64,000 bases of DNA from Kiritimatiellales bacterium (lineage in GTDB: Bacteria > Verrucomicrobiota > Kiritimatiellia > Kiritimatiellales > Pontiellaceae), in assembly GCA_003246265.1 (NCBI GenBank), contig QKAU01000006.1:1-64000 (forward strand), written 5' to 3'. Below, in pieces: positions 1 through 64,000 of the stretch (its first letter is position 1; every line of letters begins with the position of its first letter). The notes under the pieces were generated by a model. The model was not told where the DNA came from and made no database searches. It was given only the letters and a program-made list of their open reading frames with translations. A program made the position numbers and the translations under genes.

Positions 1-1
1 C

Positions 2-289
2 GGCTGGAACGGCGATCCGACCAACAACGCCAACCAGGGCTACCTGCCCCAGATGGTGGTGTCGAACGGCGTCTCCTACTATATCGCCCGCGAACTGAAG
101 GATCCGCTCAGCGGCATCACCTACGAGGTGCAGGCCACCACCGATCTGGTATTCACCCCGTTCGCCGCACCGGCGTGGAACTCGACGGCCACCAACTCGC
201 AGGATCTCCTGCTCAAGGTAGTCACGTTCGGCCTGAACACTGCGGATGAGATGTTCTTTCGCACAGTGATCTCCACGAATTCGCCGTAA
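2..289 (+). CDS. C-terminal end of a secreted protein (partial)
   Basis: The frame is open from the left edge of the window to a TAA stop at 287-289, so only the last 95 residues are seen and the start lies outside. The visible part contains a beta-rich stretch with the motif ITYEVQATTDL followed by W and ends FFRTVISTNSP. The same layout (Y-x-V-x-x-TDL ... W ... FFR-V) recurs at the end of the beta-propeller protein at 41824-45336 and in the middle of the GH86 enzyme at 1239-3998. It is therefore probably a C-terminal surface or secretion module of a large exported protein. The catalytic part is not visible and no function can be named. Confidence 0.7.
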   Translation, partial: GWNGDPTNNANQGYLPQMVVSNGVSYYIARELKDPLSGITYEVQATTDLVFTPFAAPAWNSTATNSQDLLLKVVTFGLNTADEMFFRTVISTNSP

Positions 290-308
290 CGGATCGCAGC
301 AGCAGGCA

Positions 309-333
309 GGAGCCCCGTTCGTGGCGGGGCTCC
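309..333 (+). terminator. Hairpin after partial CDS
   Basis: A perfect 9-bp stem (GGAGCCCCG at 309-317 with CGGGGCTCC at 325-333) and a 7-nt loop lie 20 bp after the preceding stop codon. There is no T-run, so it is either a weak or Rho-assisted terminator or an mRNA-stabilising hairpin. Confidence 0.5.
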
Positions 334-398
334 AGGGCCTGGTCAACCATGTTGGGTTATCCCATGGTGGGATGCCCAGAACCAAAGGAGAGCAGAAG

Positions 399-998
399 AT
401 GAAAGCAAGCAAGTTGGTGGCCGCCGTCGCCGCTGCGGCCGTGGTCATGCCTGCGATGGGTGGAGTCATCGCCACCTTCGACTGGCAGGAAGTGTCGACC
501 GGCACTTCGTGGTGGTTGGGGTATGACTATTCGGAGGTCGACAACGGCGTCACGATGCAGGCGGGCGGCCGCGCCGCGTCGATCCTGGACGCAGGTAACG
601 GGCGGGCGATGAAGGCCGCCTATGCGCAGGACGTGGATCCGGGTACGTTCACGATGAATGGTGGCCAGCAGTTCTCCGTGATGTCCATCGACGTCGCATC
701 GAACGAAGGAACATTCCCCGGCTCCGTCTTCCTGGAGGGCCGGATTGGCGGGGCGACCGGATCGGTAGTGTGGACGCTCGACCCGACCGATGCCGTCGGC
801 AAGCAGACCTACAATACCGGCATGTCCGGACTGATCGACACCATAGTATGGTGGGGTCCCGGCGACTCGGGCGGCACGATCTGGGGCAACGAAGTCGACA
901 ACCTGACGGTCGACGTCATCCCGGAACCGGCCACGATCGGCTTCGCGGGCCTCGCCGGCCTGGCGCTGCTGGTTGGCCGCCGTCTCCGCATCTGCTAG
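399..998 (+). CDS. PEP-CTERM sorting-signal protein
   Basis: This is a 199-residue exported protein. The ATG at 399 is chosen because AAAGGAG lies 9 bp upstream and a signal peptide begins there (MKASKLVAAVAAAAVVMPA). The middle is a single beta-rich domain of about 145 residues starting ATFDWQEVSTGTSWW. The C-terminus is a classic PEP-CTERM tripartite signal: VIPEPAT, a hydrophobic helix, then the basic end GRRLRIC. Proteins of this class are processed by an exosortase in the envelope. The central domain is clearly homologous to the last 160 residues of the GH86 enzyme that follows, which suggests a carbohydrate-binding or matrix-binding module. That binding role is inference. The gene is a single unit bounded by hairpins on both sides. 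Confidence 0.85.
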   Translation: MKASKLVAAVAAAAVVMPAMGGVIATFDWQEVSTGTSWWLGYDYSEVDNGVTMQAGGRAASILDAGNGRAMKAAYAQDVDPGTFTMNGGQQFSVMSIDVASNEGTFPGSVFLEGRIGGATGSVVWTLDPTDAVGKQTYNTGMSGLIDTIVWWGPGDSGGTIWGNEVDNLTVDVIPEPATIGFAGLAGLALLVGRRLRIC

Positions 999-1022
999 GT
1001 GCGCAGTTCTCCTCATACGCGC

Positions 1023-1054
1023 AGCCCCCGGTCTCCGGGGGCTTTTTCTTTTTT
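1023..1054 (+). terminator. Rho-independent terminator after PEP-CTERM gene
   Basis: A 9-bp perfect stem (AGCCCCCGG at 1023-1031, CCGGGGGCT at 1035-1043) with a 3-nt loop is followed by a T-rich tract up to 1054. It isolates the PEP-CTERM gene from the GH86 gene. Confidence 0.9.
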
Positions 1055-1112
1055 GTTCAAGACAACTTGCGGCCGTGGACATCGGCTACACGAAGTAGCG
1101 CGTCCCTACCCC

Positions 1113-1129
1113 ATATGCGGCTTGCATAT
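1113..1129. promoter_or_regulatory. Inverted repeat upstream of GH86 gene
   Basis: ATATGC at 1113-1118 and GCATAT at 1124-1129 form a perfect inverted repeat with a 5-nt spacer. A further CATATG lies at 1134-1139. It sits about 110 bp before the GH86 start in an otherwise empty 240-bp gap and could be a regulator-binding site. No regulator gene is in the window, so this is only a candidate. Confidence 0.3.
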
Positions 1130-1238
1130 CGTACATATGGCCAATAGGTATTCCCAGGCCGACATGCGACTATGCGTTGTCCATCCGGTAGATAAATCGA
1201 ATGGGATGGAACCCAACTTGAACCCAAAGAGGAAGAAC

Positions 1239-3998
1239 ATGAGCCCTGCCGTTCGCGAGCCTGCATCGTGCCGTCTAGCCGCGCTGGCTGCGCTTGCCGT
1301 GGTTGCGGCGCATCCTGTCCGGGCCCAGGTCGACGTGGAGATCAACGTCAACGTGATGCACACCGTCGGCGGCGTTTCCACCTTCGACCGTTCCAAGTTC
1401 ATCACCATCCACTCCAACCACGACAACGGCGATTGGCGCACCGACAACGTGCTGCCGGACCTGATGGACGATTTCCTCAACGGCAACGATGTCTATTTCG
1501 GCCGCAACACGGGCGGACTCACCTGGTATTCGAACAACAATATCGACCAGGATCCTTTGAAGGCGGGATGGCCGAAGGTTTCGGGCTCCACCTACACCTA
1601 CGTGACCCAGGGCCAGTACGTGCGCAACACCTACAACGGCAAGACGTGGGCGCATGCCTACGAGTCGCGGGCCGCTTCCGACATCCTCTGCGCCCAGTGG
1701 CACCCCTTCTGGCCCGACGGTACGCCGACCGCCCGCGGCTGGGCGCCGTCGCAGACCGACACCGTCTCCGAGCCGTTCGGCAGTGCGACGGGATACATGA
1801 TGGGGCAGTATTTCAAGAACTTCTACGCGAACGCGGGCAACGCCTACGTCGGTCCGCCCGAGCCTCAATACGTTGAGGTGATAAACGAACCCGACTACGA
1901 GCTCTGGCAATGGGATCCGCCCAACACCACCACGGAAATCGCCAACGCCGAGAAACTCTGGAAGTTCCACAATTCCGTGGCGGCGCAGATCAAGGCGGTC
2001 AACGGCTCCAACGTGAAGGTGGGCGGCTACTGCACCGCCTTCCCGGACCACGAGAACAGCGCCTTCCTGGAATGGGACCGGGAATGGAAGGCATATATCG
2101 ACAATTGCGGCAGCAACCTGGATTTCTACGCCATTCATCTCTACGACTTCAACGAGAAGGAGAGCACGGTCGGTGGCGGGGAAAACACCGGGGGCTACCT
2201 GAAGGTCCGTCGCCGCGGCAGCAACCTGGAAGCGACCCTGGACATGATCGAGCAGTACAGCGCCATGACGCTGGGCGCGCCCAAGCCCTTCGTGGTTTCG
2301 GAATACGGCGGCCGCGCCCGCAACCTGGAGTCCGGCACGTGGAGCGCGTTCCGCGACTGGCAGACCATCAAATCGCTCAGCTCCATGCTGTTGAGCTTCG
2401 CGGATCGCCCGCACCTGATCGACAAGACCATTCCCTTCATCATGCTCAAGGAGGAGTGGCACGGAACAACCCCGACGACCGTCCATCCCTGGCGGCTGAT
2501 GCGCAGGCAGGACGAGCCGGCATCCTTTACCGGCGGATGGGTCTACACCGAAATGGTGAAGTTCTACCGGCTCTGGTCCGACGTGAAGGGAACCCGGGTC
2601 TACATCCAGCCTTCGGACGTCGACATCCAGACTGACGCCTATGTCGACGGCGACAAGGCCTACATCATCCTCAACAACCTCGACACGTCCGCGCAGACGC
2701 TCAACCTCAACCTGTTCGAGGACGGCGGCAACACGCTGCTCAACGTGCGCGTCAAGAACATGTACTGGAACGGCTCGGCCGTCGCCATAGACGAAACAAA
2801 CCATCCCGGCGGACTGGCCCAGGTGCAGCTCCAGCCGGAAGGCACCGCCGTGCTCGAATACACCTTCCAGGACAGCGTGGCGATCGCCAAGACCTCGTCC
2901 GAAACCAAGCACTACGCCACGACCTACCTCCAGTCGATCAGCGCCGGCGTTCCAAGGCTCTTCGCCATCGATGGCGTGGCCACGTCGGCCTACGGCGAAG
3001 CAGTGCTGCGCCTGGGCATCGGGCGCTCGAAAACCCTCTCCAAGCAACCGACCGTGCTCTTCAACGGCACCCCCCTCTCCGTCAATCCCGACTTCATGGG
3101 CCACGAGGGCGACGACCGGAGCACCTTTTTCGGCGAACTCGATATTCCGGTTCCGTACCACCTGATCCAGCCCTCCAACACCGTTTCGGTCACCTTTTCC
3201 GACACGGGCGGTCATATCAGCAGCGTCGCCCTGCGCGCCTACGCCTTCAGCGAAGCGATCTGGGCGCCGGCCGACAATACGATCCAGATCGACTACTACA
3301 CCCTCGCCGATTCCACCCTCGCGCTGGGCTTCACCAACGGCCCGGCCGACGGCTTCTTCGCCCTGCTTTTCAAGACCAACCTGATGGATGCGGCGTGGAG
3401 CACCAACCTGACGGGACTGCCCATCGACGGGACGGGCGCGGGCGCGGTGACCAACGAGCTCGCCACGCAGATGGGATTCTTCCGCCTGGTCGCCAGCGAG
3501 GCCCCAGTCCCCTCCATGATACCGGCCACCTTCGACTGGTCGGAGGTCTCCACGGGCACCGAATGGTGGAATGGATACGGATACCAGGAGACCGAAAACG
3601 GCATCACCATGGTTTCCGGCGGCCGGGCGGCTTCGTGGAAGGGCGGGACGCCGGTCAACGGCTTTGCGCTCAAGGCGGCCTATGGCGCAGATGCCGCTCC
3701 GGGCACCTTCATCATGCAGGTGGGCGGCGTGGCCAGGAACTTCACCGTGAACTCGATCGACATTGCTGCAAACAATGCAGGTGGCCAGTTCACGCCTTCC
3801 GTGGAAGGATACCTCGACGGGGCCTTGGTATGGACCATCCTGCCGTCGAGCGGCGGGTTCGTCACCTACAGCTCGCCGACGTCCGGAAACATGGCGCTGC
3901 CGGTCGACCAGATCGTCTGGAACACGGGGGTCGCCTCGGACCCGAACACGACCTTTGGCAACAACATCGACAACCTGGAGGTTTCCGTAGTTCCGTGA
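1239..3998 (+). CDS. GH86-type beta-agarase/porphyranase with C-terminal modules
   Basis: This is a 919-residue secreted endo-hydrolase. The ATG at 1239 follows AAAGAGGAAG and starts a signal peptide ending near AHPVRAQ. Residues 30-430 look like the GH86 barrel: GGVSTFDRSKFITIHSN, the run LNGNDVYFGRNTGG, and QWHPFWPDGT. The likely acid/base is E217 (VEVINEPDYE) and the likely nucleophile is E355 (VVSEYGG). A beta-sandwich follows to about residue 600. Next comes a stretch with FKTNLMDAAW...FFRLV like the partial gene at 2-289. The last 160 residues are a copy of the domain in the PEP-CTERM protein at 399-998. The protein stops at VSVVP, exactly where the PEP motif would begin. GH86 enzymes cleave agarose or porphyran backbones. 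The family call rests on remembered motifs. GH50-like or another clan-A agarase is the alternative. Confidence 0.8.
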   Translation: MSPAVREPASCRLAALAALAVVAAHPVRAQVDVEINVNVMHTVGGVSTFDRSKFITIHSNHDNGDWRTDNVLPDLMDDFLNGNDVYFGRNTGGLTWYSNNNIDQDPLKAGWPKVSGSTYTYVTQGQYVRNTYNGKTWAHAYESRAASDILCAQWHPFWPDGTPTARGWAPSQTDTVSEPFGSATGYMMGQYFKNFYANAGNAYVGPPEPQYVEVINEPDYELWQWDPPNTTTEIANAEKLWKFHNSVAAQIKAVNGSNVKVGGYCTAFPDHENSAFLEWDREWKAYIDNCGSNLDFYAIHLYDFNEKESTVGGGENTGGYLKVRRRGSNLEATLDMIEQYSAMTLGAPKPFVVSEYGGRARNLESGTWSAFRDWQTIKSLSSMLLSFADRPHLIDKTIPFIMLKEEWHGTTPTTVHPWRLMRRQDEPASFTGGWVYTEMVKFYRLWSDVKGTRVYIQPSDVDIQTDAYVDGDKAYIILNNLDTSAQTLNLNLFEDGGNTLLNVRVKNMYWNGSAVAIDETNHPGGLAQVQLQPEGTAVLEYTFQDSVAIAKTSSETKHYATTYLQSISAGVPRLFAIDGVATSAYGEAVLRLGIGRSKTLSKQPTVLFNGTPLSVNPDFMGHEGDDRSTFFGELDIPVPYHLIQPSNTVSVTFSDTGGHISSVALRAYAFSEAIWAPADNTIQIDYYTLADSTLALGFTNGPADGFFALLFKTNLMDAAWSTNLTGLPIDGTGAGAVTNELATQMGFFRLVASEAPVPSMIPATFDWSEVSTGTEWWNGYGYQETENGITMVSGGRAASWKGGTPVNGFALKAAYGADAAPGTFIMQVGGVARNFTVNSIDIAANNAGGQFTPSVEGYLDGALVWTILPSSGGFVTYSSPTSGNMALPVDQIVWNTGVASDPNTTFGNNIDNLEVSVVP

Positions 3999-4165
3999 CC
4001 TGCATTGCAGGCCTCCCCTTGCTGTCGCCCCGGCGCAAGCAAGACCTTTGGATAGTTGTTCTGGCGTTCGATGGATAGTATGTTTTCGATTTTCATGAAA
4101 GCGATCGAAGGCCCTTTGGCCACATGGATAAAGAGACGGCGCATTGCCGCAGGATAGGAGAAGGT

Positions 4166-6706
4166 ATGAAACGGTACATACGGTTTGGCGCACTCGCCGT
4201 GGCCGCGTTTTCCCTGTGCGGCGTCGCATCCGCCCAGCCCGCCGCGGGTTCCCAGGTGGAAAGCACCGGTCAACTGGTGCAGGACCTCAGCGGCTTCCGG
4301 TGGAAGCTCAAGCAGATGCGCCCGGGCGAGGGCGTCAAGGCCGGCCTGCACGAATTGCCGCAGGGCGACCTGGAAACGCATGTCTGGATTCCGGCCCAGA
4401 TCCCCGGCGACGTCTATACCGACCTCTGGAAGGCGGGCATCATCGAGGATCCCTATTTCGGCCGCAACAGCATGAAGGCCCAGTGGGCGATGTTCAACGA
4501 GTGGTGGTACTCGCTGCAGTTCAACGTGAGCGAGAACCTCCAAGGCAAGGTGGTGCGCCTCGAGTTCGACGGCGTGGACTACGCCTGCGACGTCTGGTTT
4601 AACGGCAAGCACCTCGGCCGGCACGAAGGCGCCTTCTCCCCATTCGCGTTCGATGTAACCGACGTGGTGGCCTCGGACCCCAACTGGTTCAAGGGTCGCA
4701 ACATGCTGATGGTCAAGCTCGACCCGCCGCCCCAGGTCAACCACAAGGTGGCCGGGCTCAAGACCCCCTGGTTCGGCGACTATTGGCGCGACCTGGTCCC
4801 CTTCGGCATCTGGCGCCCCGTCCGGCTGGTCGCTTCCGGCCAGGTGCGGATCGACGACGTCTACGCCAAAAGCGAGGTGCGCAACGACGGCTCGGCGGCG
4901 GTCCATTTCGAAATCACCCTGGAAAACCACGGCAAGAAGGAGTGCTCGGTGGAGGTGCCGATCCGCATCGCCGGACACAACTTCGACGGTCCGGAGATCG
5001 CGGATGGAGTGCGGGTCAAGGCCAAGCCGGGCAAGCAGGTCGTGAAAGCCACCGTCAACGTCGCGAAACCGAAGCTCTGGTGGCCGTGGGACCTGGGCGA
5101 GCCCAACCTGTACAAGGCCACGGTCCAGGTCATGGACGGCCTCGATTCCCTCGACCGATCCGAAACCGTCTTTGGCATCCGCAAGCTGGAGATGGCGTGG
5201 AACCCCGGCTTCACCAGGGACGAGGTCAGTTTCCCGCGCACGGTGAAGCTGAACGGCAAGACCCATTACATCCGCTCCGCCTGCTGGGGCGGACCGCCCG
5301 ACATCTTCGTGGGGCGCACCTCGCCGGCCGAATACAAGAAACTGATCGACATGGCGAAGGCCGCCAACATGAACAACATCCGCATCTTTGGCTGGCATCC
5401 GCCCGAGATTCCCGAGTTCTACCAATACTGCGACGAAGCGGGCCTTACGGTCTGGCAGGACGTGATCCCGCTGGGCACCGCCAACATCGCCCAGGACAAG
5501 GCGAACGTGGAACGCATCTACGCCGAGGCGGTGGCGGTGATCAAGGAGCGCCGCAACCACCCGAGCATCATCCTCATCGAAGGTGGCGAAGAAGCGTTCC
5601 TCCGCGCGGCGGACGCCCCCTTCACCAAGCGTTTCCTCGAAGGACTGGGCGACCGCCTGCACCAGTATGTCGACCTCCCCTACGTGCCCGATTCGCCCCT
5701 TACCTGCGAGATCGCCCAAAGCGTCGGCTACAAGCCCAAGGAGGCGATCCACGCACTGGGCTATTTCTATTCGATGGGAAGGTGGCTCATGGAGGATTGG
5801 TATTCGCCCATGGACTTCCCCATCGTTCCCGAGCTGGCCATCACCTCCGTACCCTCGGTCGATAGCCTGCGCAAGTTCATCCCGGAAAACGAGCTGTGGC
5901 CCCCGGGACCCAGCTGGGGGCACCATTGGGCCGACCTGAACCGGCTGCGGATGCAGAATTTCGACACCTTCGGCGACGAACGCACCGGTTCGCTCGAGGA
6001 GTTCGTCAACGCCACGCAGGACGCGCAGGGCACCATCTTCCAGCTTTCCGTCGAGCATTTCCGCCGCCTGAAGCCGCGCAACAGCGGCATCGCCCTCTGC
6101 CACTACATCACCTACTGGCCGGACATGAAGTGGGGCATCGTCGACAGCTACCAGCAGCCCAAGCGCTCCTACTTCTTCGTGCAGCGCGCCTACCAGCCCA
6201 TCCTCCCCAGCCTCCAGTTCGACCGGAGGCGCTGGCAGCCGGATGAAACCTTTTCCGGCAAGCTGTGGGTCGTCAACGACACCTACCAGACCCTGGAAGG
6301 ATGCAAGGTGCTGCTGTCGGTCAGCGACGGGCGCGGAAGGAAGCTGCACGATGCCACCTATCCCGTGGAACAGATCCGCCCCGACAGCGCCGCAACCTTT
6401 GCCGACGTGGAGTGGAGGATTGGCGGCAAGGTCGACGACGCCTTCACCGTGTCGATCTCGCTGGTCGACAGCAACGGCGCCGAGGTCGCGTCCAACGAGT
6501 ACATGCTGCTCATCGGCGACCAGGAGGCGGCCCGCAGCACGATGAGGGAGATGGGCAAGTCGATCTCCACGCATAATGCGAAGTACGAGTATGGCAACTA
6601 CTATGGATTCTTCCCGGAGATCGGCCGGGAGGACGGGCAGGATTGGCAGTGCGAACTCGAAATCCCGCGCGCAAAGGGCTTCGCCACCGGATCCCCCACC
6701 CCCTAG
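4166..6706 (+). CDS. GH2 family beta-glycosidase, mannosidase-like
   Basis: This is an 846-residue exported enzyme. ATG 4166 is preceded by AGGAGAAGG and followed by a signal peptide ending GVASAQ. The order is an N-terminal sugar-binding jelly roll (IPGDVYTDLWKAGIIEDPY, WWYSLQF, VWFNGKHLGRHEG), an immunoglobulin-like domain, and a TIM barrel. This matches GH2 beta-mannosidases and exo-glucosaminidases. The acid/base position reads IEGGEE near residue 472 rather than the usual N-E. The nucleophile position reads PELAITSVPS near residue 555, aligned with the SEFG-x-QSFPS motif of mannosidases. It sits between the GH86 and sulfatase genes on the same strand, so an exo-role on galactan side chains or ends is likely. 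The true substrate cannot be read from sequence. Confidence 0.8.
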   Translation: MKRYIRFGALAVAAFSLCGVASAQPAAGSQVESTGQLVQDLSGFRWKLKQMRPGEGVKAGLHELPQGDLETHVWIPAQIPGDVYTDLWKAGIIEDPYFGRNSMKAQWAMFNEWWYSLQFNVSENLQGKVVRLEFDGVDYACDVWFNGKHLGRHEGAFSPFAFDVTDVVASDPNWFKGRNMLMVKLDPPPQVNHKVAGLKTPWFGDYWRDLVPFGIWRPVRLVASGQVRIDDVYAKSEVRNDGSAAVHFEITLENHGKKECSVEVPIRIAGHNFDGPEIADGVRVKAKPGKQVVKATVNVAKPKLWWPWDLGEPNLYKATVQVMDGLDSLDRSETVFGIRKLEMAWNPGFTRDEVSFPRTVKLNGKTHYIRSACWGGPPDIFVGRTSPAEYKKLIDMAKAANMNNIRIFGWHPPEIPEFYQYCDEAGLTVWQDVIPLGTANIAQDKANVERIYAEAVAVIKERRNHPSIILIEGGEEAFLRAADAPFTKRFLEGLGDRLHQYVDLPYVPDSPLTCEIAQSVGYKPKEAIHALGYFYSMGRWLMEDWYSPMDFPIVPELAITSVPSVDSLRKFIPENELWPPGPSWGHHWADLNRLRMQNFDTFGDERTGSLEEFVNATQDAQGTIFQLSVEHFRRLKPRNSGIALCHYITYWPDMKWGIVDSYQQPKRSYFFVQRAYQPILPSLQFDRRRWQPDETFSGKLWVVNDTYQTLEGCKVLLSVSDGRGRKLHDATYPVEQIRPDSAATFADVEWRIGGKVDDAFTVSISLVDSNGAEVASNEYMLLIGDQEAARSTMREMGKSISTHNAKYEYGNYYGFFPEIGREDGQDWQCELEIPRAKGFATGSPTP

Positions 6707-6713
6707 CCTGTAT

Positions 6714-6738
6714 GCAATGCGGCAGGGGAAGGCATTGC
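6714..6738. promoter_or_regulatory. Inverted repeat ahead of sulfatase gene
   Basis: GCAATGC (6714-6720) and GCATTGC (6732-6738) form a perfect inverted repeat with an 11-nt spacer, 8 bp after the GH2 stop. A second small dyad, AACAT-AC-ATGTT, lies at 6759-6770. It may be an mRNA hairpin between cistrons or an operator. No T-run follows. Confidence 0.3.
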
Positions 6739-6828
6739 GATCCGGAGATGTTTCCGTGAACATACATGTTGTGGCGCCGTGCGGAGTCCGGTAGCCTGTT
6801 GCCAGAGTCGTTACTGCGGGAGATTGAG

Positions 6829-8358
6829 ATGGTCATCAGGATCGAAACCCTTGCCTGCATCGTTTTTGCGGCTGTCGCAAGCCCGGCCCTGCTACCGACG
6901 GCATCGGCCGGAAACGGAAGACCCAACATCGTGCTGATCATGGCCGACGACCTGGGGCTGGGCGACCTCAGCCACCATGTGCGCACCTTCATGCACAAGG
7001 AGCCGCTCTACGAAACCCCCGCGATCGACGCCCTGGCGCGGCAGGGCCTCTGGTTCACCGACGGCCACTCCGCCACCTCGCTCTGCTCCCCGACGCGCTA
7101 CTGCATGATGAGCGGGAAATGCAACTACCGTTCCAACGCCCCATGGGGCGTCTGGGGCACCTTCCGCCCCTCGGCCATCAAGGCGGGCGAACCCACCCTC
7201 GGCACCGTGACCAGGGATGCCGGATACACCACCGGCTTCATCGGCAAGTGGCATCTGGGCGGAGACTTCCTGGACAAGCAGACCGGCAGGATATACCGGG
7301 GCGATGACAACAACGACCCCGATTGCGGCGCCGACCTGACGCGGTTCGAGGGGAACGGTCCCCGTGCCTGCGGCTTCGACTACGACTTCACCCTTCCCTG
7401 CGGCGTGCAGGGCCCCATCTACCTCGCCTACGAAAACGAGGCCTGGCATCCCCTCGGCAAGGATTCGCGGATCATCTTCCTCAACGAGGAGACCGCGATC
7501 GATCCCCGGATCGTCTCCGACAAGGGCAACGGCATGGGCGACTCCAATTGGGACACCCGCCTGATCGGCCAGCTGGTCTCGCAAAAGGCGGTCGACTTCA
7601 TTGCGCAGGCCGCAACGGCCAAGAAGCCCTTCTTCCTCTACTACTGTTCGCCCGAAGTCCACGTCCCGCACTGCCCGCCGGACGAGTTCGACGGCAAGGC
7701 CATCAAGGGGGCCACCCCTTCGCGCCACCTCGACATGGTGCTCGACCTCGACCAGCAGGTGCGGCGCATCGTCGACGCGCTCAAGGCCGCCGGGGTGTAC
7801 GACAATACGCTGATCCTCTTCACCTCCGACAACGGCGGCCTGCGGGTGGACAAGGACACCGCCAAGGCCGGGCATGATTCGGCGGGCGGCTGGACGGGCA
7901 GCAAGAACCTGCCCGAGGAAGGCGGGCACCGCGTGCCGTTCTTCGCGGTATGGGCCGGCCATATCAAGCCGGGCACCACCGACGAACCGGCCATCAGCCA
8001 GGACATGCTGGCCACGTTGGCGGCCGTGGCGGGAAATCCGCTTGCCACGGAGCATCTGCCCGATTCCAACAACCTCATGCCGCTCCTTACCGGGAAGGGC
8101 GGCTACAAGCCCCGCACCATGCTGGTGCAACAGGCCGGAAGCAAGACCGAGGTCATGTTCCGGAAAGGCTCCTGGAAACTGATTATCCAGTCGAACCACG
8201 CCTGCACCCTTTGGGAGCCGATCGCACTCTACAACCTGGCGGACGACCCGCAGGAAAAGCGCAACTTCGCCGGCAATCCCGAATACGGGGAACGCATCGA
8301 ACGGATGAAGGCCGAATACCTCGCGATTCGACAGGAGGGAAGGCGTACCGCGCCTTGA
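6829..8358 (+). CDS. Secreted sulfatase (S1 family, arylsulfatase type)
   Basis: This is a 509-residue exported enzyme that hydrolyses sulfate esters. The ATG at 6829 follows GCGGGAG and opens a signal peptide ending PTASA. Metal ligands D40-D41 are in [12 protein letters not shown]86 in LCSPTR is the cysteine that must be converted to formylglycine. The chain continues with [13 protein letters not shown] and the TSDNGG metal-site motif, so the active site looks complete. No formylglycine-generating enzyme or anSME gene is in this window and one must exist elsewhere. In this locus the substrate is presumably a sulfated agar or porphyran oligosaccharide, but the S1 subfamily cannot be set by eye. 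Confidence 0.9.
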
Positions 8359-8450
8359 GCCCTCCGGGTATTTCCAAAATTAGACAATTATCCAAGTGGG
8401 CTGCGCCCATGCATATGGTATCCTTGGAATCTTTTGGAGCGGGAGGTTGC

Positions 8451-11000
8451 GTGGAGAAGTGGATCATGGCCATCGTGGGTGCCGGAATCTTGTCGGGTTC
8501 GCTTCCTTCCGCCGAGGCGGGACAAGCGGTTGCCGGCTTCAACCGCGACTGGCGCTTCTCGCTCGCCCCGCAGACCGAAGCCCATCTCCCCGGCTTCGAC
8601 GACTCCGCATGGCGGTGCCTGGACCTGCCCCACGACTGGGTGGTGGAAAACGCCTGCAGCTCCAACCTGCCCTTCTACAAGGCCACCGGCGTCATCCCCG
8701 GCGCAGGCATCGGCTGGTATCGCAAAACCTTCCGCGCCGGCGACCTGTCCGACAGGACGGCCACGGTCCTCTTCGACGGGGTCTACAACAATGCCGAAAC
8801 GTGGATCAACGGCCAGCGCCTGGGCTTCCACCCCTACGGCTATTCCCCCTTCCACTATGACCTGACCCCATACCTGAAGGCGGACGAGGAGAACGTGCTC
8901 GTGGTGAAAGTCGACCATACCCGCTATGCCGACAGCCGCTGGTACACGGGCGCAGGCATCTACCGGAACGTCGAGCTAATCATTTCCGGCAGGATCCACG
9001 TGCCCATGTGGGGAACCTTCGTCACCACCCCGAAGGTTTCGACGGAGGCCGCAAAGGTCGTCGTCGAAACCCAGGTCCGGAACGGATACGATACCGACCG
9101 GCAGGTCGAGCTGCGCACCACCCTGCTCGACCCCGACGGAAAGATCGCCGCCACGGCCTCGTCCACGAAGGGGATCAAGGCGTTCGCGCGCCACCCCTTC
9201 CGAACCGAGCTGGACGTGGTTTCGCCCAGCCTGTGGAGCATCGGCCAGCCCAGCCTCTGCACCGCCGTTTCGCAGGTGGTGCTCGATGGACGGGTGGTCG
9301 ACGAATCCACCACCCGCTTCGGCATCCGCTCGATCCGTTTCGATGCCGACCAGGGCTTCTTCCTGAACGGAGAAAACCTGAAGATCAAGGGCGTCTGCCT
9401 CCACCACGATGGGGGCCTGGCGGGCGCAGCCGTGCCCAAGGGCGTCTGGCGCCGCAGGCTGGAGATCCTGAAAGCGGCGGGGTGCAACGCCATCCGCTCC
9501 GCCCACAACCCGGCTTCCAACGAATTCCTCGATCTTTGCGACGAAATGGGATTCCTCGTCCAGGACGAGTTCTTCGACGAATGGGACAACCCGAAGGACA
9601 AGCGTTTCAACATGGCCCAGCGCGAGGTCCACTACGAAACCCAGGGCTACGTGGAGCATTTCCAGGAGTGGGCCGAACGGGACCTCAAGGCGACCGTGCT
9701 GAGCCACCGCAACCACCCCTCCGTCTTCCAGTGGAGCATCGGCAACGAGATCGAGTGGACCTATCCCCGCAACAAGAAGGCGACCGGCTTCTTCGACAAC
9801 ATGGATTGGAGCGGCAACTATTTCTGGTCGCTTCCACCGTTCAGCGTGGAAGAGATCAAGCACCAGCTCGCCACCCTGCCCAGGGAACGGTACGACATCG
9901 GGGAAACCGCCCGGAAGCTCGCGCAATGGACCCGCGAGCTCGACACCACGCGCCCCGTCATCGCCAACTGCATCCTCCCTTCCGCCAGCCACTTTTCGGG
10001 CTATGCCGCCGCGCTCGACATCGTCGGCTACAGCTACCGCCGCGTGCTCTACGACTACGGCCACGACGTGTTGCCAAACAAGCCGATCATGGGCACCGAG
10101 AACGTGCCGCAATGGCACGAGTGGAAGGCCGTCGAGGAACGCCCGCACATCGCCGGAACTTTCCTTTGGACCGGCATCAGCTACATGGGCGAACTGCACG
10201 ACCCCTACCCCGCCAAGACCCTCGACGTCGGCCTGCTCGACACCGCGGGATTCGCACGGCCCTCCTACCACATGTACAAATCCCTGTGGAATCCTGCGCC
10301 GGCCATCTCGTTGACCTCCCAGGCCCTCGGCCAGGCCATGCTGGGCGGGAAACCCCTCTACGCCGTGGATGCCGAGGGGCAGGTCCGCCCCCTGGATCCC
10401 GAGGGGTGGCAGCACATGCTGTGGTCGTGGTACGACGTCAACCAGCACTGGAACTACGCGCCCGGCGAAACCGTCGTGGTCGAGGCCTGCTCCAATTGCG
10501 ACGAGGCCGAACTGTTCCTCAACGGGCGGTCGCTGGGCCGGAAGCGGCTGGCCGATTTCGCGGACCGGATCATGAAATGGGCCGTGCCGTTCGAAGCCGG
10601 AACCCTGCAGGTCAAGGGCTGGAAGGACGGCATGGAGGTCTCGGACACGCTCGCCACCCACGGCGAACCCGCCGCGGTCCACATGGAGATCGACCGGACC
10701 ACCCTGTCGGCCGATGGCCGCGATGTTGCGCACGTCGTCGTGCAGCTGGTCGATGCGGCGGGCAAGCCGGTCCGCTCGCAGGAGCGGGAGGTGGTTTTCG
10801 AGATCGGCAGGGGCCTGAAGGCGCTCGGCGTCGACAACGGCCACTACCGCAACGTCCAGGATTTCCATTCCAACCGGATCGTAACCAGCCGGGGCCGGGC
10901 CCTGCTGGTGGTCCAGGCGGGGTATGCCCCTGCCACGACGGGCATCAGGGCCTCGGGCGAGCATCTTGCCGCAGATGAAGCCACCATAGGGATTGAATAG
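8451..11000 (+). CDS. GH2 beta-galactosidase-like enzyme
   Basis: This protein has 849 residues. I chose the GTG at 8451 because GGGAGG lies 4 bp upstream; ATG 8466 is the alternative. A signal peptide follows, ending PSAEA. The domains are a sugar-binding jelly roll ([24 protein letters not shown]), an Ig-like domain, a TIM barrel, and C-terminal beta domains of the kind often attached to GH2 beta-galactosidases. The acid/base is E433 (WSIGNEIEW) and the nucleophile is E550 ([10 protein letters not shown]). It lies upstream of the GH117 gene with only 11 bp between them, fitting removal of beta-galactose from neoagaro-oligosaccharides. It is a close relative of the minus-strand GH2 at 35061-37562. 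Confidence 0.85.
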
Positions 11001-11011
11001 AAAGGATCACC

Positions 11012-12262
11012 ATGAAACCGATGTTCTCAGTGATATTGGCCGGCACGACGCTGCTGGTTGCCGCGGCATGCGCGGAGGAGCAGCACTTCCCCTTCAACAT
11101 GCCCAGGGAAAAGCCGGACATGCCCCTGAGCGCGGCCATGGAACGCGCCTACGACGCCTACTCGGCCCCCACCTACTGGTGGAACGAGCTCTTTTCCAAG
11201 TTCCGTTTCACCGAGCTTGAGGGACTGGACTACCATGGCGGCGACGGCACGATCTCCCGCCGCGATCCGAGCAAGGTGGTCAAGGCCAACGGGAAATACT
11301 ACGTCTGGTACACCTGCCGCCGCACCAGGACGCCGCCCCGCGGCGCCGAGGGGGGTAGCGACGTCATTCCTTCGGCCGACTGGGACCTGGCCGAGATCTG
11401 GTACGCCACCAGCGAAGACGGCTTCACGTGGAAGGAACAGGGCGTGGCCGTCCCCCGGCCCCCGAAGCCCAAGGTGGGCTGGCGCTCGGTCTCCACGCCG
11501 GACGTGCTGGTCTGGAAGGGGAAATACTACCTCTACTACCAGGGCTTCATGGAGATGTCGGGCAAGCGCGGCGACGACTGCCCCGTCACCGTCTCGTGGG
11601 CCGATTCGCCCGACGGACCTTGGACGCCGTGCAACGAGGTGGTGATTCCCAACGGCTCCGAGGGTGCCTGGGACCAGTTCTCCATCCACGATCCCTACCC
11701 GCTGGTCTACAAGGGACGGATCTACCTCTACTACAAGTCCGACTTCAACGGACACTACGAGATGATCCGGGCCACGGGCCTGGCGGTCGCCGACGACCCG
11801 ATGGGACCCTTTGAAAAATGCCCGCTGAATCCGGTGCTCAATTCCAGCCACGAAACCGGACTATTCCCCTTCAAGGGAGGGATCGCCGCCATGTCCAGCC
11901 GCCACGGCAACGAGCTGAGCACCATGCAGTGGTCCCCCGACGGCATCAACTTCCAGGTGGCCTCCCACATCACCCTCATCCCACTCGCGCCGGGACCCTA
12001 CGTCCCGGATGCCTTTACCGGGACGGACGACGGCCGCGGCATCACCTGGGGCCTCTGCCACTTCACCGACATCGGCCCGCGCGACAAGCGGTACAGTGTC
12101 ATCGCCCGTTTCGACTGCGACCTGAGCCTCGACAAGGACGACCACTGGATGAAGGACCCCGAGCACTACTGGCCCCCGGAATTCTACTACTACACGGGAC
12201 TCGGTGCCGACGCCAAGGAGCAGCTGAAGCAGGAAGCCAGGCAGGACCTGAAGAAGCGTTGA
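11012..12262 (+). CDS. GH117 alpha-1,3-(3,6-anhydro-L-galactosidase), neoagarobiose hydrolase
   Basis: This is a 416-residue exported five-bladed propeller enzyme. ATG 11012 follows AAAGGA. The N-terminal hydrophobic segment ends VAAACAEE and could be an ordinary signal peptide or a poor lipobox. The family signature is clear: a helical N-terminal arm (MERAYDAYS, WWNELFSKFRF), then LEGLDYHGGDGTISRRDPSK with the conserved D85. Further blades carry STPDVLVWKGKYYLYYQ and SIHDPYPLVYKG. GH117 enzymes remove 3,6-anhydro-L-galactose from the non-reducing end of neoagaro-oligosaccharides. This fits the downstream genes, which encode anhydrogalactose catabolism, and is the strongest single clue to the substrate of the locus. 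Confidence 0.9.
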   Translation: MKPMFSVILAGTTLLVAAACAEEQHFPFNMPREKPDMPLSAAMERAYDAYSAPTYWWNELFSKFRFTELEGLDYHGGDGTISRRDPSKVVKANGKYYVWYTCRRTRTPPRGAEGGSDVIPSADWDLAEIWYATSEDGFTWKEQGVAVPRPPKPKVGWRSVSTPDVLVWKGKYYLYYQGFMEMSGKRGDDCPVTVSWADSPDGPWTPCNEVVIPNGSEGAWDQFSIHDPYPLVYKGRIYLYYKSDFNGHYEMIRATGLAVADDPMGPFEKCPLNPVLNSSHETGLFPFKGGIAAMSSRHGNELSTMQWSPDGINFQVASHITLIPLAPGPYVPDAFTGTDDGRGITWGLCHFTDIGPRDKRYSVIARFDCDLSLDKDDHWMKDPEHYWPPEFYYYTGLGADAKEQLKQEARQDLKKR

Positions 12263-12271
12263 CCCCGCTTT

Positions 12272-12292
12272 CTTTGCCGGGTCCAGGCAAAG
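12272..12292. promoter_or_regulatory. Hairpin or operator after GH117 gene
   Basis: CTTTGCC (12272-12278) and GGCAAAG (12286-12292) form a perfect 7-bp dyad with a 7-nt loop, 10 bp after the GH117 stop. No T-run follows. A TATATT hexamer at 12324-12329 might be a -10 box for the downstream metabolic genes, but I see no convincing -35. Confidence 0.3.
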
Positions 12293-12361
12293 GCACGGCA
12301 TGCGATACTGGAAGAAAGTACTATATATTCGATCCTGCCGCCGGGATATGAAAGAGGCTTC

Positions 12362-12499
12362 ATGAAGGTGTATAGGCTGTTTATCGAAGGGCAATGGGTG
12401 GATTCGGCTTCCGATTGGACGACCGGCCTCCTCAGCCCCGCGACCGCGATAATGAAGCCCTCCCCGGCGGGCGGAACACAACGTTCTGTGTCAACTTAA
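12362..12499 (+). pseudogene. N-terminal remnant of an aldehyde dehydrogenase
   Basis: A 45-codon reading frame starts at ATG 12362 with a good Shine-Dalgarno (AAAGAGG at 12351-12357). It reads MKVYRLFIEGQWVDSASD and then LLSPAT. This is the typical start of NAD(P)-dependent aldehyde dehydrogenases (x-F-I-x-G-x-W-V-D ... NPAT). A normal member has about 480 residues. Here the frame ends at TAA 12497-12499 and the next gene starts at 12510, so more than 90 percent is missing. An out-of-frame stretch at 12474-12503 reads [10 protein letters not shown] and might be what is left of the C-terminal tail, but that is weak. Position between GH117 and the cycloisomerase fits a former 3,6-anhydro-L-galactose dehydrogenase. 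Confidence 0.65.
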
Positions 12500-12509
12500 G
12501 AAGCTATCC

Positions 12510-13601
12510 ATGAACAAGATCCAACACATTGAAACGCGCCTCTTCCACGTGCCGCTCGCGGAGGTGCTCTCCGACGCCAAGCACGGCGACCATACCCACT
12601 TCGAGCTGGTAACCGCCACGGTCACGCTTGAAGACGGCAGTGAAGGCACCGGCTACACCTATACCGGCGGCAAGGGTGGCTACGCCATCAAGGCGATGAT
12701 CGAACACGACTTCGCTCCGGTGCTGGTCGGCAAGGATGGCGGCGATATCGAAGCGATCTACGACTTCATGGAGTGGCACGTCCACTATGTCGGACGGGGC
12801 GGCATCGCCTCCTTCGCGATCTCGGCCATCGATATCGCGCTCTGGGACATCCGATGCAAAAAGGCCGGCCAGCCGCTCTGGAAAATGGCGGGCGGCGCGG
12901 CCAAGACCTGCAACGCCTACTGCGGCGGCATCGACCTGATGTTCCCGCTCGACAAGCTGCTGGGCAACATCCGCGGCTACCTCGCCTCCGGCTACCGCGC
13001 CGTCAAGATCAAGATCGGGCGCCCCAACCTCGACGAGGACATCGAGCGCATCGCGGCGGTGCGCGAACTCGTCGGGCCGGACGTGACCTTCATGGTCGAC
13101 GCCAACTACTCCATGAGTGTCGAGAAGGCGATCGAGGCGGCCAGGCGCTTCAAGCCCTACGACATCTTCTGGTTCGAGGAGCCCACCATTCCCGACGACT
13201 ACCTCGGCTACGGGAAGATCGCGGAGGCCACCGGCATGCCGCTGGCGATGGGCGAAAACCTCCACACCATCCACGAGTTCGGCTACGCCTTCGAGCAGGC
13301 CAGGCTCTCCTTCATCCAGCCCGACGCCTCGAACTGCGGAGGGATCACCGGATGGCTGGCGGCGGCGGCGCTTTCGCGGAAATACGGCATCCCCGTCTGC
13401 TCGCACGGCATGCAGGAGCTCCACGTCAGCCTGGTTTCGGCCCAGCCGAACGCCGGATGGCTCGAAGTCCACAGCTTCCCGATCGACCAGTATACCACCC
13501 GGCCGCTGGTGGTCGAGAACCACCGGGCGGTCGCCCCCGATGCGCCCGGCACCGGCGTCGTTTTTAATTGGAACAAACTCAACCCGCACGAAGTACAATA
13601 G
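12510..13601 (+). CDS. Enolase-superfamily 3,6-anhydrogalactonate cycloisomerase (probable)
   Basis: This 363-residue cytoplasmic protein belongs to the mandelate racemase/muconate lactonizing branch. It has an N-terminal capping domain and a barrel with K166 and K168 (AVKIKIG), metal ligands D197 (MVDANYS), E223 (WFEEP) and E249 (MGENLH), and a catalytic H299 (VCSHGMQE). All expected active-site residues are present. In agar degraders this type of enzyme opens 3,6-anhydro-L-galactonate to 2-keto-3-deoxy-L-galactonate. The assignment comes from the GH117 neighbour and from the KDG kinase and aldolase downstream. A galactarolactone cycloisomerase or another sugar-acid dehydratase of the same superfamily is the alternative. 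The start is the only ATG that keeps the capping domain, though its Shine-Dalgarno is weak. Confidence 0.8.
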
Positions 13602-13610
13602 GAAAAGAAT

Positions 13611-14627
13611 ATGAAGGCAGCATACTATTCAGGAAACCAGAGTTTCACGATCCGCGAGGACCAGCCCAAGGAACCGCAGGCGGGGGAAGCCCGCATCAAA
13701 ATCGCGTACTGCGGCATCTGCGGCACCGACCTCCACGTCTACCATGGCGCCATGGATGCGCGCGTCACGACCAACCGCGTCATTGGCCATGAGTGCTCGG
13801 CGGTGGTCGATGCCGTCGGCGCCGGTGTCGTGGGCGTCGCCCCCGGCGACCAGGTGGTGGTCCGCCCCCTCAAGCATTGCGGCGAATGCCCCGCCTGCAG
13901 GAAGGGCTACGTGCACGTCTGCCAGAACCTCAAGTTCCTCGGCCTCGATACCGAGGGCGCGATGCAGCAGATGTGGACGCTCCCTGCCCATACGCTGCAC
14001 AAGGTTCCCTCCGACATGCGCCTCGACCACGCGGCGCTGATCGAACCGACCGCGGTGGCCTGCCACGACGTGGCCCGCTCGCGCCTCCAGCCCGGCGAGG
14101 ATGTCCTGGTGATCGGCGGCGGCCCGATCGGGCTGCTGGTCGCCATGGTGGCCCGGCAGGCCGGCGGCAACGTGGTGATTTCGGAGGTCAGCGACTACCG
14201 CCTGTCGGTCGCGGAAAAGCTCGGGTTCAAGACGCTCAACCCGACCAAGGTGAACGTGGCCGAAGCGGTTTGGAAGATGACCGGCAACAAGGGGGCCGAA
14301 GTGGTTTTCGAGGTATCGGGCTCCAGGCCGGGCATCGAGACCATGACCGAAGCCGCCGCCGTCCGCGGCCGCATCGTGATGGTCGCCATCCACGGCAAGA
14401 AGCCGGAAGTCGACATGTTCAAGTTCTTCTGGCGCGAGCTGGAACTGCTCGGTGCGCGCGTCTACGAGGCCCGCGACTACGAAAAGGCCATCGAACTGGT
14501 GGTGTCGGGGGCGATCGACTGCAAGACGCTGATCACCGACATCCAGGAACTCGAGGACATTGCGAAGGCGTTCAAGGCGCTTGACGGCAATGCCACGGCG
14601 ATGAAGAGCCTGATCAAGTGCAGCTAG
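13611..14627 (+). CDS. Zinc-dependent sugar-acid/polyol dehydrogenase (MDR family)
   Basis: This is a 338-residue cytosolic medium-chain dehydrogenase, 9 bp after the cycloisomerase, with AGGAAAAG before ATG 13611. The catalytic zinc site is marked by YCGICGTDLHVYHG and GHECSAVV. The four structural-zinc cysteines lie in CGECPACRKGYVHVC. The NAD site is VIGGGPIGLL. It resembles L-threonine, galactitol and L-galactonate-type dehydrogenases. In the anhydrogalactose pathway the product of the cycloisomerase is oxidised at C5 before being reduced to the gluco-epimer. I infer that this enzyme does the oxidation (2-keto-3-deoxy-L-galactonate 5-dehydrogenase). Substrate specificity cannot be read directly. 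Confidence 0.8.
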   Translation: MKAAYYSGNQSFTIREDQPKEPQAGEARIKIAYCGICGTDLHVYHGAMDARVTTNRVIGHECSAVVDAVGAGVVGVAPGDQVVVRPLKHCGECPACRKGYVHVCQNLKFLGLDTEGAMQQMWTLPAHTLHKVPSDMRLDHAALIEPTAVACHDVARSRLQPGEDVLVIGGGPIGLLVAMVARQAGGNVVISEVSDYRLSVAEKLGFKTLNPTKVNVAEAVWKMTGNKGAEVVFEVSGSRPGIETMTEAAAVRGRIVMVAIHGKKPEVDMFKFFWRELELLGARVYEARDYEKAIELVVSGAIDCKTLITDIQELEDIAKAFKALDGNATAMKSLIKCS

Positions 14628-14663
14628 CCGCAACCCATCTGTACAACCCACAAGGAGAATGAA

Positions 14664-15464
14664 ATGAGTGTCTTTGATCTGTTCAATCTGGAAGGCAAGG
14701 TCGCGCTGGTGACCGGAGGAACGCACGGCATCGGGCTGGCGGTCGGCAAGGCGCTGGGCCAGGCGGGCGCCAAGGTCTGCGTCAACGACATCGACGAAGC
14801 CAAGCTGGCCTCCGCGAAGAAGGAGTACGCCGAAGCGGGCATCGACGTCTACACGCTGGTCTTCAACGTCACCGACGAAAAGGACGTGGATGCCGGGATC
14901 TCGAAGATCGAGAAGGAGGTCGGCACGATCGACATCCTCGTCAACAACGCGGGCATCATCAAGCGCATCCCGATCCTCGACATGCCGGTGGCGGAATACA
15001 AGCAGGTGATCGACGTCGACCTGATCGCCCCGTTCATCGTCGGCAAGCGCGTCGCGCCGGGCATGATCAAGAAGCGCGCGGGCAAGATCATCAACATGTG
15101 CTCGATGATGAGCCAGTACGGCCGCAACTCGGTTTCCGCCTACGCCTCGGCCAAGGGCGGGCTGAAGCTCCTGACGGCCAACATGTGCTGCGAATGGGCG
15201 AAGTACAACGTGCAGGTGAACGGCATCGGACCGGGCTACATCGCCACGGCGCAGACCGCCCCGATCCGCGAAGGCAACCACCCGTTCAACGACCTGGTCA
15301 TGACCCGCACGCCGGCCAACCGCTGGGGCGAACCGGAAGACATCGGCAACGCCGCGCTCTTCCTCGCCTCGAAGGCGAGCCAGTTCGTCAATGGCCACGT
15401 CCTCTACGTCGACGGCGGCATCCTGGCCAACTTCGGCTATGTGAAGGGCGAAAACCAGATCTAG
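14664..15464 (+). CDS. KduD/gluconate-5-dehydrogenase-like SDR
   Basis: This is a 266-residue classical short-chain dehydrogenase, with AAGGAG before ATG 14664. The cofactor motif is TGGTHGIG, with NNAG in strand 4. The catalytic residues are S (MCSMMSQYG), Y and K (YASAKGG). The closest families are gluconate 5-dehydrogenase and 2-deoxy-D-gluconate 3-dehydrogenase (KduD). Paired with the upstream zinc dehydrogenase it would complete a two-step inversion at C5, reducing 2,5-diketo-3-deoxygluconate to 2-keto-3-deoxy-D-gluconate, which the kinase downstream can use. That pairing is inference from order and pathway logic. The fold and class are clear. Confidence 0.85.
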   Translation: MSVFDLFNLEGKVALVTGGTHGIGLAVGKALGQAGAKVCVNDIDEAKLASAKKEYAEAGIDVYTLVFNVTDEKDVDAGISKIEKEVGTIDILVNNAGIIKRIPILDMPVAEYKQVIDVDLIAPFIVGKRVAPGMIKKRAGKIINMCSMMSQYGRNSVSAYASAKGGLKLLTANMCCEWAKYNVQVNGIGPGYIATAQTAPIREGNHPFNDLVMTRTPANRWGEPEDIGNAALFLASKASQFVNGHVLYVDGGILANFGYVKGENQI

Positions 15465-15607
15465 CGCACGCTGGATTGTCAACCGTGCCGCGGCGGACCG
15501 GGGGGAAACCCTTTCCCCTGCCCGCCCGGTGCATTGGGCTTTTTGGGGGCGGGCCTTCGGGCCGCGGCCCGGGCGCAGATGGAGCAGGTTAACCGGAGGA
15601 TACGGAC

Positions 15608-16627
15608 ATGATGATGGCAGGAGTGGTTTGGGCACTGGTGGCGGGCGTGATGCTCGGCTTGTACGCGTTGCCGGAAAAATACACCAAGGAGTTCAAGTAC
15701 GAGAACACCTGGGGAATGTTCTTCATCCTCACCATGTTCGTCGTGCCGATCATCGCCTCCTACGTCCTGCTGGGCGGGCTCGACGTGTTCGGGATGGTCG
15801 ATTCCTCCATCATCTGGAAGATGGCCGTGGCCTCCGTCCTCTGGGGAACGGGCGTGATGATGTGGGGCAAGGCAATCAACCACATCGGCCTCTCCCTCGG
15901 CTTTTCGCTCTTTATCGGCACCGTGATTCTCGTCGGCTCCGTCATCCCTTTCTTCGTCAACGGCATCCCGCCCTCCAACGTCTTCGCCACCATCCTGGTT
16001 GGCCTGGTGATCGTACTGGCCGGTGTGGTAATGAACGGCAAGGCCGGCCTCGCCCGCGAGCAGGACGAAAAGCAGGCCGGAGCCGTCAAGGAAGAGGGCA
16101 AGGGCTCCATGCTCACCGGCATCATGATCGCGGTGATCGGCGGCCTGCTTGCCACGGGCTTCAGCTTTGCCAACGCCGTGGGTGCCGGACCGCTGGGCGC
16201 GGCCGTGAAGGAGCTCGGCCTCGCTCCATGGAAGACCGCCGTGGCGGTCATGTTCCCGATCTTCATCAGCGGCGGCGTGGTGATGGGCCTCTACTTTGCG
16301 CAGCAGCTGACCAGCAAGAAGCTGTGGGGGACCTTCAAGAGCCCGCGCTTCGCGGCCAACTTCGCCCTCATCTTCATCATGGCCTTCTTCCACTATGCCG
16401 CCTCCGCCCTCTTCGCCTTCGCCGCTTCCAAGCTGGGCGCGGCCGGCAACACCGTCGGCTACGCCATCTTCAACGCCACCTGCGTCATGACCGCCATCGT
16501 CAGCGGCATTGTCGTCGGCGAATGGAAGAAGGCCTCGCCGAAGGCCAAGGGATTCCTCTACACCGGACTGGCCTGCATGGTCGCCGGCATCATCATCATC
16601 GCGGTCGGCAACGGGCTGGGCGCATAA
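15608..16627 (+). CDS. RhaT-family sugar permease
   Basis: This is a 339-residue inner-membrane protein with about ten hydrophobic segments, and GGAGG 8 bp before ATG 15608. The pattern matches the L-rhamnose-proton symporter family RhaT of the drug/metabolite transporter superfamily: an N-terminal GVVWALVAGVMLGLYALP, a WGTGVMMWGKAINHIGLSLG segment, a charged central loop (residues about 145-165), and a second half with FHYAASALFAFAASKLG. No other sugar transporter lies in the locus. I infer that it imports the monosaccharide released by the secreted enzymes, most likely anhydrogalactose, L-galactose or galactose. L-rhamnose is the family's classical substrate, but no rhamnose enzymes are nearby. 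Confidence 0.85.
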   Translation: MMMAGVVWALVAGVMLGLYALPEKYTKEFKYENTWGMFFILTMFVVPIIASYVLLGGLDVFGMVDSSIIWKMAVASVLWGTGVMMWGKAINHIGLSLGFSLFIGTVILVGSVIPFFVNGIPPSNVFATILVGLVIVLAGVVMNGKAGLAREQDEKQAGAVKEEGKGSMLTGIMIAVIGGLLATGFSFANAVGAGPLGAAVKELGLAPWKTAVAVMFPIFISGGVVMGLYFAQQLTSKKLWGTFKSPRFAANFALIFIMAFFHYAASALFAFAASKLGAAGNTVGYAIFNATCVMTAIVSGIVVGEWKKASPKAKGFLYTGLACMVAGIIIIAVGNGLGA

Positions 16628-16645
16628 TCGGAAAGGAGTGCAGCC

Positions 16646-17668
16646 ATGAGCATAACCACGCAACCATTCGGCACCGTGGATGGCCGGGACGTCGACCTCT
16701 TCACGCTCAAGAACGCCAACGGGATGGTCGCCAGGATCACCAACTATGGCGGCATCGTCACCTCGCTGGTCCTCCCCGACGGCACGGACATCGTCTGCGG
16801 CTTCGATACGCTGGCAGGCTATTTCTCGGAGGCCTACAAGGCCAACTCCCCCTACTTCGGCTGCATCGTCGGCCGCTACGCCGCGCGCGTGAAGGACGGC
16901 AAGATCAAGGTCGGCGACCAGGTCCACACCCTCGCCTGCAATGCCGGACCGAACCACATCCACGGCGGCGTGAAAGGTTTCGACAAGTGCGTTTGGGATG
17001 CCGGGATCGCAGGCGACGCCCTCAGGCTTGCGCTCACCAGCCCCGATGGCGACGAAGGCTACCCCGGCGAACTCAAGGTGGTGGTTCTCTTCCGGTTGAC
17101 CGATGCCAATGAACTGGTCATGGAAGCTTCCGCCACCACCAGCAAGACCACCGCCGTCTCGCTGACCAACCACACCTACTTCAACCTCAACGGATTCACC
17201 GGCAAGATCCTCGCCCACGAGGCCATGATCGATTCCGCCGAATTCCTCGTGGCCGACGACACCGGCGTGCCGCTGGGCGAAAAGGCGGCGGTCGAGGGCT
17301 CGGTGCTGGATTACCGGAAGGCCAGGCCGATCGGCGATGTGTTCGGCGAATATCCGCAAGGCTTCGAGCACTTCTACTGCTTCGGCAAGCCTCTGGGCGC
17401 CTTCGCCAAGGTGGCGGCGTTCAAGGATCCGGAGAGCGGGCGCACGATGGAGGTTTCGACCACCGAGCCGGGCATGCTGATGTATTCGGGCTTCTACACG
17501 GCGGACAACCTGATGCGCGAAAGCGGGGCGCAATTTGGTCAATTCCGGGCTTTCTGTTGCGAGGCGTCCCGCTATCCTAACGGGCCGAATATTGCTGGAT
17601 CGCCCGGCAGCCTGCTGCGGCCCGGCGAGCAGTATACGATGAAAACCGCATACAAGATTGGATGGTAG
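16646..17668 (+). CDS. galM: Aldose 1-epimerase (galactose mutarotase)
   Basis: This 340-residue cytoplasmic enzyme interconverts alpha and beta anomers of galactose and related sugars. AAAGGAG stands before ATG 16646. Family signatures are ITNYGGIVTSLVLPD, FGCIVGRYAARV, the histidine-bearing NHIHGG, and the second histidine motif NHTYFNL. The catalytic glutamate is expected in CCEASRYPNGPN. Length is normal. It lies between the RhaT permease and the KDG kinase, with only 7 bp to the latter. It probably prepares incoming galactose from agar cleavage, although no Leloir kinase is present in the window. Confidence 0.9.
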   Translation: MSITTQPFGTVDGRDVDLFTLKNANGMVARITNYGGIVTSLVLPDGTDIVCGFDTLAGYFSEAYKANSPYFGCIVGRYAARVKDGKIKVGDQVHTLACNAGPNHIHGGVKGFDKCVWDAGIAGDALRLALTSPDGDEGYPGELKVVVLFRLTDANELVMEASATTSKTTAVSLTNHTYFNLNGFTGKILAHEAMIDSAEFLVADDTGVPLGEKAAVEGSVLDYRKARPIGDVFGEYPQGFEHFYCFGKPLGAFAKVAAFKDPESGRTMEVSTTEPGMLMYSGFYTADNLMRESGAQFGQFRAFCCEASRYPNGPNIAGSPGSLLRPGEQYTMKTAYKIGW

Positions 17669-17675
17669 AGGAGAT

Positions 17676-18779
17676 ATGGGCGAGGTGTTGAAGATCCGGC
17701 CGGCCGCGGAGTGCCGCTACGATATTGTTTCCCTAGGTGAAGTGATGCTCCGGCTCGATCCGGGAGAAGGGCGCATCCGCACCGCCCGCGAATTCCGCGC
17801 ATGGGAAGGCGGGGGCGAATACAACGTCGCCCGCGGACTGCGCCGCTGCTTCGGGCAGCGCGCAGGCGTCGTGACGGCCTTCGCCAGGAACGACGTCGGC
17901 CTGCTGATGGAAGACTTCATCCTGCAGGGCGGCGTCGACACCTCGCTCATCAAGTGGATCGCCTACGACGGCATCGGCCGGACCGTGCGCAACGGCCTCA
18001 ACTTCACCGAACGCGGCTTCGGTATCCGCGGGGCCGTTGGCTGCTCCGACCGCGGCAACACCGCCGCTTCGCAGCTCAAGCCGGGCGACATCGACTGGGA
18101 GCACCTCTTCGGCACCCTCGGCGTGCGCTGGCTCCATACCGGCGGCATCTTCGCCGCCCTCTCCGAAACCACCGGCCCGCTCGTCATCGAAGCTGCCAAG
18201 GCGGCCAAGAAGCATGGCACCATCGTCTCCTACGACCTCAACTACCGCCCCTCCCTCTGGAAAGGTTTCGGCGGCCTCGAAAAGTGCCGGGAGATCAACC
18301 GCGAAATCGCCCGCTATGTCGACGTCATGATCGGCAACGAGGAGGACTTCACCGCCTGCCTCGGCTTCGAGATCGATGGAGTCGACCACAACCTCACCGA
18401 CCTCGAGGTCGACAGCTTCAAGGCGATGATCGAAAAGGCCATCGTCGAATTCCCCAACTTCAAGGCCACCGCCACCACCATGCGCGGCGTGAAGTCCGCC
18501 ACGGTCAACGACTGGGGCGCCATGTGCTGGATGAACGGACAGTTCCACGAGGCCACGCACCGGCCCGGCCTGGAGATCCTCGACCGCGTCGGCGGCGGCG
18601 ACAGCTTCGCCTCGGGCTTCATCTACGGCCTGATGGTGCTTCAGGACGCCGCCAAGGCGGTGGAATACGGCGCCGCCCACGGGGCCCTCGCCATGACCAC
18701 GCCCGGCGACACCACGATGGCGTCGCTCGCGGAAGTTGAAAAGCTTGTTGCAGGCGCGGGTGCCCGCGTCGACCGATAG
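17676..18779 (+). CDS. kdgK: PfkB-family 2-keto-3-deoxygluconate kinase
   Basis: This is a 367-residue cytoplasmic ribokinase-fold enzyme. ATG 17676 follows AGAGGAG, and the gene begins 7 bp after galM. The N-terminal substrate region is IVSLGEVMLRLDPGEG, with GGGEYNVARGL. The C-terminal ATP and anion-hole motif is DRVGGGDSFASGF, with catalytic D309. It resembles KDG kinases (KdgK), and the next gene is a KDPG aldolase, so it likely phosphorylates 2-keto-3-deoxy-D-gluconate (or -galactonate) at O6. It is slightly longer than typical KdgK because of an insertion around residues 110-135. Fructokinase is the alternative within PfkB but fits the context less well. Confidence 0.85.
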   Translation: MGEVLKIRPAAECRYDIVSLGEVMLRLDPGEGRIRTAREFRAWEGGGEYNVARGLRRCFGQRAGVVTAFARNDVGLLMEDFILQGGVDTSLIKWIAYDGIGRTVRNGLNFTERGFGIRGAVGCSDRGNTAASQLKPGDIDWEHLFGTLGVRWLHTGGIFAALSETTGPLVIEAAKAAKKHGTIVSYDLNYRPSLWKGFGGLEKCREINREIARYVDVMIGNEEDFTACLGFEIDGVDHNLTDLEVDSFKAMIEKAIVEFPNFKATATTMRGVKSATVNDWGAMCWMNGQFHEATHRPGLEILDRVGGGDSFASGFIYGLMVLQDAAKAVEYGAAHGALAMTTPGDTTMASLAEVEKLVAGAGARVDR

Positions 18780-18788
18780 GAGATAGCC

Positions 18789-19424
18789 ATGCTGAACGAA
18801 CTGCTTAAGCGACCGATCCTGCCGGTCATCGTCATCGACGACGCCAACGATGCCGAGCCCTTGGCCGAAGCGCTGCTGAAGGGCGGAATGGACGTCATCG
18901 AAGTCACCTGCCGTACCGCCGCCGCCCCCGAGGCGCTGGCGCGCATCAAGAAATCGTTCCCCGAAATGCTGCTCGGGGCCGGTACCGTGGTCACCCCCGA
19001 CCAGGCGCAGATGTGCATCGACATCGGCGTCAGCTTCGGCCTCGCCCCCGGCCTCAACCCCGAGACCGTCGAATTCTTCCAGGAAAACAACACCCTCTTT
19101 GTTCCGGGCGTCATGACCCCCTCGGAAATCGAAGCGGGCCTCGCGATGGGCTGCAAGCTGCTCAAGTTCTTCCCCGCCGGCGCGGCGGGCGGCGTCGACA
19201 TGCTCAAGAACCTGGCGGCCCCCTACTCCCCGCTCGGCGTGCGCTTCTGCCCCACGGGCGGACTCAACCTCTCCAACATGAACGAATACCTCTCCCTGCC
19301 CGTCGTCGCCTGCATCGGCGGCTCCTGGCTCGCCACCAAGCAGCAGATCGCCGACAAGCAGTGGGATGCCATCACCCGGCAGGCCAAGGCCGCCCTCGAA
19401 AAGGCCGCCCTCGCCAAGGCTTAG
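18789..19424 (+). CDS. eda: KDPG/KHG aldolase
   Basis: This 211-residue class I aldolase cleaves 2-keto-3-deoxy-6-phosphogluconate into pyruvate and glyceraldehyde-3-phosphate. The catalytic E38 is in VIEVTCRT, the phosphate site is in GAGTVVTPDQ, and the Schiff-base lysine is K126 in LLKFFPA. The final phosphate loop reads PTGGLN and IGGSWLA. It starts 9 bp after the kinase with a GGAG just upstream of ATG 18789, and is the last gene of the metabolic operon. KDPGal specificity is possible, as the two activities share the fold. Confidence 0.93.
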   Translation: MLNELLKRPILPVIVIDDANDAEPLAEALLKGGMDVIEVTCRTAAAPEALARIKKSFPEMLLGAGTVVTPDQAQMCIDIGVSFGLAPGLNPETVEFFQENNTLFVPGVMTPSEIEAGLAMGCKLLKFFPAGAAGGVDMLKNLAAPYSPLGVRFCPTGGLNLSNMNEYLSLPVVACIGGSWLATKQQIADKQWDAITRQAKAALEKAALAKA

Positions 19425-19436
19425 CGTTGTGTCCGT

Positions 19437-19455
19437 GGAGGGCCCCCGGCCCTCC
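19437..19455 (+). terminator. GC-rich hairpin ending the catabolic operon
   Basis: GGAGGGCC (19437-19444) and GGCCCTCC (19448-19455) form a perfect 8-bp stem with a CCC loop, 12 bp after the aldolase stop. There is no strong T-run, so termination strength is uncertain. Confidence 0.5.
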
Positions 19456-19474
19456 GCATCCCGGGCCAAAAAAC

Positions 19475-19504
19475 TTGCCACCTTTCCGGCCGCTGGAATA
19501 TATT
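19475..19504 (+). promoter_or_regulatory. Sigma-70-type promoter of tRNA-Arg
   Basis: TTGCCA at 19475-19480 and TATATT at 19499-19504 are spaced by 18 bp, and the tRNA begins 18 bp after the -10 box. Both hexamers are close to consensus. Confidence 0.7.
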
Positions 19505-19521
19505 CAGCGCCCTTTCCACAT

Positions 19522-19580
<59 letters not shown>

Positions 19581-19598
<18 letters not shown>

Positions 19599-19705
19599 GC
19601 TTCCGGACGGACGAGAACCTGGAAGGTTCGACACGAGCGCAGCGAAGTGGGACTGGAGCCTGCGACAGTCCCCGAAGGGGGCAAACCATCCTGGCCGGGG
19701 CGCCA
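19581..19705 (+). repeat. Direct repeat of tRNA-Arg 3' end with structured spacer
   Basis: The last 18 bases of tRNA-Arg including CCA (19581-19598, ATCCTGGCCGGGGCGCCA) occur again, perfectly, at 19688-19705. The 89-bp spacer contains a dyad GGGACTG...CAGTCCC and a small CCCC-GAA-GGGG hairpin. It has no reading frame of note. This looks like an att-type duplication without an integrase, or a tRNA-tail-associated repeat element. Confidence 0.75.
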
Positions 19706-19718
19706 AGCAGTGCCCTCC

Positions 19719-20705
19719 CTACTTCTTGGCGATGTAGCGGGCGATATCCTCGAGTTCGACGAAGCCGACGGGGTGCTTGTGGGCGTCGACGACGACGGCG
19801 CGGTGGCGGGGATTGCGGCGAAGGCGGTAGAAGGCCGACTTCAGGTTGCGCCCCTCTTCGATGCGCAGGACCGTGGCGGCGCATCCTTTGAGCAAGTCGG
19901 CGTCCGCGAGGTCGCGGTTGACGACGGCGTCGAGCGACACCACGCCGACTACGGCGTGGCGGTGCATGAGGAGCGTATAATTGACACCGCGGCGGGCGAC
20001 GAGCTGCTTGAAGTCGGCGACGGTGGCGGTGTCGGGCAGCGCGGGAACCTTGCCGATGGGGCTCATGAGCGCGCGCACGGGCATCTGGTACATGGTGGCG
20101 ACGTTTTCGAGCATGCGGTTCTGGTGGGAGGAGATGACCCCCTCCTTTTCTCCGGCGGAAAAGAATTCGCGCAGGGCGTCGGGCGAGAGGCGGTGCAGCT
20201 CGCGCAGGGCGTCGCTGCCGAGCCCGCGCGTCAGGAGGCGGAAAAGCTGCTTGAGCGGCCAGGTGAAGGGTAGCAGGAGCAGCACGATCAGGCGCATGAT
20301 CCACGCAACGCGGTACATCAGGATGTCGGCCTTGCTGCGGAAGAGGTTCTTGGGCCCGAGCTCGGCGAAGACGAAGAGCGGGAACATCAGCGTCAGGGTG
20401 GCGGCCATCTCGGCGTTCCATGGAACGACGCCGAAGAGCAGGCGTCCGGCCTCCATGCCGCCGGCGAGGTAGAGATCGGTAACCTCCCGCGAGAGCAGAT
20501 AGACCGCCACATTGTTGCCGATGAGCACGGTGAAGATGAATAGATAGGGGTCGCGCAGGACGCGCGCCAACGACCGAGCCGAAGGGATCTGCTCGCGCTC
20601 GCGATGACGGAGACGGAAGCGGTTGATCCGGTAGCTGCCCGTCTCGACGCCCGAAAAGAGGGCCGAGAAGAGGAAGCCCAGCACGATGAGCAGCAGCGCG
20701 CTCAT
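19719..20705 (-). CDS. CNNM/CBS-domain membrane protein (second of a pair)
   Basis: This is a 328-residue protein of the HlyC/CorC (CNNM, DUF21) family. ATG at 20705 overlaps the stop of the upstream gene as ATGA, implying translational coupling. The first 150 residues are the transmembrane DUF21 domain (MSALLLIVLGFLFSALFSG, VFAELGPKNLF). A paired CBS module follows (VRALMSPIGKVPAL, HRHAVVGVVSLDAV). It ends GFVELEDIARYIAKK and lacks the C-terminal CorC_HlyC domain that the neighbour has. Family members take part in divalent cation (magnesium or cobalt) efflux or tolerance. A heteromeric pair with the upstream gene is likely. Confidence 0.85.
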   Translation of the reverse strand: MSALLLIVLGFLFSALFSGVETGSYRINRFRLRHREREQIPSARSLARVLRDPYLFIFTVLIGNNVAVYLLSREVTDLYLAGGMEAGRLLFGVVPWNAEMAATLTLMFPLFVFAELGPKNLFRSKADILMYRVAWIMRLIVLLLLPFTWPLKQLFRLLTRGLGSDALRELHRLSPDALREFFSAGEKEGVISSHQNRMLENVATMYQMPVRALMSPIGKVPALPDTATVADFKQLVARRGVNYTLLMHRHAVVGVVSLDAVVNRDLADADLLKGCAATVLRIEEGRNLKSAFYRLRRNPRHRAVVVDAHKHPVGFVELEDIARYIAKK

Positions 20706-21967
20706 TGCCCTCCCCCGCCGCGGTCCAGTTCCAGCAGCACCGACTCGATGCGGTTGCCCCGCACCTGCTCGACGGTGAAGCGCAGATTGCCGACCTGCGC
20801 CACGTCGCCCGCCCTGGGCATGCGCTTGAGGAGCGAGACAACGAGTCCGCTGAGGGTGTCGAGCGCCAGCCCCTGCATCATCTCTCGGGGCAGGAAGCCG
20901 ACGAAGAGCCCGCGCCATTCCCGGATGCCGAGGCTTCCTTTCAGGCGGTAGGTTGCTTCGCCTAGCTGCTCCACCTCCGGCTCGTCGAGGACGTCGAACT
21001 CCCCCACCACCCCTTCGAGCAGATCCTCCAGCACCATCGTGCCGGCCAGCCCACCGTATTCGTTGACGATGCAGACCATGCGGAGGTTCTCTGCCAGGAA
21101 ATCGCGCAGCATGGCATCGGCCCGCCGGGTCTCGGGGACGAAGCGGACCGGCTGGAGAAAGTCGGAAAGCGGGCGCGCGGGATCGGGGGCGACAAAGAGG
21201 TCGCGCACCTCCACCACGCCGACGATGTTGTCCTCGTCCTCCTCGTAGACCGGGAGCAGCTCCATCTCCTGCCGGGCGGCCTCGCGCAGGGCTTCGGCGG
21301 CGGGGGTGTCGCTACGAAGGAAGAGCTGCTCGACGCGCGGCACCATCAGTTCGCGCACCCGGATTTCCGGGAGGTTGACGATATCCTCGACGATGGCCTT
21401 CTCCTGCTTCCCGAAGCTTGGATCGTGGTGCGTGGCATCGATGAGCATCTTGAGCTCGTCGGCGTTGAGCCTGCTGCCCTGGTCCTCGCGCGGTTCGAGG
21501 TGGCGGGTGATGCATTCGAGCAGGCGCCGGACGGGCGCGAGAAGATGGTACCAGTTGCGCAGCGGCAGGGCGCTGGTCCGCACCACCGCCGCCGGGAAGG
21601 AGATGCCGACGGCCTTGGGCAGGATCTCGCCGCAGAGGATGACCAGCAGCAGCACGGCGACCCCGGCCACGGCCTCCCACCACTCCCCGTAGCGGCGGCC
21701 GATCTCGATCGCCAGCACCACGCTGGTGCTGAAGAAGAGGATGTTCACCACCAGGTTGCCGAAGAGGAGCGCGATCAGCAGCCCGGAAGGGTTGTCGACC
21801 AGCAGGTCGAGCGTCCGTTCGATGTGGCGTCCTTCGCGGCGCAGTTCGCGGAGCTGGGCGCGAGTGAGCGAAAAGAGCGCGGTTTCGGTGCCGGAGAAGA
21901 AGGCCGAGCAGAGCAGCAGCAGCCCCATGGTGAGCAGCGCGATCGAGTGGTCCACCAGAATGTCCAA
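20702..21967 (-). CDS. CNNM/CBS-domain membrane protein with CorC_HlyC domain
   Basis: This is a 421-residue membrane protein. I chose the TTG at 21967 because AAAGGA lies 8 bp upstream. The in-frame ATG at 21928 is the alternative and would cut into the first helix. The order is a four-helix DUF21 domain (LLLLCSAFFSGTETALFSL, ILCGEILPKAVGISFPA), two CBS motifs (RVRELMVPRVEQLFL, NIVGVVEVRDL) and a C-terminal CorC_HlyC domain (YRLKGSLGIREW). It is the standard form of the magnesium/cobalt efflux-type family. It overlaps the following paralogue by 4 bp. Confidence 0.88.
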   Translation of the reverse strand: MDILVDHSIALLTMGLLLLCSAFFSGTETALFSLTRAQLRELRREGRHIERTLDLLVDNPSGLLIALLFGNLVVNILFFSTSVVLAIEIGRRYGEWWEAVAGVAVLLLVILCGEILPKAVGISFPAAVVRTSALPLRNWYHLLAPVRRLLECITRHLEPREDQGSRLNADELKMLIDATHHDPSFGKQEKAIVEDIVNLPEIRVRELMVPRVEQLFLRSDTPAAEALREAARQEMELLPVYEEDEDNIVGVVEVRDLFVAPDPARPLSDFLQPVRFVPETRRADAMLRDFLAENLRMVCIVNEYGGLAGTMVLEDLLEGVVGEFDVLDEPEVEQLGEATYRLKGSLGIREWRGLFVGFLPREMMQGLALDTLSGLVVSLLKRMPRAGDVAQVGNLRFTVEQVRGNRIESVLLELDRGGGGQ

Positions 21968-22117
21968 GCGGGTCGTCCTTTGTTGCGCCCCAATGTAGGG
22001 GAGGCTGGCAGCTTGTGGAAGCCCTCTTGTCCATTTTTCCGCCGCAAGCGGCCGTTTTCCCATTCGCGATTCACTTTCCGCTTCAAAATGCCGGGGGTTA
22101 GGATAAGCTGTCTCCCC

Positions 22118-22516
22118 ATGAAGCAGTTCACCATACGGACCCGGGCGCGGACCGACTTCGTCAGGCTTGACGACCATATTTCGGATTGCCTTGCCGGTGC
22201 GGGACTTGCGGATGGCGTGGCCACGGTATTCGTGCCTCATACGACCGCCGGTGTCACGATCAACGAGAATGCCGATCCCGACGTGCCGGCCGACCTGGAA
22301 ACCGTGCTCGACCGGATGGTTCCGTGGCAGGGCGACTACCGCCACGGCGAGGGCAATACGGCCGCCCACGTGAAGGCCAGCCTCATGGGCTCTTCGGTCC
22401 AGGTGATCGTCTCCGGCGGCCGCCTCCGCCTCGGTACCTGGCAGAGTGTTTTCCTATGCGAATTCGACGGACCCCGCACCCGGCAGGTGTGGATACAGGG
22501 AATTTCCAACCGATGA
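22118..22516 (+). CDS. YjbQ/UPF0047 family protein
   Basis: This is a 132-residue cytoplasmic protein of the YjbQ family. The motifs are VFVPHTTAGVTINENAD, with the conserved histidine, then HVKASLMGSSVQVIV and GTWQSVFLCEFDGPR. Members form trimers, and some have thiamine phosphate synthase activity. The physiological role is not settled. The gene is transcribed away from the CNNM pair and overlaps the next gene by ATGA (22513-22516). Confidence 0.9.
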   Translation: MKQFTIRTRARTDFVRLDDHISDCLAGAGLADGVATVFVPHTTAGVTINENADPDVPADLETVLDRMVPWQGDYRHGEGNTAAHVKASLMGSSVQVIVSGGRLRLGTWQSVFLCEFDGPRTRQVWIQGISNR

Positions 22517-23655
22517 AAAAGAAAGAGATGCTTGTCTGGACCGCCGGGATCGTTTCGGCCCTGGCGATGTTTGCGGGATGCGGCGCGCATTCCGGTGAAA
22601 AGGAGCACGCCAAGGCGATGGATGCCTGGGACGCCGGCGACCTCGTCCGCGCCCGGGCCCTCTTCGAGAAGTCGATCCGCAAGACCTCGGACAGCACCCG
22701 GAAGGCGAACGCCCTGAACAGCCTGGGCCTGGTGCTCTGGGAGCTGGGAGAAACCGGTGCCGCCGCCGACGCCTTCGCGAAGTCGGCCAACCTGTCCGAC
22801 AGCTTCACCGACGCCCATGAAAACCTCGGGATCGCCCTCTACCATGCCGGGCGACGGGCCGAGGCGGAAATGGCCCTGAACAACATCGCCGGCGACAACC
22901 CGAAGAACGCCACGGCCCACACGCTGCTGGGCTATATTGAACTGGAAAAGCAGGCCTGGCCCACGGCCGCCGCCGAACTCGCCAAGAGCCTTGCCGCCCA
23001 ACCCGACCAGCCCGCCGTCCTCAACGCCCTCGCCCTCGCGGAACTCAACGGCTCCGGCGGACGCGACCGGGCAATCCAGCGCCTGAAGCAGCTACTCGCC
23101 GCCCATCCCGAGTACGCGCCCGCCGCCTTCAACCTCGCCGCCATCTACGACTTCCATGCCGGCGACAAGGCCTCCTCCCTTGAATGGTACCGCAAGTATC
23201 TCCGGCTTGCCGGAACCCAGGGCGAACGCTCGGCCGCCGCCGCGCAGGCCATCGTCCGCCTCGGCGGCAACGGCGGCGGTACGCCCCAGGCCGATCCGTC
23301 GCTGGCCGCCCAGCTCATGGCCCAGGGCACGCAGCTCCACGCCGCCCAGAAATACGCCGAGGCGGCGGAATGCTACCGGAAGGCGGCCGCAGCCGACCCG
23401 GGACAGAAGAACGCCCCCTACAACCTCGGGCTCGCCTACTACGCCATGAAGAACTATTCCGAAGCCGCCCTGGCCTGCGGCGATGCCCTGCGGATCGATC
23501 CCCAGTTCGCCGATGCCCGCTACATGCTCTCGCTCTCCTGGTACCAGCTCGGGAAGCTCGACGACGCCGAGCGCGAAGCCAAGATCCTCCAGGCGACCGA
23601 TCCCAAGCGGGCCGAGGAGATGCTCCGCTTCATTGCCGCCGCCCGGAAACGGTAA
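22513..23655 (+). CDS. TPR-repeat lipoprotein
   Basis: This is a 380-residue protein. The start overlaps the YjbQ stop (ATGA). The signal peptide ends with a lipobox MFAGC (C23), so it should be a lipid-anchored envelope protein. The rest is tetratricopeptide repeats of about 34 residues, for example around ALNSLGLVLWELGETGAAAD, AHENLGIALYHAGRRAEAE, and NAPYNLGLAYYAMKNYSEAA. A low-complexity linker (GGNGGGTPQ) divides two TPR blocks near residue 255. It is likely a scaffold for protein complexes. The partner is unknown. Confidence 0.88.
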   Translation: MKKKEMLVWTAGIVSALAMFAGCGAHSGEKEHAKAMDAWDAGDLVRARALFEKSIRKTSDSTRKANALNSLGLVLWELGETGAAADAFAKSANLSDSFTDAHENLGIALYHAGRRAEAEMALNNIAGDNPKNATAHTLLGYIELEKQAWPTAAAELAKSLAAQPDQPAVLNALALAELNGSGGRDRAIQRLKQLLAAHPEYAPAAFNLAAIYDFHAGDKASSLEWYRKYLRLAGTQGERSAAAAQAIVRLGGNGGGTPQADPSLAAQLMAQGTQLHAAQKYAEAAECYRKAAAADPGQKNAPYNLGLAYYAMKNYSEAALACGDALRIDPQFADARYMLSLSWYQLGKLDDAEREAKILQATDPKRAEEMLRFIAAARKR

Positions 23656-23661
23656 GGGGCC

Positions 23662-24210
23662 TCAGGTTTTCGGAGGAAACTTCTTCAGGATGCGGGCCAC
23701 GGCGCCGTTGACGATCCGGGTGGTCTTCTTCGGGGTCCCCCCCTCGTAGGTCGTGCGCCGCCCCACGCCCCGCCAAATGTTCTTGCCGCTGTGTGGATCG
23801 ACGATGTCGATCGTCAGGCGCCCCTCCTCGTAGTCCGAGATCGCCGTGTTGTACCCCACCCCGCTGTAGCGGCCATAGTTGCCGGCGCCGACGCCGAAAC
23901 TGACGGAACTGCCGCCGATGCGCTGCTTGAAATCGATGAAGTAGGCCACCTGGAAATCGGCTTCGGCGGCCTCCACCCTGGCAAAGCCCTTCGCGGCCAG
24001 CTCGGCGTCGACGGCGGCGCGGACGCGCTCGTCGATGAGGTCGTTGTCGATCCGCGCATCACCGGTCTGCGGCTGCTCGGCATGCTGCCATGCATAGGTC
24101 CGGAGCGCGGCAAAATCGACCGCCTCGTCGTAGTCGCGATTGACTGTGACCGACGAGCAGCCCGCAAGAAGCAGCAGGGTAGCCGCAAAAAGGCATGCAT
24201 ATCGTCCCAT
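23662..24210 (-). CDS. DUF4136 lipoprotein
   Basis: This is a 182-residue protein with lipobox LLLAGC (C18). The body matches DUF4136: VNRDYDEAVDFAALRTYAW, DNDLIDERVRAAVDAELAAKGF, FQVAYFIDFKQRI, and a C-terminal region LTIDIVDPHSGKNIWRGVG. Members are small periplasmic-facing lipoproteins of unknown function. It is convergent with the TPR gene, with 6 bp between stops. Confidence 0.85.
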   Translation of the reverse strand: MGRYACLFAATLLLLAGCSSVTVNRDYDEAVDFAALRTYAWQHAEQPQTGDARIDNDLIDERVRAAVDAELAAKGFARVEAAEADFQVAYFIDFKQRIGGSSVSFGVGAGNYGRYSGVGYNTAISDYEEGRLTIDIVDPHSGKNIWRGVGRRTTYEGGTPKKTTRIVNGAVARILKKFPPKT

Positions 24211-24239
24211 GGCAGGAAACCTCCGTTGGAATGGATGCG

Positions 24240-24269
24240 ATCATATATAGGCGCGCCCGGGGATGCCAA
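24240..24269 (-). promoter_or_regulatory. Promoter for the DUF4136 gene
   Basis: On the minus strand, TTGGCA (24269-24264) and TATGAT (24245-24240) are separated by 18 bp and lie about 30 bp before the ATG at 24210. This marks an independent start of transcription after the riboflavin operon. Confidence 0.6.
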
Positions 24270-24277
24270 GCCCACCC

Positions 24278-25138
24278 TCAGCCAAAGCGCTTGCGGACGT
24301 GCCGGACCATCAGGCGGTCGATGAGCCGGGCCGGCAAAAAGCGCGCCGCCCAGTCGCCGGCGTAGGCCGGGATCGTGACGCGGTAGCGGATCTTCGGACG
24401 GGGCGATTCCAAGGCATGGACGATCCTGCGCGCCACGGCTTCGGGCGGCAGGCGGAAGCGGTCTTCGGCCATGCCACCCTGGCGGCGCTTCGCGAAGTAG
24501 CGGAGATAGGCCGAGCCGAAGCGGGAGTGCTCCGTGTCCAGCTTCTCCTCGCCCTGCGCGGCACAGTTCGTGGAAAAGCGCGTGCGGATCGGCCCCGGTT
24601 CCACCAGCGCCACGACGATGCCGTCGGGCGAGAGTTCCACGCGCTGGACATCGCTCAGGGCCTCCAGCGCGAACTTGGAGGCCGAATAGATTCCCATGAA
24701 CGGCAGGGCCAGGCGTCCGACCACGGAACTGATGTTCACGATGCGACCCTGTCCCTGCGACCGGAAGACCGGCACCAGCCGGTTCGTCAACTCCTGCAGG
24801 CCGAAGACGTTGACCTCGAACTGGAGGCGCATGGCGTCGCGCGAAAGGTCCTGGATGGCCCCGGGCATGCCGAAGCCGGCGTTGTTGACCAGCGCCCCGA
24901 GCCTGCCGCCGTTGAGTTCAAGCACCTGCCCGACGGCCTCTTCGATCGACGCACCGGACTCCAGATCCAGCGCCACGGCCTCGAAACCCATCCGCCGCAG
25001 CGCCACGAGGTCTTCCTCCCGGCGGGCGGTGGGAAAGACGCGCCAGCCGCGGTCGCGCAGGAGGGACGCGGCCGCCTCGCCGATGCCCGACGAACATCCG
25101 GTGATCAATACCGAGCGGTCCGTTATCTTCGTCGTCAT
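24278..25138 (-). CDS. Short-chain dehydrogenase
   Basis: This is a 286-residue SDR whose ATG (25138) overlaps the preceding stop by 4 bp. The cofactor motif is LITGCSSGIGEAAAS, with NNAGFG and the catalytic S in NISSVVGR, and Y and K in YSASKFALE. The C-terminal extension of about 90 residues is typical of the retinol-dehydrogenase-like or DltE-type SDRs of membrane-associated lipid or ketone metabolism. The substrate is unknown. It is the last gene of the riboflavin-led operon, and its role there is not obvious. Confidence 0.85.
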   Translation of the reverse strand: MTTKITDRSVLITGCSSGIGEAAASLLRDRGWRVFPTARREEDLVALRRMGFEAVALDLESGASIEEAVGQVLELNGGRLGALVNNAGFGMPGAIQDLSRDAMRLQFEVNVFGLQELTNRLVPVFRSQGQGRIVNISSVVGRLALPFMGIYSASKFALEALSDVQRVELSPDGIVVALVEPGPIRTRFSTNCAAQGEEKLDTEHSRFGSAYLRYFAKRRQGGMAEDRFRLPPEAVARRIVHALESPRPKIRYRVTIPAYAGDWAARFLPARLIDRLMVRHVRKRFG

Positions 25139-25899
25139 GCCCGGTAGAGCTCCGAAAGCCGGTGGAAGGTGTAGCCCTGGTTCAGCAGCGAGGCGTAGCT
25201 GTCGCGCACGGCGGCGGCGGTCTCTGCCGACCAGGCATGGCCGATGGCGACGGCATAGCCGTTGTTCCGGGCCTTGGCCACCGCCTGGCCCCACATCCGG
25301 CGGACGTAGTCGCGGTCGTGCTGGATGTCGAGGAAGACATGGCGCTCCTCGACGTGCATGTGCTCATGGCGCGCCATGCGCGGAACCTGCGAATTGAACG
25401 CGGTCTTGCTGTCGAGGAAGAGGAGGTTGTTGGCCTTGCAGTAGCGGAGCACCTCGCGCATGAGCGCGGGGTTTTCGGTAACGCGCGAGCCCATGTGGTT
25501 GTTCATGCCCACCGCCCCGCGCACCGAAGCGAGGTTGCGGGCAAGGATGGCCGGCACGGCGGCGGGATCGGTCGTGTTGAGGATCGCGCCCGGGCCCGGA
25601 TTCTCCCCGGCGTTGTAGGCCTCCATCGGCTGGTGGAGAATAATCTCCTTGTCCCGATGGCGGGCAATCGCCGCGCAGACTTCCCGGGTCTCCTTGAGGT
25701 GCGGCAGCACCGCTATGGTCATGGGTACGGGAAGGTCGAGGAACCGCTGCGTTTCATTGAGGGCCAGCCCCGCATCGTCGATCACAAGGAAGATCTGCCT
25801 GCGCCGCGGAAGTTGCGGGACAGGCGCGGCCGGTCGGGGTTTTGAACGGCAGCCGGCCAGCAACGCCGCAATGGACGCGATATAGGAGCGGCGCTGCAT
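25135..25899 (-). CDS. Divergent polysaccharide deacetylase (YibQ-type)
   Basis: This is a 254-residue protein with a probable lipobox AALLAGC (C17). The fold is marked by IFLVIDDAGLALNET near the start, VPMTIAVLPHL, EIILHQPMEA, GAVGMNNHMGSRVT and GYAVAIGHAW. These are the motifs of the divergent polysaccharide deacetylase family (PF04748), an envelope NodB-like group acting on unknown glycans. It lies 3 bp after riboflavin synthase and overlaps the SDR downstream. Confidence 0.85.
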   Translation of the reverse strand: MQRRSYIASIAALLAGCRSKPRPAAPVPQLPRRRQIFLVIDDAGLALNETQRFLDLPVPMTIAVLPHLKETREVCAAIARHRDKEIILHQPMEAYNAGENPGPGAILNTTDPAAVPAILARNLASVRGAVGMNNHMGSRVTENPALMREVLRYCKANNLLFLDSKTAFNSQVPRMARHEHMHVEERHVFLDIQHDRDYVRRMWGQAVAKARNNGYAVAIGHAWSAETAAAVRDSYASLLNQGYTFHRLSELYRA

Positions 25900-25902
25900 T
25901 GG

Positions 25903-26529
25903 CTAGCCGTTGAGGTTGAGTCGGTAGTCCTGCCCGCCGCCGAACTCGAGGATACGCTGGACGTGCTTCCCAAGGATGTCGGCCTCGAGGTTGACCTTCG
26001 TGCCCGCGCGGAACTCCGACATGTCGGTCTCCTGCATCGTATGGGGAATGATGTGCACCACGAAACCGGAGTCGGTCAGCTCGGCGACCGTCAGCGAAAT
26101 CCCGTCGAGCGCGATCGACCCCTTGTAGACCATCAGCATCCGCAGGTCGCGGGAGCAGTCGACCGTGAACTTCCAGTCGCGGCCCACCTGTTCGATCTTC
26201 GAGACCGTGCCGGTGCCGTCGACATGCCCCGTCACGATATGGCCGCCCAGCGTATCGCCCAGCGCCAGCGCCTGCTCGAGATTGACCACGTTGCCCGGGG
26301 TCTTTTCGCCGAGGTTGGTCTTGGCGAAGGTCTCGCCCAGCACGTCGAACATCAGCCGGTCCTCCTCCATGGCGGCCACGGTCAGGCAGGTGCCGTTCAC
26401 GGCGATGCTGTCGCCCAGCCCCACCGGGCGATCGAACGGCCGGTTCGGCACCATGGTGATGCGCCCCGCCGTCCCTTCCATCCTGATCTCCACGATATGC
26501 CCCAACCGCTGCACGATTCCCGTAAACAT
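25903..26529 (-). CDS. ribE: Riboflavin synthase alpha subunit
   Basis: This 208-residue enzyme dismutates two 6,7-dimethyl-8-ribityllumazine molecules to riboflavin. It consists of two lumazine-binding barrels. The first begins MFTGIVQRLGHI and contains NGTCLTV. The second has GHIVTGHVDGTG and DGISLTVAEL. Length and N-terminal MFTGIV are standard. It starts 1 bp after ribD. Confidence 0.96.
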   Translation of the reverse strand: MFTGIVQRLGHIVEIRMEGTAGRITMVPNRPFDRPVGLGDSIAVNGTCLTVAAMEEDRLMFDVLGETFAKTNLGEKTPGNVVNLEQALALGDTLGGHIVTGHVDGTGTVSKIEQVGRDWKFTVDCSRDLRMLMVYKGSIALDGISLTVAELTDSGFVVHIIPHTMQETDMSEFRAGTKVNLEADILGKHVQRILEFGGGQDYRLNLNG

Positions 26530-26530
26530 C

Positions 26531-27538
26531 CTATCGCTCCTTCCTTGCCATTACCAGGAGGTCATCCCCCACCCGTTCCATTGATTCGAATTCCAGCTGC
26601 ACGACGTCGGCCAGCCTCGCACCGGTCCTGCCGAAGCAGGGCAGCCCGTCGGCACCCAACAGCTTCGGGGCGATGAAGAAGGCGAACTCGTCGACCAGCC
26701 CCTGTTCCACCAATCCGGCGGCCAGCTTTCCGCCGCCTTCGCACAGTACGTGCACGATCCCCTGTCCCTTCGCCAGATCCTTCAGGACCGCATCCAGCGC
26801 GCCGCTGCGCACGAGGGTCCGCTCGGCGGACTCGTCGGTCAGCACCTTGGCCGCGGAAGGTATATCGACTCCAACGACCACGCGCCACGGTTTGCGGCCC
26901 AGCGCGGGTCGCGGCAGCAGCGAGGGGTCGTCGGTGCGCACGGTCGCCGCACCGACCATGATCGCATCGGCCCGACGACGCAGGGCCTGCACCCGATCGC
27001 GCGCGGCCGCCCCCGTGATCCACTTCGACCCGCCTGCGTGGTCGGCGATGCGCCCATCGAGGGTGATGGCCAGCTTCAGGGTGACGTAGGGGAGCCCCGT
27101 CGTGATGAACTTCTCGAAGGGGGCGACCAGTTCCCGCCCCTCCCGCCGGCAGATCCCGGCCACCACCTCGACGCCTGCGCGGCGGAGGATATCCAGCCCC
27201 TGACCGGCATGGCGCGGGTTGAGGTCCTTCACCGCCACGACGACGCGGCCGATCTTCCGCTCGAGGATCAGGTCCGTGCAGGGCGGTGTCCGCCCGTAGG
27301 TCGAACAGGGTTCAAGCGTGACATAGAGAGTGCTGCGCCGCAGGTCGGGCGCGTGGGGGCGCAGGCTCTTCAGGCAGGCCACCTCGGCATGCGGGCCGCC
27401 CGCCTTTTCGTGCCACCCTTCCGCGATGATGCGGCCATTCTGCACCAGTACCGCGCCGACCGGAGGGTTCGGGCGGGTCAGCCCCTCGCCTTTCCTAGCC
27501 AGTTCGATCGCCCGCAGCATGTATCGAGTGTCATTCAT
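26531..27538 (-). CDS. ribD: Bifunctional riboflavin biosynthesis deaminase/reductase
   Basis: This 335-residue enzyme performs the second and third steps of riboflavin synthesis. The N-terminal zinc deaminase has AGGPHAEVACL, with the HAE motif, and LEPCSTYGRTPPC. The C-terminal reductase starts near residue 145 with YVTLKLAITLDGRIA, then GAATVRTDDPSLLPR and HVLCEGGGKLAAGLV. It is slightly shorter than E. coli RibD but complete. It lies 85 bp after ftsY, the widest gap in the operon, which holds nothing I recognise. Confidence 0.95.
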   Translation of the reverse strand: MNDTRYMLRAIELARKGEGLTRPNPPVGAVLVQNGRIIAEGWHEKAGGPHAEVACLKSLRPHAPDLRRSTLYVTLEPCSTYGRTPPCTDLILERKIGRVVVAVKDLNPRHAGQGLDILRRAGVEVVAGICRREGRELVAPFEKFITTGLPYVTLKLAITLDGRIADHAGGSKWITGAAARDRVQALRRRADAIMVGAATVRTDDPSLLPRPALGRKPWRVVVGVDIPSAAKVLTDESAERTLVRSGALDAVLKDLAKGQGIVHVLCEGGGKLAAGLVEQGLVDEFAFFIAPKLLGADGLPCFGRTGARLADVVQLEFESMERVGDDLLVMARKER

Positions 27539-27623
27539 GGCATCTTCAGCGCGAGAGCATCAAGCTTCTCAATGGCGCGCAGGGATTCCTTCGCGTGTCC
27601 TGGTATTCTTTGCGACGTTGCGT

Positions 27624-28511
27624 TCAACATCCCTCTCCAAGCAGCGCTTCTACGAATTTTTCCCGGTCGAAGGGGGCGAGGTCGTCCTCGCCTTCGCCGA
27701 GGCCGGCGAAGAGGATCGGCACGCCCAGATCGCGGCGCACGGAAAAGAGGAAGCCGGCCTTCGATGAGCCGTCGAGCTTGGTCACGACGATGCCGGTCAG
27801 CGGCACCACCGCGTTGAACTGCCGCGCCTGGATGACGGCGTTCTGGCCGAGGGTGGCGTCAAGCACCATCCATACGGCGTGGGGCGCCCCTGCGAGGCGT
27901 TTGTCCATGGAGCGGCACATCTTCGGCAGTTCGTCCATCAGCGGGGTTTTGGTGTGCATGCGTCCCGCCGTGTCGACCAGCACCAGGTCGCAGCCCTTTT
28001 CCAGGGCGGCGTCGACCGCGTTGAAGGCGACGCCCGCCGCATCGTGGCCGGTCTCGCCTCCGGTAAAATCGCATCCGAGCTTTCCGCTCCAGAGCCGGAG
28101 CTGCGACGAGCCCGCCGCCCGGAAGGTGTCGGAGCCGCAGAGCATCGGCCGGAGCCCGCGGTCCATCGCCCGGCGGGCCAGCTTGGCGGCCGTGGTGGTC
28201 TTGCCGGAGCCGTTGACGCCCAGGAGCATCAGCACGAATGGATTGACGCCCGCCGGCCAGACGAAGGGTTCGGCATCGCCAAGCTCGTCGAGGAGCAGCT
28301 TCTTCAGCAGGTCGCGCCGCGAGGCCTTGCGCGGGGCGTTTTCGAGGGCCTCGACGATCTCCGCCACAAGCCGTGCCGGAACGTCGGAGCGCAGCAGCGT
28401 TTCCTCCGCAACCTCGACGTCCAGTTCGCCAGCCTCGCCGGCGTCGCCGGACGAGAAGACCTTCTGGAGGAGGTTCCTGGTCTTGGCAAGCGCACCGAAC
28501 CACCCGGCCAT
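27624..28511 (-). CDS. ftsY: Signal recognition particle receptor FtsY
   Basis: This 295-residue SRP GTPase docks SRP-ribosome complexes at the inner membrane. It has a short N domain and no long acidic A domain. The G domain has LLGVNGSGKTTTAAKLA (P-loop), DTFRAA, LVDTAGRMHT, VVTKLDGSSKAG and FAGLGEGEDDLAPF. Its ATG at 28511 shares one base with the nusB stop (TAATG). Placement inside the riboflavin operon is unusual. Confidence 0.96.
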   Translation of the reverse strand: MAGWFGALAKTRNLLQKVFSSGDAGEAGELDVEVAEETLLRSDVPARLVAEIVEALENAPRKASRRDLLKKLLLDELGDAEPFVWPAGVNPFVLMLLGVNGSGKTTTAAKLARRAMDRGLRPMLCGSDTFRAAGSSQLRLWSGKLGCDFTGGETGHDAAGVAFNAVDAALEKGCDLVLVDTAGRMHTKTPLMDELPKMCRSMDKRLAGAPHAVWMVLDATLGQNAVIQARQFNAVVPLTGIVVTKLDGSSKAGFLFSVRRDLGVPILFAGLGEGEDDLAPFDREKFVEALLGEGC

Positions 28512-28972
28512 TACTCCCCTCCCCCCGGCGGCTTGCAGGTAGTGCGGGCGGGGCGGTCGATATCCTTCCGGATGCGGTCGAGCACGCCGTTGACGAAGCG
28601 GCCCGACTGGAAACTGGCGAAGTCCTTGGCAAAGTGGACCGCCTCGTTGATCGAAACGACCGGTGGGATGTCCTCGCGGTAGAGCATTTCAAAGAGCGCA
28701 ACGCGCATCACCGTGCGGTCCACGGCGCCCATGCGGTCCGAGTTCCAGCGCTTCGCATAGTGCGAGAGCTTCTCGTCGAGCTCCTGCTTGCGCTGCACCA
28801 CGCCCTTGATGATCTCTTCGGCATAGGTCTTCTCGCGCTCGCTCGGCGACTTGTCCTCCCAGAAATCCTTCAGGGCCGTATCGATCGGCTCGGGATTGAA
28901 GTCGAGCTGGAAGAGGAACTGCATGATCCATTCGCGCGTTTCGCGCCGCCCGTTGACCTGTTTTTTTTCCAT
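28511..28972 (-). CDS. nusB: Transcription antitermination factor NusB
   Basis: This 153-residue all-helical protein forms the boxA-binding antitermination complex with NusE. Signatures are RRETREWIMQFLFQLDFN at the start, VDRTVMRVALFEMLY in the middle, and PPVVSINEAVHFAKDFA with FVNGVLDRI at the end. Its coupling to ribH is common in bacteria. It begins 3 bp after ribH. Confidence 0.95.
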   Translation of the reverse strand: MEKKQVNGRRETREWIMQFLFQLDFNPEPIDTALKDFWEDKSPSEREKTYAEEIIKGVVQRKQELDEKLSHYAKRWNSDRMGAVDRTVMRVALFEMLYREDIPPVVSINEAVHFAKDFASFQSGRFVNGVLDRIRKDIDRPARTTCKPPGGGE

Positions 28973-28975
28973 AGG

Positions 28976-29488
28976 TTATCCCAGTTTCCTGTAGACGCGC
29001 GCGGTTTCGATCGCCGCCTCGGCCGCATACCAGCCCCGCGTGTTCTCTCCGCCGCGGCAACGGGCCTCGGCCTGCGCCCAGCTGCGCACCCCGACGATTT
29101 CGTTGATGACCGGGATCCGGTGGCGGCAGGCAATATCGAGGATCGCCTGCCCGGTCGTGTCGATGATCATCTGCGCATGCTGTGTTTCGCCCTCGACCAC
29201 CACGCCGAGGACGATGAGCGCGTCGTACCGCCCACCCGCCGCCATCTTCTCGGCGACCACGGGGATTTCATACGCCCCCGGGACGCGCACGACATCGATC
29301 GTTCCCGACCTGGCGCCGTTCCGTTCAAGGCAACCCACCGCGCTGCGCGCCAGTTCGTCGGTCAATTCGTCGTTGAACCGGCTTGCGACAATGCCGAACC
29401 GCAGGCCGGAGGCATCGAGGTCGCCGACGACCTGGTTGGCCCCGATACCGCCGATCGGCGCGATGGTTTCCGAAATCCCTTTGCCCAT
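28976..29488 (-). CDS. ribH: 6,7-dimethyl-8-ribityllumazine synthase
   Basis: This is a 170-residue lumazine synthase. It reads LRFGIVASRFNDELTDELAR, then VRVPGAYEIPVVAEKMA, and VVVEGETQHAQMI with the catalytic histidine. The order of motifs and length are typical. The N-terminus has about 25 extra residues with GGIGANQVV. It lies 45 bp after ribBA in the FMN-controlled operon. Confidence 0.95.
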   Translation of the reverse strand: MGKGISETIAPIGGIGANQVVGDLDASGLRFGIVASRFNDELTDELARSAVGCLERNGARSGTIDVVRVPGAYEIPVVAEKMAAGGRYDALIVLGVVVEGETQHAQMIIDTTGQAILDIACRHRIPVINEIVGVRSWAQAEARCRGGENTRGWYAAEAAIETARVYRKLG

Positions 29489-29533
29489 GTTCCACCCCAG
29501 CCTGTTCGCGTCCGGCTTTGGACAGCAATGTTT

Positions 29534-30739
29534 CTAGATGATATGCCCCAGCTTGTCGCGCTTGGTCGACAAATAGTTGACGTTGTGCTCCGACGGGGGC
29601 AGCACCAGCGGTTCGCGCGAAGCGATGGTGATTCCGTACTTGTCCAGCCCCTGAATCTTTGCCGGATTGTTGGTCAGCAGCCGGATGGTCGCCATGCCGA
29701 GGTCGTTGAGGATCTGCGCGCCGATGCCGTAGTCGCGCAGGTCGGCCCCGAAGCCGAGATGTTCGTTGGCTTCGACCGTATCCATGCCCTGCTCCTGCAG
29801 CTCGTAGGCGTGGAGCTTCTTCGCCAGGCCGATGCCCCGCCCCTCCTGGCGCATGTAGACGATGGCGCCGTAGCCGTGCGCCTGGATCGCCTTCATGGCG
29901 GCATGGAGCTGGGCGCCGCAGTCGCAGCGCATGGAGTGGAAGACGTCGCCGGTGAGGCATTCGCTGTGCACGCGCACCAGCGGCGTCTTGCCACCGGAGG
30001 CGTCGCCACAGACGAGGGCCAGGTGGTCCTTGTGGTCGACGGCCGAGCTGTAGAGCTTGAGGCGGAAGGGGCCGGCATCGGTCGGCATGTTGATCTCGCG
30101 TTCCAGATGGACCAGCCGCTCGTGGGTGTAGCGGTATTTCACGATCTCGGAGACGGCGGTCATCTTCAGCCCGTGGTGGTCGGCGAAGCGGCGCAGGTCG
30201 TCGGTGCGCATCATGTCGCCATCCTCCCTGAGGATCTCGCAGATGACCCCGGCGGGTTTCAGGCCGCAGATGCGGGCGAGGTCGACCGTGCCCTCGGTAT
30301 GGCCGGCGCGCTGGAGCACCCCGCCGGGCTTGGCCTTGAGGGGGAACATGTGGCCCGGCTTCACGAAGTCGCCGGCCTGGCTGCTTTCGTCGACCAGGGC
30401 GCGGACGGTCTGGGCCCGGTCGGCGGCGCTGATGCCGGTGGTGGTCCCTTTCCGCACATCCACCGAATCCATGAACGCGGTGTGGTATTTGTCCGACGAG
30501 TGGGCGGGCACCATGTGCGCAAGACCGAGGCGGGCCAGGGCCTTCTCTTCCATCGGCACGCAGACCAGCCCGCGCGCCCGGGTGATCATGAAGTTGATGG
30601 TTTCAGCCGTGACCTTTTCCGCCGCGCAGACCAGGTCGCCCTCGTTCTCGCGATCCTCGTCGTCGGTCATCACCACGGTTTCGCCGCGCTTGAACGCCTC
30701 GATCACATCCTCGATCGGATCGAACAGATTCTTGCCCAT
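29534..30739 (-). CDS. ribBA: Bifunctional DHBP synthase / GTP cyclohydrolase II
   Basis: This 401-residue enzyme makes both riboflavin precursors. The start at 30739 is set by CAGGAGAGACG just before the ATG. The RibB half has VMTDDEDRENEGDL, AADRAQTVRALVD and HTEGTVDLARICGLKPAG. The RibA half has the zinc cysteines CLTGDVFHSMRCDCG, the RQEGRGIGLAKKLHAY motif and the GTP-binding tail DYGIGAQILNDLG. Both halves look intact. It is the first gene behind the FMN riboswitch. Confidence 0.96.
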   Translation of the reverse strand: MGKNLFDPIEDVIEAFKRGETVVMTDDEDRENEGDLVCAAEKVTAETINFMITRARGLVCVPMEEKALARLGLAHMVPAHSSDKYHTAFMDSVDVRKGTTTGISAADRAQTVRALVDESSQAGDFVKPGHMFPLKAKPGGVLQRAGHTEGTVDLARICGLKPAGVICEILREDGDMMRTDDLRRFADHHGLKMTAVSEIVKYRYTHERLVHLEREINMPTDAGPFRLKLYSSAVDHKDHLALVCGDASGGKTPLVRVHSECLTGDVFHSMRCDCGAQLHAAMKAIQAHGYGAIVYMRQEGRGIGLAKKLHAYELQEQGMDTVEANEHLGFGADLRDYGIGAQILNDLGMATIRLLTNNPAKIQGLDKYGITIASREPLVLPPSEHNVNYLSTKRDKLGHII

Positions 30740-30750
30740 CGTCTCTCCTG

Positions 30751-30792
30751 AAAACCAAAAACCCTGAAGTGCGTACGCCTTCAGGGTTTTTT
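30751..30792 (-). terminator. Riboswitch-linked terminator before ribBA
   Basis: CCCTGAAG and CTTCAGGG (30762-30769 and 30779-30786) form a perfect 8-bp stem with a 9-nt loop. On the minus strand it is followed by TTTTTGGTTTT. It lies between the FMN aptamer and the ribBA ATG, the expected position for an OFF-type transcription attenuator. Confidence 0.88.
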
Positions 30793-30813
30793 GCAAATGC
30801 AAAAGCGTTCCAT

Positions 30814-30938
30814 CATCTTCTTCCATCCAGACTCTACTGTCGGTCGCAGAATTCCACTGCGTCGTGTCCTGCCAAACCTGGAAGGACTCGCGGACTGTAA
30901 CCGCCGGTCGGGAATTTCACCCTGCCCCGAAGACCGAA
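30814..30938 (-). promoter_or_regulatory. FMN riboswitch (RFN element)
   Basis: Read on the minus strand, the conserved RFN core is present in order: TCTTCGGGGCAG, GGGTGAAATTCCC (complement of 30910-30922), ACCGGCGGT (30900-30908) and CCGCGAGTCC (30884-30893). A variable arm follows and the closing GGATGGAAGAAGAT pairs back with the 5' end. FMN binding should favour the downstream terminator at 30751-30792 and switch off the riboflavin operon. The remainder of the 355-bp gap up to 31096 shows only the likely promoter area, with no clear hexamers. Confidence 0.95.
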
Positions 30939-31095
30939 GCAATATGGAGCAACCCCTACAGCTGCGCAAGTGGAATTTGTCCGCATTCGGTCCGCGGCCC
31001 GCCCCGCTTTGGCTTGCATAGGATTTGCCAAGGCTCGGGGGCTTTGGCATGGTTCGCGACGTTTGCCGCATCTGCCACGCATGCCCAGGGGAACC

Positions 31096-33333
31096 ATGGG
31101 GAAAACCAACTATTCAGCCGAACTCTGCCAGGAGCTCCAGGTCGCCGCCCGGAATCCCGCATTGGAGCTCCACCATCGTCCCGTCCGCTACGAAAAGGGC
31201 ACCGTACTGCCCGTATCGATCACCGGCGTCTACCCCGCCGTTTCAGGCGAGGCCGAATTGACCGTCGACAAGTTTCTCGGTGGCGGGTTCGCCGGGCAGG
31301 TCTACCGCTGCCGCCTGACGGCCCTGCAGCTGCAGCCCGGCTGCAGCATTCCGGGACTGGAGACCGGCAAGCTCTACGCCGTAAAGATCGTCATCCCTCC
31401 CAGCACCTTCTCGCGCTGGTTCCGCAACACCACCTACTGGCTCGCCTTCCAGGGACCCTTCAGCGCACAGGTCAACCATGGCGCCTGCCGCGCCGGACTG
31501 CTCTGGCAGAAGCTGGTGCGGCGCGCCGGACTCGTGAAGTTCGGCCGCGAAAGCGCCGTGAAGGACGCCTACGCCTCCTTCTGGGATCCCACCCTCAACG
31601 CCTACGGCGAGATCACCGAATGGATCGAGGGCCGCATGTGGCACCTCGAGGCCGACGACCAGCTCGCCAAGCGCTTCGACTGGCGCAACGTGGCGCTTTC
31701 CGAAACCGGCAGCCCCGAATTCGTCGAGAAACGTCGCTTCATGGCGCAGATGGTCGAGCTCATGCACGAACTGGGCGCCCCCGAATTCGCCCGGCAGTAC
31801 GAGTGGTGGACCATGAAGAGCCAGCCCAACTGCATGAAGCGCACCGACACCGCCGACGGCGGCCTCTGCGCCATCGACTTCCGCGCCGGCCTGGCCCTGC
31901 TCCCCTTCCTCCCCATGAGCCCCGGCGACCTCAAGCTCATCGTCGACGGCCTGAAGCGCGGCGCCCTCGTCCAGTTCGACCGCTGCGATCTCGGCATCAT
32001 GGAGGCGTTCGTGGCCCGGCACCCCGCCGTCTTCGCCGACGTCCGCCCCATGATCGAAGAGCTGAAGATCCGCGACCGCGAATACCGCCGCTCGCTGCTC
32101 GACATCACCCACCATGGCGTGCGGCCCACCTTTGACCGCGCCCTCCAGCGGGATGTCATCGCCGGGCTGGTCGAGGGTTATCGCGCGGCCGACCTGGTCG
32201 ACGACGCGTTCGCCGAAAAGCTGCGGCGGGGAGGCCTGCGCTTCGCCCTGTTCCACCTGCTCGGGGCCGTTCCCCTGCTCGGCACGATGGTTCGCAAACG
32301 CTGGGGCAACGCCGCGTACCGGAGGCATCTCTTCAACTTGTTCACCAGCCGCACCTACTTCCAGGCCGCCGCGACGGCCCGCGCCGCGCACGAGCTGGTC
32401 GGCTGGCACCGTGCCGGCCGCACCGACGAAGCGCGGACCCGCCGGCTGGCCGCCCGGCCCGCGCTCTTCTTCCTCGAACGCTTTACGCTGGGCCTGCTGC
32501 CCATCGGACTGCACCGTCTCTGCATCCGGCCTGCCATGGCGTGGGAGGGCATCGTCGCCTTCTTCCGTTTCATCCGCGATTTCGCCCGCGACGCCGCGTT
32601 TCGCGAGAAGTGGTTCCTTGACCAGGTGGCCGAAGGCGAGAAAGATGGTATGCTCACCCGCGAGGAGCACGACCACATCGTCTCCATCATCAAGGAGCCC
32701 TTCATCGTCAAATACCTCCGCAGCATGGCGGTCCATTTCTGCACCCTTCCCGTCACGCAGGTCGTCAGCGTGACGGTGGGCGCATTCGTCTTCGCCTACG
32801 TGATCGGCCGGGGCGGCACCACGGCGGACGCCTCGCTCGCCTTCGCAGGGGTGCTCGCCCTCTTCCAGGTGACGCCCATCTCGCCGGGCTCGCTCTGCCG
32901 CGGCTTCTACGTGGTGGGCCTGATGATCTATGAACGGAACTGGCGCGACTACCTGGTCGCCTGCCCGCTCTCGTTCGTCAAGTATATCGGCTACCTTGCC
33001 TTCCCGCTGCAGATGACCACGACCTACCCGCACCTCTCCCGCTTCCTGGTGAGCCGGCGCGCCACCGCGCTGGTGCACGTCATCCCCGTCTTCGGGGAGC
33101 ACGGCGCCCTACTCGAACACTGGGTTTTCGACCTGTTCTTCAACGTGCCCCAGATCCTGGGCCGCCACATCAAGGGCCTGCTGACGGCCTGGATGGTGCT
33201 CGGCATGGCCACCATCATCCCGGCGCTCTTCTTTGTCGGAACCCGCGGCTTCACGGCCCTTTCGATTGCGCTGGTCGCGGTCTTCATCTGCCCGCGGATG
33301 GTCTTCTACCCCATCCTGAAACGGGGCGAATAA
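31096..33333 (+). CDS. Kinase-like domain fused to multi-pass membrane domain, unknown function
   Basis: This protein has 745 residues. ATG 31096 follows AGGGGA by a short spacer; ATG 31081 is an in-frame alternative. Residues 55-270 show protein-kinase-fold landmarks: a glycine loop FLGGGFAGQVY (60-70), a lysine strand YAVKIV (K97), a hinge-like ITEWIEG, SQPN (N245) and IDFRAG (D261). The usual catalytic-loop aspartate is absent, and the arrangement recalls ABC1/UbiB atypical kinases. Residues about 400-745 contain roughly six hydrophobic segments, for example VTQVVSVTVGAFVFAYVI and GMATIIPALFFVG. I do not recognise the full-length family. It is divergent from the riboflavin operon and alone in its unit. 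Activity, substrate and even catalytic competence are open. Confidence 0.75.
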   Translation: MGKTNYSAELCQELQVAARNPALELHHRPVRYEKGTVLPVSITGVYPAVSGEAELTVDKFLGGGFAGQVYRCRLTALQLQPGCSIPGLETGKLYAVKIVIPPSTFSRWFRNTTYWLAFQGPFSAQVNHGACRAGLLWQKLVRRAGLVKFGRESAVKDAYASFWDPTLNAYGEITEWIEGRMWHLEADDQLAKRFDWRNVALSETGSPEFVEKRRFMAQMVELMHELGAPEFARQYEWWTMKSQPNCMKRTDTADGGLCAIDFRAGLALLPFLPMSPGDLKLIVDGLKRGALVQFDRCDLGIMEAFVARHPAVFADVRPMIEELKIRDREYRRSLLDITHHGVRPTFDRALQRDVIAGLVEGYRAADLVDDAFAEKLRRGGLRFALFHLLGAVPLLGTMVRKRWGNAAYRRHLFNLFTSRTYFQAAATARAAHELVGWHRAGRTDEARTRRLAARPALFFLERFTLGLLPIGLHRLCIRPAMAWEGIVAFFRFIRDFARDAAFREKWFLDQVAEGEKDGMLTREEHDHIVSIIKEPFIVKYLRSMAVHFCTLPVTQVVSVTVGAFVFAYVIGRGGTTADASLAFAGVLALFQVTPISPGSLCRGFYVVGLMIYERNWRDYLVACPLSFVKYIGYLAFPLQMTTTYPHLSRFLVSRRATALVHVIPVFGEHGALLEHWVFDLFFNVPQILGRHIKGLLTAWMVLGMATIIPALFFVGTRGFTALSIALVAVFICPRMVFYPILKRGE

Positions 33334-33350
33334 TTGTGCACTTCCCGGCG

Positions 33351-33379
33351 TTGACGCACCCGGGGCTCCGTGCTACCTT
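33351..33379 (+). promoter_or_regulatory. Promoter of tRNA-Pro
   Basis: TTGACG at 33351-33356 and TACCTT at 33374-33379 are separated by 17 bp. The tRNA starts 31 bp downstream of the -10 box. The -35 is strong and the -10 weak. Confidence 0.55.
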
Positions 33380-33409
33380 GCGCCCTCGATTTTCCACTCC
33401 TTTGGATGT

Positions 33410-33487
33410 CGGGGCGTAGCTCAGTCTGGCTAGAGCGCTACCTTGGGGTGGTAGAGGCCGCTGGTTCGAATCCAGTCGCTCCGACCA
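33410..33487 (+). tRNA. tRNA-Pro(GGG)
   Basis: The acceptor CGGGGCG (33410-33416) pairs with CGCTCCG, including one G-T pair. The D stem is GCTC/GAGC. The anticodon stem CTACC/GGTAG encloses TTGGGGT, giving anticodon GGG. The T arm is GCTGG-TTCGAAT-CCAGT. CCA is encoded at 33485-33487. It reads CCC and possibly CCU codons. Confidence 0.95.
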
Positions 33488-33492
33488 AAAAA

Positions 33493-33515
33493 AACCGCCG
33501 AAAGGCGGTTTTTTT
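33493..33515. terminator. Bidirectional terminator between tRNA-Pro and GH29 gene
   Basis: AACCGCC (33493-33499), the loop GAAA and GGCGGTT (33504-33510) form a perfect stem. It is flanked by A-tracts on the left and T-tracts on the right, so it can stop transcription both from the tRNA and from the minus-strand polysaccharide operon. Confidence 0.92.
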
Positions 33516-33548
33516 GTCTCCGGACAGGATAAGTACCCCGCCGCGGGG

Positions 33549-35045
33549 CTACAGTTGGATCTTGAGCGGAAGGACGGCGACCTCGGCGGGAATGGCGATG
33601 GGTGGAAGGGCAACGACCAACCCCTTGCCCGTCGTCTTCCACTTGACCGGTCCGCCGTCCAGGAGCGTCACCGACTTCGGGCGCAACACCTTGGCCTTCT
33701 TGAAGGCGGTCATGACCACTTCGCCCTCTTCCGGGACCCCCAGCAGCATGGCGTAGACGGTCTTGCCATCCTTCGAGGCCGTGTAGCGGATATCCTTCGC
33801 GGTGTATTGGAGCGTCAGGAATTTTCCATGGTCGCTGAACCCGCCCTTCGGTTCCGCGGTAGGCCCTTCCGCAGCGACAATCCACGGGCGTGTTCCGTAG
33901 ATTGCCTCCCCGTTAGCCTCCAGCCACCGGCCCAGCTGCAGGAGCACGTCGCGCTGGTCCTGCGGGATCGTGCCGTCCGCCATGGGCGAGATATTGAGCA
34001 GCAGGACACCGTTCTTCGACGCCGTATCGATGAGGGCGTGGAGCACCTTGTAGAGCGGCTTGATCTTCAGGTCCTTCGTGTAGCACCAGCTGCCCGTGCT
34101 GATGGTGTCGTCGGTCATCCAGAGTTCCGGCAAGGCCTCGGGCTCGCGGGATTTTTCATGGTCGTTGATGGTGAAGTCGAGGGGCAGGTCGTCCTGCTTG
34201 CGCACGATGGCGACCTCCCTACCCCACGCCTCGGCAGCGTTGAGGTAGTAGGCGGCGAACTGTTCGCGACAGGTCTCCGGGATACGGTCGAGCCAGGAAT
34301 CGAACCAGATGATGTCCGGGTGGTAGTTGTCGATGACCTCCTTGAGCTTGCCGAGCCAGATGTCGCGGCACCACTCCTCCTCGGGCATGTTGCCGTAGAG
34401 CAGGCGCAGCTTCGGGTCCTCGGAAGCCGTAGGCCAGCCGGGCTTGTAGGCGTAGTGGCTGTCGTTGAACGCCTTGCCCGGCTTTTCCATCTCATCCTGC
34501 CACGTATCGCGGTAGCGCTGGAGGTTGCGGGCGTGGTGGAAGGTGGCGATGGTCTTGATATTGCGCTTCTCCAGCGCCTGGAAGAGTTCGCCCAGGATAT
34601 CGCGATGCGGACCGGTATCCTTCGCGTTCCATGGAGTGATCTTCGACGCCCACATCGCGTAGCCGTCGTGGTGCTCCGCCACCGGGCCGGCATACCGGGC
34701 ACCCGCCTTCTGGAAGAGATCGGCCCACTCCTCGGGGTCGAAGTGCTCGCCGGTGAACCGGGGCACGAAATCATGGTACCCGAATTGGGCAGGATCCCCG
34801 TAGGTCTCCACATGGTGCGCGTAGATCGGGTCGTCGGCGTGGTGCATCTTGCACGGATACCATTCGTTTCCGAAAGCCGGGACGGCGTAGACGCCCCAAT
34901 GGAAGTAGATGCCCAGCTTGGCATCCTTCAACCACTCCGGGGCGGCCTCGTGCTTTGAAAGCGACTTCCAGTCCGCCTTGAATTTCTGAGCGCTGCCCGC
35001 CGAAGCGGCCAGGCATGCTAGTCCCAATGAAATCATCCGATTCAT
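33549..35045 (-). CDS. GH29 alpha-L-fucosidase/alpha-L-galactosidase
   Basis: This is a 498-residue secreted enzyme. The N-terminus has a signal peptide (ISLGLACLAASAGSAQ). The barrel carries the GH29 landmarks KLGIYFHWGVYAVPAF, EWYP, AEHHDGYAMW, PHRDILGEL and the nucleophile D249 in IIWFDSW. A C-terminal beta domain follows from about residue 360 (NGVLLLNISPMADG). Classical members remove alpha-L-fucose. Red-algal galactans contain L-galactose, the 6-hydroxy analogue, and some GH29 enzymes in porphyran loci act on it. The neighbouring sulfatases and GH16 make that reading more likely here. It is the last gene of the five-gene operon. Confidence 0.88.
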   Translation of the reverse strand: MNRMISLGLACLAASAGSAQKFKADWKSLSKHEAAPEWLKDAKLGIYFHWGVYAVPAFGNEWYPCKMHHADDPIYAHHVETYGDPAQFGYHDFVPRFTGEHFDPEEWADLFQKAGARYAGPVAEHHDGYAMWASKITPWNAKDTGPHRDILGELFQALEKRNIKTIATFHHARNLQRYRDTWQDEMEKPGKAFNDSHYAYKPGWPTASEDPKLRLLYGNMPEEEWCRDIWLGKLKEVIDNYHPDIIWFDSWLDRIPETCREQFAAYYLNAAEAWGREVAIVRKQDDLPLDFTINDHEKSREPEALPELWMTDDTISTGSWCYTKDLKIKPLYKVLHALIDTASKNGVLLLNISPMADGTIPQDQRDVLLQLGRWLEANGEAIYGTRPWIVAAEGPTAEPKGGFSDHGKFLTLQYTAKDIRYTASKDGKTVYAMLLGVPEEGEVVMTAFKKAKVLRPKSVTLLDGGPVKWKTTGKGLVVALPPIAIPAEVAVLPLKIQL

Positions 35046-35060
35046 ATCAGCCCTGTCTCC

Positions 35061-37562
35061 CTATTCCACGTTCAACACGATACGCGCCGGTGCCAGTCCG
35101 TCAGCGGAGGCCGCCACTTCGATCAATCCCGGCACTGCGTCCGCCTGGACAACAAGCAGGCAGCGCCCCTGGTCCGTACGGCAGGTGTCCGCCTGGAAAT
35201 CCTGTACGCTGGTGGAAGATCCATTGTCGACCCCGATGTTGCGTCCCGCCCCATCCACGGCAAAACGGATCGTCCGTTCCTCGTGGCGCACGGGATTTCC
35301 GTCCGCATCGACCAGGCGCGCGACGCAATGCGCGACATCCCTGCCGTTGCCCATCAACCTTTCCTTGTCGAACTCCAGCCGTACCGCCACGGGAGCGCCC
35401 GCAGTCGCCAGCCGGTATTCCGCCACTTCCCGCCCGTCGTTGCGCCCCACGGCCATGAGGATGCCCGGCGCATGCGGCACCACCCACTGCATCAGGCGGT
35501 CCGGGCACTCCGCAAGCCTGCGCACGCCCAGCGACCGGCCGTCGAGCAGGAGTTCAACCTCCTCGCAGTTGGAATAGCCTTCCACGTAGACGAGCTCCCC
35601 GGCCCGATAGTTCCAGTGTTCGACCAGGCTCGGCCAATACCAGGTCCGGTCGCGCGGCCGCGCCGGATCCCCGTCGATCCGGCCATCCTGCAGCCGGTAG
35701 TTCGACTCCGCGAGCGGCTGGGTGGCGAAATGGACCATCGGCTCGTCCTCCCTCCAGAGCGACTTGAAGAGCCAGTAGGTCGGTTTGCGGAACCCGGCGG
35801 TCGAGAGCATGCCGCACGGCGTCGACCTGCGCGGCCATTCGGTCGACTCGCCGAGGTAGTCGATCCCGGTCCAGAGGAAGAGGCCGGGAATGAAGGGACG
35901 CTCCAGCACCGCCTTCCACTCGGCCCACTGCACCCAGTTCTCGGTGCCCAGGATCATCTTCCCCGGATAGTTCCGATGACCCCAGTCGTAGTTCACGGTG
36001 CGATAGCTGTAGCCCACGATGTCGAGGGCGTCGGCATAGCCCGAGAAGTGGCTGATGCTGGGCATGACCAGGTTGGCGGTAACGGCCCGGGTGGAATCCA
36101 CCTCGCGGATCCAGCGCGACAAGTCGGCCGCCTGTTCGGCCAGGATATGCGGCCCCTGGTCCGCCTTGGCGAAGATCGCCTTCATCTTCGGCGTGTCGTA
36201 GGGCGGCTCGTTCCAGTAATAGCTGGCGTTGTTGGTCTTCACCCAGTACCCCGTGGCGTCGCCATAGCCGGGGTAGGTCCATTCGATTTCGTTGCCGATG
36301 CTCCACATGACGACGCAGGGATGGTTCCGGTCGCGCAGCACCATGGCCTTGGCATCCCGCTCGGCCCATTCGCCGAAGTGTTCGGAATAGCCGCGCGTCC
36401 GGTCGTCGGCGACCTTCTGGCCGAAGTTGTACTTCTTGTCCTTCGGGTTGAACCACTCGTCGAACGCTTCGTCCTGCACCAGGAAGCCCATGCGGTCGCA
36501 CAGGTCGAGAAACGCCTCCGACGGCGGGTTGTGGGCGGTGCGGATGGCGTTGCAGCCGGCCTCCTTCAGCAGGCGCAGGCGGCGCTCCCACACCCCGTCC
36601 GGCACGGCCGCACCGACGCATCCGCCGTCGTGGTGCAGGCAGACGCCCTTGATCTTCATGTTCCGGCCGTTGAGGAAGAACCCCTGTTCCGGATCGAAGC
36701 GCACATCGCGCACGCCGAACGCGGCCGCATCGCGGTCCTGCACCTCCCCCGCTGCGGAGAGTTCCACCTCGGCGCGGTATAGATGGGGGTGGTCCGTATC
36801 CCACAAGACGGGATGGGCCAGTTCGAAGCGCTGGTCCACCGTCCGGGTCTCGCGCGCGGCGAGCACGACCTCCATGCTTCTGAAACCGACCGAACGCCCC
36901 GACTCCTCCTGCAGATCCATGGAAACCGACACCGTTCGCGGCGCATCGGTGCGGTTCACGAGGACCGCGGACAGGTCGACCTCCCGGTTGCCGCGCGTGG
37001 CAACGGCAAGCCCATGCCGCTGGAGATGCACGGGGGCGTGGGTCACCAGCTTCACCTCGCGATAGATGCCGGAGCCGGGATACCAGCGGCAATCCATGTA
37101 GGCGGAGCGGTCCACGCGCACAGCCAGGACGTTGGTCGCTCCGTAGCGCAGATGGGCGGACAGCTCGAATGCGAACGGGGTGTAGCCGTAGGGATGGAAA
37201 CCCAGGAAGTGGTCGTTGATCCAGACCTCCGCATTGTTGTAGACGCCGTCGAAGTCGACGCGCACCACCTTGCCGCGACTCTTCTCCGGCACCACGAAGG
37301 CCTTGCGGTACCAGCCCACGCCGCCCGGCAGGAACGCCGTGCAACCGCCGGCATCGTTCGTCGTGAAGGAAAGCCCGATGCTCCAGTCGTGCGGGAGGCG
37401 GACCGGGGTCCACGCGGAATCGTCGAACGCTTCCCCCAAGGCCGCCGGCGGATCGCCCAGCATGAACCTCCATCCGCCGTCGAAACGTTCCACCGTGCGC
37501 CCTTCGGCTGCCACTCCTGCCAGTCCCGCCATGGCCATGGCGAGGATGCCTGTTCGCCGCAT
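35061..37562 (-). CDS. GH2 beta-galactosidase-like enzyme
   Basis: This 833-residue secreted enzyme has GGGAGGG before its ATG. The layout equals that of the plus-strand GH2 at 8451-11000: a jelly roll ([37 protein letters not shown]), an Ig domain, a barrel with acid/base E425 (WSIGNEIEW) and nucleophile E541 (ILGTENWVQW), then C-terminal beta domains with LDGRSLGVRR. Long shared strings such as [14 protein letters not shown] show the two are paralogues. It starts 10 bp before the end of the GH16 gene's intergenic gap and is followed 15 bp later by GH29, so it belongs to one transcript for stepwise galactan trimming. Confidence 0.87.
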   Translation of the reverse strand: MRRTGILAMAMAGLAGVAAEGRTVERFDGGWRFMLGDPPAALGEAFDDSAWTPVRLPHDWSIGLSFTTNDAGGCTAFLPGGVGWYRKAFVVPEKSRGKVVRVDFDGVYNNAEVWINDHFLGFHPYGYTPFAFELSAHLRYGATNVLAVRVDRSAYMDCRWYPGSGIYREVKLVTHAPVHLQRHGLAVATRGNREVDLSAVLVNRTDAPRTVSVSMDLQEESGRSVGFRSMEVVLAARETRTVDQRFELAHPVLWDTDHPHLYRAEVELSAAGEVQDRDAAAFGVRDVRFDPEQGFFLNGRNMKIKGVCLHHDGGCVGAAVPDGVWERRLRLLKEAGCNAIRTAHNPPSEAFLDLCDRMGFLVQDEAFDEWFNPKDKKYNFGQKVADDRTRGYSEHFGEWAERDAKAMVLRDRNHPCVVMWSIGNEIEWTYPGYGDATGYWVKTNNASYYWNEPPYDTPKMKAIFAKADQGPHILAEQAADLSRWIREVDSTRAVTANLVMPSISHFSGYADALDIVGYSYRTVNYDWGHRNYPGKMILGTENWVQWAEWKAVLERPFIPGLFLWTGIDYLGESTEWPRRSTPCGMLSTAGFRKPTYWLFKSLWREDEPMVHFATQPLAESNYRLQDGRIDGDPARPRDRTWYWPSLVEHWNYRAGELVYVEGYSNCEEVELLLDGRSLGVRRLAECPDRLMQWVVPHAPGILMAVGRNDGREVAEYRLATAGAPVAVRLEFDKERLMGNGRDVAHCVARLVDADGNPVRHEERTIRFAVDGAGRNIGVDNGSSTSVQDFQADTCRTDQGRCLLVVQADAVPGLIEVAASADGLAPARIVLNVE

Positions 37563-37572
37563 GGATCCCTCC

Positions 37573-38442
37573 CTAGTCGATCTTTACCAGCTTGTACGCG
37601 CGGACGTAGTCGTAGAGCGTCGTGTTGCGCGATTCGTCCATCAGGTCCTCGACGGTGGGAACCACCTCCCAAGCATAGATCTCGCACACGAGATTCACGA
37701 ACATCGGCTGGTCGAAGGGCGTCGCGTCGAGGTCGGTATCGGGCTCGATGGTGTGCACGAGCTTTCCATCCAGGTAGAACTTCATGGTATGGGAATCGAC
37801 CCACCAGCAGCCGTAGGTATGGAACGCCTCGTCGACCTTGCCGCCGATATTGGTCGAAGCCCCCTTCTTTCGTTCCAGCGGCTCGGCCGCCGGATCCGCG
37901 GGATAGAGGTTGACGTGGGTGTTCGACTTCATCTGGAAGGCGAAGTCGGGCCAGCGCTGCGCGTTGCCGATGCACTCCTGGATATCGAGCTCGGTCGACT
38001 TGGAAGGACGCGCCTTCTTGTCGCGCGGGTTCATCAGCCAGAAGGTGGACGAGGTCGAGATGCCCGACGCCTTCATGCGGGCCTCGTAGTAGCCGTAGCG
38101 CGCCTCCTGCGCCTTGGACTGGATGGCTCCGCAGGCGATCCACCACTCGTTGCTCACCCCCTGGGGCGGATTGAGCACGGAGCTCGTGATCCGCAGGCAG
38201 CCATCCTTCATGCTGACAGCCGAGGGGACGAATTTCCCGGGAACGCGACCTTCCCATCCGGGATAGTGGTCGTGCCACTTCTCCTGGTCAAGCTCGGTGC
38301 CGTTGAACTCGTCGCTGTAGGGATCGTTCAACACCCACCTGAAGCCGGCGGGGGCTTCGACGGGCGGCGGAGGGATCTCCTGGGCGCCCGCATTCGACAA
38401 GGCGGTGGCGAGAGCTGCAAGGGCGATCATTCTCTGTTTCAT
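37573..38442 (-). CDS. GH16 endo-galactanase (agarase/porphyranase type)
   Basis: This is a 289-residue secreted beta-jelly-roll enzyme, with AAGGAG ahead of ATG 38442. A signal peptide ends ALSNAGA. The catalytic signature E151-L-D153-I-Q-E156 in [12 protein letters not shown] gives nucleophile, helper and acid/base. The strands before and after ([34 protein letters not shown]) are typical of GH16 agarases, porphyranases and carrageenases. The sulfatase and GH29 neighbours favour a porphyran substrate, but the subsite residues cannot be judged by eye. Confidence 0.85.
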
Positions 38443-38458
38443 GGCTGGCTCCTTAACC

Positions 38459-40084
38459 TTAGGGTTTCAATTCGGCAAACGTTCCCGGCAGGTCGGACAA
38501 CAAGCCCGCCAGCCTGCCCTTCATCTGATCGAGCTTGGCGGCGTATTCCGGGTTCTTCGCAAGGTTGGTGGTTTCGCGCGGGTCGCGCTTCAGGTCGTAC
38601 AACTGGTCCGGATCGAAGTAGTTTTCCAGGAAGGGTGCCGGCGGCCAGCCCATGATCTGCAACCGCTCCATGAAGTCGCCGCCAGGCGCCATGCCCATCT
38701 GCAGGTAGCGCGCCTCGGAATCGATGGTCCAGCTCTTCTTCGTCCAGGGATTGCGCTGGTAGATCTTCTCCATGGCGGCCTTGTGCTCGGCAAGGCGCTC
38801 CTCCAGGGGGCGTTCCAGATAGCTCGGCGGCACCCGGAACGCCAGGTACTTGTAGTCGCCGCTGACCACCGCGCGCGTCAGTCCGATCTCCAGATAGAGC
38901 GCATCGCGCCAGTCCGCGACCTGCTCGCCGCGGGCCAGCGGCAGCAGGCTGGCCCCGTCCAGGTGCATCTCCTTCGGCGGCACGACCCCGCAAAGGTCGA
39001 AGATGGTCGGGGCGATGTCGATGTTCGCCACCAGCTCCGTCCGCTCGCCGGGCTTCACGACGCCGGGGAGGTAGAGCATCATCGGCACATGCGCTCCGCC
39101 CTGGTAGCAGGATCCCTTGCCGCTGTCGTCGGTTCCGTTGTCGTTGAAAAAGACGATCAGCGTGTCGTCGGCCAGGCCGAGGTCGGCAAGCTTGCGCTGC
39201 ACCGCACCGACCACGTCGTCCAGCCAGGTGGCTGCCTGGAGCTTTGGATCGTCCACACCGGCGGCCACCGCCCGCCTGACGACATCCTCGCGGGGCGGCA
39301 GGACGCCGACGATCGGTTCGTCCAGCAAGCCGAGCGGCGACAGGCGCGGATCGACCTTGAGCGATTCGTTCGGTGGCGGACTATGGAGGAGCGTAGAGGC
39401 GTAATAGAGCACGAACGGTTCGTCCTTGTAGCGCTCGATGAACTCCAACGCATGCTTCGTCTGCCATTCGACCGCATGGACGTTGCACCCGGTCTTGACG
39501 AGGTTCTTGTCGTCGTCGGGATTTCCGGCATAGGCGCCGCCCACGTAGTCGAAGCCCTTGTCGGCGATGTATCGGCAGTTGAGCCCCTGGTTGTAGCGCA
39601 GGACTTCCTTCGTGGCCGGATCGGAGGGATCGCTGCCGGGCACCTGGCGGTGGCGGCCGTACCGGCTCCCCAGCCCCACGTGCCACTTCCCCACCATGCC
39701 GGTCCGGTAGCCGTTGGCCTGCATCACCTTCGGAAAGGTCCATTCGTCATCGCCGATGCCCATGTTCCAGAGCACCTTCGTGACCCCCTCCGCGCTGGTG
39801 CTTTCGGCAAACTCGGTTGCGGTGCAACGGCTGGCGTACTGGCCCGTCAGGCAGGAGTAGCGGCTGGGCGAACAGACACTGCTGGTGGCGTATGCGCGGG
39901 AGAAATAGGCCCCCTCCCGGGCGAGCCGGTCGATGTTCGGCGTATGGGCCTTGCCCCGGATAAAACCGAAGGAGTCCATCTTCTGGTCGTCGGTGTAGAA
40001 GACCACGACGTTCGGGCGGCGCGTCCCCGCCGCGGCGGTCGCCGCCAGCAGCAGCGCGAGGGTCCATGGTACGAAGCGGGCCAT
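38459..40084 (-). CDS. Secreted sulfatase (S1 family)
   Basis: This 541-residue exported enzyme has a signal peptide ending TAAAG. D32-D33 in VVVFYTDDQ are metal ligands, and C71 in [14 protein letters not shown] is the formylglycine precursor. Later motifs are [28 protein letters not shown] and [13 protein letters not shown]. It is the same length as the upstream sulfatase and starts 1 bp after it. The pair looks like an old duplication whose members probably remove different sulfate groups of the same polymer. Confidence 0.92.
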
Positions 40085-40085
40085 G

Positions 40086-41711
40086 CTAATCCTTCAATCC
40101 GGGATAGGTTCCAGGCAGCATTCCGAGGTAGTCCTTGAGATATCCCTGCATTTTCTCAAGCTGGGCCTTGTATTCGGGGCTGGTCGCCAGGTTGTTCCTT
40201 TCCGTCGGATCGCCCTTGAGGTTGTAGAGCTGGTCGCGGTCGAAATAGTTCGGCGCCCATGGCGTTCCCGCCGGATCCTTCAACTGCCAGCGTTCGAAGG
40301 CGAACCCGCCGGGTTTCATGCCGAGCTGGAAGTAGGGCGCATCCTCAAGGAACGGATACTGTTCCGCCATCCACGGGTGTTCTTCCAGCATGGGGCCGTA
40401 GTAGTACTCCTTCGCCTCCTTCACGCGCTCCTCCTTCGTCCGCTCCAGGCTCGGCGGCACGTAGAAGGCGACATAGCTCCAATCCTTGCTGCATACGGAC
40501 CGGGTCAGGCCGATCTCGCTGAAGACCGCCGTGCGCCAATCCTTCGGATGTTCGCCGCGGAAGATCGGCACCAGGCTCCTTCCATCCAGCACCATCTCCT
40601 TGGGCGGCTCGATGCCGGCCAGAGCGAAGAAGGTCGGCGCAAAGTCGACGTTCTGCACCAGTTCCTGCGGACGGCCGGGCTCGATGACGCCCGGCCAGTA
40701 GGCCATGATCTGCGTGCGCACGCCGCCCTGGTAGCAGGTGCCCTTCGAGTGGTACTCCATGCCGTTGTCGTTGATGTAGACCACGAGCGTATCCTTCTCC
40801 AGCCCCAGCTCCTTCAGTTTGTCCAGCAGGGCACCGACCCCGTCGTCGAGCCAGGTGGCGGCCCGGTTCCGGTCGGGTATGCCGGCCGCCTTCGTACGTT
40901 CGAGCACCGATTCGCGCGAGGGCTGCACGCCGGTGATCGGCGCGTCGAGCACCCCCATGCCGCTCTTGCGCGGATCGCCCGTAAGCGACTCGAAGGTGTC
41001 CGGCACGTGCATGAGCGTCGGCGCGAAGTAGAGGTACCAGGGGTGGTCCCTGTTCTGCTCGATGAAGTCGATGGCCGCCTTGGTGTTCCACTCCTGGTTG
41101 TGGACGTTGCAGCCCGTGGCGACCAGCGTCTTGTCGTCGTCCGGGTTCCCTCCATAGACCGCCTGCGCATAGTCGAAGCCGAATTTCCTGATCTCGTTGG
41201 CGATGATCTCCTGGTTCTTCCGCATGATCTTCTGGATCTCGGGGTCGTAGGGGTCGCTGCCCTTCTCGACCGGGGCGATCAGATGCATGGTGCCGTTGAG
41301 ATGCCACTTGCCGGTGAAGCCCGTCCGGTAGCCCGCCTGCCGGAGCACGCGGGGAACGTTGGGCTGCTTTTCGGTGAATCCCAGGTTCCAGAGGATCCGC
41401 GTCACGCCGTCGGGCGTCGTGCCCTCCGCGAAAAACGGCTGGGGGCAGCGGCTCGCGAAATGGCCGCTGAGGCAGGTATAGCGGCTCGGCGAGCAGACGC
41501 TCGAGGAGACGAATCCGTTCTCGAAGTAGATCCCTTCGCTTGCCAGACGGTCGATGTTCGGCGTCAGCGCATGGCCTCCGAGGAAACCAAAGTGGTCGCG
41601 GAACTGGTCGTCGGCTATGATGAAAAGAATATTCGGCTTTCGTGCGGCGTCACCGCTGGCGGCCAGAGCCGCGCCCAGCACAAAACCGGCAAGAACCCTC
41701 CGCATACCCAT
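40086..41711 (-). CDS. Secreted sulfatase (S1 family), first gene of operon
   Basis: This protein has 541 residues. I chose ATG 41711 because AAAGGAG lies 6 bp before it. An upstream in-frame ATG at 41753 would put codons inside the inverted repeat and is less likely. The signal peptide ends LAASGDA. Metal ligands are D34-D35 (FIIADDQ), the maturation cysteine is C73 ([14 protein letters not shown]), and [13 protein letters not shown] and [15 protein letters not shown] follow. It leads the unit sulfatase, sulfatase, GH16, GH2, GH29. Confidence 0.92.
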
Positions 41712-41735
41712 CTCGATCTCCTTTCTACAGCGAGT

Positions 41736-41761
41736 GAATGTGAATGTTGCCATTCACATTC
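41736..41761. promoter_or_regulatory. 26-bp inverted repeat, candidate operator
   Basis: GAATGTGAATG (41736-41746) and CATTCACATTC (41751-41761) are perfect 11-bp inverted arms with a TTGC centre. The site lies 25 bp upstream of the first sulfatase ATG, in the only sizeable gap (112 bp) before this five-gene operon. It is a plausible repressor or activator site, or an mRNA hairpin. No regulator gene is in the window. Confidence 0.55.
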
Positions 41762-41823
41762 GCGGAACGCAATCCTCCACTCGGAAAAGAGATCTTTCGC
41801 GGAGTTCCATCCCTGCCGGCGGT

Positions 41824-44800
41824 CTACTCCATCTCGACCATGACGCGGTAGAAGCGGTTGGACGCCGGCTCCGCATCCTCGAGGTCGATCATGCCGCCCG
41901 TGCCCGCGATGCCGTTCGTCCAGAGCGTCCATCCCGCGGTGAGATCGCCAGAAGCGTAGATCGCATAGCGCCGGTTGGCGGCCGACTGGAAGACGATGTG
42001 GCTTCCGCTGCCCTGGTTCGGCACGATCTCCAGCCGGAAGAAGCTGTCGCCATCGCCCGGATCGGTATCCGCGATGTACTCCATCCGGCTGTCGAAGCCG
42101 TCCTCGTCCGCATCGCCGAACATGCTCTTCTGGCCATGGTCGCCCATCCAACCCCAGAAGAGCGGCTCGGGTGTCCCGCCGCGCAGCGCGGAAATATCGG
42201 CGCGGAAGAAGCCGGTGCCATGCAGGCTCATCCACAGCACATCCGCATCGTAGGGATCGGGCTCGATCAGCCGGATGCCGTCGGGCTGCCCGTGCCGGTT
42301 GTTGATCTTGAACCAGTTCGCTCCCCCATCCACCGTGAGATACGCCCCAGGATTGCGATTGCCGACCGTGCTGTTCTTATCCACGCTCACGGCAATGATA
42401 TCCGGATCGGCAAGCGATGGGGCAAAGTGCCGCAGATACGGCATATCGAACAGCAGGTGCCATGTGGCCCCGTCATCCTGGCTGACATAGCCACCGCCGG
42501 TTGATCCGTTGCTGTCACCGCACGCCATGTAGATGGATCCGTTGGCGTGGACAGCGATGCTGTTCACGCTGTTGATCCCCGCCGGGATCGGGACGGGGCT
42601 CCAGCTGGCCCCGCCATCAACCGTTTTGTACAGGCCGCCCGGATCCCCGTTATGCGTCTCGTTCAGCGCCGCATAGAGGACCAGCGGATCGACCGGGTCC
42701 ATGGCCATGCGGTAGACGCTGCAGACGGAGGGAAGACCGTTCGTAATCATGCTGAAGCCGAGACCACCGTTCGTCGATTTATAGATGCCCTGACCAAAGC
42801 TTTCCGTCCCCCCGTCGAACTGGCGTCCGTTGTTGAGGAACGGTCCCGACCAGCGCTCCCATTCCGAGAAGGGGATGCAGAAATAGATGTTGTTCGGATT
42901 CTGGTGGTCGATAATCAGCGAGCGCTGGTCGAGCACGTCGTTGGCCCCCGGGAAAACGACCGGAGTGGAAAGGGTCGACCATGTCGCCCCGTTGTTCGAG
43001 GAGTAGCGCAATTCCCCGCGATGGCCCTGGCGGAACTGCAGGGTGTAGATCTTGTTCTTGTCGGTCGGATGCGTGGCGATGCATGACATGGAGAGCGAGT
43101 CGTAGTCGACATGGCTCTGTCCAGTGATCTGTTGCATCGCGATCGCACCCGGATAGACCAGATCGCCGTCGCCGGTGTTGCGCCACAGGCCATGTTCACC
43201 ACTGCCCCACAGGTAGGTGCCGGGCGTTCCGGTGTCCAGGCAGAAGGTTTCGCCGGGCAGGTTGCTGTTTCCGCGGCCGACCCAGTGTCCGCTGCCAGGT
43301 GAGGTTTCGTCGTCGTCGATCTGCACCCAGGTCGCGCCGTGGTCGGTCGATCGCATGATCTGCTGGGAGATCGCCGTGTAGACTTCGCCCAGCTGGTTGC
43401 AGAAGACAAAACGGGGACCGGCCTGCGTATAGTCGTTTTCGCGATGCTCGCGGTCGACGTGGGCCAACAGCTCATTCATACCGGTCGGCTGTATGGCGCG
43501 CGAATTCCAATAGGCCGCATCGATGCCGTTGATCCAATACGGCCCCTCGCGGGCACCGGCGAACCAGTTGGTACCGCCGTTTTCCGTCATCCAGATATCG
43601 CCCGGCGGAAAGGCATAGTCGTGCTTGAAGTTGTGCGAGAGGTAGATGCGTTCTTTGTTGGTCGGGTCGACGGCGATGCGGGTGAACTGGCTAAAGGTGT
43701 TGGTCGGATACTGGGGATAGGTGCTGGCAAATACCGCCTTGTCCATCACCAGATATTGGCTGACCGCCCACTGGTACTTGTCGCGGTATCCCCAGAGGGT
43801 GACCTTGCTCATGTCGATGCCGAGATCGCCGGTCAGATTCTGCCAGGTGGCACCGTTGTCGGCGCTGCGGTAGACCCCGCCGGAGGTGGCGATCGTGCTG
43901 CCGTTCGGCGTGTAGTGCGTAACGAGCAAAACATAGAGCAGGAATTCACCTGTTCCGGCGTCGTAGAAACAGCCCATGTCGCGCGGTTCGGTATACGGCA
44001 GGCCGTTGCCCGGCAGCAGCGACCAGGTCGTTCCGGCGTTGGTGCTCTTGTAGATGCCATGCTGGTTGGAGGCGTAGACGATGTTGCCATTGCGTGGATC
44101 GACAATGATCTTGCTGAAGTCCGAGTCCGCCGGAAACACGGATTTGATCTTGGTCCAGGACTGCCCCTTGTTGGTGGACTTGAGGATGAAACCGGCCGAA
44201 TAGTTTCCGTCCGTGGAATAGTAGAGTCCGTTCTTCGTGAAATGGGTGTCCTTGATCATCCAATGCTGGCCGGCCCCGATATACCAGTTGTTGTCGTTGC
44301 TTGGATCGACCGCGAGCACGCTGTGCATCTGCGTATTGGAGGTGTCGATATCCAGCAGGAAGTTCCAGCTGCGTCCACGGTTGGTGGAGGAATAGATCCC
44401 CTCCTTGGCCATCAGCAGACCGAAGTCCGGATTTTGATAGGAGAACTCTATGCCCGTTATCCCGCCAGGAAGACCGTTGCCGTCGATCAGCTTGTAGCTC
44501 TCCCAGAATTCCCCGCGGTTGAGGGTCACGTGGCCGTTGCCCATGTCGAGTTCATCGTACATCGCGTCCGGGTCGCCGTTGTTGATCCAGAACTTGTCGA
44601 TGTAGCCCGACATGCCGGGGCCGAAATGCTGCCATTCAACCAAAGGGGTCGAACTGACCGTGCCGGCCTTCAGGGTCGCGAAATAGGCGGCATTCAACGG
44701 AGGGAGACCGCCTCCTCCGCCCCCCCCCAGCTCGAAATGGATGTTGTCCATGTACAGGTAGTCGGCGAGCGCGGCCCCTCCCTGGTCGATCCCAATGAAC

Positions 44801-45336
44801 GGGCGCGCTTCGTTCACGTCCGTGCCGATGAAGTCGGAGACCTGGCCGGTGTAGACGACATGGTATTGCCCAGCACTGCTCTTCGCATGCGTTGAATCGA
44901 CGGGGCCGTCGCCTCCGACACCGTTCAACTTGAAGCGCGGCTGGACATCGCCTACCGCGAAGGAGAGCGTCGAAGGAATATGGATGTCGAACGACAACGT
45001 ATAGGTGGTTGTGCCGGGAACCTGCGAAAAGCCTATGGGATTGTGGCCGGAATCCGGGCGAATCGCGGTATAGAGGTTGGCGCCCGTGGAGAGGCGGATG
45101 AACTTTCCGGAAGCGAAGGTAAAGGCCGCGGCAGCCGACGGGTCGGTTGTTGCATCAACGACCACGCTCGACGCCGTATTTGCCGTCTGGATCACCGTCC
45201 CCGCCAGATCGGCGTTGTTGCCGGAGGTCGCGCCCAGCGCCGCGCCTTCGAAGTCCTCGCTCCAGACCACCACCGGGTACACTTTGGGGGCCAACGCGCC
45301 AGCACACAGGATGAGTAGGCAAATCTGTCTCTTCAT
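41824..45336 (-). CDS. Large secreted Asp-box beta-propeller protein
   Basis: This protein has 1,170 residues. ATG 45336 opens a signal peptide (MKRQICLLILCAGALA) after GGAGAAG. Residues 20-240 form a jelly-roll-like domain (YPVVVWSEDFEGA...YLYMDNIHFEL). A seven-glycine linker follows. Residues about 245-1060 hold eleven Asp-box repeats (for example STNRGRSWNFL, STNAGTTWSLL, STDHGATWVQI, TVDGGASWSPV), enough for one double or two seven-bladed propellers as in GH74 and sortilin-like proteins. The tail has a calcium-type DADEDGFDSRMEY motif and the YAIYASGDLTAGW...RFYRVMV module seen elsewhere here. No sialidase RIP motif is seen. It could be an exo- or endo-glycanase, a lyase or a binding protein. 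Confidence 0.8.
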   Translation of the reverse strand: MKRQICLLILCAGALAPKVYPVVVWSEDFEGAALGATSGNNADLAGTVIQTANTASSVVVDATTDPSAAAAFTFASGKFIRLSTGANLYTAIRPDSGHNPIGFSQVPGTTTYTLSFDIHIPSTLSFAVGDVQPRFKLNGVGGDGPVDSTHAKSSAGQYHVVYTGQVSDFIGTDVNEARPFIGIDQGGAALADYLYMDNIHFELGGGGGGGLPPLNAAYFATLKAGTVSSTPLVEWQHFGPGMSGYIDKFWINNGDPDAMYDELDMGNGHVTLNRGEFWESYKLIDGNGLPGGITGIEFSYQNPDFGLLMAKEGIYSSTNRGRSWNFLLDIDTSNTQMHSVLAVDPSNDNNWYIGAGQHWMIKDTHFTKNGLYYSTDGNYSAGFILKSTNKGQSWTKIKSVFPADSDFSKIIVDPRNGNIVYASNQHGIYKSTNAGTTWSLLPGNGLPYTEPRDMGCFYDAGTGEFLLYVLLVTHYTPNGSTIATSGGVYRSADNGATWQNLTGDLGIDMSKVTLWGYRDKYQWAVSQYLVMDKAVFASTYPQYPTNTFSQFTRIAVDPTNKERIYLSHNFKHDYAFPPGDIWMTENGGTNWFAGAREGPYWINGIDAAYWNSRAIQPTGMNELLAHVDREHRENDYTQAGPRFVFCNQLGEVYTAISQQIMRSTDHGATWVQIDDDETSPGSGHWVGRGNSNLPGETFCLDTGTPGTYLWGSGEHGLWRNTGDGDLVYPGAIAMQQITGQSHVDYDSLSMSCIATHPTDKNKIYTLQFRQGHRGELRYSSNNGATWSTLSTPVVFPGANDVLDQRSLIIDHQNPNNIYFCIPFSEWERWSGPFLNNGRQFDGGTESFGQGIYKSTNGGLGFSMITNGLPSVCSVYRMAMDPVDPLVLYAALNETHNGDPGGLYKTVDGGASWSPVPIPAGINSVNSIAVHANGSIYMACGDSNGSTGGGYVSQDDGATWHLLFDMPYLRHFAPSLADPDIIAVSVDKNSTVGNRNPGAYLTVDGGANWFKINNRHGQPDGIRLIEPDPYDADVLWMSLHGTGFFRADISALRGGTPEPLFWGWMGDHGQKSMFGDADEDGFDSRMEYIADTDPGDGDSFFRLEIVPNQGSGSHIVFQSAANRRYAIYASGDLTAGWTLWTNGIAGTGGMIDLEDAEPASNRFYRVMVEME
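44720..44728. repeat. Nine-base C tract (G9 in coding sense)
   Basis: A homopolymer of nine C on the plus strand encodes part of the glycine linker between the jelly-roll and propeller domains of the protein at 41824-45336. A one-base slip would truncate the protein after about 210 residues. Confidence 0.85.
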
Positions 45337-45585
45337 GGGGAAATCTTCTCCGATAAAACATCCGCATGGCCCTCGAAGCCACATCCTTGGCGCGCCATTC
45401 ATGAAGCACGCTCCGTGCACTCCGCGACCTGCACCCTCTTTTAAGCAATACCCATGTTAAGGGCTGTGCCCCGGACATGTGCACCTGACCAAAAGACTAG
45501 CGACCACGTCCATCCGCCGGGACGGACAGGTGCCCCAATTCCCGGCCGCCGCCCGGCATCGCGCACCAGGCGGATCGGCTGTGGA

Positions 45586-47487
45586 TCATCCCCAGAACTG
45601 CCGCGGGCGATCATCCTCGGTGGGTCGCGGCGGGGGTACGCGCTTACCGCTCTTGGGATCGAAATGGCGCCCCACCGGGAGCTCGTCCAACGCATGGCGA
45701 ATGTCAAAGAGGAAGGTTGGGCTGCATTCGTGCTGGATGACCACGCCCCTCGGATCGGTCACCGTGATAAGGTAGCCGGCATATTTCGTCCCGCGCAACG
45801 GGCATTCGTTTCGCAAGGCCATGACACGCAGCTTGCGCGGATCACCCAGGAAGGTGAACTCGCGGTTCTCCAGCTCCCCAGGCACAAAGGAGTCCTCCTT
45901 GCGATCGATCAGGACCATGTTGTCGCCATCGACCTCCGATCCGACCGCGTAGTAGCGGACCGTCAGGAGATGGTTGTACTTGGTCGTCGACTTCTGCTTC
46001 AGGCGGGCACCGTATACGTTTTCCGAATCGTAGACCGGCCGCGACTGCGGGAAATAGGGCGTTTCGATGGGCTGCGGAAGGCTCTTCGACTTGTTGATGA
46101 AATCGATGATGAACTCCGGCGGGCAGGCCAGCTGGATGTAGTCCAGATCCTCCGCGGTCAAATCGGCCAAGGGAACCTTCGCCGTCTTGCCCGCCTTGGA
46201 CTTCAGCGCCACCTGGTCGCCCATGACCGCCTGGAACTGGCCTTCTACCGTTTTTCCATCCTTCATCGTCCACACGCGCGGGCCGACATCGGGCACCACT
46301 TCGGGAGGCGGAGGCGCCGGATCCTTGTAGAGCGGCCCGGCCGTCCGGGTCGTCTTGTAATCCTTGAACACGGGCCCGTTCGTCACGCAGGCGTCTCCCG
46401 GATCGAGGCCCGCCCAGATCTGCTCGATCAGGTCCAGCCCCGGCTCTTCCGTCTTGAAGATCGGCAGGCGCGGTCCCTTGCCGAACGGATTCTTCTCGTA
46501 GGTTTCCCCTTCGACCTGCACGCAGAGAATAAACGTGTTCAGCCCCCCGCTGGGAGCGGACACGAGCACTTCCATGTCCTTCGGAACCCCCGCCTTGAGA
46601 TCGATCCAATCCCCGACCACCGCATAGTTGTTCCCCATGGGATACTTGCGGTTTTCGCTGGCCGACGACTGCCAGATGCTGGTGAAGAACTGCGCAACCA
46701 CGTCGGTCTGTCCGGGCCATGAGGGCCATGGTGCGATGAGCACCTCCTTGTCATCCACGCGCACGGCGAGCAGGTTGTCCCCCTGGCCCCAGAAGCGGAT
46801 TCTGATGTCGTCGTGATAGACCAGCTTCCCCTTGTAGTGCGCAGCCCACGCATAGCCCAGGACGCCGTATTCGCCAAACGCCTCCGGCGCCACGGCGGCC
46901 GGCATGGTGGGGATGCAGAAGCTGGTCGCGTAGAGCTTGCGCGGAGAGCGGTAGTACGGGCTGAACACCGCGGGGTTCCATCCTTTCCGCATGAATTCGA
47001 CGATGGTCTGGAGGGTTCCCTCGCGGCTCACCGATATGTCGCGCCCGCGCCGGTCGCGCTTGGTGTCGTAGAAGGTGCCCACGAAGTCGTTGCCGATACT
47101 TTGACCCGAGCCGAAGACGGCGATATCTTCCATTTCGGGCATCAGGATGAGGCCTTCGAGTCCTCCACCCCCCAGCCCCTCGCCGATCCCGCCGAGTTCC
47201 GGCAGCTGGATATCGGGCATGTTCGACATTCTCGTCTTGGCCACGATGCGGTTGGCGGGCTTCGGGCGCGACGATTTGGGCGCCTTGACCTGGGGCTTCT
47301 TCAGCTTCATTTTCGGACGGTCGACCGGCTTGGGCGGAACAAACTTCTGCTCCTGCTTGTTGACGACGGTAAAGACCACGAACATGCCGGCCAGCAGGAA
47401 GGCCGCGCCGTGGAACAACAGGCTGATCACAAAGCCGCTCGGCGCGCCCTTGGTCACCTTCCGCTCGTTGCCCAATTGCTTTTTCAT
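45586..47487 (-). CDS. TonB-like membrane-anchored protein with SHD1 domain
   Basis: This protein has 633 residues. ATG 47487 follows GAGGAGG. One transmembrane helix sits near residues 20-42 (FVISLLFHGAAFLLAGMF). Next is a proline/lysine-rich stretch (KPVDRPKMKLKKPQVKAPK) as in TonB or energy-transducing adaptors. A glycine-rich linker follows, then a roughly 200-residue globular part including FWGQGDNLLAVRVDD. A clear SLA1 homology domain 1 (RVWTMKDGKTVEGQF, AKVPLADLTAEDLDYIQLA) and a C-terminal beta domain complete it. It probably spans the periplasm. The function is unknown. It is flanked by secreted carbohydrate-active genes, with a 249-bp gap to the propeller gene that holds only small GC hairpins. 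Confidence 0.75.
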   Translation of the reverse strand: MKKQLGNERKVTKGAPSGFVISLLFHGAAFLLAGMFVVFTVVNKQEQKFVPPKPVDRPKMKLKKPQVKAPKSSRPKPANRIVAKTRMSNMPDIQLPELGGIGEGLGGGGLEGLILMPEMEDIAVFGSGQSIGNDFVGTFYDTKRDRRGRDISVSREGTLQTIVEFMRKGWNPAVFSPYYRSPRKLYATSFCIPTMPAAVAPEAFGEYGVLGYAWAAHYKGKLVYHDDIRIRFWGQGDNLLAVRVDDKEVLIAPWPSWPGQTDVVAQFFTSIWQSSASENRKYPMGNNYAVVGDWIDLKAGVPKDMEVLVSAPSGGLNTFILCVQVEGETYEKNPFGKGPRLPIFKTEEPGLDLIEQIWAGLDPGDACVTNGPVFKDYKTTRTAGPLYKDPAPPPPEVVPDVGPRVWTMKDGKTVEGQFQAVMGDQVALKSKAGKTAKVPLADLTAEDLDYIQLACPPEFIIDFINKSKSLPQPIETPYFPQSRPVYDSENVYGARLKQKSTTKYNHLLTVRYYAVGSEVDGDNMVLIDRKEDSFVPGELENREFTFLGDPRKLRVMALRNECPLRGTKYAGYLITVTDPRGVVIQHECSPTFLFDIRHALDELPVGRHFDPKSGKRVPPPRPTEDDRPRQFWG

Positions 47488-47610
47488 CCCCGGATCCTCC
47501 TCAAAACCGCAAACCTTCATTTAGCCCATATGGCAAGCCATCCTCAAGCATCATGCCGGAATGTCATGCCATTCTTTTGGATAGTTAATCCGTATCAGGG
47601 CCCGTTCGCC

Positions 47611-48402
47611 TCAATACTCCTTCTTCCTCCAAGCCCGCACATAGTCGACTTCATAGACGGCGGGCAGCCGGGCATCTTCGGGCAACGCCCCGAAATAATC
47701 GTTGGCCTCGATGTTGATGTTCATTTCCAGCGGCTGGAAATATTCGCCGTTGTGCATTTCCCTCAGCATCTTGCCATCGCAATACCACCGGATGAAGGTG
47801 GGTGACCATTCCACCCCGTAGACATGGAAATCCTCCGCCATGTTGAAGCCGAGCGGATGCTCGCTGGGGCTTACCCTGTGGTTGTGCAGGGTTCCCTTGT
47901 AGTGCGGACCGCGGAAGTAGTGGACGTTGGGCCGGAGCGTGGAAGCGTATTCTTCGATCCCGGCGGGAACTTCGATCACATCGATCTCCGACCATTCGTC
48001 GGTGTCGGCTTGGGTCAGCCAGAAGCAGGAGACCTGTGTCGTGTCGGCCAGCTTGGCTCGGATTTCGAAGTAGCCGAACCGCGCCCGCTCTCGGCTCCGG
48101 ACAAACCCGCAGACGTGCGAAAAACCCCTCTTGCCGCCCAGCAACGACGCGGATCTGCCGGAGTCGAGCGCTCCGATATGCAGCAGGCCGTTCGACACCG
48201 CGACGCAATCGGGATGGAACAGGGTCGGAGGGCGGCCTTTCCAGGTCGGATTGCTATCGTACCACTTGCGCAGGTCGAGCGTGGACCCGTCGAATTCGTC
48301 GGTCATCGGCTCGAAGACCCCCCACTCTTCGCCTGCCGGGGGTCCGGCATGGGCGGCCATGCTCCACACGACCGCCAGCAGCATCCTCGACCATCCCGTC
48401 AT
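47611..48402 (-). CDS. GH16 family endo-glycanase
   Basis: This is a 263-residue secreted enzyme. ATG 48402 is chosen because AGGGAAAGG precedes it; a TTG at 48420 would add six residues. The signal peptide ends SMAAHAG. The catalytic triad lies in E139-I-D141-V-I-E144 (WSEIDVIEVPAG). Flanking strands are ARFGYFEIRAKLAD, FHVYGVEWSPTFIRWYCDGK and EMNINIEANDYFG. It is distinct from the GH16 in the five-gene operon and only loosely similar. Agarase, porphyranase and laminarinase are all possible, but the location favours a galactanase. Confidence 0.85.
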   Translation of the reverse strand: MTGWSRMLLAVVWSMAAHAGPPAGEEWGVFEPMTDEFDGSTLDLRKWYDSNPTWKGRPPTLFHPDCVAVSNGLLHIGALDSGRSASLLGGKRGFSHVCGFVRSRERARFGYFEIRAKLADTTQVSCFWLTQADTDEWSEIDVIEVPAGIEEYASTLRPNVHYFRGPHYKGTLHNHRVSPSEHPLGFNMAEDFHVYGVEWSPTFIRWYCDGKMLREMHNGEYFQPLEMNINIEANDYFGALPEDARLPAVYEVDYVRAWRKKEY

Positions 48403-48483
48403 ATCGCGCCTTTCCCTCAATGTTTATGTTCTCATTAAATAAGCATGATCCCCCGCAAACTGGCAATCTTATTCGATTCCATT

Positions 48484-50658
48484 TTAGAGCCGCGCAGGGG
48501 CGGAAACGTATTCCTGCAACCGCTCGGCAAGGGTCGTCGTCCGTTCGCGGGATTCCGCTCGACCGACCGCAAGCGAAAGGGCCTTCCTGGTTCCCAGTAC
48601 GACGACCAGTTTCCTGGCCCGGGTGAGGGCGGTATAGATGAGGCTCCGCTGGAGCATGACGTAGTGCTGCGTATGCAGCGGGATCAGGACACAGGGGTAT
48701 TCGCTGCCCTGGCTCTTGTGGATGGTGATGGCATACGAGAGTACCAGTTCATCCAGTTCGTTGAAGTCGTACACAACCCTGCGCCCGTCGAAGAGCACGG
48801 CCAGCTCCCCCGCTTCCTCGTCGATGGATCCGATGCGCCCGATGTCGCCGTTAAAGACATCCTTGTCGTAGTTGTTCTCGGTCTGCATCACCTTGTCGCC
48901 GGTCCGGAAGACGGTGCCGAACCGCTCGATGGACGCCCCTTTGGGGTTCAGCAGTTCCTGTAGCATCCCGTTGAGGTTTCGCGCGCCAAGCTCCCCCTTC
49001 TGCATCGGGGTCAGCAGTTGGATATCCTCCAGGGGATCGAAGCGGAAGCGGCGGGGTATGGAACGCTTGACCATGGTGCCGATCAGCTGGAGCGCCTTGC
49101 CGGGATCGTCGGCCTCGACGAAATAGCAGTCGCCGGGAGTTGCTCCTTCGGGGAACTCCGGCATTTCGCCGCGGTTGATGCGGTGGGCGTTCGTGATGAT
49201 AAGGCTGGTGGCGGCCTGGCGGAATACCTCGTCGAGCTGCGCAACGGAAATCCTTTGCGAGCGGATGAGGTCCTGCAACACCCTTCCGGGCCCCACCGAA
49301 GGAAGCTGGTCGGCATCGCCGACCACGACCACGGCGGCGTGCAACGGCACGGCATCGATCAGCTGGGAAGCCAGCACGATGTCGACCATGCTCGACTCGT
49401 CGACGATCAGTACGTCGCATTCCAGCGGATGCTCGGCATGGTGCACGAAGCCCCCCGTGCCAGGATTGTACTGGAGGAGCCGATGGATGGTTTTGGCCTC
49501 CATGCCGGTCGTCTCGGCCATGCGCTTGGCCGCCCGTCCCGTCGGCGCGCAGAGCGCAACCCGCAGTTTCTTGGCCTTGAAGACCATCAGCACCGAATTG
49601 ACCAGCGTCGTCTTGCCGACGCCCGGCCCGCCCGTGATCACCATGACCTTCGATCGGACGGCGGTCCCGAGCGCCCTGCGCTGGGCAGGGGCCAATTGGA
49701 TGCCCGTTTTTGACTCCACCCACGCCATCGCCCTGGGCAGGTCGACCTTCGGGCAGGGATGGGGCGCGGACAGCAGGGCCGCCAGCCGCTTCGCGAGATC
49801 GATTTCGGCGAAATAGAGCTTCGGCAGATAGACCAGTTCCCTCCCCTCCCGATCCGCACGGAGCACCAGTCGACGGCTTTCCACCGAGTAGTCCAGGGCC
49901 CGCTCGACAATCTGCAGGTCGATGGCCAGCAGCTCGGCGGCGCGTGACAGGAGATCGTTGCGCGCATAGGCGCAGTGTCCGGCGGCCGTCAGTTCCCCCA
50001 GGGTGTGCTCGAGGCCCGCGCGCGCGCGCAGGTCGGAATCGTGGGCAATGCCGAGCTTCATGGCGATCTGGTCGGCCACCAGGAAGCCGATTCCGCGGAT
50101 GTCGCGCGCCAGGCAGTATGGATCGCGCTGCACGAACTCGATCGCCTTTTCGCCGTAGGTCCGGTGGATGCGGAAGGCGCGCGCGGTGCTTATGCCATGG
50201 CTGAAGAGAAACGCCATGATCTGGCGGACGTTGCGTTGCTCGTCCCACGCCTGCTTGATCCGCTCCTTGCGCAGCTTGCCGATCCCCTCCACCTTCAGCA
50301 GCCTGCCCGACTGGTTCTCTATGACATCGAACACGTCGCGCCCGAAGGCGCGCACGAGGCGCGCGGCGTACTCCTTGCCAATCCCCTTCACCATGCCCGA
50401 GGCCAGGTATTTTTCAATCCCTTCCAGCGTGTCGGGTTTCGACATGCGAAGCTTGTCGGCCTTGAACTGCCGGCCATGCCGCGGGTCGACCAGCCACTCG
50501 CCGTCGGCGGCAAGCCACTCGCCGGGATTGACCACCGGCACGGTGCCGGTAAGCGTCACGAGATCCCGGTGGCCGCGCACCTTTACGCGCAGAACGCAAA
50601 AGCCGTTTTCCTCGTTCTGGAAAACGACCCGTTCAACCTGCCCGTCCAGCTTGTCCAT
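48484..50658 (-). CDS. recD2: RecD2-type ATP-dependent DNA helicase
   Basis: This is a 724-residue superfamily 1B 5'-3' helicase not tied to RecBC. It has an N-terminal OB-like domain (GQVERVVFQNEENGFCVLRV) and helix-hairpin-helix repeats (GMVKGIGKEYAARLV, VEGIGKLRKERI, DIRGIGFLVADQ). The helicase core has Walker A GGPGVGKTT, Walker B VLIVDESSMVD, VGDADQLPSVGPG and the C-terminal motif YAITIHKSQGSEYP. The start codon directly follows the FmdB stop, so the two are co-transcribed. The likely role is replication or repair support. Confidence 0.95.
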   Translation of the reverse strand: MDKLDGQVERVVFQNEENGFCVLRVKVRGHRDLVTLTGTVPVVNPGEWLAADGEWLVDPRHGRQFKADKLRMSKPDTLEGIEKYLASGMVKGIGKEYAARLVRAFGRDVFDVIENQSGRLLKVEGIGKLRKERIKQAWDEQRNVRQIMAFLFSHGISTARAFRIHRTYGEKAIEFVQRDPYCLARDIRGIGFLVADQIAMKLGIAHDSDLRARAGLEHTLGELTAAGHCAYARNDLLSRAAELLAIDLQIVERALDYSVESRRLVLRADREGRELVYLPKLYFAEIDLAKRLAALLSAPHPCPKVDLPRAMAWVESKTGIQLAPAQRRALGTAVRSKVMVITGGPGVGKTTLVNSVLMVFKAKKLRVALCAPTGRAAKRMAETTGMEAKTIHRLLQYNPGTGGFVHHAEHPLECDVLIVDESSMVDIVLASQLIDAVPLHAAVVVVGDADQLPSVGPGRVLQDLIRSQRISVAQLDEVFRQAATSLIITNAHRINRGEMPEFPEGATPGDCYFVEADDPGKALQLIGTMVKRSIPRRFRFDPLEDIQLLTPMQKGELGARNLNGMLQELLNPKGASIERFGTVFRTGDKVMQTENNYDKDVFNGDIGRIGSIDEEAGELAVLFDGRRVVYDFNELDELVLSYAITIHKSQGSEYPCVLIPLHTQHYVMLQRSLIYTALTRARKLVVVLGTRKALSLAVGRAESRERTTTLAERLQEYVSAPARL

Positions 50659-50910
50659 TCAATACTTCTTTTCGTATTCGCCGCCGCCGAGTTTCTTCAG
50701 CTTCGTGAAGCCTGCGCTCCTGGCCCGGTCGTCCAGACCGCTCTTCGAGGCCCCCACGCTGGGCGCGGAAAACTGGCGCTCCACCGGGCTGCCGCAGCGG
50801 GGGCATCTCTTTGCCGGTTCGGCCCCGACGGCTTCGACCTCCTCGTAGCCCTTGCGGCAGTGATCGCATCCGTGCGCCGGATCGGCGGCAATGTATTCTC
50901 GTATCGGCAT
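50659..50910 (-). CDS. FmdB-type zinc ribbon protein
   Basis: This is an 83-residue protein. ATG 50910 follows GGGGAG. Two CxxC knuckles (CDHCRKGYEEVE and CPRCGSPVERQF) make a zinc ribbon like FmdB-family putative regulators. The rest is a basic, probably disordered tail ending GGGEYEKKY. Function is unknown. Direct coupling with recD2 hints at a nucleic-acid role. Confidence 0.85.
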   Translation of the reverse strand: MPIREYIAADPAHGCDHCRKGYEEVEAVGAEPAKRCPRCGSPVERQFSAPSVGASKSGLDDRARSAGFTKLKKLGGGEYEKKY

Positions 50911-50977
50911 ATCGGGCTCCCCTAGGATCGCCATGTTCTACCACGCCCGCCAGGGGATGGGAAGTGTGCGGGGCGGG

Positions 50978-52078
50978 CTAGTTGCCGGGGGCGGAGAGCG
51001 AGAAGTGGACCATGGAGCGCGAGCGCACCTCGAAGATCCGGTCGATCCGCCCGGGGCGTTCCGCCGCCAGGCCGACCTCGCCTTCCGGCAGGGTGGCGTC
51101 GATCGCATAGCAGGGGATGCCGTCGATGTAGACATGGGGTTCGGGCAGCCCCTGGTAGCGTTGCCGGAACCGGACCAGGGCGAAGACGTGGCTCTCCGTA
51201 AAGGCGATATAGGTACGCACACCGACCGACTCGAGCAGGGCGCAGACCAGCAACGTCTGGTCCTCGCAGTCGCCGCCGCCCGAGATCAACGTGTTGATCG
51301 GCTCCTTGGCGTATTCGATACCGTCGTCCGGGTCGGAGACATAGTGGATCTCCCGGGCCACGAAGCGGAGGATGGCGCGGGTCTTGAGCAGCTCGTCGTC
51401 TTCGCTTCTGGCTACCAGCCGGGTCGCGAGGTTGTTGATCTGCTCGTTGCGATAGTCGATGTGGCGCAGGTAGGCGATGTAGTTGCCCGCGACGAGCATG
51501 TTCGTCACGTCCTGGATCGGACCGAGGCGGAAGATGGCCAGTCCGCACTGGCGGACCGCGTCCCGGAAACCCATGCGTCGCGCGACCACCTCGTCCCAGT
51601 TGTGGAAGGTAACAAAGAGGAAGGCCAGCACCAGCAGGACCGAGACGACCTGCACCATCGCCTTGCGGAAAACGACCAGCGCCGCGAAGAGCCCGGCGTA
51701 GAGGACCGCGACCGATGCGACCACATTGCGGATAAGGCCGCCGGCCAGGCGGAGGAGAAAGAGGGTCAGCAGGACGAAGAAGAAGCTGACCAGGTAGGAG
51801 CGCAGCGGGTGGCGCGAAGTATCCCGGCCCCGCGCGGCTCGGTTGAAGAAAGCCGCCCAGAAGAGGAAGGCCCCCACCACGGCCGCCGTTGCGCCGGCGA
51901 TCCGCAGGAGCAGCGAGTCCCAGTAGAGAAAGGTGGCTAGGCAGAACGTCGCCAGGTAGAGCGCAAGGATGGCGAAGGAGGCGCGTTCGTCGGTAGTCAG
52001 CGGCCGCACTTCGGCACGTTTCCGCGGCCGACTTTCGGCTGGCGTGTCGCACGCTTCCCGCTGGTCGCTGGGCTTCAT
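50978..52078 (-). CDS. Transglutaminase-like membrane protein
   Basis: This protein has 366 residues. The start at 52078 lacks a clear Shine-Dalgarno, so it is uncertain. Residues 30-145 contain about five hydrophobic helices (FAILALYLATFCLATFLYW, YLVSFFFVLLTLFLLRLAGG, VVSVLLVLAFLFVTF). The C-terminal half is a papain-like transglutaminase core with the cysteine in SGGGDCEDQTLLVCALL and the histidine in FTESHVFALVRF. A conserved acidic residue in VYIDGIPCYAID completes a likely triad. Such proteins may be peptidases or crosslinkers of the envelope. The substrate is unknown. Confidence 0.78.
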   Translation of the reverse strand: MKPSDQREACDTPAESRPRKRAEVRPLTTDERASFAILALYLATFCLATFLYWDSLLLRIAGATAAVVGAFLFWAAFFNRAARGRDTSRHPLRSYLVSFFFVLLTLFLLRLAGGLIRNVVASVAVLYAGLFAALVVFRKAMVQVVSVLLVLAFLFVTFHNWDEVVARRMGFRDAVRQCGLAIFRLGPIQDVTNMLVAGNYIAYLRHIDYRNEQINNLATRLVARSEDDELLKTRAILRFVAREIHYVSDPDDGIEYAKEPINTLISGGGDCEDQTLLVCALLESVGVRTYIAFTESHVFALVRFRQRYQGLPEPHVYIDGIPCYAIDATLPEGEVGLAAERPGRIDRIFEVRSRSMVHFSLSAPGN

Positions 52079-52222
52079 GAAGCACACTACTACATCGCAG
52101 GGCAAGCGCGTTGCAAGCGCTATCGAGCAGCCGCGGCAGGCGGCACCACCATGATTTCTGCGAAAACGCTCGACCCCGCGCGCCGGGTCTGGAAAATCGC
52201 CTCCCTTGCTGCGGAATGCGCC

Positions 52223-53332
52223 ATGGGAGAGCGATACGACAATGTGGACGAGGTGGCGGAGGCGGTGCGCAACCGGCTGTTGCCGTGGTTTGCCGTGCAC
52301 CAGCGGCAGATGCCATGGCGCACCCGGCGCACGCCCTACCGGGTGTGGATCTCGGAACTGATGCTGCAGCAGACCCGCGTCGACCAGGCCACCCCCTACT
52401 TCAACCGCTTCATGCGGCGCTTCCCGACGCTCAAGGCCTTGGCCGGGGCATCGCAGGAGGAGGTGCTCAAACTCTGGGAAGGACTGGGCTACTACTCGCG
52501 GGCCCGCAATCTCCACAAGGCGGCGCAGATCATCGCCGCCGATTTCAAGGGACGTTTCCCGCGCGACCCGGCGGCGATCCGCTCGCTGCCCGGAATCGGC
52601 GACTACACCGCCGCCGCCATCGGCTCGCTCGCCTACAACCTCGATATGGCGGTGGTGGACGGCAACGTCGTCCGGGTACTCTCCCGCCTTTTCGCCTTTG
52701 CCGGGGACACGCGTCTACAGGCTTCCCGCGCCGAACTCCAACAGATGGCGGATCGACTGCTCGTCCAAGGCCAGGCCGGAAACTACAACGAGGCGATGAT
52801 GGAGCTCGGCGCAACCCTCTGCCTGCCCCGTAAGCCGCGATGCGACGACTGCCCGCTGGTGGAGACCTGCAGCGGATTCCGATCCGGCGACCCGGCCCGC
52901 TTCCCCGCCAAGCCTCCCCCGAAGAAACTGCCCCACATCGTGGTCGGCGCCGGTGTCGTCACCAACCGCAAGGGCGAAGTGCTGATCGCCCAGCGGCGCG
53001 ACCAGGACATGCTCGGAGGTCTCTGGGAATTCCCCGGTGGCAAGCAGGAACCCGGGGAGACCATCCGGGAATGCATCGTCCGTGAATTGAAGGAGGAACT
53101 GGGCATCGTCGTTGAAACCGGGGAGTTCCTGGCCACGGTCCGCCACACCTACAGCCACTTCAGCATGGAGATGCACACCTATTTCGCCCGGATCCGGTCG
53201 GGTCGTCCGCGCTCGTTGCACTGCAAGGACTACCGCTGGATCTGCATCGCGCAACTGCGCGACTTCCCCTATTCCAAGGCCGACCTCAAGATCATCGAAG
53301 CGCTGGAGTCCCTGCCGCGCCCGCTCCGTTGA
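52223..53332 (+). CDS. mutY: Adenine DNA glycosylase MutY with C-terminal Nudix domain
   Basis: This is a 369-residue repair enzyme that removes adenine opposite 8-oxoguanine. ATG 52223 fits the usual N-terminus. ATG 52151 would add 24 residues, and neither has a strong Shine-Dalgarno. The HhH-GPD core has [33 protein letters not shown] and VVDGNVVRV, with the catalytic aspartate. The iron-sulfur site is C-x6-C-x2-C-x5-C around [17 protein letters not shown]. The C-terminal domain carries a complete Nudix box from GGKQEPGE to RELKEELGI, unlike most MutY proteins in which this box is degenerate. Confidence 0.95.
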
Positions 53333-53400
53333 GCGGCTTGACAGGGACGCGCTTCATTGGATTCAATCCGACTATTCCCAACCAACGCAGGAATTTGTCC

Positions 53401-54198
53401 ATGGAAACCTTCGGCACGCTCAATCCCATCCTGCAGGCCCTGCTCGCCACGCTCTTCACCTGGGGCGTGACGGCGCTCGGCGCCTTGCCGGTCTTTTTCG
53501 CAAGAACGATCAACCAAAAACTGATGGACGGCATGCTCGGCATGGCGGCCGGCGTGATGATTGCCGCGAGCTACTGGTCGCTGCTTGCTCCGGCCATTGA
53601 ACTCTCTGGCGGAAGTTGGCAGCCGGCTACCGTCGGTTTCCTGGCGGGTGGCCTGTTCCTCTACATCCTCGACAAGATCCTGCCCCACCTGCATCCGGGA
53701 CTGCCCATGAAGGATGCGGAAGGGATCCAGACCGGCTGGCACCGCAGCGTCCTGCTGGTCCTTGCCATTACGCTGCACAATATTCCGGAAGGGCTGGCCG
53801 TGGGGGTGGCCTTTGGCGCGGTTGCGGCCCAGATTGACGGGGCCTCCCTCGGGGCGGCCATCGCCCTGGCCCTGGGCATTGGCATCCAGAACTTTCCCGA
53901 AGGAACGGCGGTGGCCATGCCGCTGCGGCGCGAGGGACTCGGAAGGTTCAAATGCTTCTGGTATGGCCAGCTTTCAGGGGCCGTCGAACCGGTGGCCGGC
54001 GTACTGGGCGCCTGGGCCGTGCTAGCGATGCGTCCCATCCTCCCCTATGCGCTCGCCTTCGCCGCCGGGGCCATGATCTTTGTCTGCGTGGAGGAGCTCA
54101 TCCCCGAAGCGCAACGGAAGAACAATACCGACTTTGCGACGCTTGGCGCCATCTTCGGCTTTGCGCTCATGATGCTGCTCGACGTGGCGCTCGGCTAG
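53401..54198 (+). CDS. ZIP family metal transporter
   Basis: This is a 265-residue membrane protein with eight predicted helices. ATG 53401 follows AGGAA. The metal-binding helices read [19 protein letters not shown] and [17 protein letters not shown], the hallmark of ZIP transporters (zinc, iron or manganese uptake). Another conserved acidic segment is [14 protein letters not shown]. It is convergent with the TRAP operon, 11 bp apart. Confidence 0.92.
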
Positions 54199-54209
54199 CC
54201 GGGCACGCA

Positions 54210-55583
54210 TCAGGGGCCAGGGACGGCCGCACCATCGGTATCATCGTCGGCTGCCGGGCGCATGAAGGTGCACTTTTCCACATCGGCCTTCTTCATCTGG
54301 CGGGTCTGCACGGGCAGCCATAGCGAAGCGGCCGGAACGTAGGTGATCACCAGCAGCGCCGCGGCCATGGCCCCGAAGAAGGGCAGCATGGTGCGCGTTA
54401 CCTTCGCGATGGTGGTCTGGCCCACTCCGCATCCGATGAAGAGGCAGGTGCCGACCGGCGGCGTGCAGAGGCCGATGCAGAGGTTGGCGATCATGATGAT
54501 CCCGAAGTGGACCTCGTTCATTCCCAGCGAAGTCACCACCGGGAGGAAGATCGGAGTGAAGATCAGCACGGCCGGGGTCATGTCCATGAACGTGCCCACG
54601 CAGAGCAGCAGTACGTTGATCGTGAGCAGGATCACGACGGGATTGTCCGACAGGCCGAGCAGCGCGGCACTCACCGTCTGTGGAATGTTGGCCATGGTCA
54701 TGATCCAGCTCATGCCGGAGCTGGCTCCGATGAGCAGCATGACCACCGCCGTGGTGATGCCGGTGTCGAGCAGGATCCGCGGAAGCTCCTTCATCTTGAT
54801 TTCGCGATAGACCACCACGGAGAGGAGAAAGGCATAGACGACGGCAATGGCCGCCGCTTCCGTGGCGGTGAAAATGCCGGCCAGGATGCCGCCGATCACG
54901 ATCACGATCAGGAACAGGCTCAGGAAGGCGCGCTTGAAAGCGATGGCAATGTCCCGTACGGAGGAACGGGCCTCGCGGACATAGCGATTGCGCAGGGCAA
55001 ACCAACCGCAGACCCCCATGATGAAAAGGCCGCTCAGGATGCCGGGCAGTACGCCGGCCATGAACATGGCGGCGATCGACACCGAACCGGCGGCGACCGA
55101 ATAGACGATCATGATGTTGCTCGGCGGAATCAGCAGGCCCGTGGTGGCGGCGGTGGTGGTGACGGCCACGTTGAACTCGCGGTTGTACCCCTTGCGGTTC
55201 ATTTCGGGAATCATGAATCCGCCCACCGACGAGACGGCCGCGGCCGCGGACCCGGAGATGGAGCCGAACAGCATGCAGGTGAGGGTATTGACATAGGCCA
55301 GCCCGCCCGGCAGGAAGCCAACGAGGGTACCCGCAAAGTCGATCAGTCGGCGCGCCATCCCTCCCTTTCCCATGAGGTGGCCCGACAGGATGAAGAAGGG
55401 TATGGCCAGCAGCGCAAAGCTGTTGACTCCGTTGGCCATGTTCGAGGCCACGACCACGGCCGGGTCGGACCCTTCGGACAGAACGGCGACAAACGTGGCC
55501 AGCGCGATTGCGACGGCGATCGGCACGTTCATGACGAGCAGCAGCACGAATACTGCGACGAGAATCAGGGCGACCAGTCCCAT
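54210..55583 (-). CDS. dctM: TRAP transporter large permease DctM
   Basis: This is a 457-residue inner-membrane protein with about twelve hydrophobic segments. Family motifs are IPFFILSGHLMGKGGMARRL, FGSISGSAAAAVSSVG, TGLLIPPSNIMIVYS, and FLPVVTSLGMNEVHFGIIMI with NLCIGLCTPPVG. The last 45 residues are a charged tail longer than usual. It forms the transport channel with DctQ for sodium-driven uptake of acids. It starts directly after the DctQ stop. Confidence 0.93.
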   Translation of the reverse strand: MGLVALILVAVFVLLLVMNVPIAVAIALATFVAVLSEGSDPAVVVASNMANGVNSFALLAIPFFILSGHLMGKGGMARRLIDFAGTLVGFLPGGLAYVNTLTCMLFGSISGSAAAAVSSVGGFMIPEMNRKGYNREFNVAVTTTAATTGLLIPPSNIMIVYSVAAGSVSIAAMFMAGVLPGILSGLFIMGVCGWFALRNRYVREARSSVRDIAIAFKRAFLSLFLIVIVIGGILAGIFTATEAAAIAVVYAFLLSVVVYREIKMKELPRILLDTGITTAVVMLLIGASSGMSWIMTMANIPQTVSAALLGLSDNPVVILLTINVLLLCVGTFMDMTPAVLIFTPIFLPVVTSLGMNEVHFGIIMIANLCIGLCTPPVGTCLFIGCGVGQTTIAKVTRTMLPFFGAMAAALLVITYVPAASLWLPVQTRQMKKADVEKCTFMRPAADDDTDGAAVPGP

Positions 55584-56081
55584 CTACGCCCCCTCTCCCC
55601 GGCCCGACAGGGTTTCAACCAGGTTTTCGACGGTGTAGAGCACCATGAAGAGTCCCGAAACCGGTAGGGCCAGATAGACATGACCCATCTTCCAACCGAG
55701 GGCCGGCGTGGTCTGCTCCATGGCGAGGGCATCGGACACGACACGGCAACCGCCATAGAGGAAAACGGCGGCCGCAAAGAACAGAACCACCAGGTGGACG
55801 AGCACCTCCATCGGCTTGCGCAGATCGGGATGGAATTTGCCGACGAAATAATCGACCCCCAGATGCCCCTTGGTCCCGAAGGCCACGGCACCTCCAAGCA
55901 GCGCCACCCAGATCAGCAGAAAGCGAGCAAGCTCCTCGGTCCACTTCGCCTGCTCGCCCACCACATAACGCGTGAAGACGCCCCACACGACATCGAACAC
56001 CAGCAACGCAACCGCGCAGATCAGCATGAGGTCGAGTGCAGCAGTCATCCCTTTCTTGCCCTTGGCCAGAAGCTCGACCAT
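55584..56081 (-). CDS. dctQ: TRAP transporter small permease DctQ
   Basis: This is a 165-residue protein with four hydrophobic helices. It includes the typical WTEELARFLLIWVALLGGAV stretch, DYFVGKFHPDLRKPME and a last helix with LPVSGLFMVLYTVENLVE. The start codon shares a base with the DctP stop (TGATG). It completes the DctPQM system. Confidence 0.92.
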   Translation of the reverse strand: MVELLAKGKKGMTAALDLMLICAVALLVFDVVWGVFTRYVVGEQAKWTEELARFLLIWVALLGGAVAFGTKGHLGVDYFVGKFHPDLRKPMEVLVHLVVLFFAAAVFLYGGCRVVSDALAMEQTTPALGWKMGHVYLALPVSGLFMVLYTVENLVETLSGRGEGA

Positions 56082-57094
56082 CAGCGTACCTCCGCGATTT
56101 TGCGCAGGAGTTCCCTCACTTCCGGATGCTCGACCTTCTCGAGCATCGGCGCCACCTTGGCGGCGAACAGCGCGGCGTCGACCTCATAGACATGGACCCC
56201 TTCGCTGCGGGCCTGGTCGAGGGCCTCCGACGTCTTCGCGTGCCAGAGTTCGCGTTCGAAAGCCGACGACTCGTTGGCGGCCTGCTGCACCCACTCCCGC
56301 TGCAGGGGCGAGAGCCGGTCCCATGCCTTGGTCCCGATCATCAGGATGTCGGGTATGCGGGTATGGCCATCCAGCGTGAAGTGCTTGCAGATTTCATAAT
56401 GCTTGTTCGAGGTGAAGCTGGGCGGATTGTTTTCGGCGCCATCGACCGTGCCCTGGGCCAGTGCAGAGTAGAGTTCGCCCCAAGAGATCGGCGTGGGCGC
56501 CCCGCCCATGGACTTGACCATCTCGATGGCCGTGGCGCTGTTCATCACGCGGATCTTGAGCCCCTTCAGATCGTCGGGCGTGCGGATCGGCCGTTTCGTG
56601 GTATAGAAGTTTCGGCTGCCGGCATCGTAGTAGCAGAGGCCATGCAGGAAACGGAGCTCGCCGGCTTCGAGCAGGTGGTGTCCGACCTCTCCTTCAAGCA
56701 CCTTCCAGAAATGGTCGCCGTCGCGGAAAATATAGGGAAGGCTGAAGACCGACATCGCCGGAATGAAATTTTCCACTACGGCCGTCGAGGTTTTCGTCAT
56801 GGCCAGCGAACCATTCTGCAGTTGCTCAATGCACTGCAGTTCGGATCCGAGGACCGCCCCGGGATAGATGTCGATCGTCATGGTGCCGCTGGAGAGCTCT
56901 TCCAGCCGCTGCTTCATGAACTCCATCGCCTTGTGCACCGGGTGTCCAGTGTCCAAGCCGTGCCCCAGCTTGAGCACTATCTGCCGCTCCCCTGCACCCC
57001 CTGGACCGCTACGCAGAACGAGCGCAAATCCCACGGTCGCCACCAGTAGTCCGACCAGCACCCCCCCCACGAACGACGAAACCGTCCTGCCCAT
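56081..57094 (-). CDS. dctP: TRAP transporter solute-binding protein DctP
   Basis: This is a 337-residue periplasmic binding protein. ATG 57094 follows GGGGGG; a GTG at 57100 is also possible. A membrane-spanning signal or anchor covers VSSFVGGVLVGLLVATVGFA. The mature part has LKLGHGLDTGHPVHKAMEFM, the SLPYIFRDGDHFWKV segment, the GLKIRVMNSATAIEMVKSMG region with the ligand-binding arginine, and VDGAENNPPSFTSNKHYE. DctP proteins bind carboxylates, often sugar acids or uronates. The ligand cannot be told here. Confidence 0.92.
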   Translation of the reverse strand: MGRTVSSFVGGVLVGLLVATVGFALVLRSGPGGAGERQIVLKLGHGLDTGHPVHKAMEFMKQRLEELSSGTMTIDIYPGAVLGSELQCIEQLQNGSLAMTKTSTAVVENFIPAMSVFSLPYIFRDGDHFWKVLEGEVGHHLLEAGELRFLHGLCYYDAGSRNFYTTKRPIRTPDDLKGLKIRVMNSATAIEMVKSMGGAPTPISWGELYSALAQGTVDGAENNPPSFTSNKHYEICKHFTLDGHTRIPDILMIGTKAWDRLSPLQREWVQQAANESSAFERELWHAKTSEALDQARSEGVHVYEVDAALFAAKVAPMLEKVEHPEVRELLRKIAEVR

Positions 57095-57194
57095 TTTCAC
57101 CCCCCGCTTCCATCCGAGTAATAAAAAAACCGGGGCATGTTGGCGGACAGGTTGGAGACTGTCCAGTTTTCATTCGCCCGGCCTGCGCGGGATG

Positions 57195-57260
57195 CAAGAA
57201 AAACGGCGCATGGGTGGGGAAATATGCCCATGCGCCGTCTCCGGCATTCCTCCATGCCGG
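57195..57260 (-). terminator. Stacked hairpins ending the EF-hand gene
   Basis: Reading the minus strand from the EF-hand stop there is first a 7-bp hairpin (57260-57254 with 57247-57241). Then comes a 12-bp perfect hairpin, ACGGCGCATGGG with CCCATGCGCCGT (57238-57227 and 57214-57203), followed by TTTTCTT. The second has the form of a Rho-independent terminator. Confidence 0.85.
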
Positions 57261-57267
57261 AAAATGG

Positions 57268-57780
57268 TTATTCGGCCGGTGCTGCCTGCTGTTCCTGGCG
57301 GCGCTTTTCGAAGGCTTCGCGCGCCGCGGCCCGCTCGGCTTCGCTCAGCTGGCCATCGCCGTCCGTATCGAATTCCTTGAGCATCCGTTCATTCGGGCCG
57401 CCTTCCTTGCGACGCTCCCTGATCGCCTGTTCCATGGCGGCCTTTTCCTCATCGTTGAGCACACCATCTCCGTCGGCATCGAATTTCTTGATCATCTCTT
57501 CTCGGCTCGGACGCTCCTGCCGGTCTCCGCGCCGCTCCCGCATGGCGGCGTGCATCGCTTCGCGCTCCTGCTCGTTGAGGGTACCGTCGCCATCCTTGTC
57601 GAAGCGCTTGAGCATCTCCTCGCGCGGGGGGCGTCCACCTTCGCGGGCATCGGGACCTTCGCCTTTCGGTCCGGGGCGTCCGCCACCAGGGCCGCCAGCA
57701 CCCTCTTCCGCATGGGCTGCCGCAAGCGAGCCCGCTACCGCCAATGCCATACCGGCCAACTTCCATACCGTCGTCTTCAT
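57268..57780 (-). CDS. Secreted EF-hand calcium-binding protein
   Basis: This is a 170-residue protein. ATG 57780 follows AAGGAGG. A signal peptide ends SLAAAHA, and a glycine/proline-rich linker comes next. Three canonical EF-hand loops follow: DKDGDGTLNEQE, DADGDGVLNDEE and DTDGDGQLSEAE. They are spaced about 35 residues apart, each preceded by REEMLKRF-like helices. It should bind calcium in the periplasm or outside. It ends with a low-complexity KRRQEQQAAPAE. No partner gene is adjacent. Confidence 0.9.
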   Translation of the reverse strand: MKTTVWKLAGMALAVAGSLAAAHAEEGAGGPGGGRPGPKGEGPDAREGGRPPREEMLKRFDKDGDGTLNEQEREAMHAAMRERRGDRQERPSREEMIKKFDADGDGVLNDEEKAAMEQAIRERRKEGGPNERMLKEFDTDGDGQLSEAERAAAREAFEKRRQEQQAAPAE

Positions 57781-57878
57781 GCGATACCTCCTTGGGGTTG
57801 TCCTGATCGCGTATGGGATTACAAACGGCCCGCACGGAATAATATTGTGCACCCCATGCTTTCGGCACAGGGGCCGGA

Positions 57879-58286
57879 TCAGGCCACGTGGGTGCGTGGC
57901 ATCTCGCGCAAGCGCAACGGGAGGGAGGAGAGTGCCTGGCCATCTATGGCCAGGTTGATCTGGTAGTCGGCAAATGTCTCGAAGCGGACGTTCTGGAAGT
58001 TGAGGATCATGTTGACGGCAATCGACTCCACCTCCTCGCCCATGCGCGCATTGACCTCCCCCTCCATCTTGCGGAACACGGGCAGGCCATCCGGATCGAC
58101 CAGTTCCAGCTCGATCCGATGGACCCCCTCCTCCATCTTGTCGAAGCGCATTCGCAGGGCTATGGCGCAGGAGGGATGGACCACCGGCATCTTGGCGGCA
58201 TAGATCTGGTCGAACGTGCCCAGCAGGTTGAGCTTGCCCTGGCTGTCGGTGGCGGCGTCGCAAAGCGAGAAGACTTCGATTTTCAT
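57879..58286 (-). CDS. DUF6941-like small protein
   Basis: This is a 135-residue cytoplasmic protein starting at ATG 58286. The motif MKIEVFSLCDAATDSQGKLN, then LGTFDQIYA and P-x-x-HPSCAIALRMRF, followed by a beta-sandwich pattern (ELELVDPDGLPVF, VNMILNFQNVRFETFADY), matches the DUF6941 family as I remember it. Function is unknown. The Shine-Dalgarno is weak. Confidence 0.65.
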   Translation of the reverse strand: MKIEVFSLCDAATDSQGKLNLLGTFDQIYAAKMPVVHPSCAIALRMRFDKMEEGVHRIELELVDPDGLPVFRKMEGEVNARMGEEVESIAVNMILNFQNVRFETFADYQINLAIDGQALSSLPLRLREMPRTHVA

Positions 58287-58355
58287 ATCCGGATCCCCAG
58301 ATAGGAAAGGTAAGAGAATCCGGTGGCCGATGAAAGCCAATACGTCCTTACATCC

Positions 58356-60047
58356 TCAACAAGTCATTGCCCCTTCGGATGCCGGACCGACCAGCTTGGC
58401 GTACTTGGCAAGCACACCGGTCTGGTACCGGGGCTTTGGCGGCTTCCATTTGGCCATACGCCGTTTGATTTCGGCTGAGGGTACCACGAGCGCCATGGAC
58501 CGCCTGGACGCATCGATCACGATGGGGTCGCCATTCTTGACGATGGCCAGCGGACCGCCCACAAACGCCTCGGGCGTCACGTGCCCGATGACAAACCCAT
58601 GGCTCCCTCCGGAAAAACGTCCATCGGTAACCAGAGCAACCTCCTTGCCCAGGCCGCGGCCCATAATGGCCGAGGTGGGTGCCAGCATTTCCCGCATGCC
58701 GGGCCCGCCCTTGGGCCCTTCGTAGCGGATGACCACCACATGCCCCGGCTTGACCGCGCCTTCGAGGATCTTCTTCAGCGCCTCCTCCTCGGAGTGGAAG
58801 ACGATGGCACGGCCCTCGAACCGCAGTCCTTCCTTCCCGGAAATCTTGGCCACGGCACCCCCGGGGGCGAGATTGCCCTTCAACACCACCAGATGCCCTT
58901 CGGGCTTGATCGGACGCGCCATGGGACGGATGATTTCCTGTTTCCGGGGGTAGGGCGCGACATGGGCCAGGTTCTGGCGCACGGTCTTGCCGGTAACGGT
59001 CAGACAGTCGCCATCGAGCAGGTCCGCCTTCAGCAACCTCGCCATCAGGGGTGCAACCCCGCCGATGGCAGCCAGGTTGGCCATGGCGAAACGGCCGCTC
59101 GGCTTGAGATCGCCCAGTACGGGCACTTTGCGCGCAACGGCAGTGAAGTCGTTCAACGTCAGCCGCACCCTGGCCGACCTGGCCATCGCCAACAGGTGGA
59201 GCACGGCATTGGTCGAGCCCCCGAGCGCCATGACGATGGCAATGGCATTGAGGAACGCCGGCCGGGTCATGATGTCGGAAGGCTTGATGCCCCGCTCCGC
59301 CAGATGCATCACGGCCCGCCCAGCGGCATGGGCCTCCTCCATTTTCTCCTTCGAAACCGCCAGGCGCGACGCGCTGTTGGGAAGACTCATGCCGAGTGCC
59401 TCGATGGCCGAGGCCATGGTGTTGGCCGTGTACATGCCGCCGCACGAGCCTTCGCCGGGGATCGCCGTCCGCTCGATTTCGGTCAACTCGCGCGTGCTGA
59501 TCTCCCCCTTTGCGTGGCGACCGACGGCCTCGAAGACCGAAACGATGTCGACATCCTTTCCACAGTAGCAACCCGGCTTGATACTGCCCCCATAGACGAA
59601 AATAGACGGACGGTCCAGGCGCGCCAGCGCCATGAGGCACCCCGGCATGTTCTTGTCGCAGCCGCCGAAGGCCACCACGCCGTCGAATCCCTCGCAGGCT
59701 ACCACCGACTCGATCGAATCGGCGATCACCTCCCGCGATACGAGGGAGTATTTCATCCCCTCGGTACCCATCGAAATCCCATCGGAAATGGAGATCGTGT
59801 TGAAGAGCACCGCCTTGCCCTCCGCCACCACGATGCCTTTTTCCGCCTCCCTCGCCAGCCGGTCGATATGCATGTTGCAGGGCGTTACCATGCTCCAGGT
59901 CGATGCCACGCCGATCTGCGGTTTATGGAAGTCCGCATCCTTGAAGCCCACCGCCCGGAGCATCGCCCGGCTGGGAGCCCGCTCCACGCCGTCCACGACG
60001 ATCGACGACCAAGGTCGCTGGCTTTTACGAAACATTTTGGCTCCCAT
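58356..60047 (-). CDS. ilvD: Dihydroxy-acid dehydratase IlvD
   Basis: This is a 563-residue iron-sulfur dehydratase. ATG 60047 is set by GGAGGG 7 bp upstream. Cluster and active-site motifs are GGCDKNMPGCLMALARL, GEGSCGGMYTANTMASAIE, GGSTNAVLHLLA, and LVTDGRFSGGSHGFVIGHV at the end. Length and motifs fit IlvD of branched-chain amino acid synthesis. The same superfamily includes sugar-acid dehydratases, so a role in sugar-acid breakdown cannot be excluded, since no other ilv gene is near. Confidence 0.92.
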   Translation of the reverse strand: MGAKMFRKSQRPWSSIVVDGVERAPSRAMLRAVGFKDADFHKPQIGVASTWSMVTPCNMHIDRLAREAEKGIVVAEGKAVLFNTISISDGISMGTEGMKYSLVSREVIADSIESVVACEGFDGVVAFGGCDKNMPGCLMALARLDRPSIFVYGGSIKPGCYCGKDVDIVSVFEAVGRHAKGEISTRELTEIERTAIPGEGSCGGMYTANTMASAIEALGMSLPNSASRLAVSKEKMEEAHAAGRAVMHLAERGIKPSDIMTRPAFLNAIAIVMALGGSTNAVLHLLAMARSARVRLTLNDFTAVARKVPVLGDLKPSGRFAMANLAAIGGVAPLMARLLKADLLDGDCLTVTGKTVRQNLAHVAPYPRKQEIIRPMARPIKPEGHLVVLKGNLAPGGAVAKISGKEGLRFEGRAIVFHSEEEALKKILEGAVKPGHVVVIRYEGPKGGPGMREMLAPTSAIMGRGLGKEVALVTDGRFSGGSHGFVIGHVTPEAFVGGPLAIVKNGDPIVIDASRRSMALVVPSAEIKRRMAKWKPPKPRYQTGVLAKYAKLVGPASEGAMTC

Positions 60048-60295
60048 GGCATTGCCCTCCGTTGATGGACGGAAGTCTAGGACGGTTTCCGCCGGTTGCA
60101 ACCCATTTCCATGCCCTTCCGAGGCGACGCACCTCACGCCAGCGGGGAGCTTTTTCTCAGGACTGAGCAGCACGATTCCAATGAGGAAATGACCGATAGG
60201 CCGCTTTTTCGATGATTTGCCGGGTATCGCGGTTTCCACGCCGGGCATGGCACGACGATTGCTAACCATTCATTAACGAAGGAGGTGCAGCCAAC

Positions 60296-60388
60296 ATGAA
60301 GACCTGGTCCATAGTTTTGGTGGAAGTTTCGATGGCGTTGACCGGAATGGCCATGATCGTCCTGATGGTCGCCACCTCGTTGATCTGA
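60296..60388 (+). CDS. 30-residue membrane miniprotein
   Basis: An ATG at 60296 follows an almost perfect Shine-Dalgarno (GGAGGTG at 60281-60287) in an otherwise empty 390-bp gap. The product begins MKTWSIVLVEVSMALTGMAM and continues as a single hydrophobic helix ending SLI. A strong hairpin terminator follows 12 bp after the TGA. Together these suggest a real small transmembrane protein. I know no family for it. Confidence 0.55.
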   Translation: MKTWSIVLVEVSMALTGMAMIVLMVATSLI

Positions 60389-60400
60389 CCACTCTCCCTT

Positions 60401-60458
60401 GGTTCCAATGGTTGGGAGTATCCTCCTCCCTAGCTCCCAATCATTGGAACCGCTTTTT
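60401..60458. terminator. Long bidirectional hairpin terminator
   Basis: The arms at 60401-60418 and 60434-60451 pair over 18 bp with one mismatch, around a 15-nt loop. A TTTTT run lies on the plus-strand side at 60454-60458. On the minus strand the last codons and stop (60441-60443) of the amidohydrolase lie inside the right arm, so one structure can serve both genes. Confidence 0.88.
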
Positions 60459-61688
60459 AAACGCCCTGGCCTCTGCTACGATCTGCTCCTCGCCGGGCAC
60501 CTTGCCCTCATGCATCAGGATCCTGCCGTCGCAGATCACCGTGTCGATGCAGGAGGCGTCGGCGCTGTAGACCATGTCGTCCACCAAATGGTAGCCGGGT
60601 GCCAGCCGGTGGTTGGAGAGGTCGACGAGCATGCAGTCGGCCAGCTTCCCTACTGCGATGGTCCCGCAATCGATCCCCAGCATGTCCGCCCCGCCGGACG
60701 TCGCCATATCGAAAACCTCCCGCGCAGGCAGGACCGTCGGATTGCCGTGCAGGAGCTTGGCATGCAGTGCGGCCACCTTCATCTCCTCCAGCATGCACAG
60801 GTTGTTGTTCGATGAACACCCGTCGGTACCCAGGGCGACCGGCACCCCGCGCTGCCGCAGGCGGGCGTACGCGAAACTTCCGCTGGCCAGCTTCATGTTG
60901 GACACCGGACAATGGACCACCTTGACGCCGCGCCGTGCGAGAATTTCCATTTCCCCGTCGATCAGATGGATGACGTGCGCGGCCACCACCTCCGGACCGA
61001 GGAACCCGATCGAGTCCAGATACTGGATCGGCCGGACCCCGCGCAGCTTCAGGCAGTCCTGCACCTCCCTAGCCGTTTCCGACAAGTGGATATGGATCTG
61101 GAGACGATGCTCCGCGGCGAAACTCTTCGCCCACAGCAGCGAATCCTTGGACACGGAATAGATGGCGTGCGGACCGAGCGCAAAGCCGATCCGGTCGGAA
61201 TAGCGCGTTGCGTCGGACAGCAACTGCCGGGTCAGCGCCCGCTGTTCCCTTGCCCGGCCGCTGTCGCTGAAGTCGATGAAAACCGAGGAGAGCACCGCGC
61301 GCAGGCCCATCTCCTCGACGGCACGGGCCACCCCGTGGAAATGCCAGTACATGTCGTTGAAGCAGGTGGTCCCCGACTTGATCATCTCCAGGCAGGCCAG
61401 CCTGGCACCGAGATGGATGTCGTGCTCGTCCAATCCCGATTCCGCAGGCCATATATGGTTTTCCAGCCAGTCGTGGAGCTCCTTGTCATCGGCATAGCCG
61501 CGCAGGAGCGTCATGGAGGCATGCGTATGGGCATTGACAAAGGTCGGGAGGATCGCCTTGCCCCGCCCGTCGATAACGGTTGCATCGCCAACCGGCAGGC
61601 CGGGGGCAATCGCCTTGAAGCGGTTGCCGTCGATCAGGACATCCGTAACGGCATGCTCGTGCTCCACATTCCGTATCAGCAGGGCCAT
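60441..61688 (-). CDS. Amidohydrolase, MTA/SAH deaminase type
   Basis: This is a 415-residue metal-dependent cytoplasmic hydrolase. The zinc site is formed by NAHTHASM, HIHLSETA, AHVIHLIDGE and LGTDGCSSNN. Other landmarks are GKAILPTFVNAHTH, IKSGTTCFNDMYWHF and the C-terminal GTIAVGKLADCMLVDL. This set fits 5-methylthioadenosine/S-adenosylhomocysteine deaminases and related chlorohydrolases. The product of methylthioadenosine deamination is methylthioinosine. A related guanine or cytosine deaminase is less likely. Confidence 0.85.
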   Translation of the reverse strand: MALLIRNVEHEHAVTDVLIDGNRFKAIAPGLPVGDATVIDGRGKAILPTFVNAHTHASMTLLRGYADDKELHDWLENHIWPAESGLDEHDIHLGARLACLEMIKSGTTCFNDMYWHFHGVARAVEEMGLRAVLSSVFIDFSDSGRAREQRALTRQLLSDATRYSDRIGFALGPHAIYSVSKDSLLWAKSFAAEHRLQIHIHLSETAREVQDCLKLRGVRPIQYLDSIGFLGPEVVAAHVIHLIDGEMEILARRGVKVVHCPVSNMKLASGSFAYARLRQRGVPVALGTDGCSSNNNLCMLEEMKVAALHAKLLHGNPTVLPAREVFDMATSGGADMLGIDCGTIAVGKLADCMLVDLSNHRLAPGYHLVDDMVYSADASCIDTVICDGRILMHEGKVPGEEQIVAEARAFKKRFQ

Positions 61689-61713
61689 GACGGCTCCTTT
61701 CCCGCGCGGACAG

Positions 61714-63429
61714 CTACTCCAGGAAATAGTTGTAGTCGCGCGCTTCCTTGCTTTCGATCACCTCCATCGCATCCTCGGGGCTGATCGCCGCCATGAGGCG
61801 GGTGCGAATGGCCTCGTCGCGCACCATGGCCGAAAGGCTGGCCAGCACCTTGAGGTGGAGGTCCTTTTTGTCGTGCGGCGTAACGATGAGCATGATCAGC
61901 TTCACCGGCACGCCATCGGGGGCGTCGAAGTCGATTCCTTCGCGGCAGATGCCCATGACCCCCTGGATCGATGGACCTTTTGCGATGTGGCCATGCGGGA
62001 TGGCAATAGCCCGCCCCATGGCGGTCGACATCTCGTTTTCGCGGGTTGCGACCGACTGGTAGAGTTCTTCGAGGCTTAGATGCTCGACCCTGTGCGTCCG
62101 CATCAGGAAGGCGACGAGCTGCCGGATCGCATCCCATTTGTCGACCGCCTTGAGGTCGACCATGATGAACTCCTCGGCCAGAAACTCCACGAGCCGCTGG
62201 CGGTCGCGGTTGGCCTCGCCCGACCGGACAAGGGCGGCCTTGGTGCAGAAGGGGCCCACGATCTCGGCAATCGTAACCCCGGCGAGGATGATGGCGCTGA
62301 CCGCCTGCTTGATCCCGTCGGGAATATGGGCATCGCCCGCAAGCAGGATCACGAGACCGATGGCGATGCCCGATTGGGGATAGAGGGCAAAGGCCATGTT
62401 CTGCCAGATGCGCGGGGAGCATCTGCCCACCAGCCCGCCGAGTGCCGCCCCGATGGTCTTGCCGAGGACGCGGCTGAAGAAATAGACCAATGCCACGAAG
62501 CCCACCGCCATCATCGCCTCGAGATGCAGCGACACCCCCGCCAGCGTGAAGAAGCAGACATAGAGGATCGGTTCCAGTGGAAGCAGCGTGGTGAGCTGCC
62601 GCTCCGCCAGCTCGGAGCTGTTGCCGAGGAAGACGCCGAAGAAGAGGTTGACCAGCAGCGGACTCAACTGCAGGTAGGCGGCCAGGCCGTCGAGCAGCAT
62701 GATGGCCAGCAGGATAGTGGTGAAGTCGTGAAACCGCGGGCGGCTGACCAGCATCTTGCTGAGCCATCCGGCGGCAAAGCCCAACCCAAGGGATCCAAGC
62801 AGGTGATAGGCAGCAAGGATGAGCGCGTCGTCGATCTTGCCGACCGTCTCCCCACTTTCAAAATAGGCCCCCACGAAGGTACGCATCATGACGAAGAGCA
62901 GGATGCAGAGAATGTCGTTCAGGGCCACGGCGGAGATGAGGGTCTTGACGAACGGGCCCTTGGCCCGCATCTCCCGGATAAGGGCAATGGTCGTGGCGGG
63001 CGCCGTCGAGACGCAGATGCCTCCGAGCAGCAAGGTCGTGGGCCAGTCCATGCCGAAGAGGCGCGAAGCGGCAAGGACGGTTGCAACCGAAAACGAGACC
63101 TCCAGCAGGGAGATCGAGATGATGCGGCGCAGCGAGTTATGGATGCGGCGGTAGGAGAGATGCCCTCCGATGCTCACCGCTACGAGGCTCATCGCGAAGG
63201 TGGAGAGCGGCTGCAAATCCTGCATCTGCTCGTGGGTACCGATCAGTCCGAGGCAGGCCGGTCCCACCACCACGCCGCCGAGGATATTTCCCGTGACGTG
63301 CGGCAGGCGTAGCAGTTTTGCCACCCATCCGCCGGAAAAGCCGGCCAGCACCAGGATGCCCACCACCAGGAAGGGGCCCGGCTGGCCCCCGTGCAGGATG
63401 GAGTCGAGGATCTGGTGCAAGGCCTCCAC
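61714..63429 (-). CDS. Cation/proton antiporter fused to PTS EIIA domain
   Basis: This protein has 571 residues. GTG 63429 is chosen because AGGAGGAAG lies 5 bp upstream. Residues 20-400 form a Na+/H+ exchanger-type membrane domain (LPHVTGNILGGVVVGPACLG, GICVSTAPATTIALIREM, SAVALNDILCILLFV). The last 150 residues are a PTS EIIA type 2 (nitrogen-PTS/fructose) domain with the phosphorylatable histidine in AIPHGH and LIMLIVTPHDKKDLHLKVLA. The fusion suggests antiport controlled by phosphorylation or by a small ligand. No PTS EI or HPr gene is nearby. Confidence 0.87.
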   Translation of the reverse strand: MEALHQILDSILHGGQPGPFLVVGILVLAGFSGGWVAKLLRLPHVTGNILGGVVVGPACLGLIGTHEQMQDLQPLSTFAMSLVAVSIGGHLSYRRIHNSLRRIISISLLEVSFSVATVLAASRLFGMDWPTTLLLGGICVSTAPATTIALIREMRAKGPFVKTLISAVALNDILCILLFVMMRTFVGAYFESGETVGKIDDALILAAYHLLGSLGLGFAAGWLSKMLVSRPRFHDFTTILLAIMLLDGLAAYLQLSPLLVNLFFGVFLGNSSELAERQLTTLLPLEPILYVCFFTLAGVSLHLEAMMAVGFVALVYFFSRVLGKTIGAALGGLVGRCSPRIWQNMAFALYPQSGIAIGLVILLAGDAHIPDGIKQAVSAIILAGVTIAEIVGPFCTKAALVRSGEANRDRQRLVEFLAEEFIMVDLKAVDKWDAIRQLVAFLMRTHRVEHLSLEELYQSVATRENEMSTAMGRAIAIPHGHIAKGPSIQGVMGICREGIDFDAPDGVPVKLIMLIVTPHDKKDLHLKVLASLSAMVRDEAIRTRLMAAISPEDAMEVIESKEARDYNYFLE

Positions 63430-63439
63430 GTTCTTCCTC

Positions 63440-63973
63440 CTATTCGGGCGTTTCCGGCGATACGTCATAGGGGCCGCCCAGGAAGGCCTTGGCCGCGAAG
63501 ACCCAGACCGAAACCAGTCCCCATCCCAGTCCGAACAGCACCCCGGCATCGATGATGCCGTGCCAAGGCTGGGGCGTGTGGTGTACCATGACGATCAGGG
63601 CCACGATCATGGCGGTAAGGCTGTAGGCCACGATCTTCCGCTTCCGCGTGGCGTGGAAATAACCCATGCAAAAAAGCGGGGCAAAAAGGACGCGCGCCGG
63701 TGTCGGATTCCGTTTCAGGTAGAGCGCCCGCGCCGCAGCACGCGGCGAGAACCGCAGTTGGAATCCCTTGTAGCCCTCGGCATAGCCCATGAACAGAAGG
63801 CTGGCGGCCAGGGCAACCCAGTGGAACCACGCAAGCCGAACGCCTTGCAGCTTGAGGACGTAGGGATAGAGGGCAAACAGGGCCCGGCCAAACAATAGGG
63901 AGAGGCCGACCAGGCCCCAGAGCGCCCCTATGCTCCCGGCCTTCGAATTCTTTTCATCGTTGAGGTCATCCAT
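63440..63973 (-). CDS. Unknown integral membrane protein
   Basis: This is a 177-residue protein with four to five hydrophobic helices (IGALWGLVGLSLLFGRALFA, FHWVALAASLLFMGYAEGYK, KIVAYSLTAMIVALIVMVHH, IIDAGVLFGLGWGLVSVWVF). A basic loop near residues 75-95 (FSPRAAARALYLKRNPTPAR) faces the cytoplasm. I do not recognise the family. It lies 10 bp upstream of the antiporter gene, so the two probably share a transcript. Confidence 0.75.
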   Translation of the reverse strand: MDDLNDEKNSKAGSIGALWGLVGLSLLFGRALFALYPYVLKLQGVRLAWFHWVALAASLLFMGYAEGYKGFQLRFSPRAAARALYLKRNPTPARVLFAPLFCMGYFHATRKRKIVAYSLTAMIVALIVMVHHTPQPWHGIIDAGVLFGLGWGLVSVWVFAAKAFLGGPYDVSPETPE

Positions 63974-64000
63974 GCTGTTGCAAACTCCTTGAGGCCTCCT

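Follow-up and report, generated by a model that had tools for sequence, protein, structure and literature searches.

A complete gene for anhydrogalactose (AHG) dehydrogenase (AHGD), the enzyme that starts the breakdown of the seaweed sugar 3,6-anhydro-L-galactose (L-AHG), very probably once stood between a GH117-type gene and a cycloisomerase gene in the 64,000-nucleotide stretch of Kiritimatiellales bacterium contig QKAU01000006.1 examined here (the window), and became a pseudogene through an internal deletion of ~1.3 kb. The N-terminal end of the gene is still in place, its core is missing, the intact gene is found in relatives and the assembly holds no close second copy. A trace of the C-terminal end, and deletion rather than misassembly as the cause, are also supported, if less strongly. 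The features of the locus are the following:

11012..12262, + strand: GH117-type 3,6-anhydro-alpha-L-galactosidase-like gene, directly upstream (phmmer, 4u6d_A, 609 bits; 3p2n, 3,6-anhydro-alpha-L-galactosidase, 205 bits)
12350..12361, + strand: retained Shine-Dalgarno region, read from the sequence as GAAAGAGG, then CTTC, then ATG
12362..12445, + strand: N-terminal remnant of the AHG dehydrogenase gene, codons 1-28 (identity to six intact relatives; genus search)
12362..12499, + strand: 45-codon open reading frame, very probably a deletion leftover (pseudogene), with residues 29-45 non-homologous to AHGD
12446..12477, + strand: junction filler of ~32 bases, without significant match to the AHGD gene or the rest of the genome
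~12478..12495, + strand: putative C-terminal trace of the AHGD gene, ACAACGTTCTGTGTCAAC; close relatives have AARACSTTYTAYGTRAAY (KTFYVN); frame +2 relative to the N-terminal remnant
12510..13601, + strand: 3,6-anhydro-L-galactonate cycloisomerase, intact (5xd7, 613 bits, next family 322; 84-88% identity to close congeners)
13611..14627, + strand: zinc-dependent alcohol dehydrogenase (ADH), probable 2-keto-3-deoxy-L-galactonate 5-dehydrogenase (Pfam ADH_N/ADH_zinc_N)
14664..15464, + strand: SDR of the gluconate 5-dehydrogenase type, probable diketo-deoxygalactonate reductase (NF005488, 436 bits, cut-off 369)
15608..16627, + strand: RhaT-type sugar/H+ symporter (Pfam PF06379)
16646..17668, + strand: aldose 1-epimerase (Pfam PF01263)
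17658..18779, + strand: PfkB-type kinase, probable KDG kinase (PF00294; KDG/KDGal kinase models match below cut-off)
18789..19424, + strand: KDPG/KHG aldolase, eda (TIGR01182, 235 bits, cut-off 156)

Judged by its gene content, which also includes GH2 and sulfatase genes, the window is a predicted red-algal galactan locus of a known agar/porphyran catabolic type. The cycloisomerase is of the L-enantiomer type, its match at 613 bits (5xd7) being named 3,6-anhydro-alpha-L-galactonate cycloisomerase. A GH86 agarase/porphyranase-type gene lies at 999-3998, and two GH16 matches, sulfatases, an alpha-L-fucosidase and a GH2 gene are found at 33549-48438. Two long frames at 28373-30751 (792 aa) and 30970-33333 (787 aa) had no Pfam match, the first also lacking a PDB match, and may be undescribed proteins or wrong frames.

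An earlier interpretation made from the letters alone (the sequence-only reading) had described the short frame as combining a ribosome binding site with the N-terminal signature of an aldehyde dehydrogenase, and this was borne out. The ribosome site is fair, with AGAGG four bases 5' of the ATG at 12362, and close relatives carry GGAGG or a similar motif in the same place at the AHGD start. A search of 58 genomes (the source and 57 relatives) matched the stub to the N-termini of full-length aldehyde dehydrogenases (open frames of 484-536 aa) in six congeneric genomes, with E-values of 2e-5 to 5e-3; a seventh match (G006) contained two in-frame stops and was taken as chance. Across codons 1-28, 14-17 of the 28 residues are identical to those of the six intact relatives, and stops and frameshifts are absent. 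Homology to AHGD is clear only for these residues, the remaining 17 (29-45) being out-of-frame or unmatched. Pfam returned no match at E≤1 for the 45-residue stub, which is too short. The top eight matches to solved structures were all aldehyde dehydrogenase N-termini, at weak E-values (0.11-0.99), and included AHGD 6j75, aligned 1-28 to 1-28. The file of this structure names only an aldehyde dehydrogenase A, which we take to be the Vibrio AHG dehydrogenase. At its N-terminus the remnant is orthologous to AHGD; it does not encode a functional enzyme, as it lacks codons 29 to ~472 and with them both catalytic residues (Cys and Glu) and the NAD(P) fold.

The stub had been placed where the first AHG-oxidising enzyme would be expected, between GH117 and the cycloisomerase, and comparison of this junction in related genomes agrees. 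An intact 480-aa AHGD is found at that point, directly upstream of the cycloisomerase, in every one of the six congeneric genomes whose cycloisomerase is complete, and the remnant occupies the same position relative to the AHGA cycloisomerase of the window. These six, among them Pontiella sulfatireligans F21 (L024) and Pontiellaceae bacterium B12227 (L025), are the only ones of the 57 relatives with a complete close cycloisomerase orthologue, that of G014 being partial (234 residues). The alcohol dehydrogenase orthologue is at the same place in each of the six. In three relatives the gene order is GH117-AHGD-cycloisomerase-ADH-SDR, with the GH117 orthologue directly upstream of the intact AHGD (L025, 75%; L105, 69%; L104, 67%), and the window has this order except for the missing AHGD. 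The full length of the L025 AHGD aligns with PDB 6j75, scoring 775 bits, compared with 450 bits for E. coli AldA. From the start codon of AHGD to that of the cycloisomerase the window measures 148 bp, versus 1439-1556 bp in the six relatives, a net loss of 1291-1408 bp that fits the in-locus deletion of ~1.3 kb proposed by the sequence-only reading.

Such a deletion would have removed roughly codons 29-472, catalytic residues included, together with most of the intergenic gap after AHGD, and would have spared the ribosome site and the beginning of the gene, along with a trace of its final codons. This trace, which the sequence-only reading had missed, matches the KTFYVN codons at the extreme C-terminus of the relatives' AHGD. 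Shuffle tests restricted to the gene end gave p=0.0003-0.008 and an ungapped 21-nt test p=0.00025, the restriction having been chosen post hoc, after the alignment had been seen. Tested over the whole 1.4-kb gene, the score of the ~18-base trace was reached by 8-12 of 200 shuffles for the two best relatives, and local alignment of the 64-base tail against the whole gene favoured the C-terminal placement in three relatives, not significantly. The trace no longer has the original AHGD stop and lies in frame +2, so that a mini-protein fusing it to the N-terminal part is impossible. Both gene ends would therefore flank the missing core, the N-terminal one clearly and the C-terminal one as a trace (p ~0.0003-0.008, restricted post hoc) whose position at 12478-12495 places the event inside the gene. 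For the 247-bp region around the join, no other significant place was found in the genome. For a candidate middle fragment of AHGD in the filler, GATAATGAAGCC aligned to the DGNEA codons, a left-piece test gave no significance (p=0.15), and the fragment was rejected.

Elsewhere in the assembly no close AHGD was found. The genome-wide search for a full-length AHGD-like enzyme, a check proposed with the sequence-only reading, recovered only two other full aldehyde dehydrogenases, with 46% (contig C62) and 37% identity to AHGD, and a more distant family member is present on contig C37. The reaction could have been taken over by the C62 enzyme (C62:13553-15004), which would be a possible outcome of the deletion and no rival to it; we consider such a takeover unlikely. 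This enzyme is the nearest relative of AHGD in the genome (46% identity, 458 bits) and scores higher against AHGD 6j75 (452 bits) than against AldA (397 bits). Moreover, Streptomyces SCO3486 oxidises L-AHG while only 40% identical to the Vibrio enzyme (PMC9706016), so identity alone does not settle substrate in this family. However, the C62 gene lies in an operon that relatives have largely conserved and that also encodes an IclR regulator, an enoyl-CoA hydratase and class III CoA-transferases. Orthologues of the C62 gene (74-82%) stand alongside a true AHGD in three relatives (G021, G024 and G027), which makes it an old paralogue and not one that arose as a replacement. Nor did any other dehydrogenase replace the deleted dauA, the D-AHG enzyme, in Zobellia (PMC5698469). 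A GH117 gene ~7 kb away had suggested an agar context for the C62 enzyme, a proposal against which the conserved operon argued. On contig C62 (L109, 2374-9008) the conserved group comprises a CoA-transferase III (double domain), a solute-binding protein, an IclR regulator, an enoyl-CoA hydratase and the AldA/AHGD-like aldehyde dehydrogenase.

The assembly is a draft in 81 contigs with 96% completeness, so a strain mixture or a second AHGD copy elsewhere in the genome is possible, the latter being unlikely. The draft state also bears on whether the gene was merely collapsed or mis-joined in an organism with an intact AHGD at this point, a reading we regard as improbable. It would accord with the downstream pathway genes, which show no specific relaxation, as expected of a working pathway. 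Assembler collapse, however, requires a long repeat and generates no new sequence. No repeat common to the two gene ends of the relatives was obvious by eye, no other contig carries the missing 1.3 kb, and at the join stand ~32 bases without a match and a C-terminal trace that has diverged and lies out of frame, which favours a real deletion.

Pairwise dN/dS of the cycloisomerase is ~0.04-0.10, and ~0.06-0.07 on the source branch. Relaxed selection was tried as a clock for the loss and rejected: downstream genes evolve 1.2-2.2 times faster than in the sister (nonsynonymous rate of the cycloisomerase, 1.5-1.8 times), but control genes elsewhere (contig C62) do so too, at 1.3-2.5 times, with synonymous sites near saturation in this comparison. 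Within the remnant, codon positions one and two are better kept than the third, a weak test over 28 codons; together with the open frame this suggests that selection probably acted on AHGD through most of the history of the lineage. Given the intact remnant frame and the continued constraint on downstream genes, the loss is probably recent when set against the divergence of the species. Constraint on the other pathway genes probably means either such a recent loss or a lower pathway that is still in use or fed.

GH117 enzymes release L-AHG, and with AHGD missing the L-AHG so released would be barred from the pathway by the known route. We infer that dedicated L-AHG oxidation has been lost in this cell. 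L-AHG from GH117 would then either go unused while galactose is consumed or be oxidised by a less specific aldehyde dehydrogenase. The model we favour on present analysis is plain loss of L-AHG use, with galactose presumably still used. The analogy is with Zobellia, in which loss of the D-AHG enzyme was uncompensated, and growth on carrageenan was lower but continued, which was ascribed to galactose (PMC5698469).

An AHGD-like gene of ~50% identity or more occurs in 67 of 80 cycloisomerase loci within the DNA fetched, several of the rest being short contigs. Nine cycloisomerase genomes were searched whole. Flavilitoribacter nigricans (L067) has no AHGD at its SDR/cycloisomerase interval (7891-8001) and a 63% copy elsewhere, so AHGD need not be part of the locus; L095 has a 66% copy elsewhere and a 50% one near the locus. 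In the remaining seven (L096, L100, L055, L101, L038, L084 and L077), with cycloisomerase orthologues of 73-78%, the best AHGD match in the whole genome is 30-39%, and a cycloisomerase without a close AHGD is therefore not unique to the window. L100 carries an ABC sugar transporter followed by cycloisomerase-ADH-SDR. In L096, ADH, SDR and cycloisomerase are adjacent and have a TRAP transporter nearby, without AHGD there. TRAP transporters are a type often used for organic acids.

The seven genomes, and the transporter adjoining the L096 genes, would suit a lower pathway whose substrate, for instance 3,6-anhydro-L-galactonate taken up from outside, enters past the AHGD reaction. AHGD would then be dispensable, and such feeding would be a cause or consequence of the deletion, not a rival to it. 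Against this, the transporter in the window is of the RhaT sugar type, the L-AHG-releasing GH117 is intact, and a more distant dehydrogenase may serve in the seven genomes; we find such feeding improbable for the window. There is a similarly small chance that the cycloisomerase-ADH-SDR-kinase-aldolase module works without AHGD on imported 3,6-anhydro-L-galactonate or some other acid supplied by neighbours, in which case the deletion would be one of several independent shifts to acid cross-feeding, beside the Opitutaceae and Rhodobacterales loci without a close AHGD. That the 45-codon frame encodes a functional small protein is scarcely credible, even with ribosome site and frame both intact, since residues 29-45 are unmatched out-of-frame sequence, so short a product is found in none of the relatives and what is homologous amounts to a piece of a larger fold.

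Internal deletion of AHGD in this marine bacterium of Pontiella type adds one more case to a familiar class of event, ordinary lineage-specific gene loss, in a known pathway. It corrects the reading of the pathway as complete: annotation from the neighbouring genes would predict L-AHG use, but the committing enzyme is missing from an otherwise intact set of pathway genes. The locus offers the equivalent, in nature, of knocking out the dehydrogenase in an agar/porphyran degrader, and it points to cycloisomerase loci elsewhere without a close AHGD.

Compared with characterised AHGD (EC 1.2.1.92; VejAHGD/VvAHGD, PDB 6j75/6j76), the relatives' orthologues match 6j75 over residues 1-480, whereas the remnant aligns with residues 1-28 and is without the catalytic and cofactor-binding core. 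Like the agar/porphyran L-AHG loci of Vibrio sp. EJY3, Streptomyces (SCO3486-SCO3480) and the agar-growing Pontiella agarivorans, the window has GH86, GH117, the cycloisomerase, two further dehydrogenases, a kinase and an aldolase; unlike them, its first dehydrogenase is, very probably, a pseudogene. The carrageenan dauA-D pathway of Zobellia, which acts on D-AHG and for which a dauA deletion mutant has been described (PMC5698469), shares its chemistry and gene logic with the window but differs in enantiomer, the window's cycloisomerase matching the L-enantiomer enzyme 5xd7.
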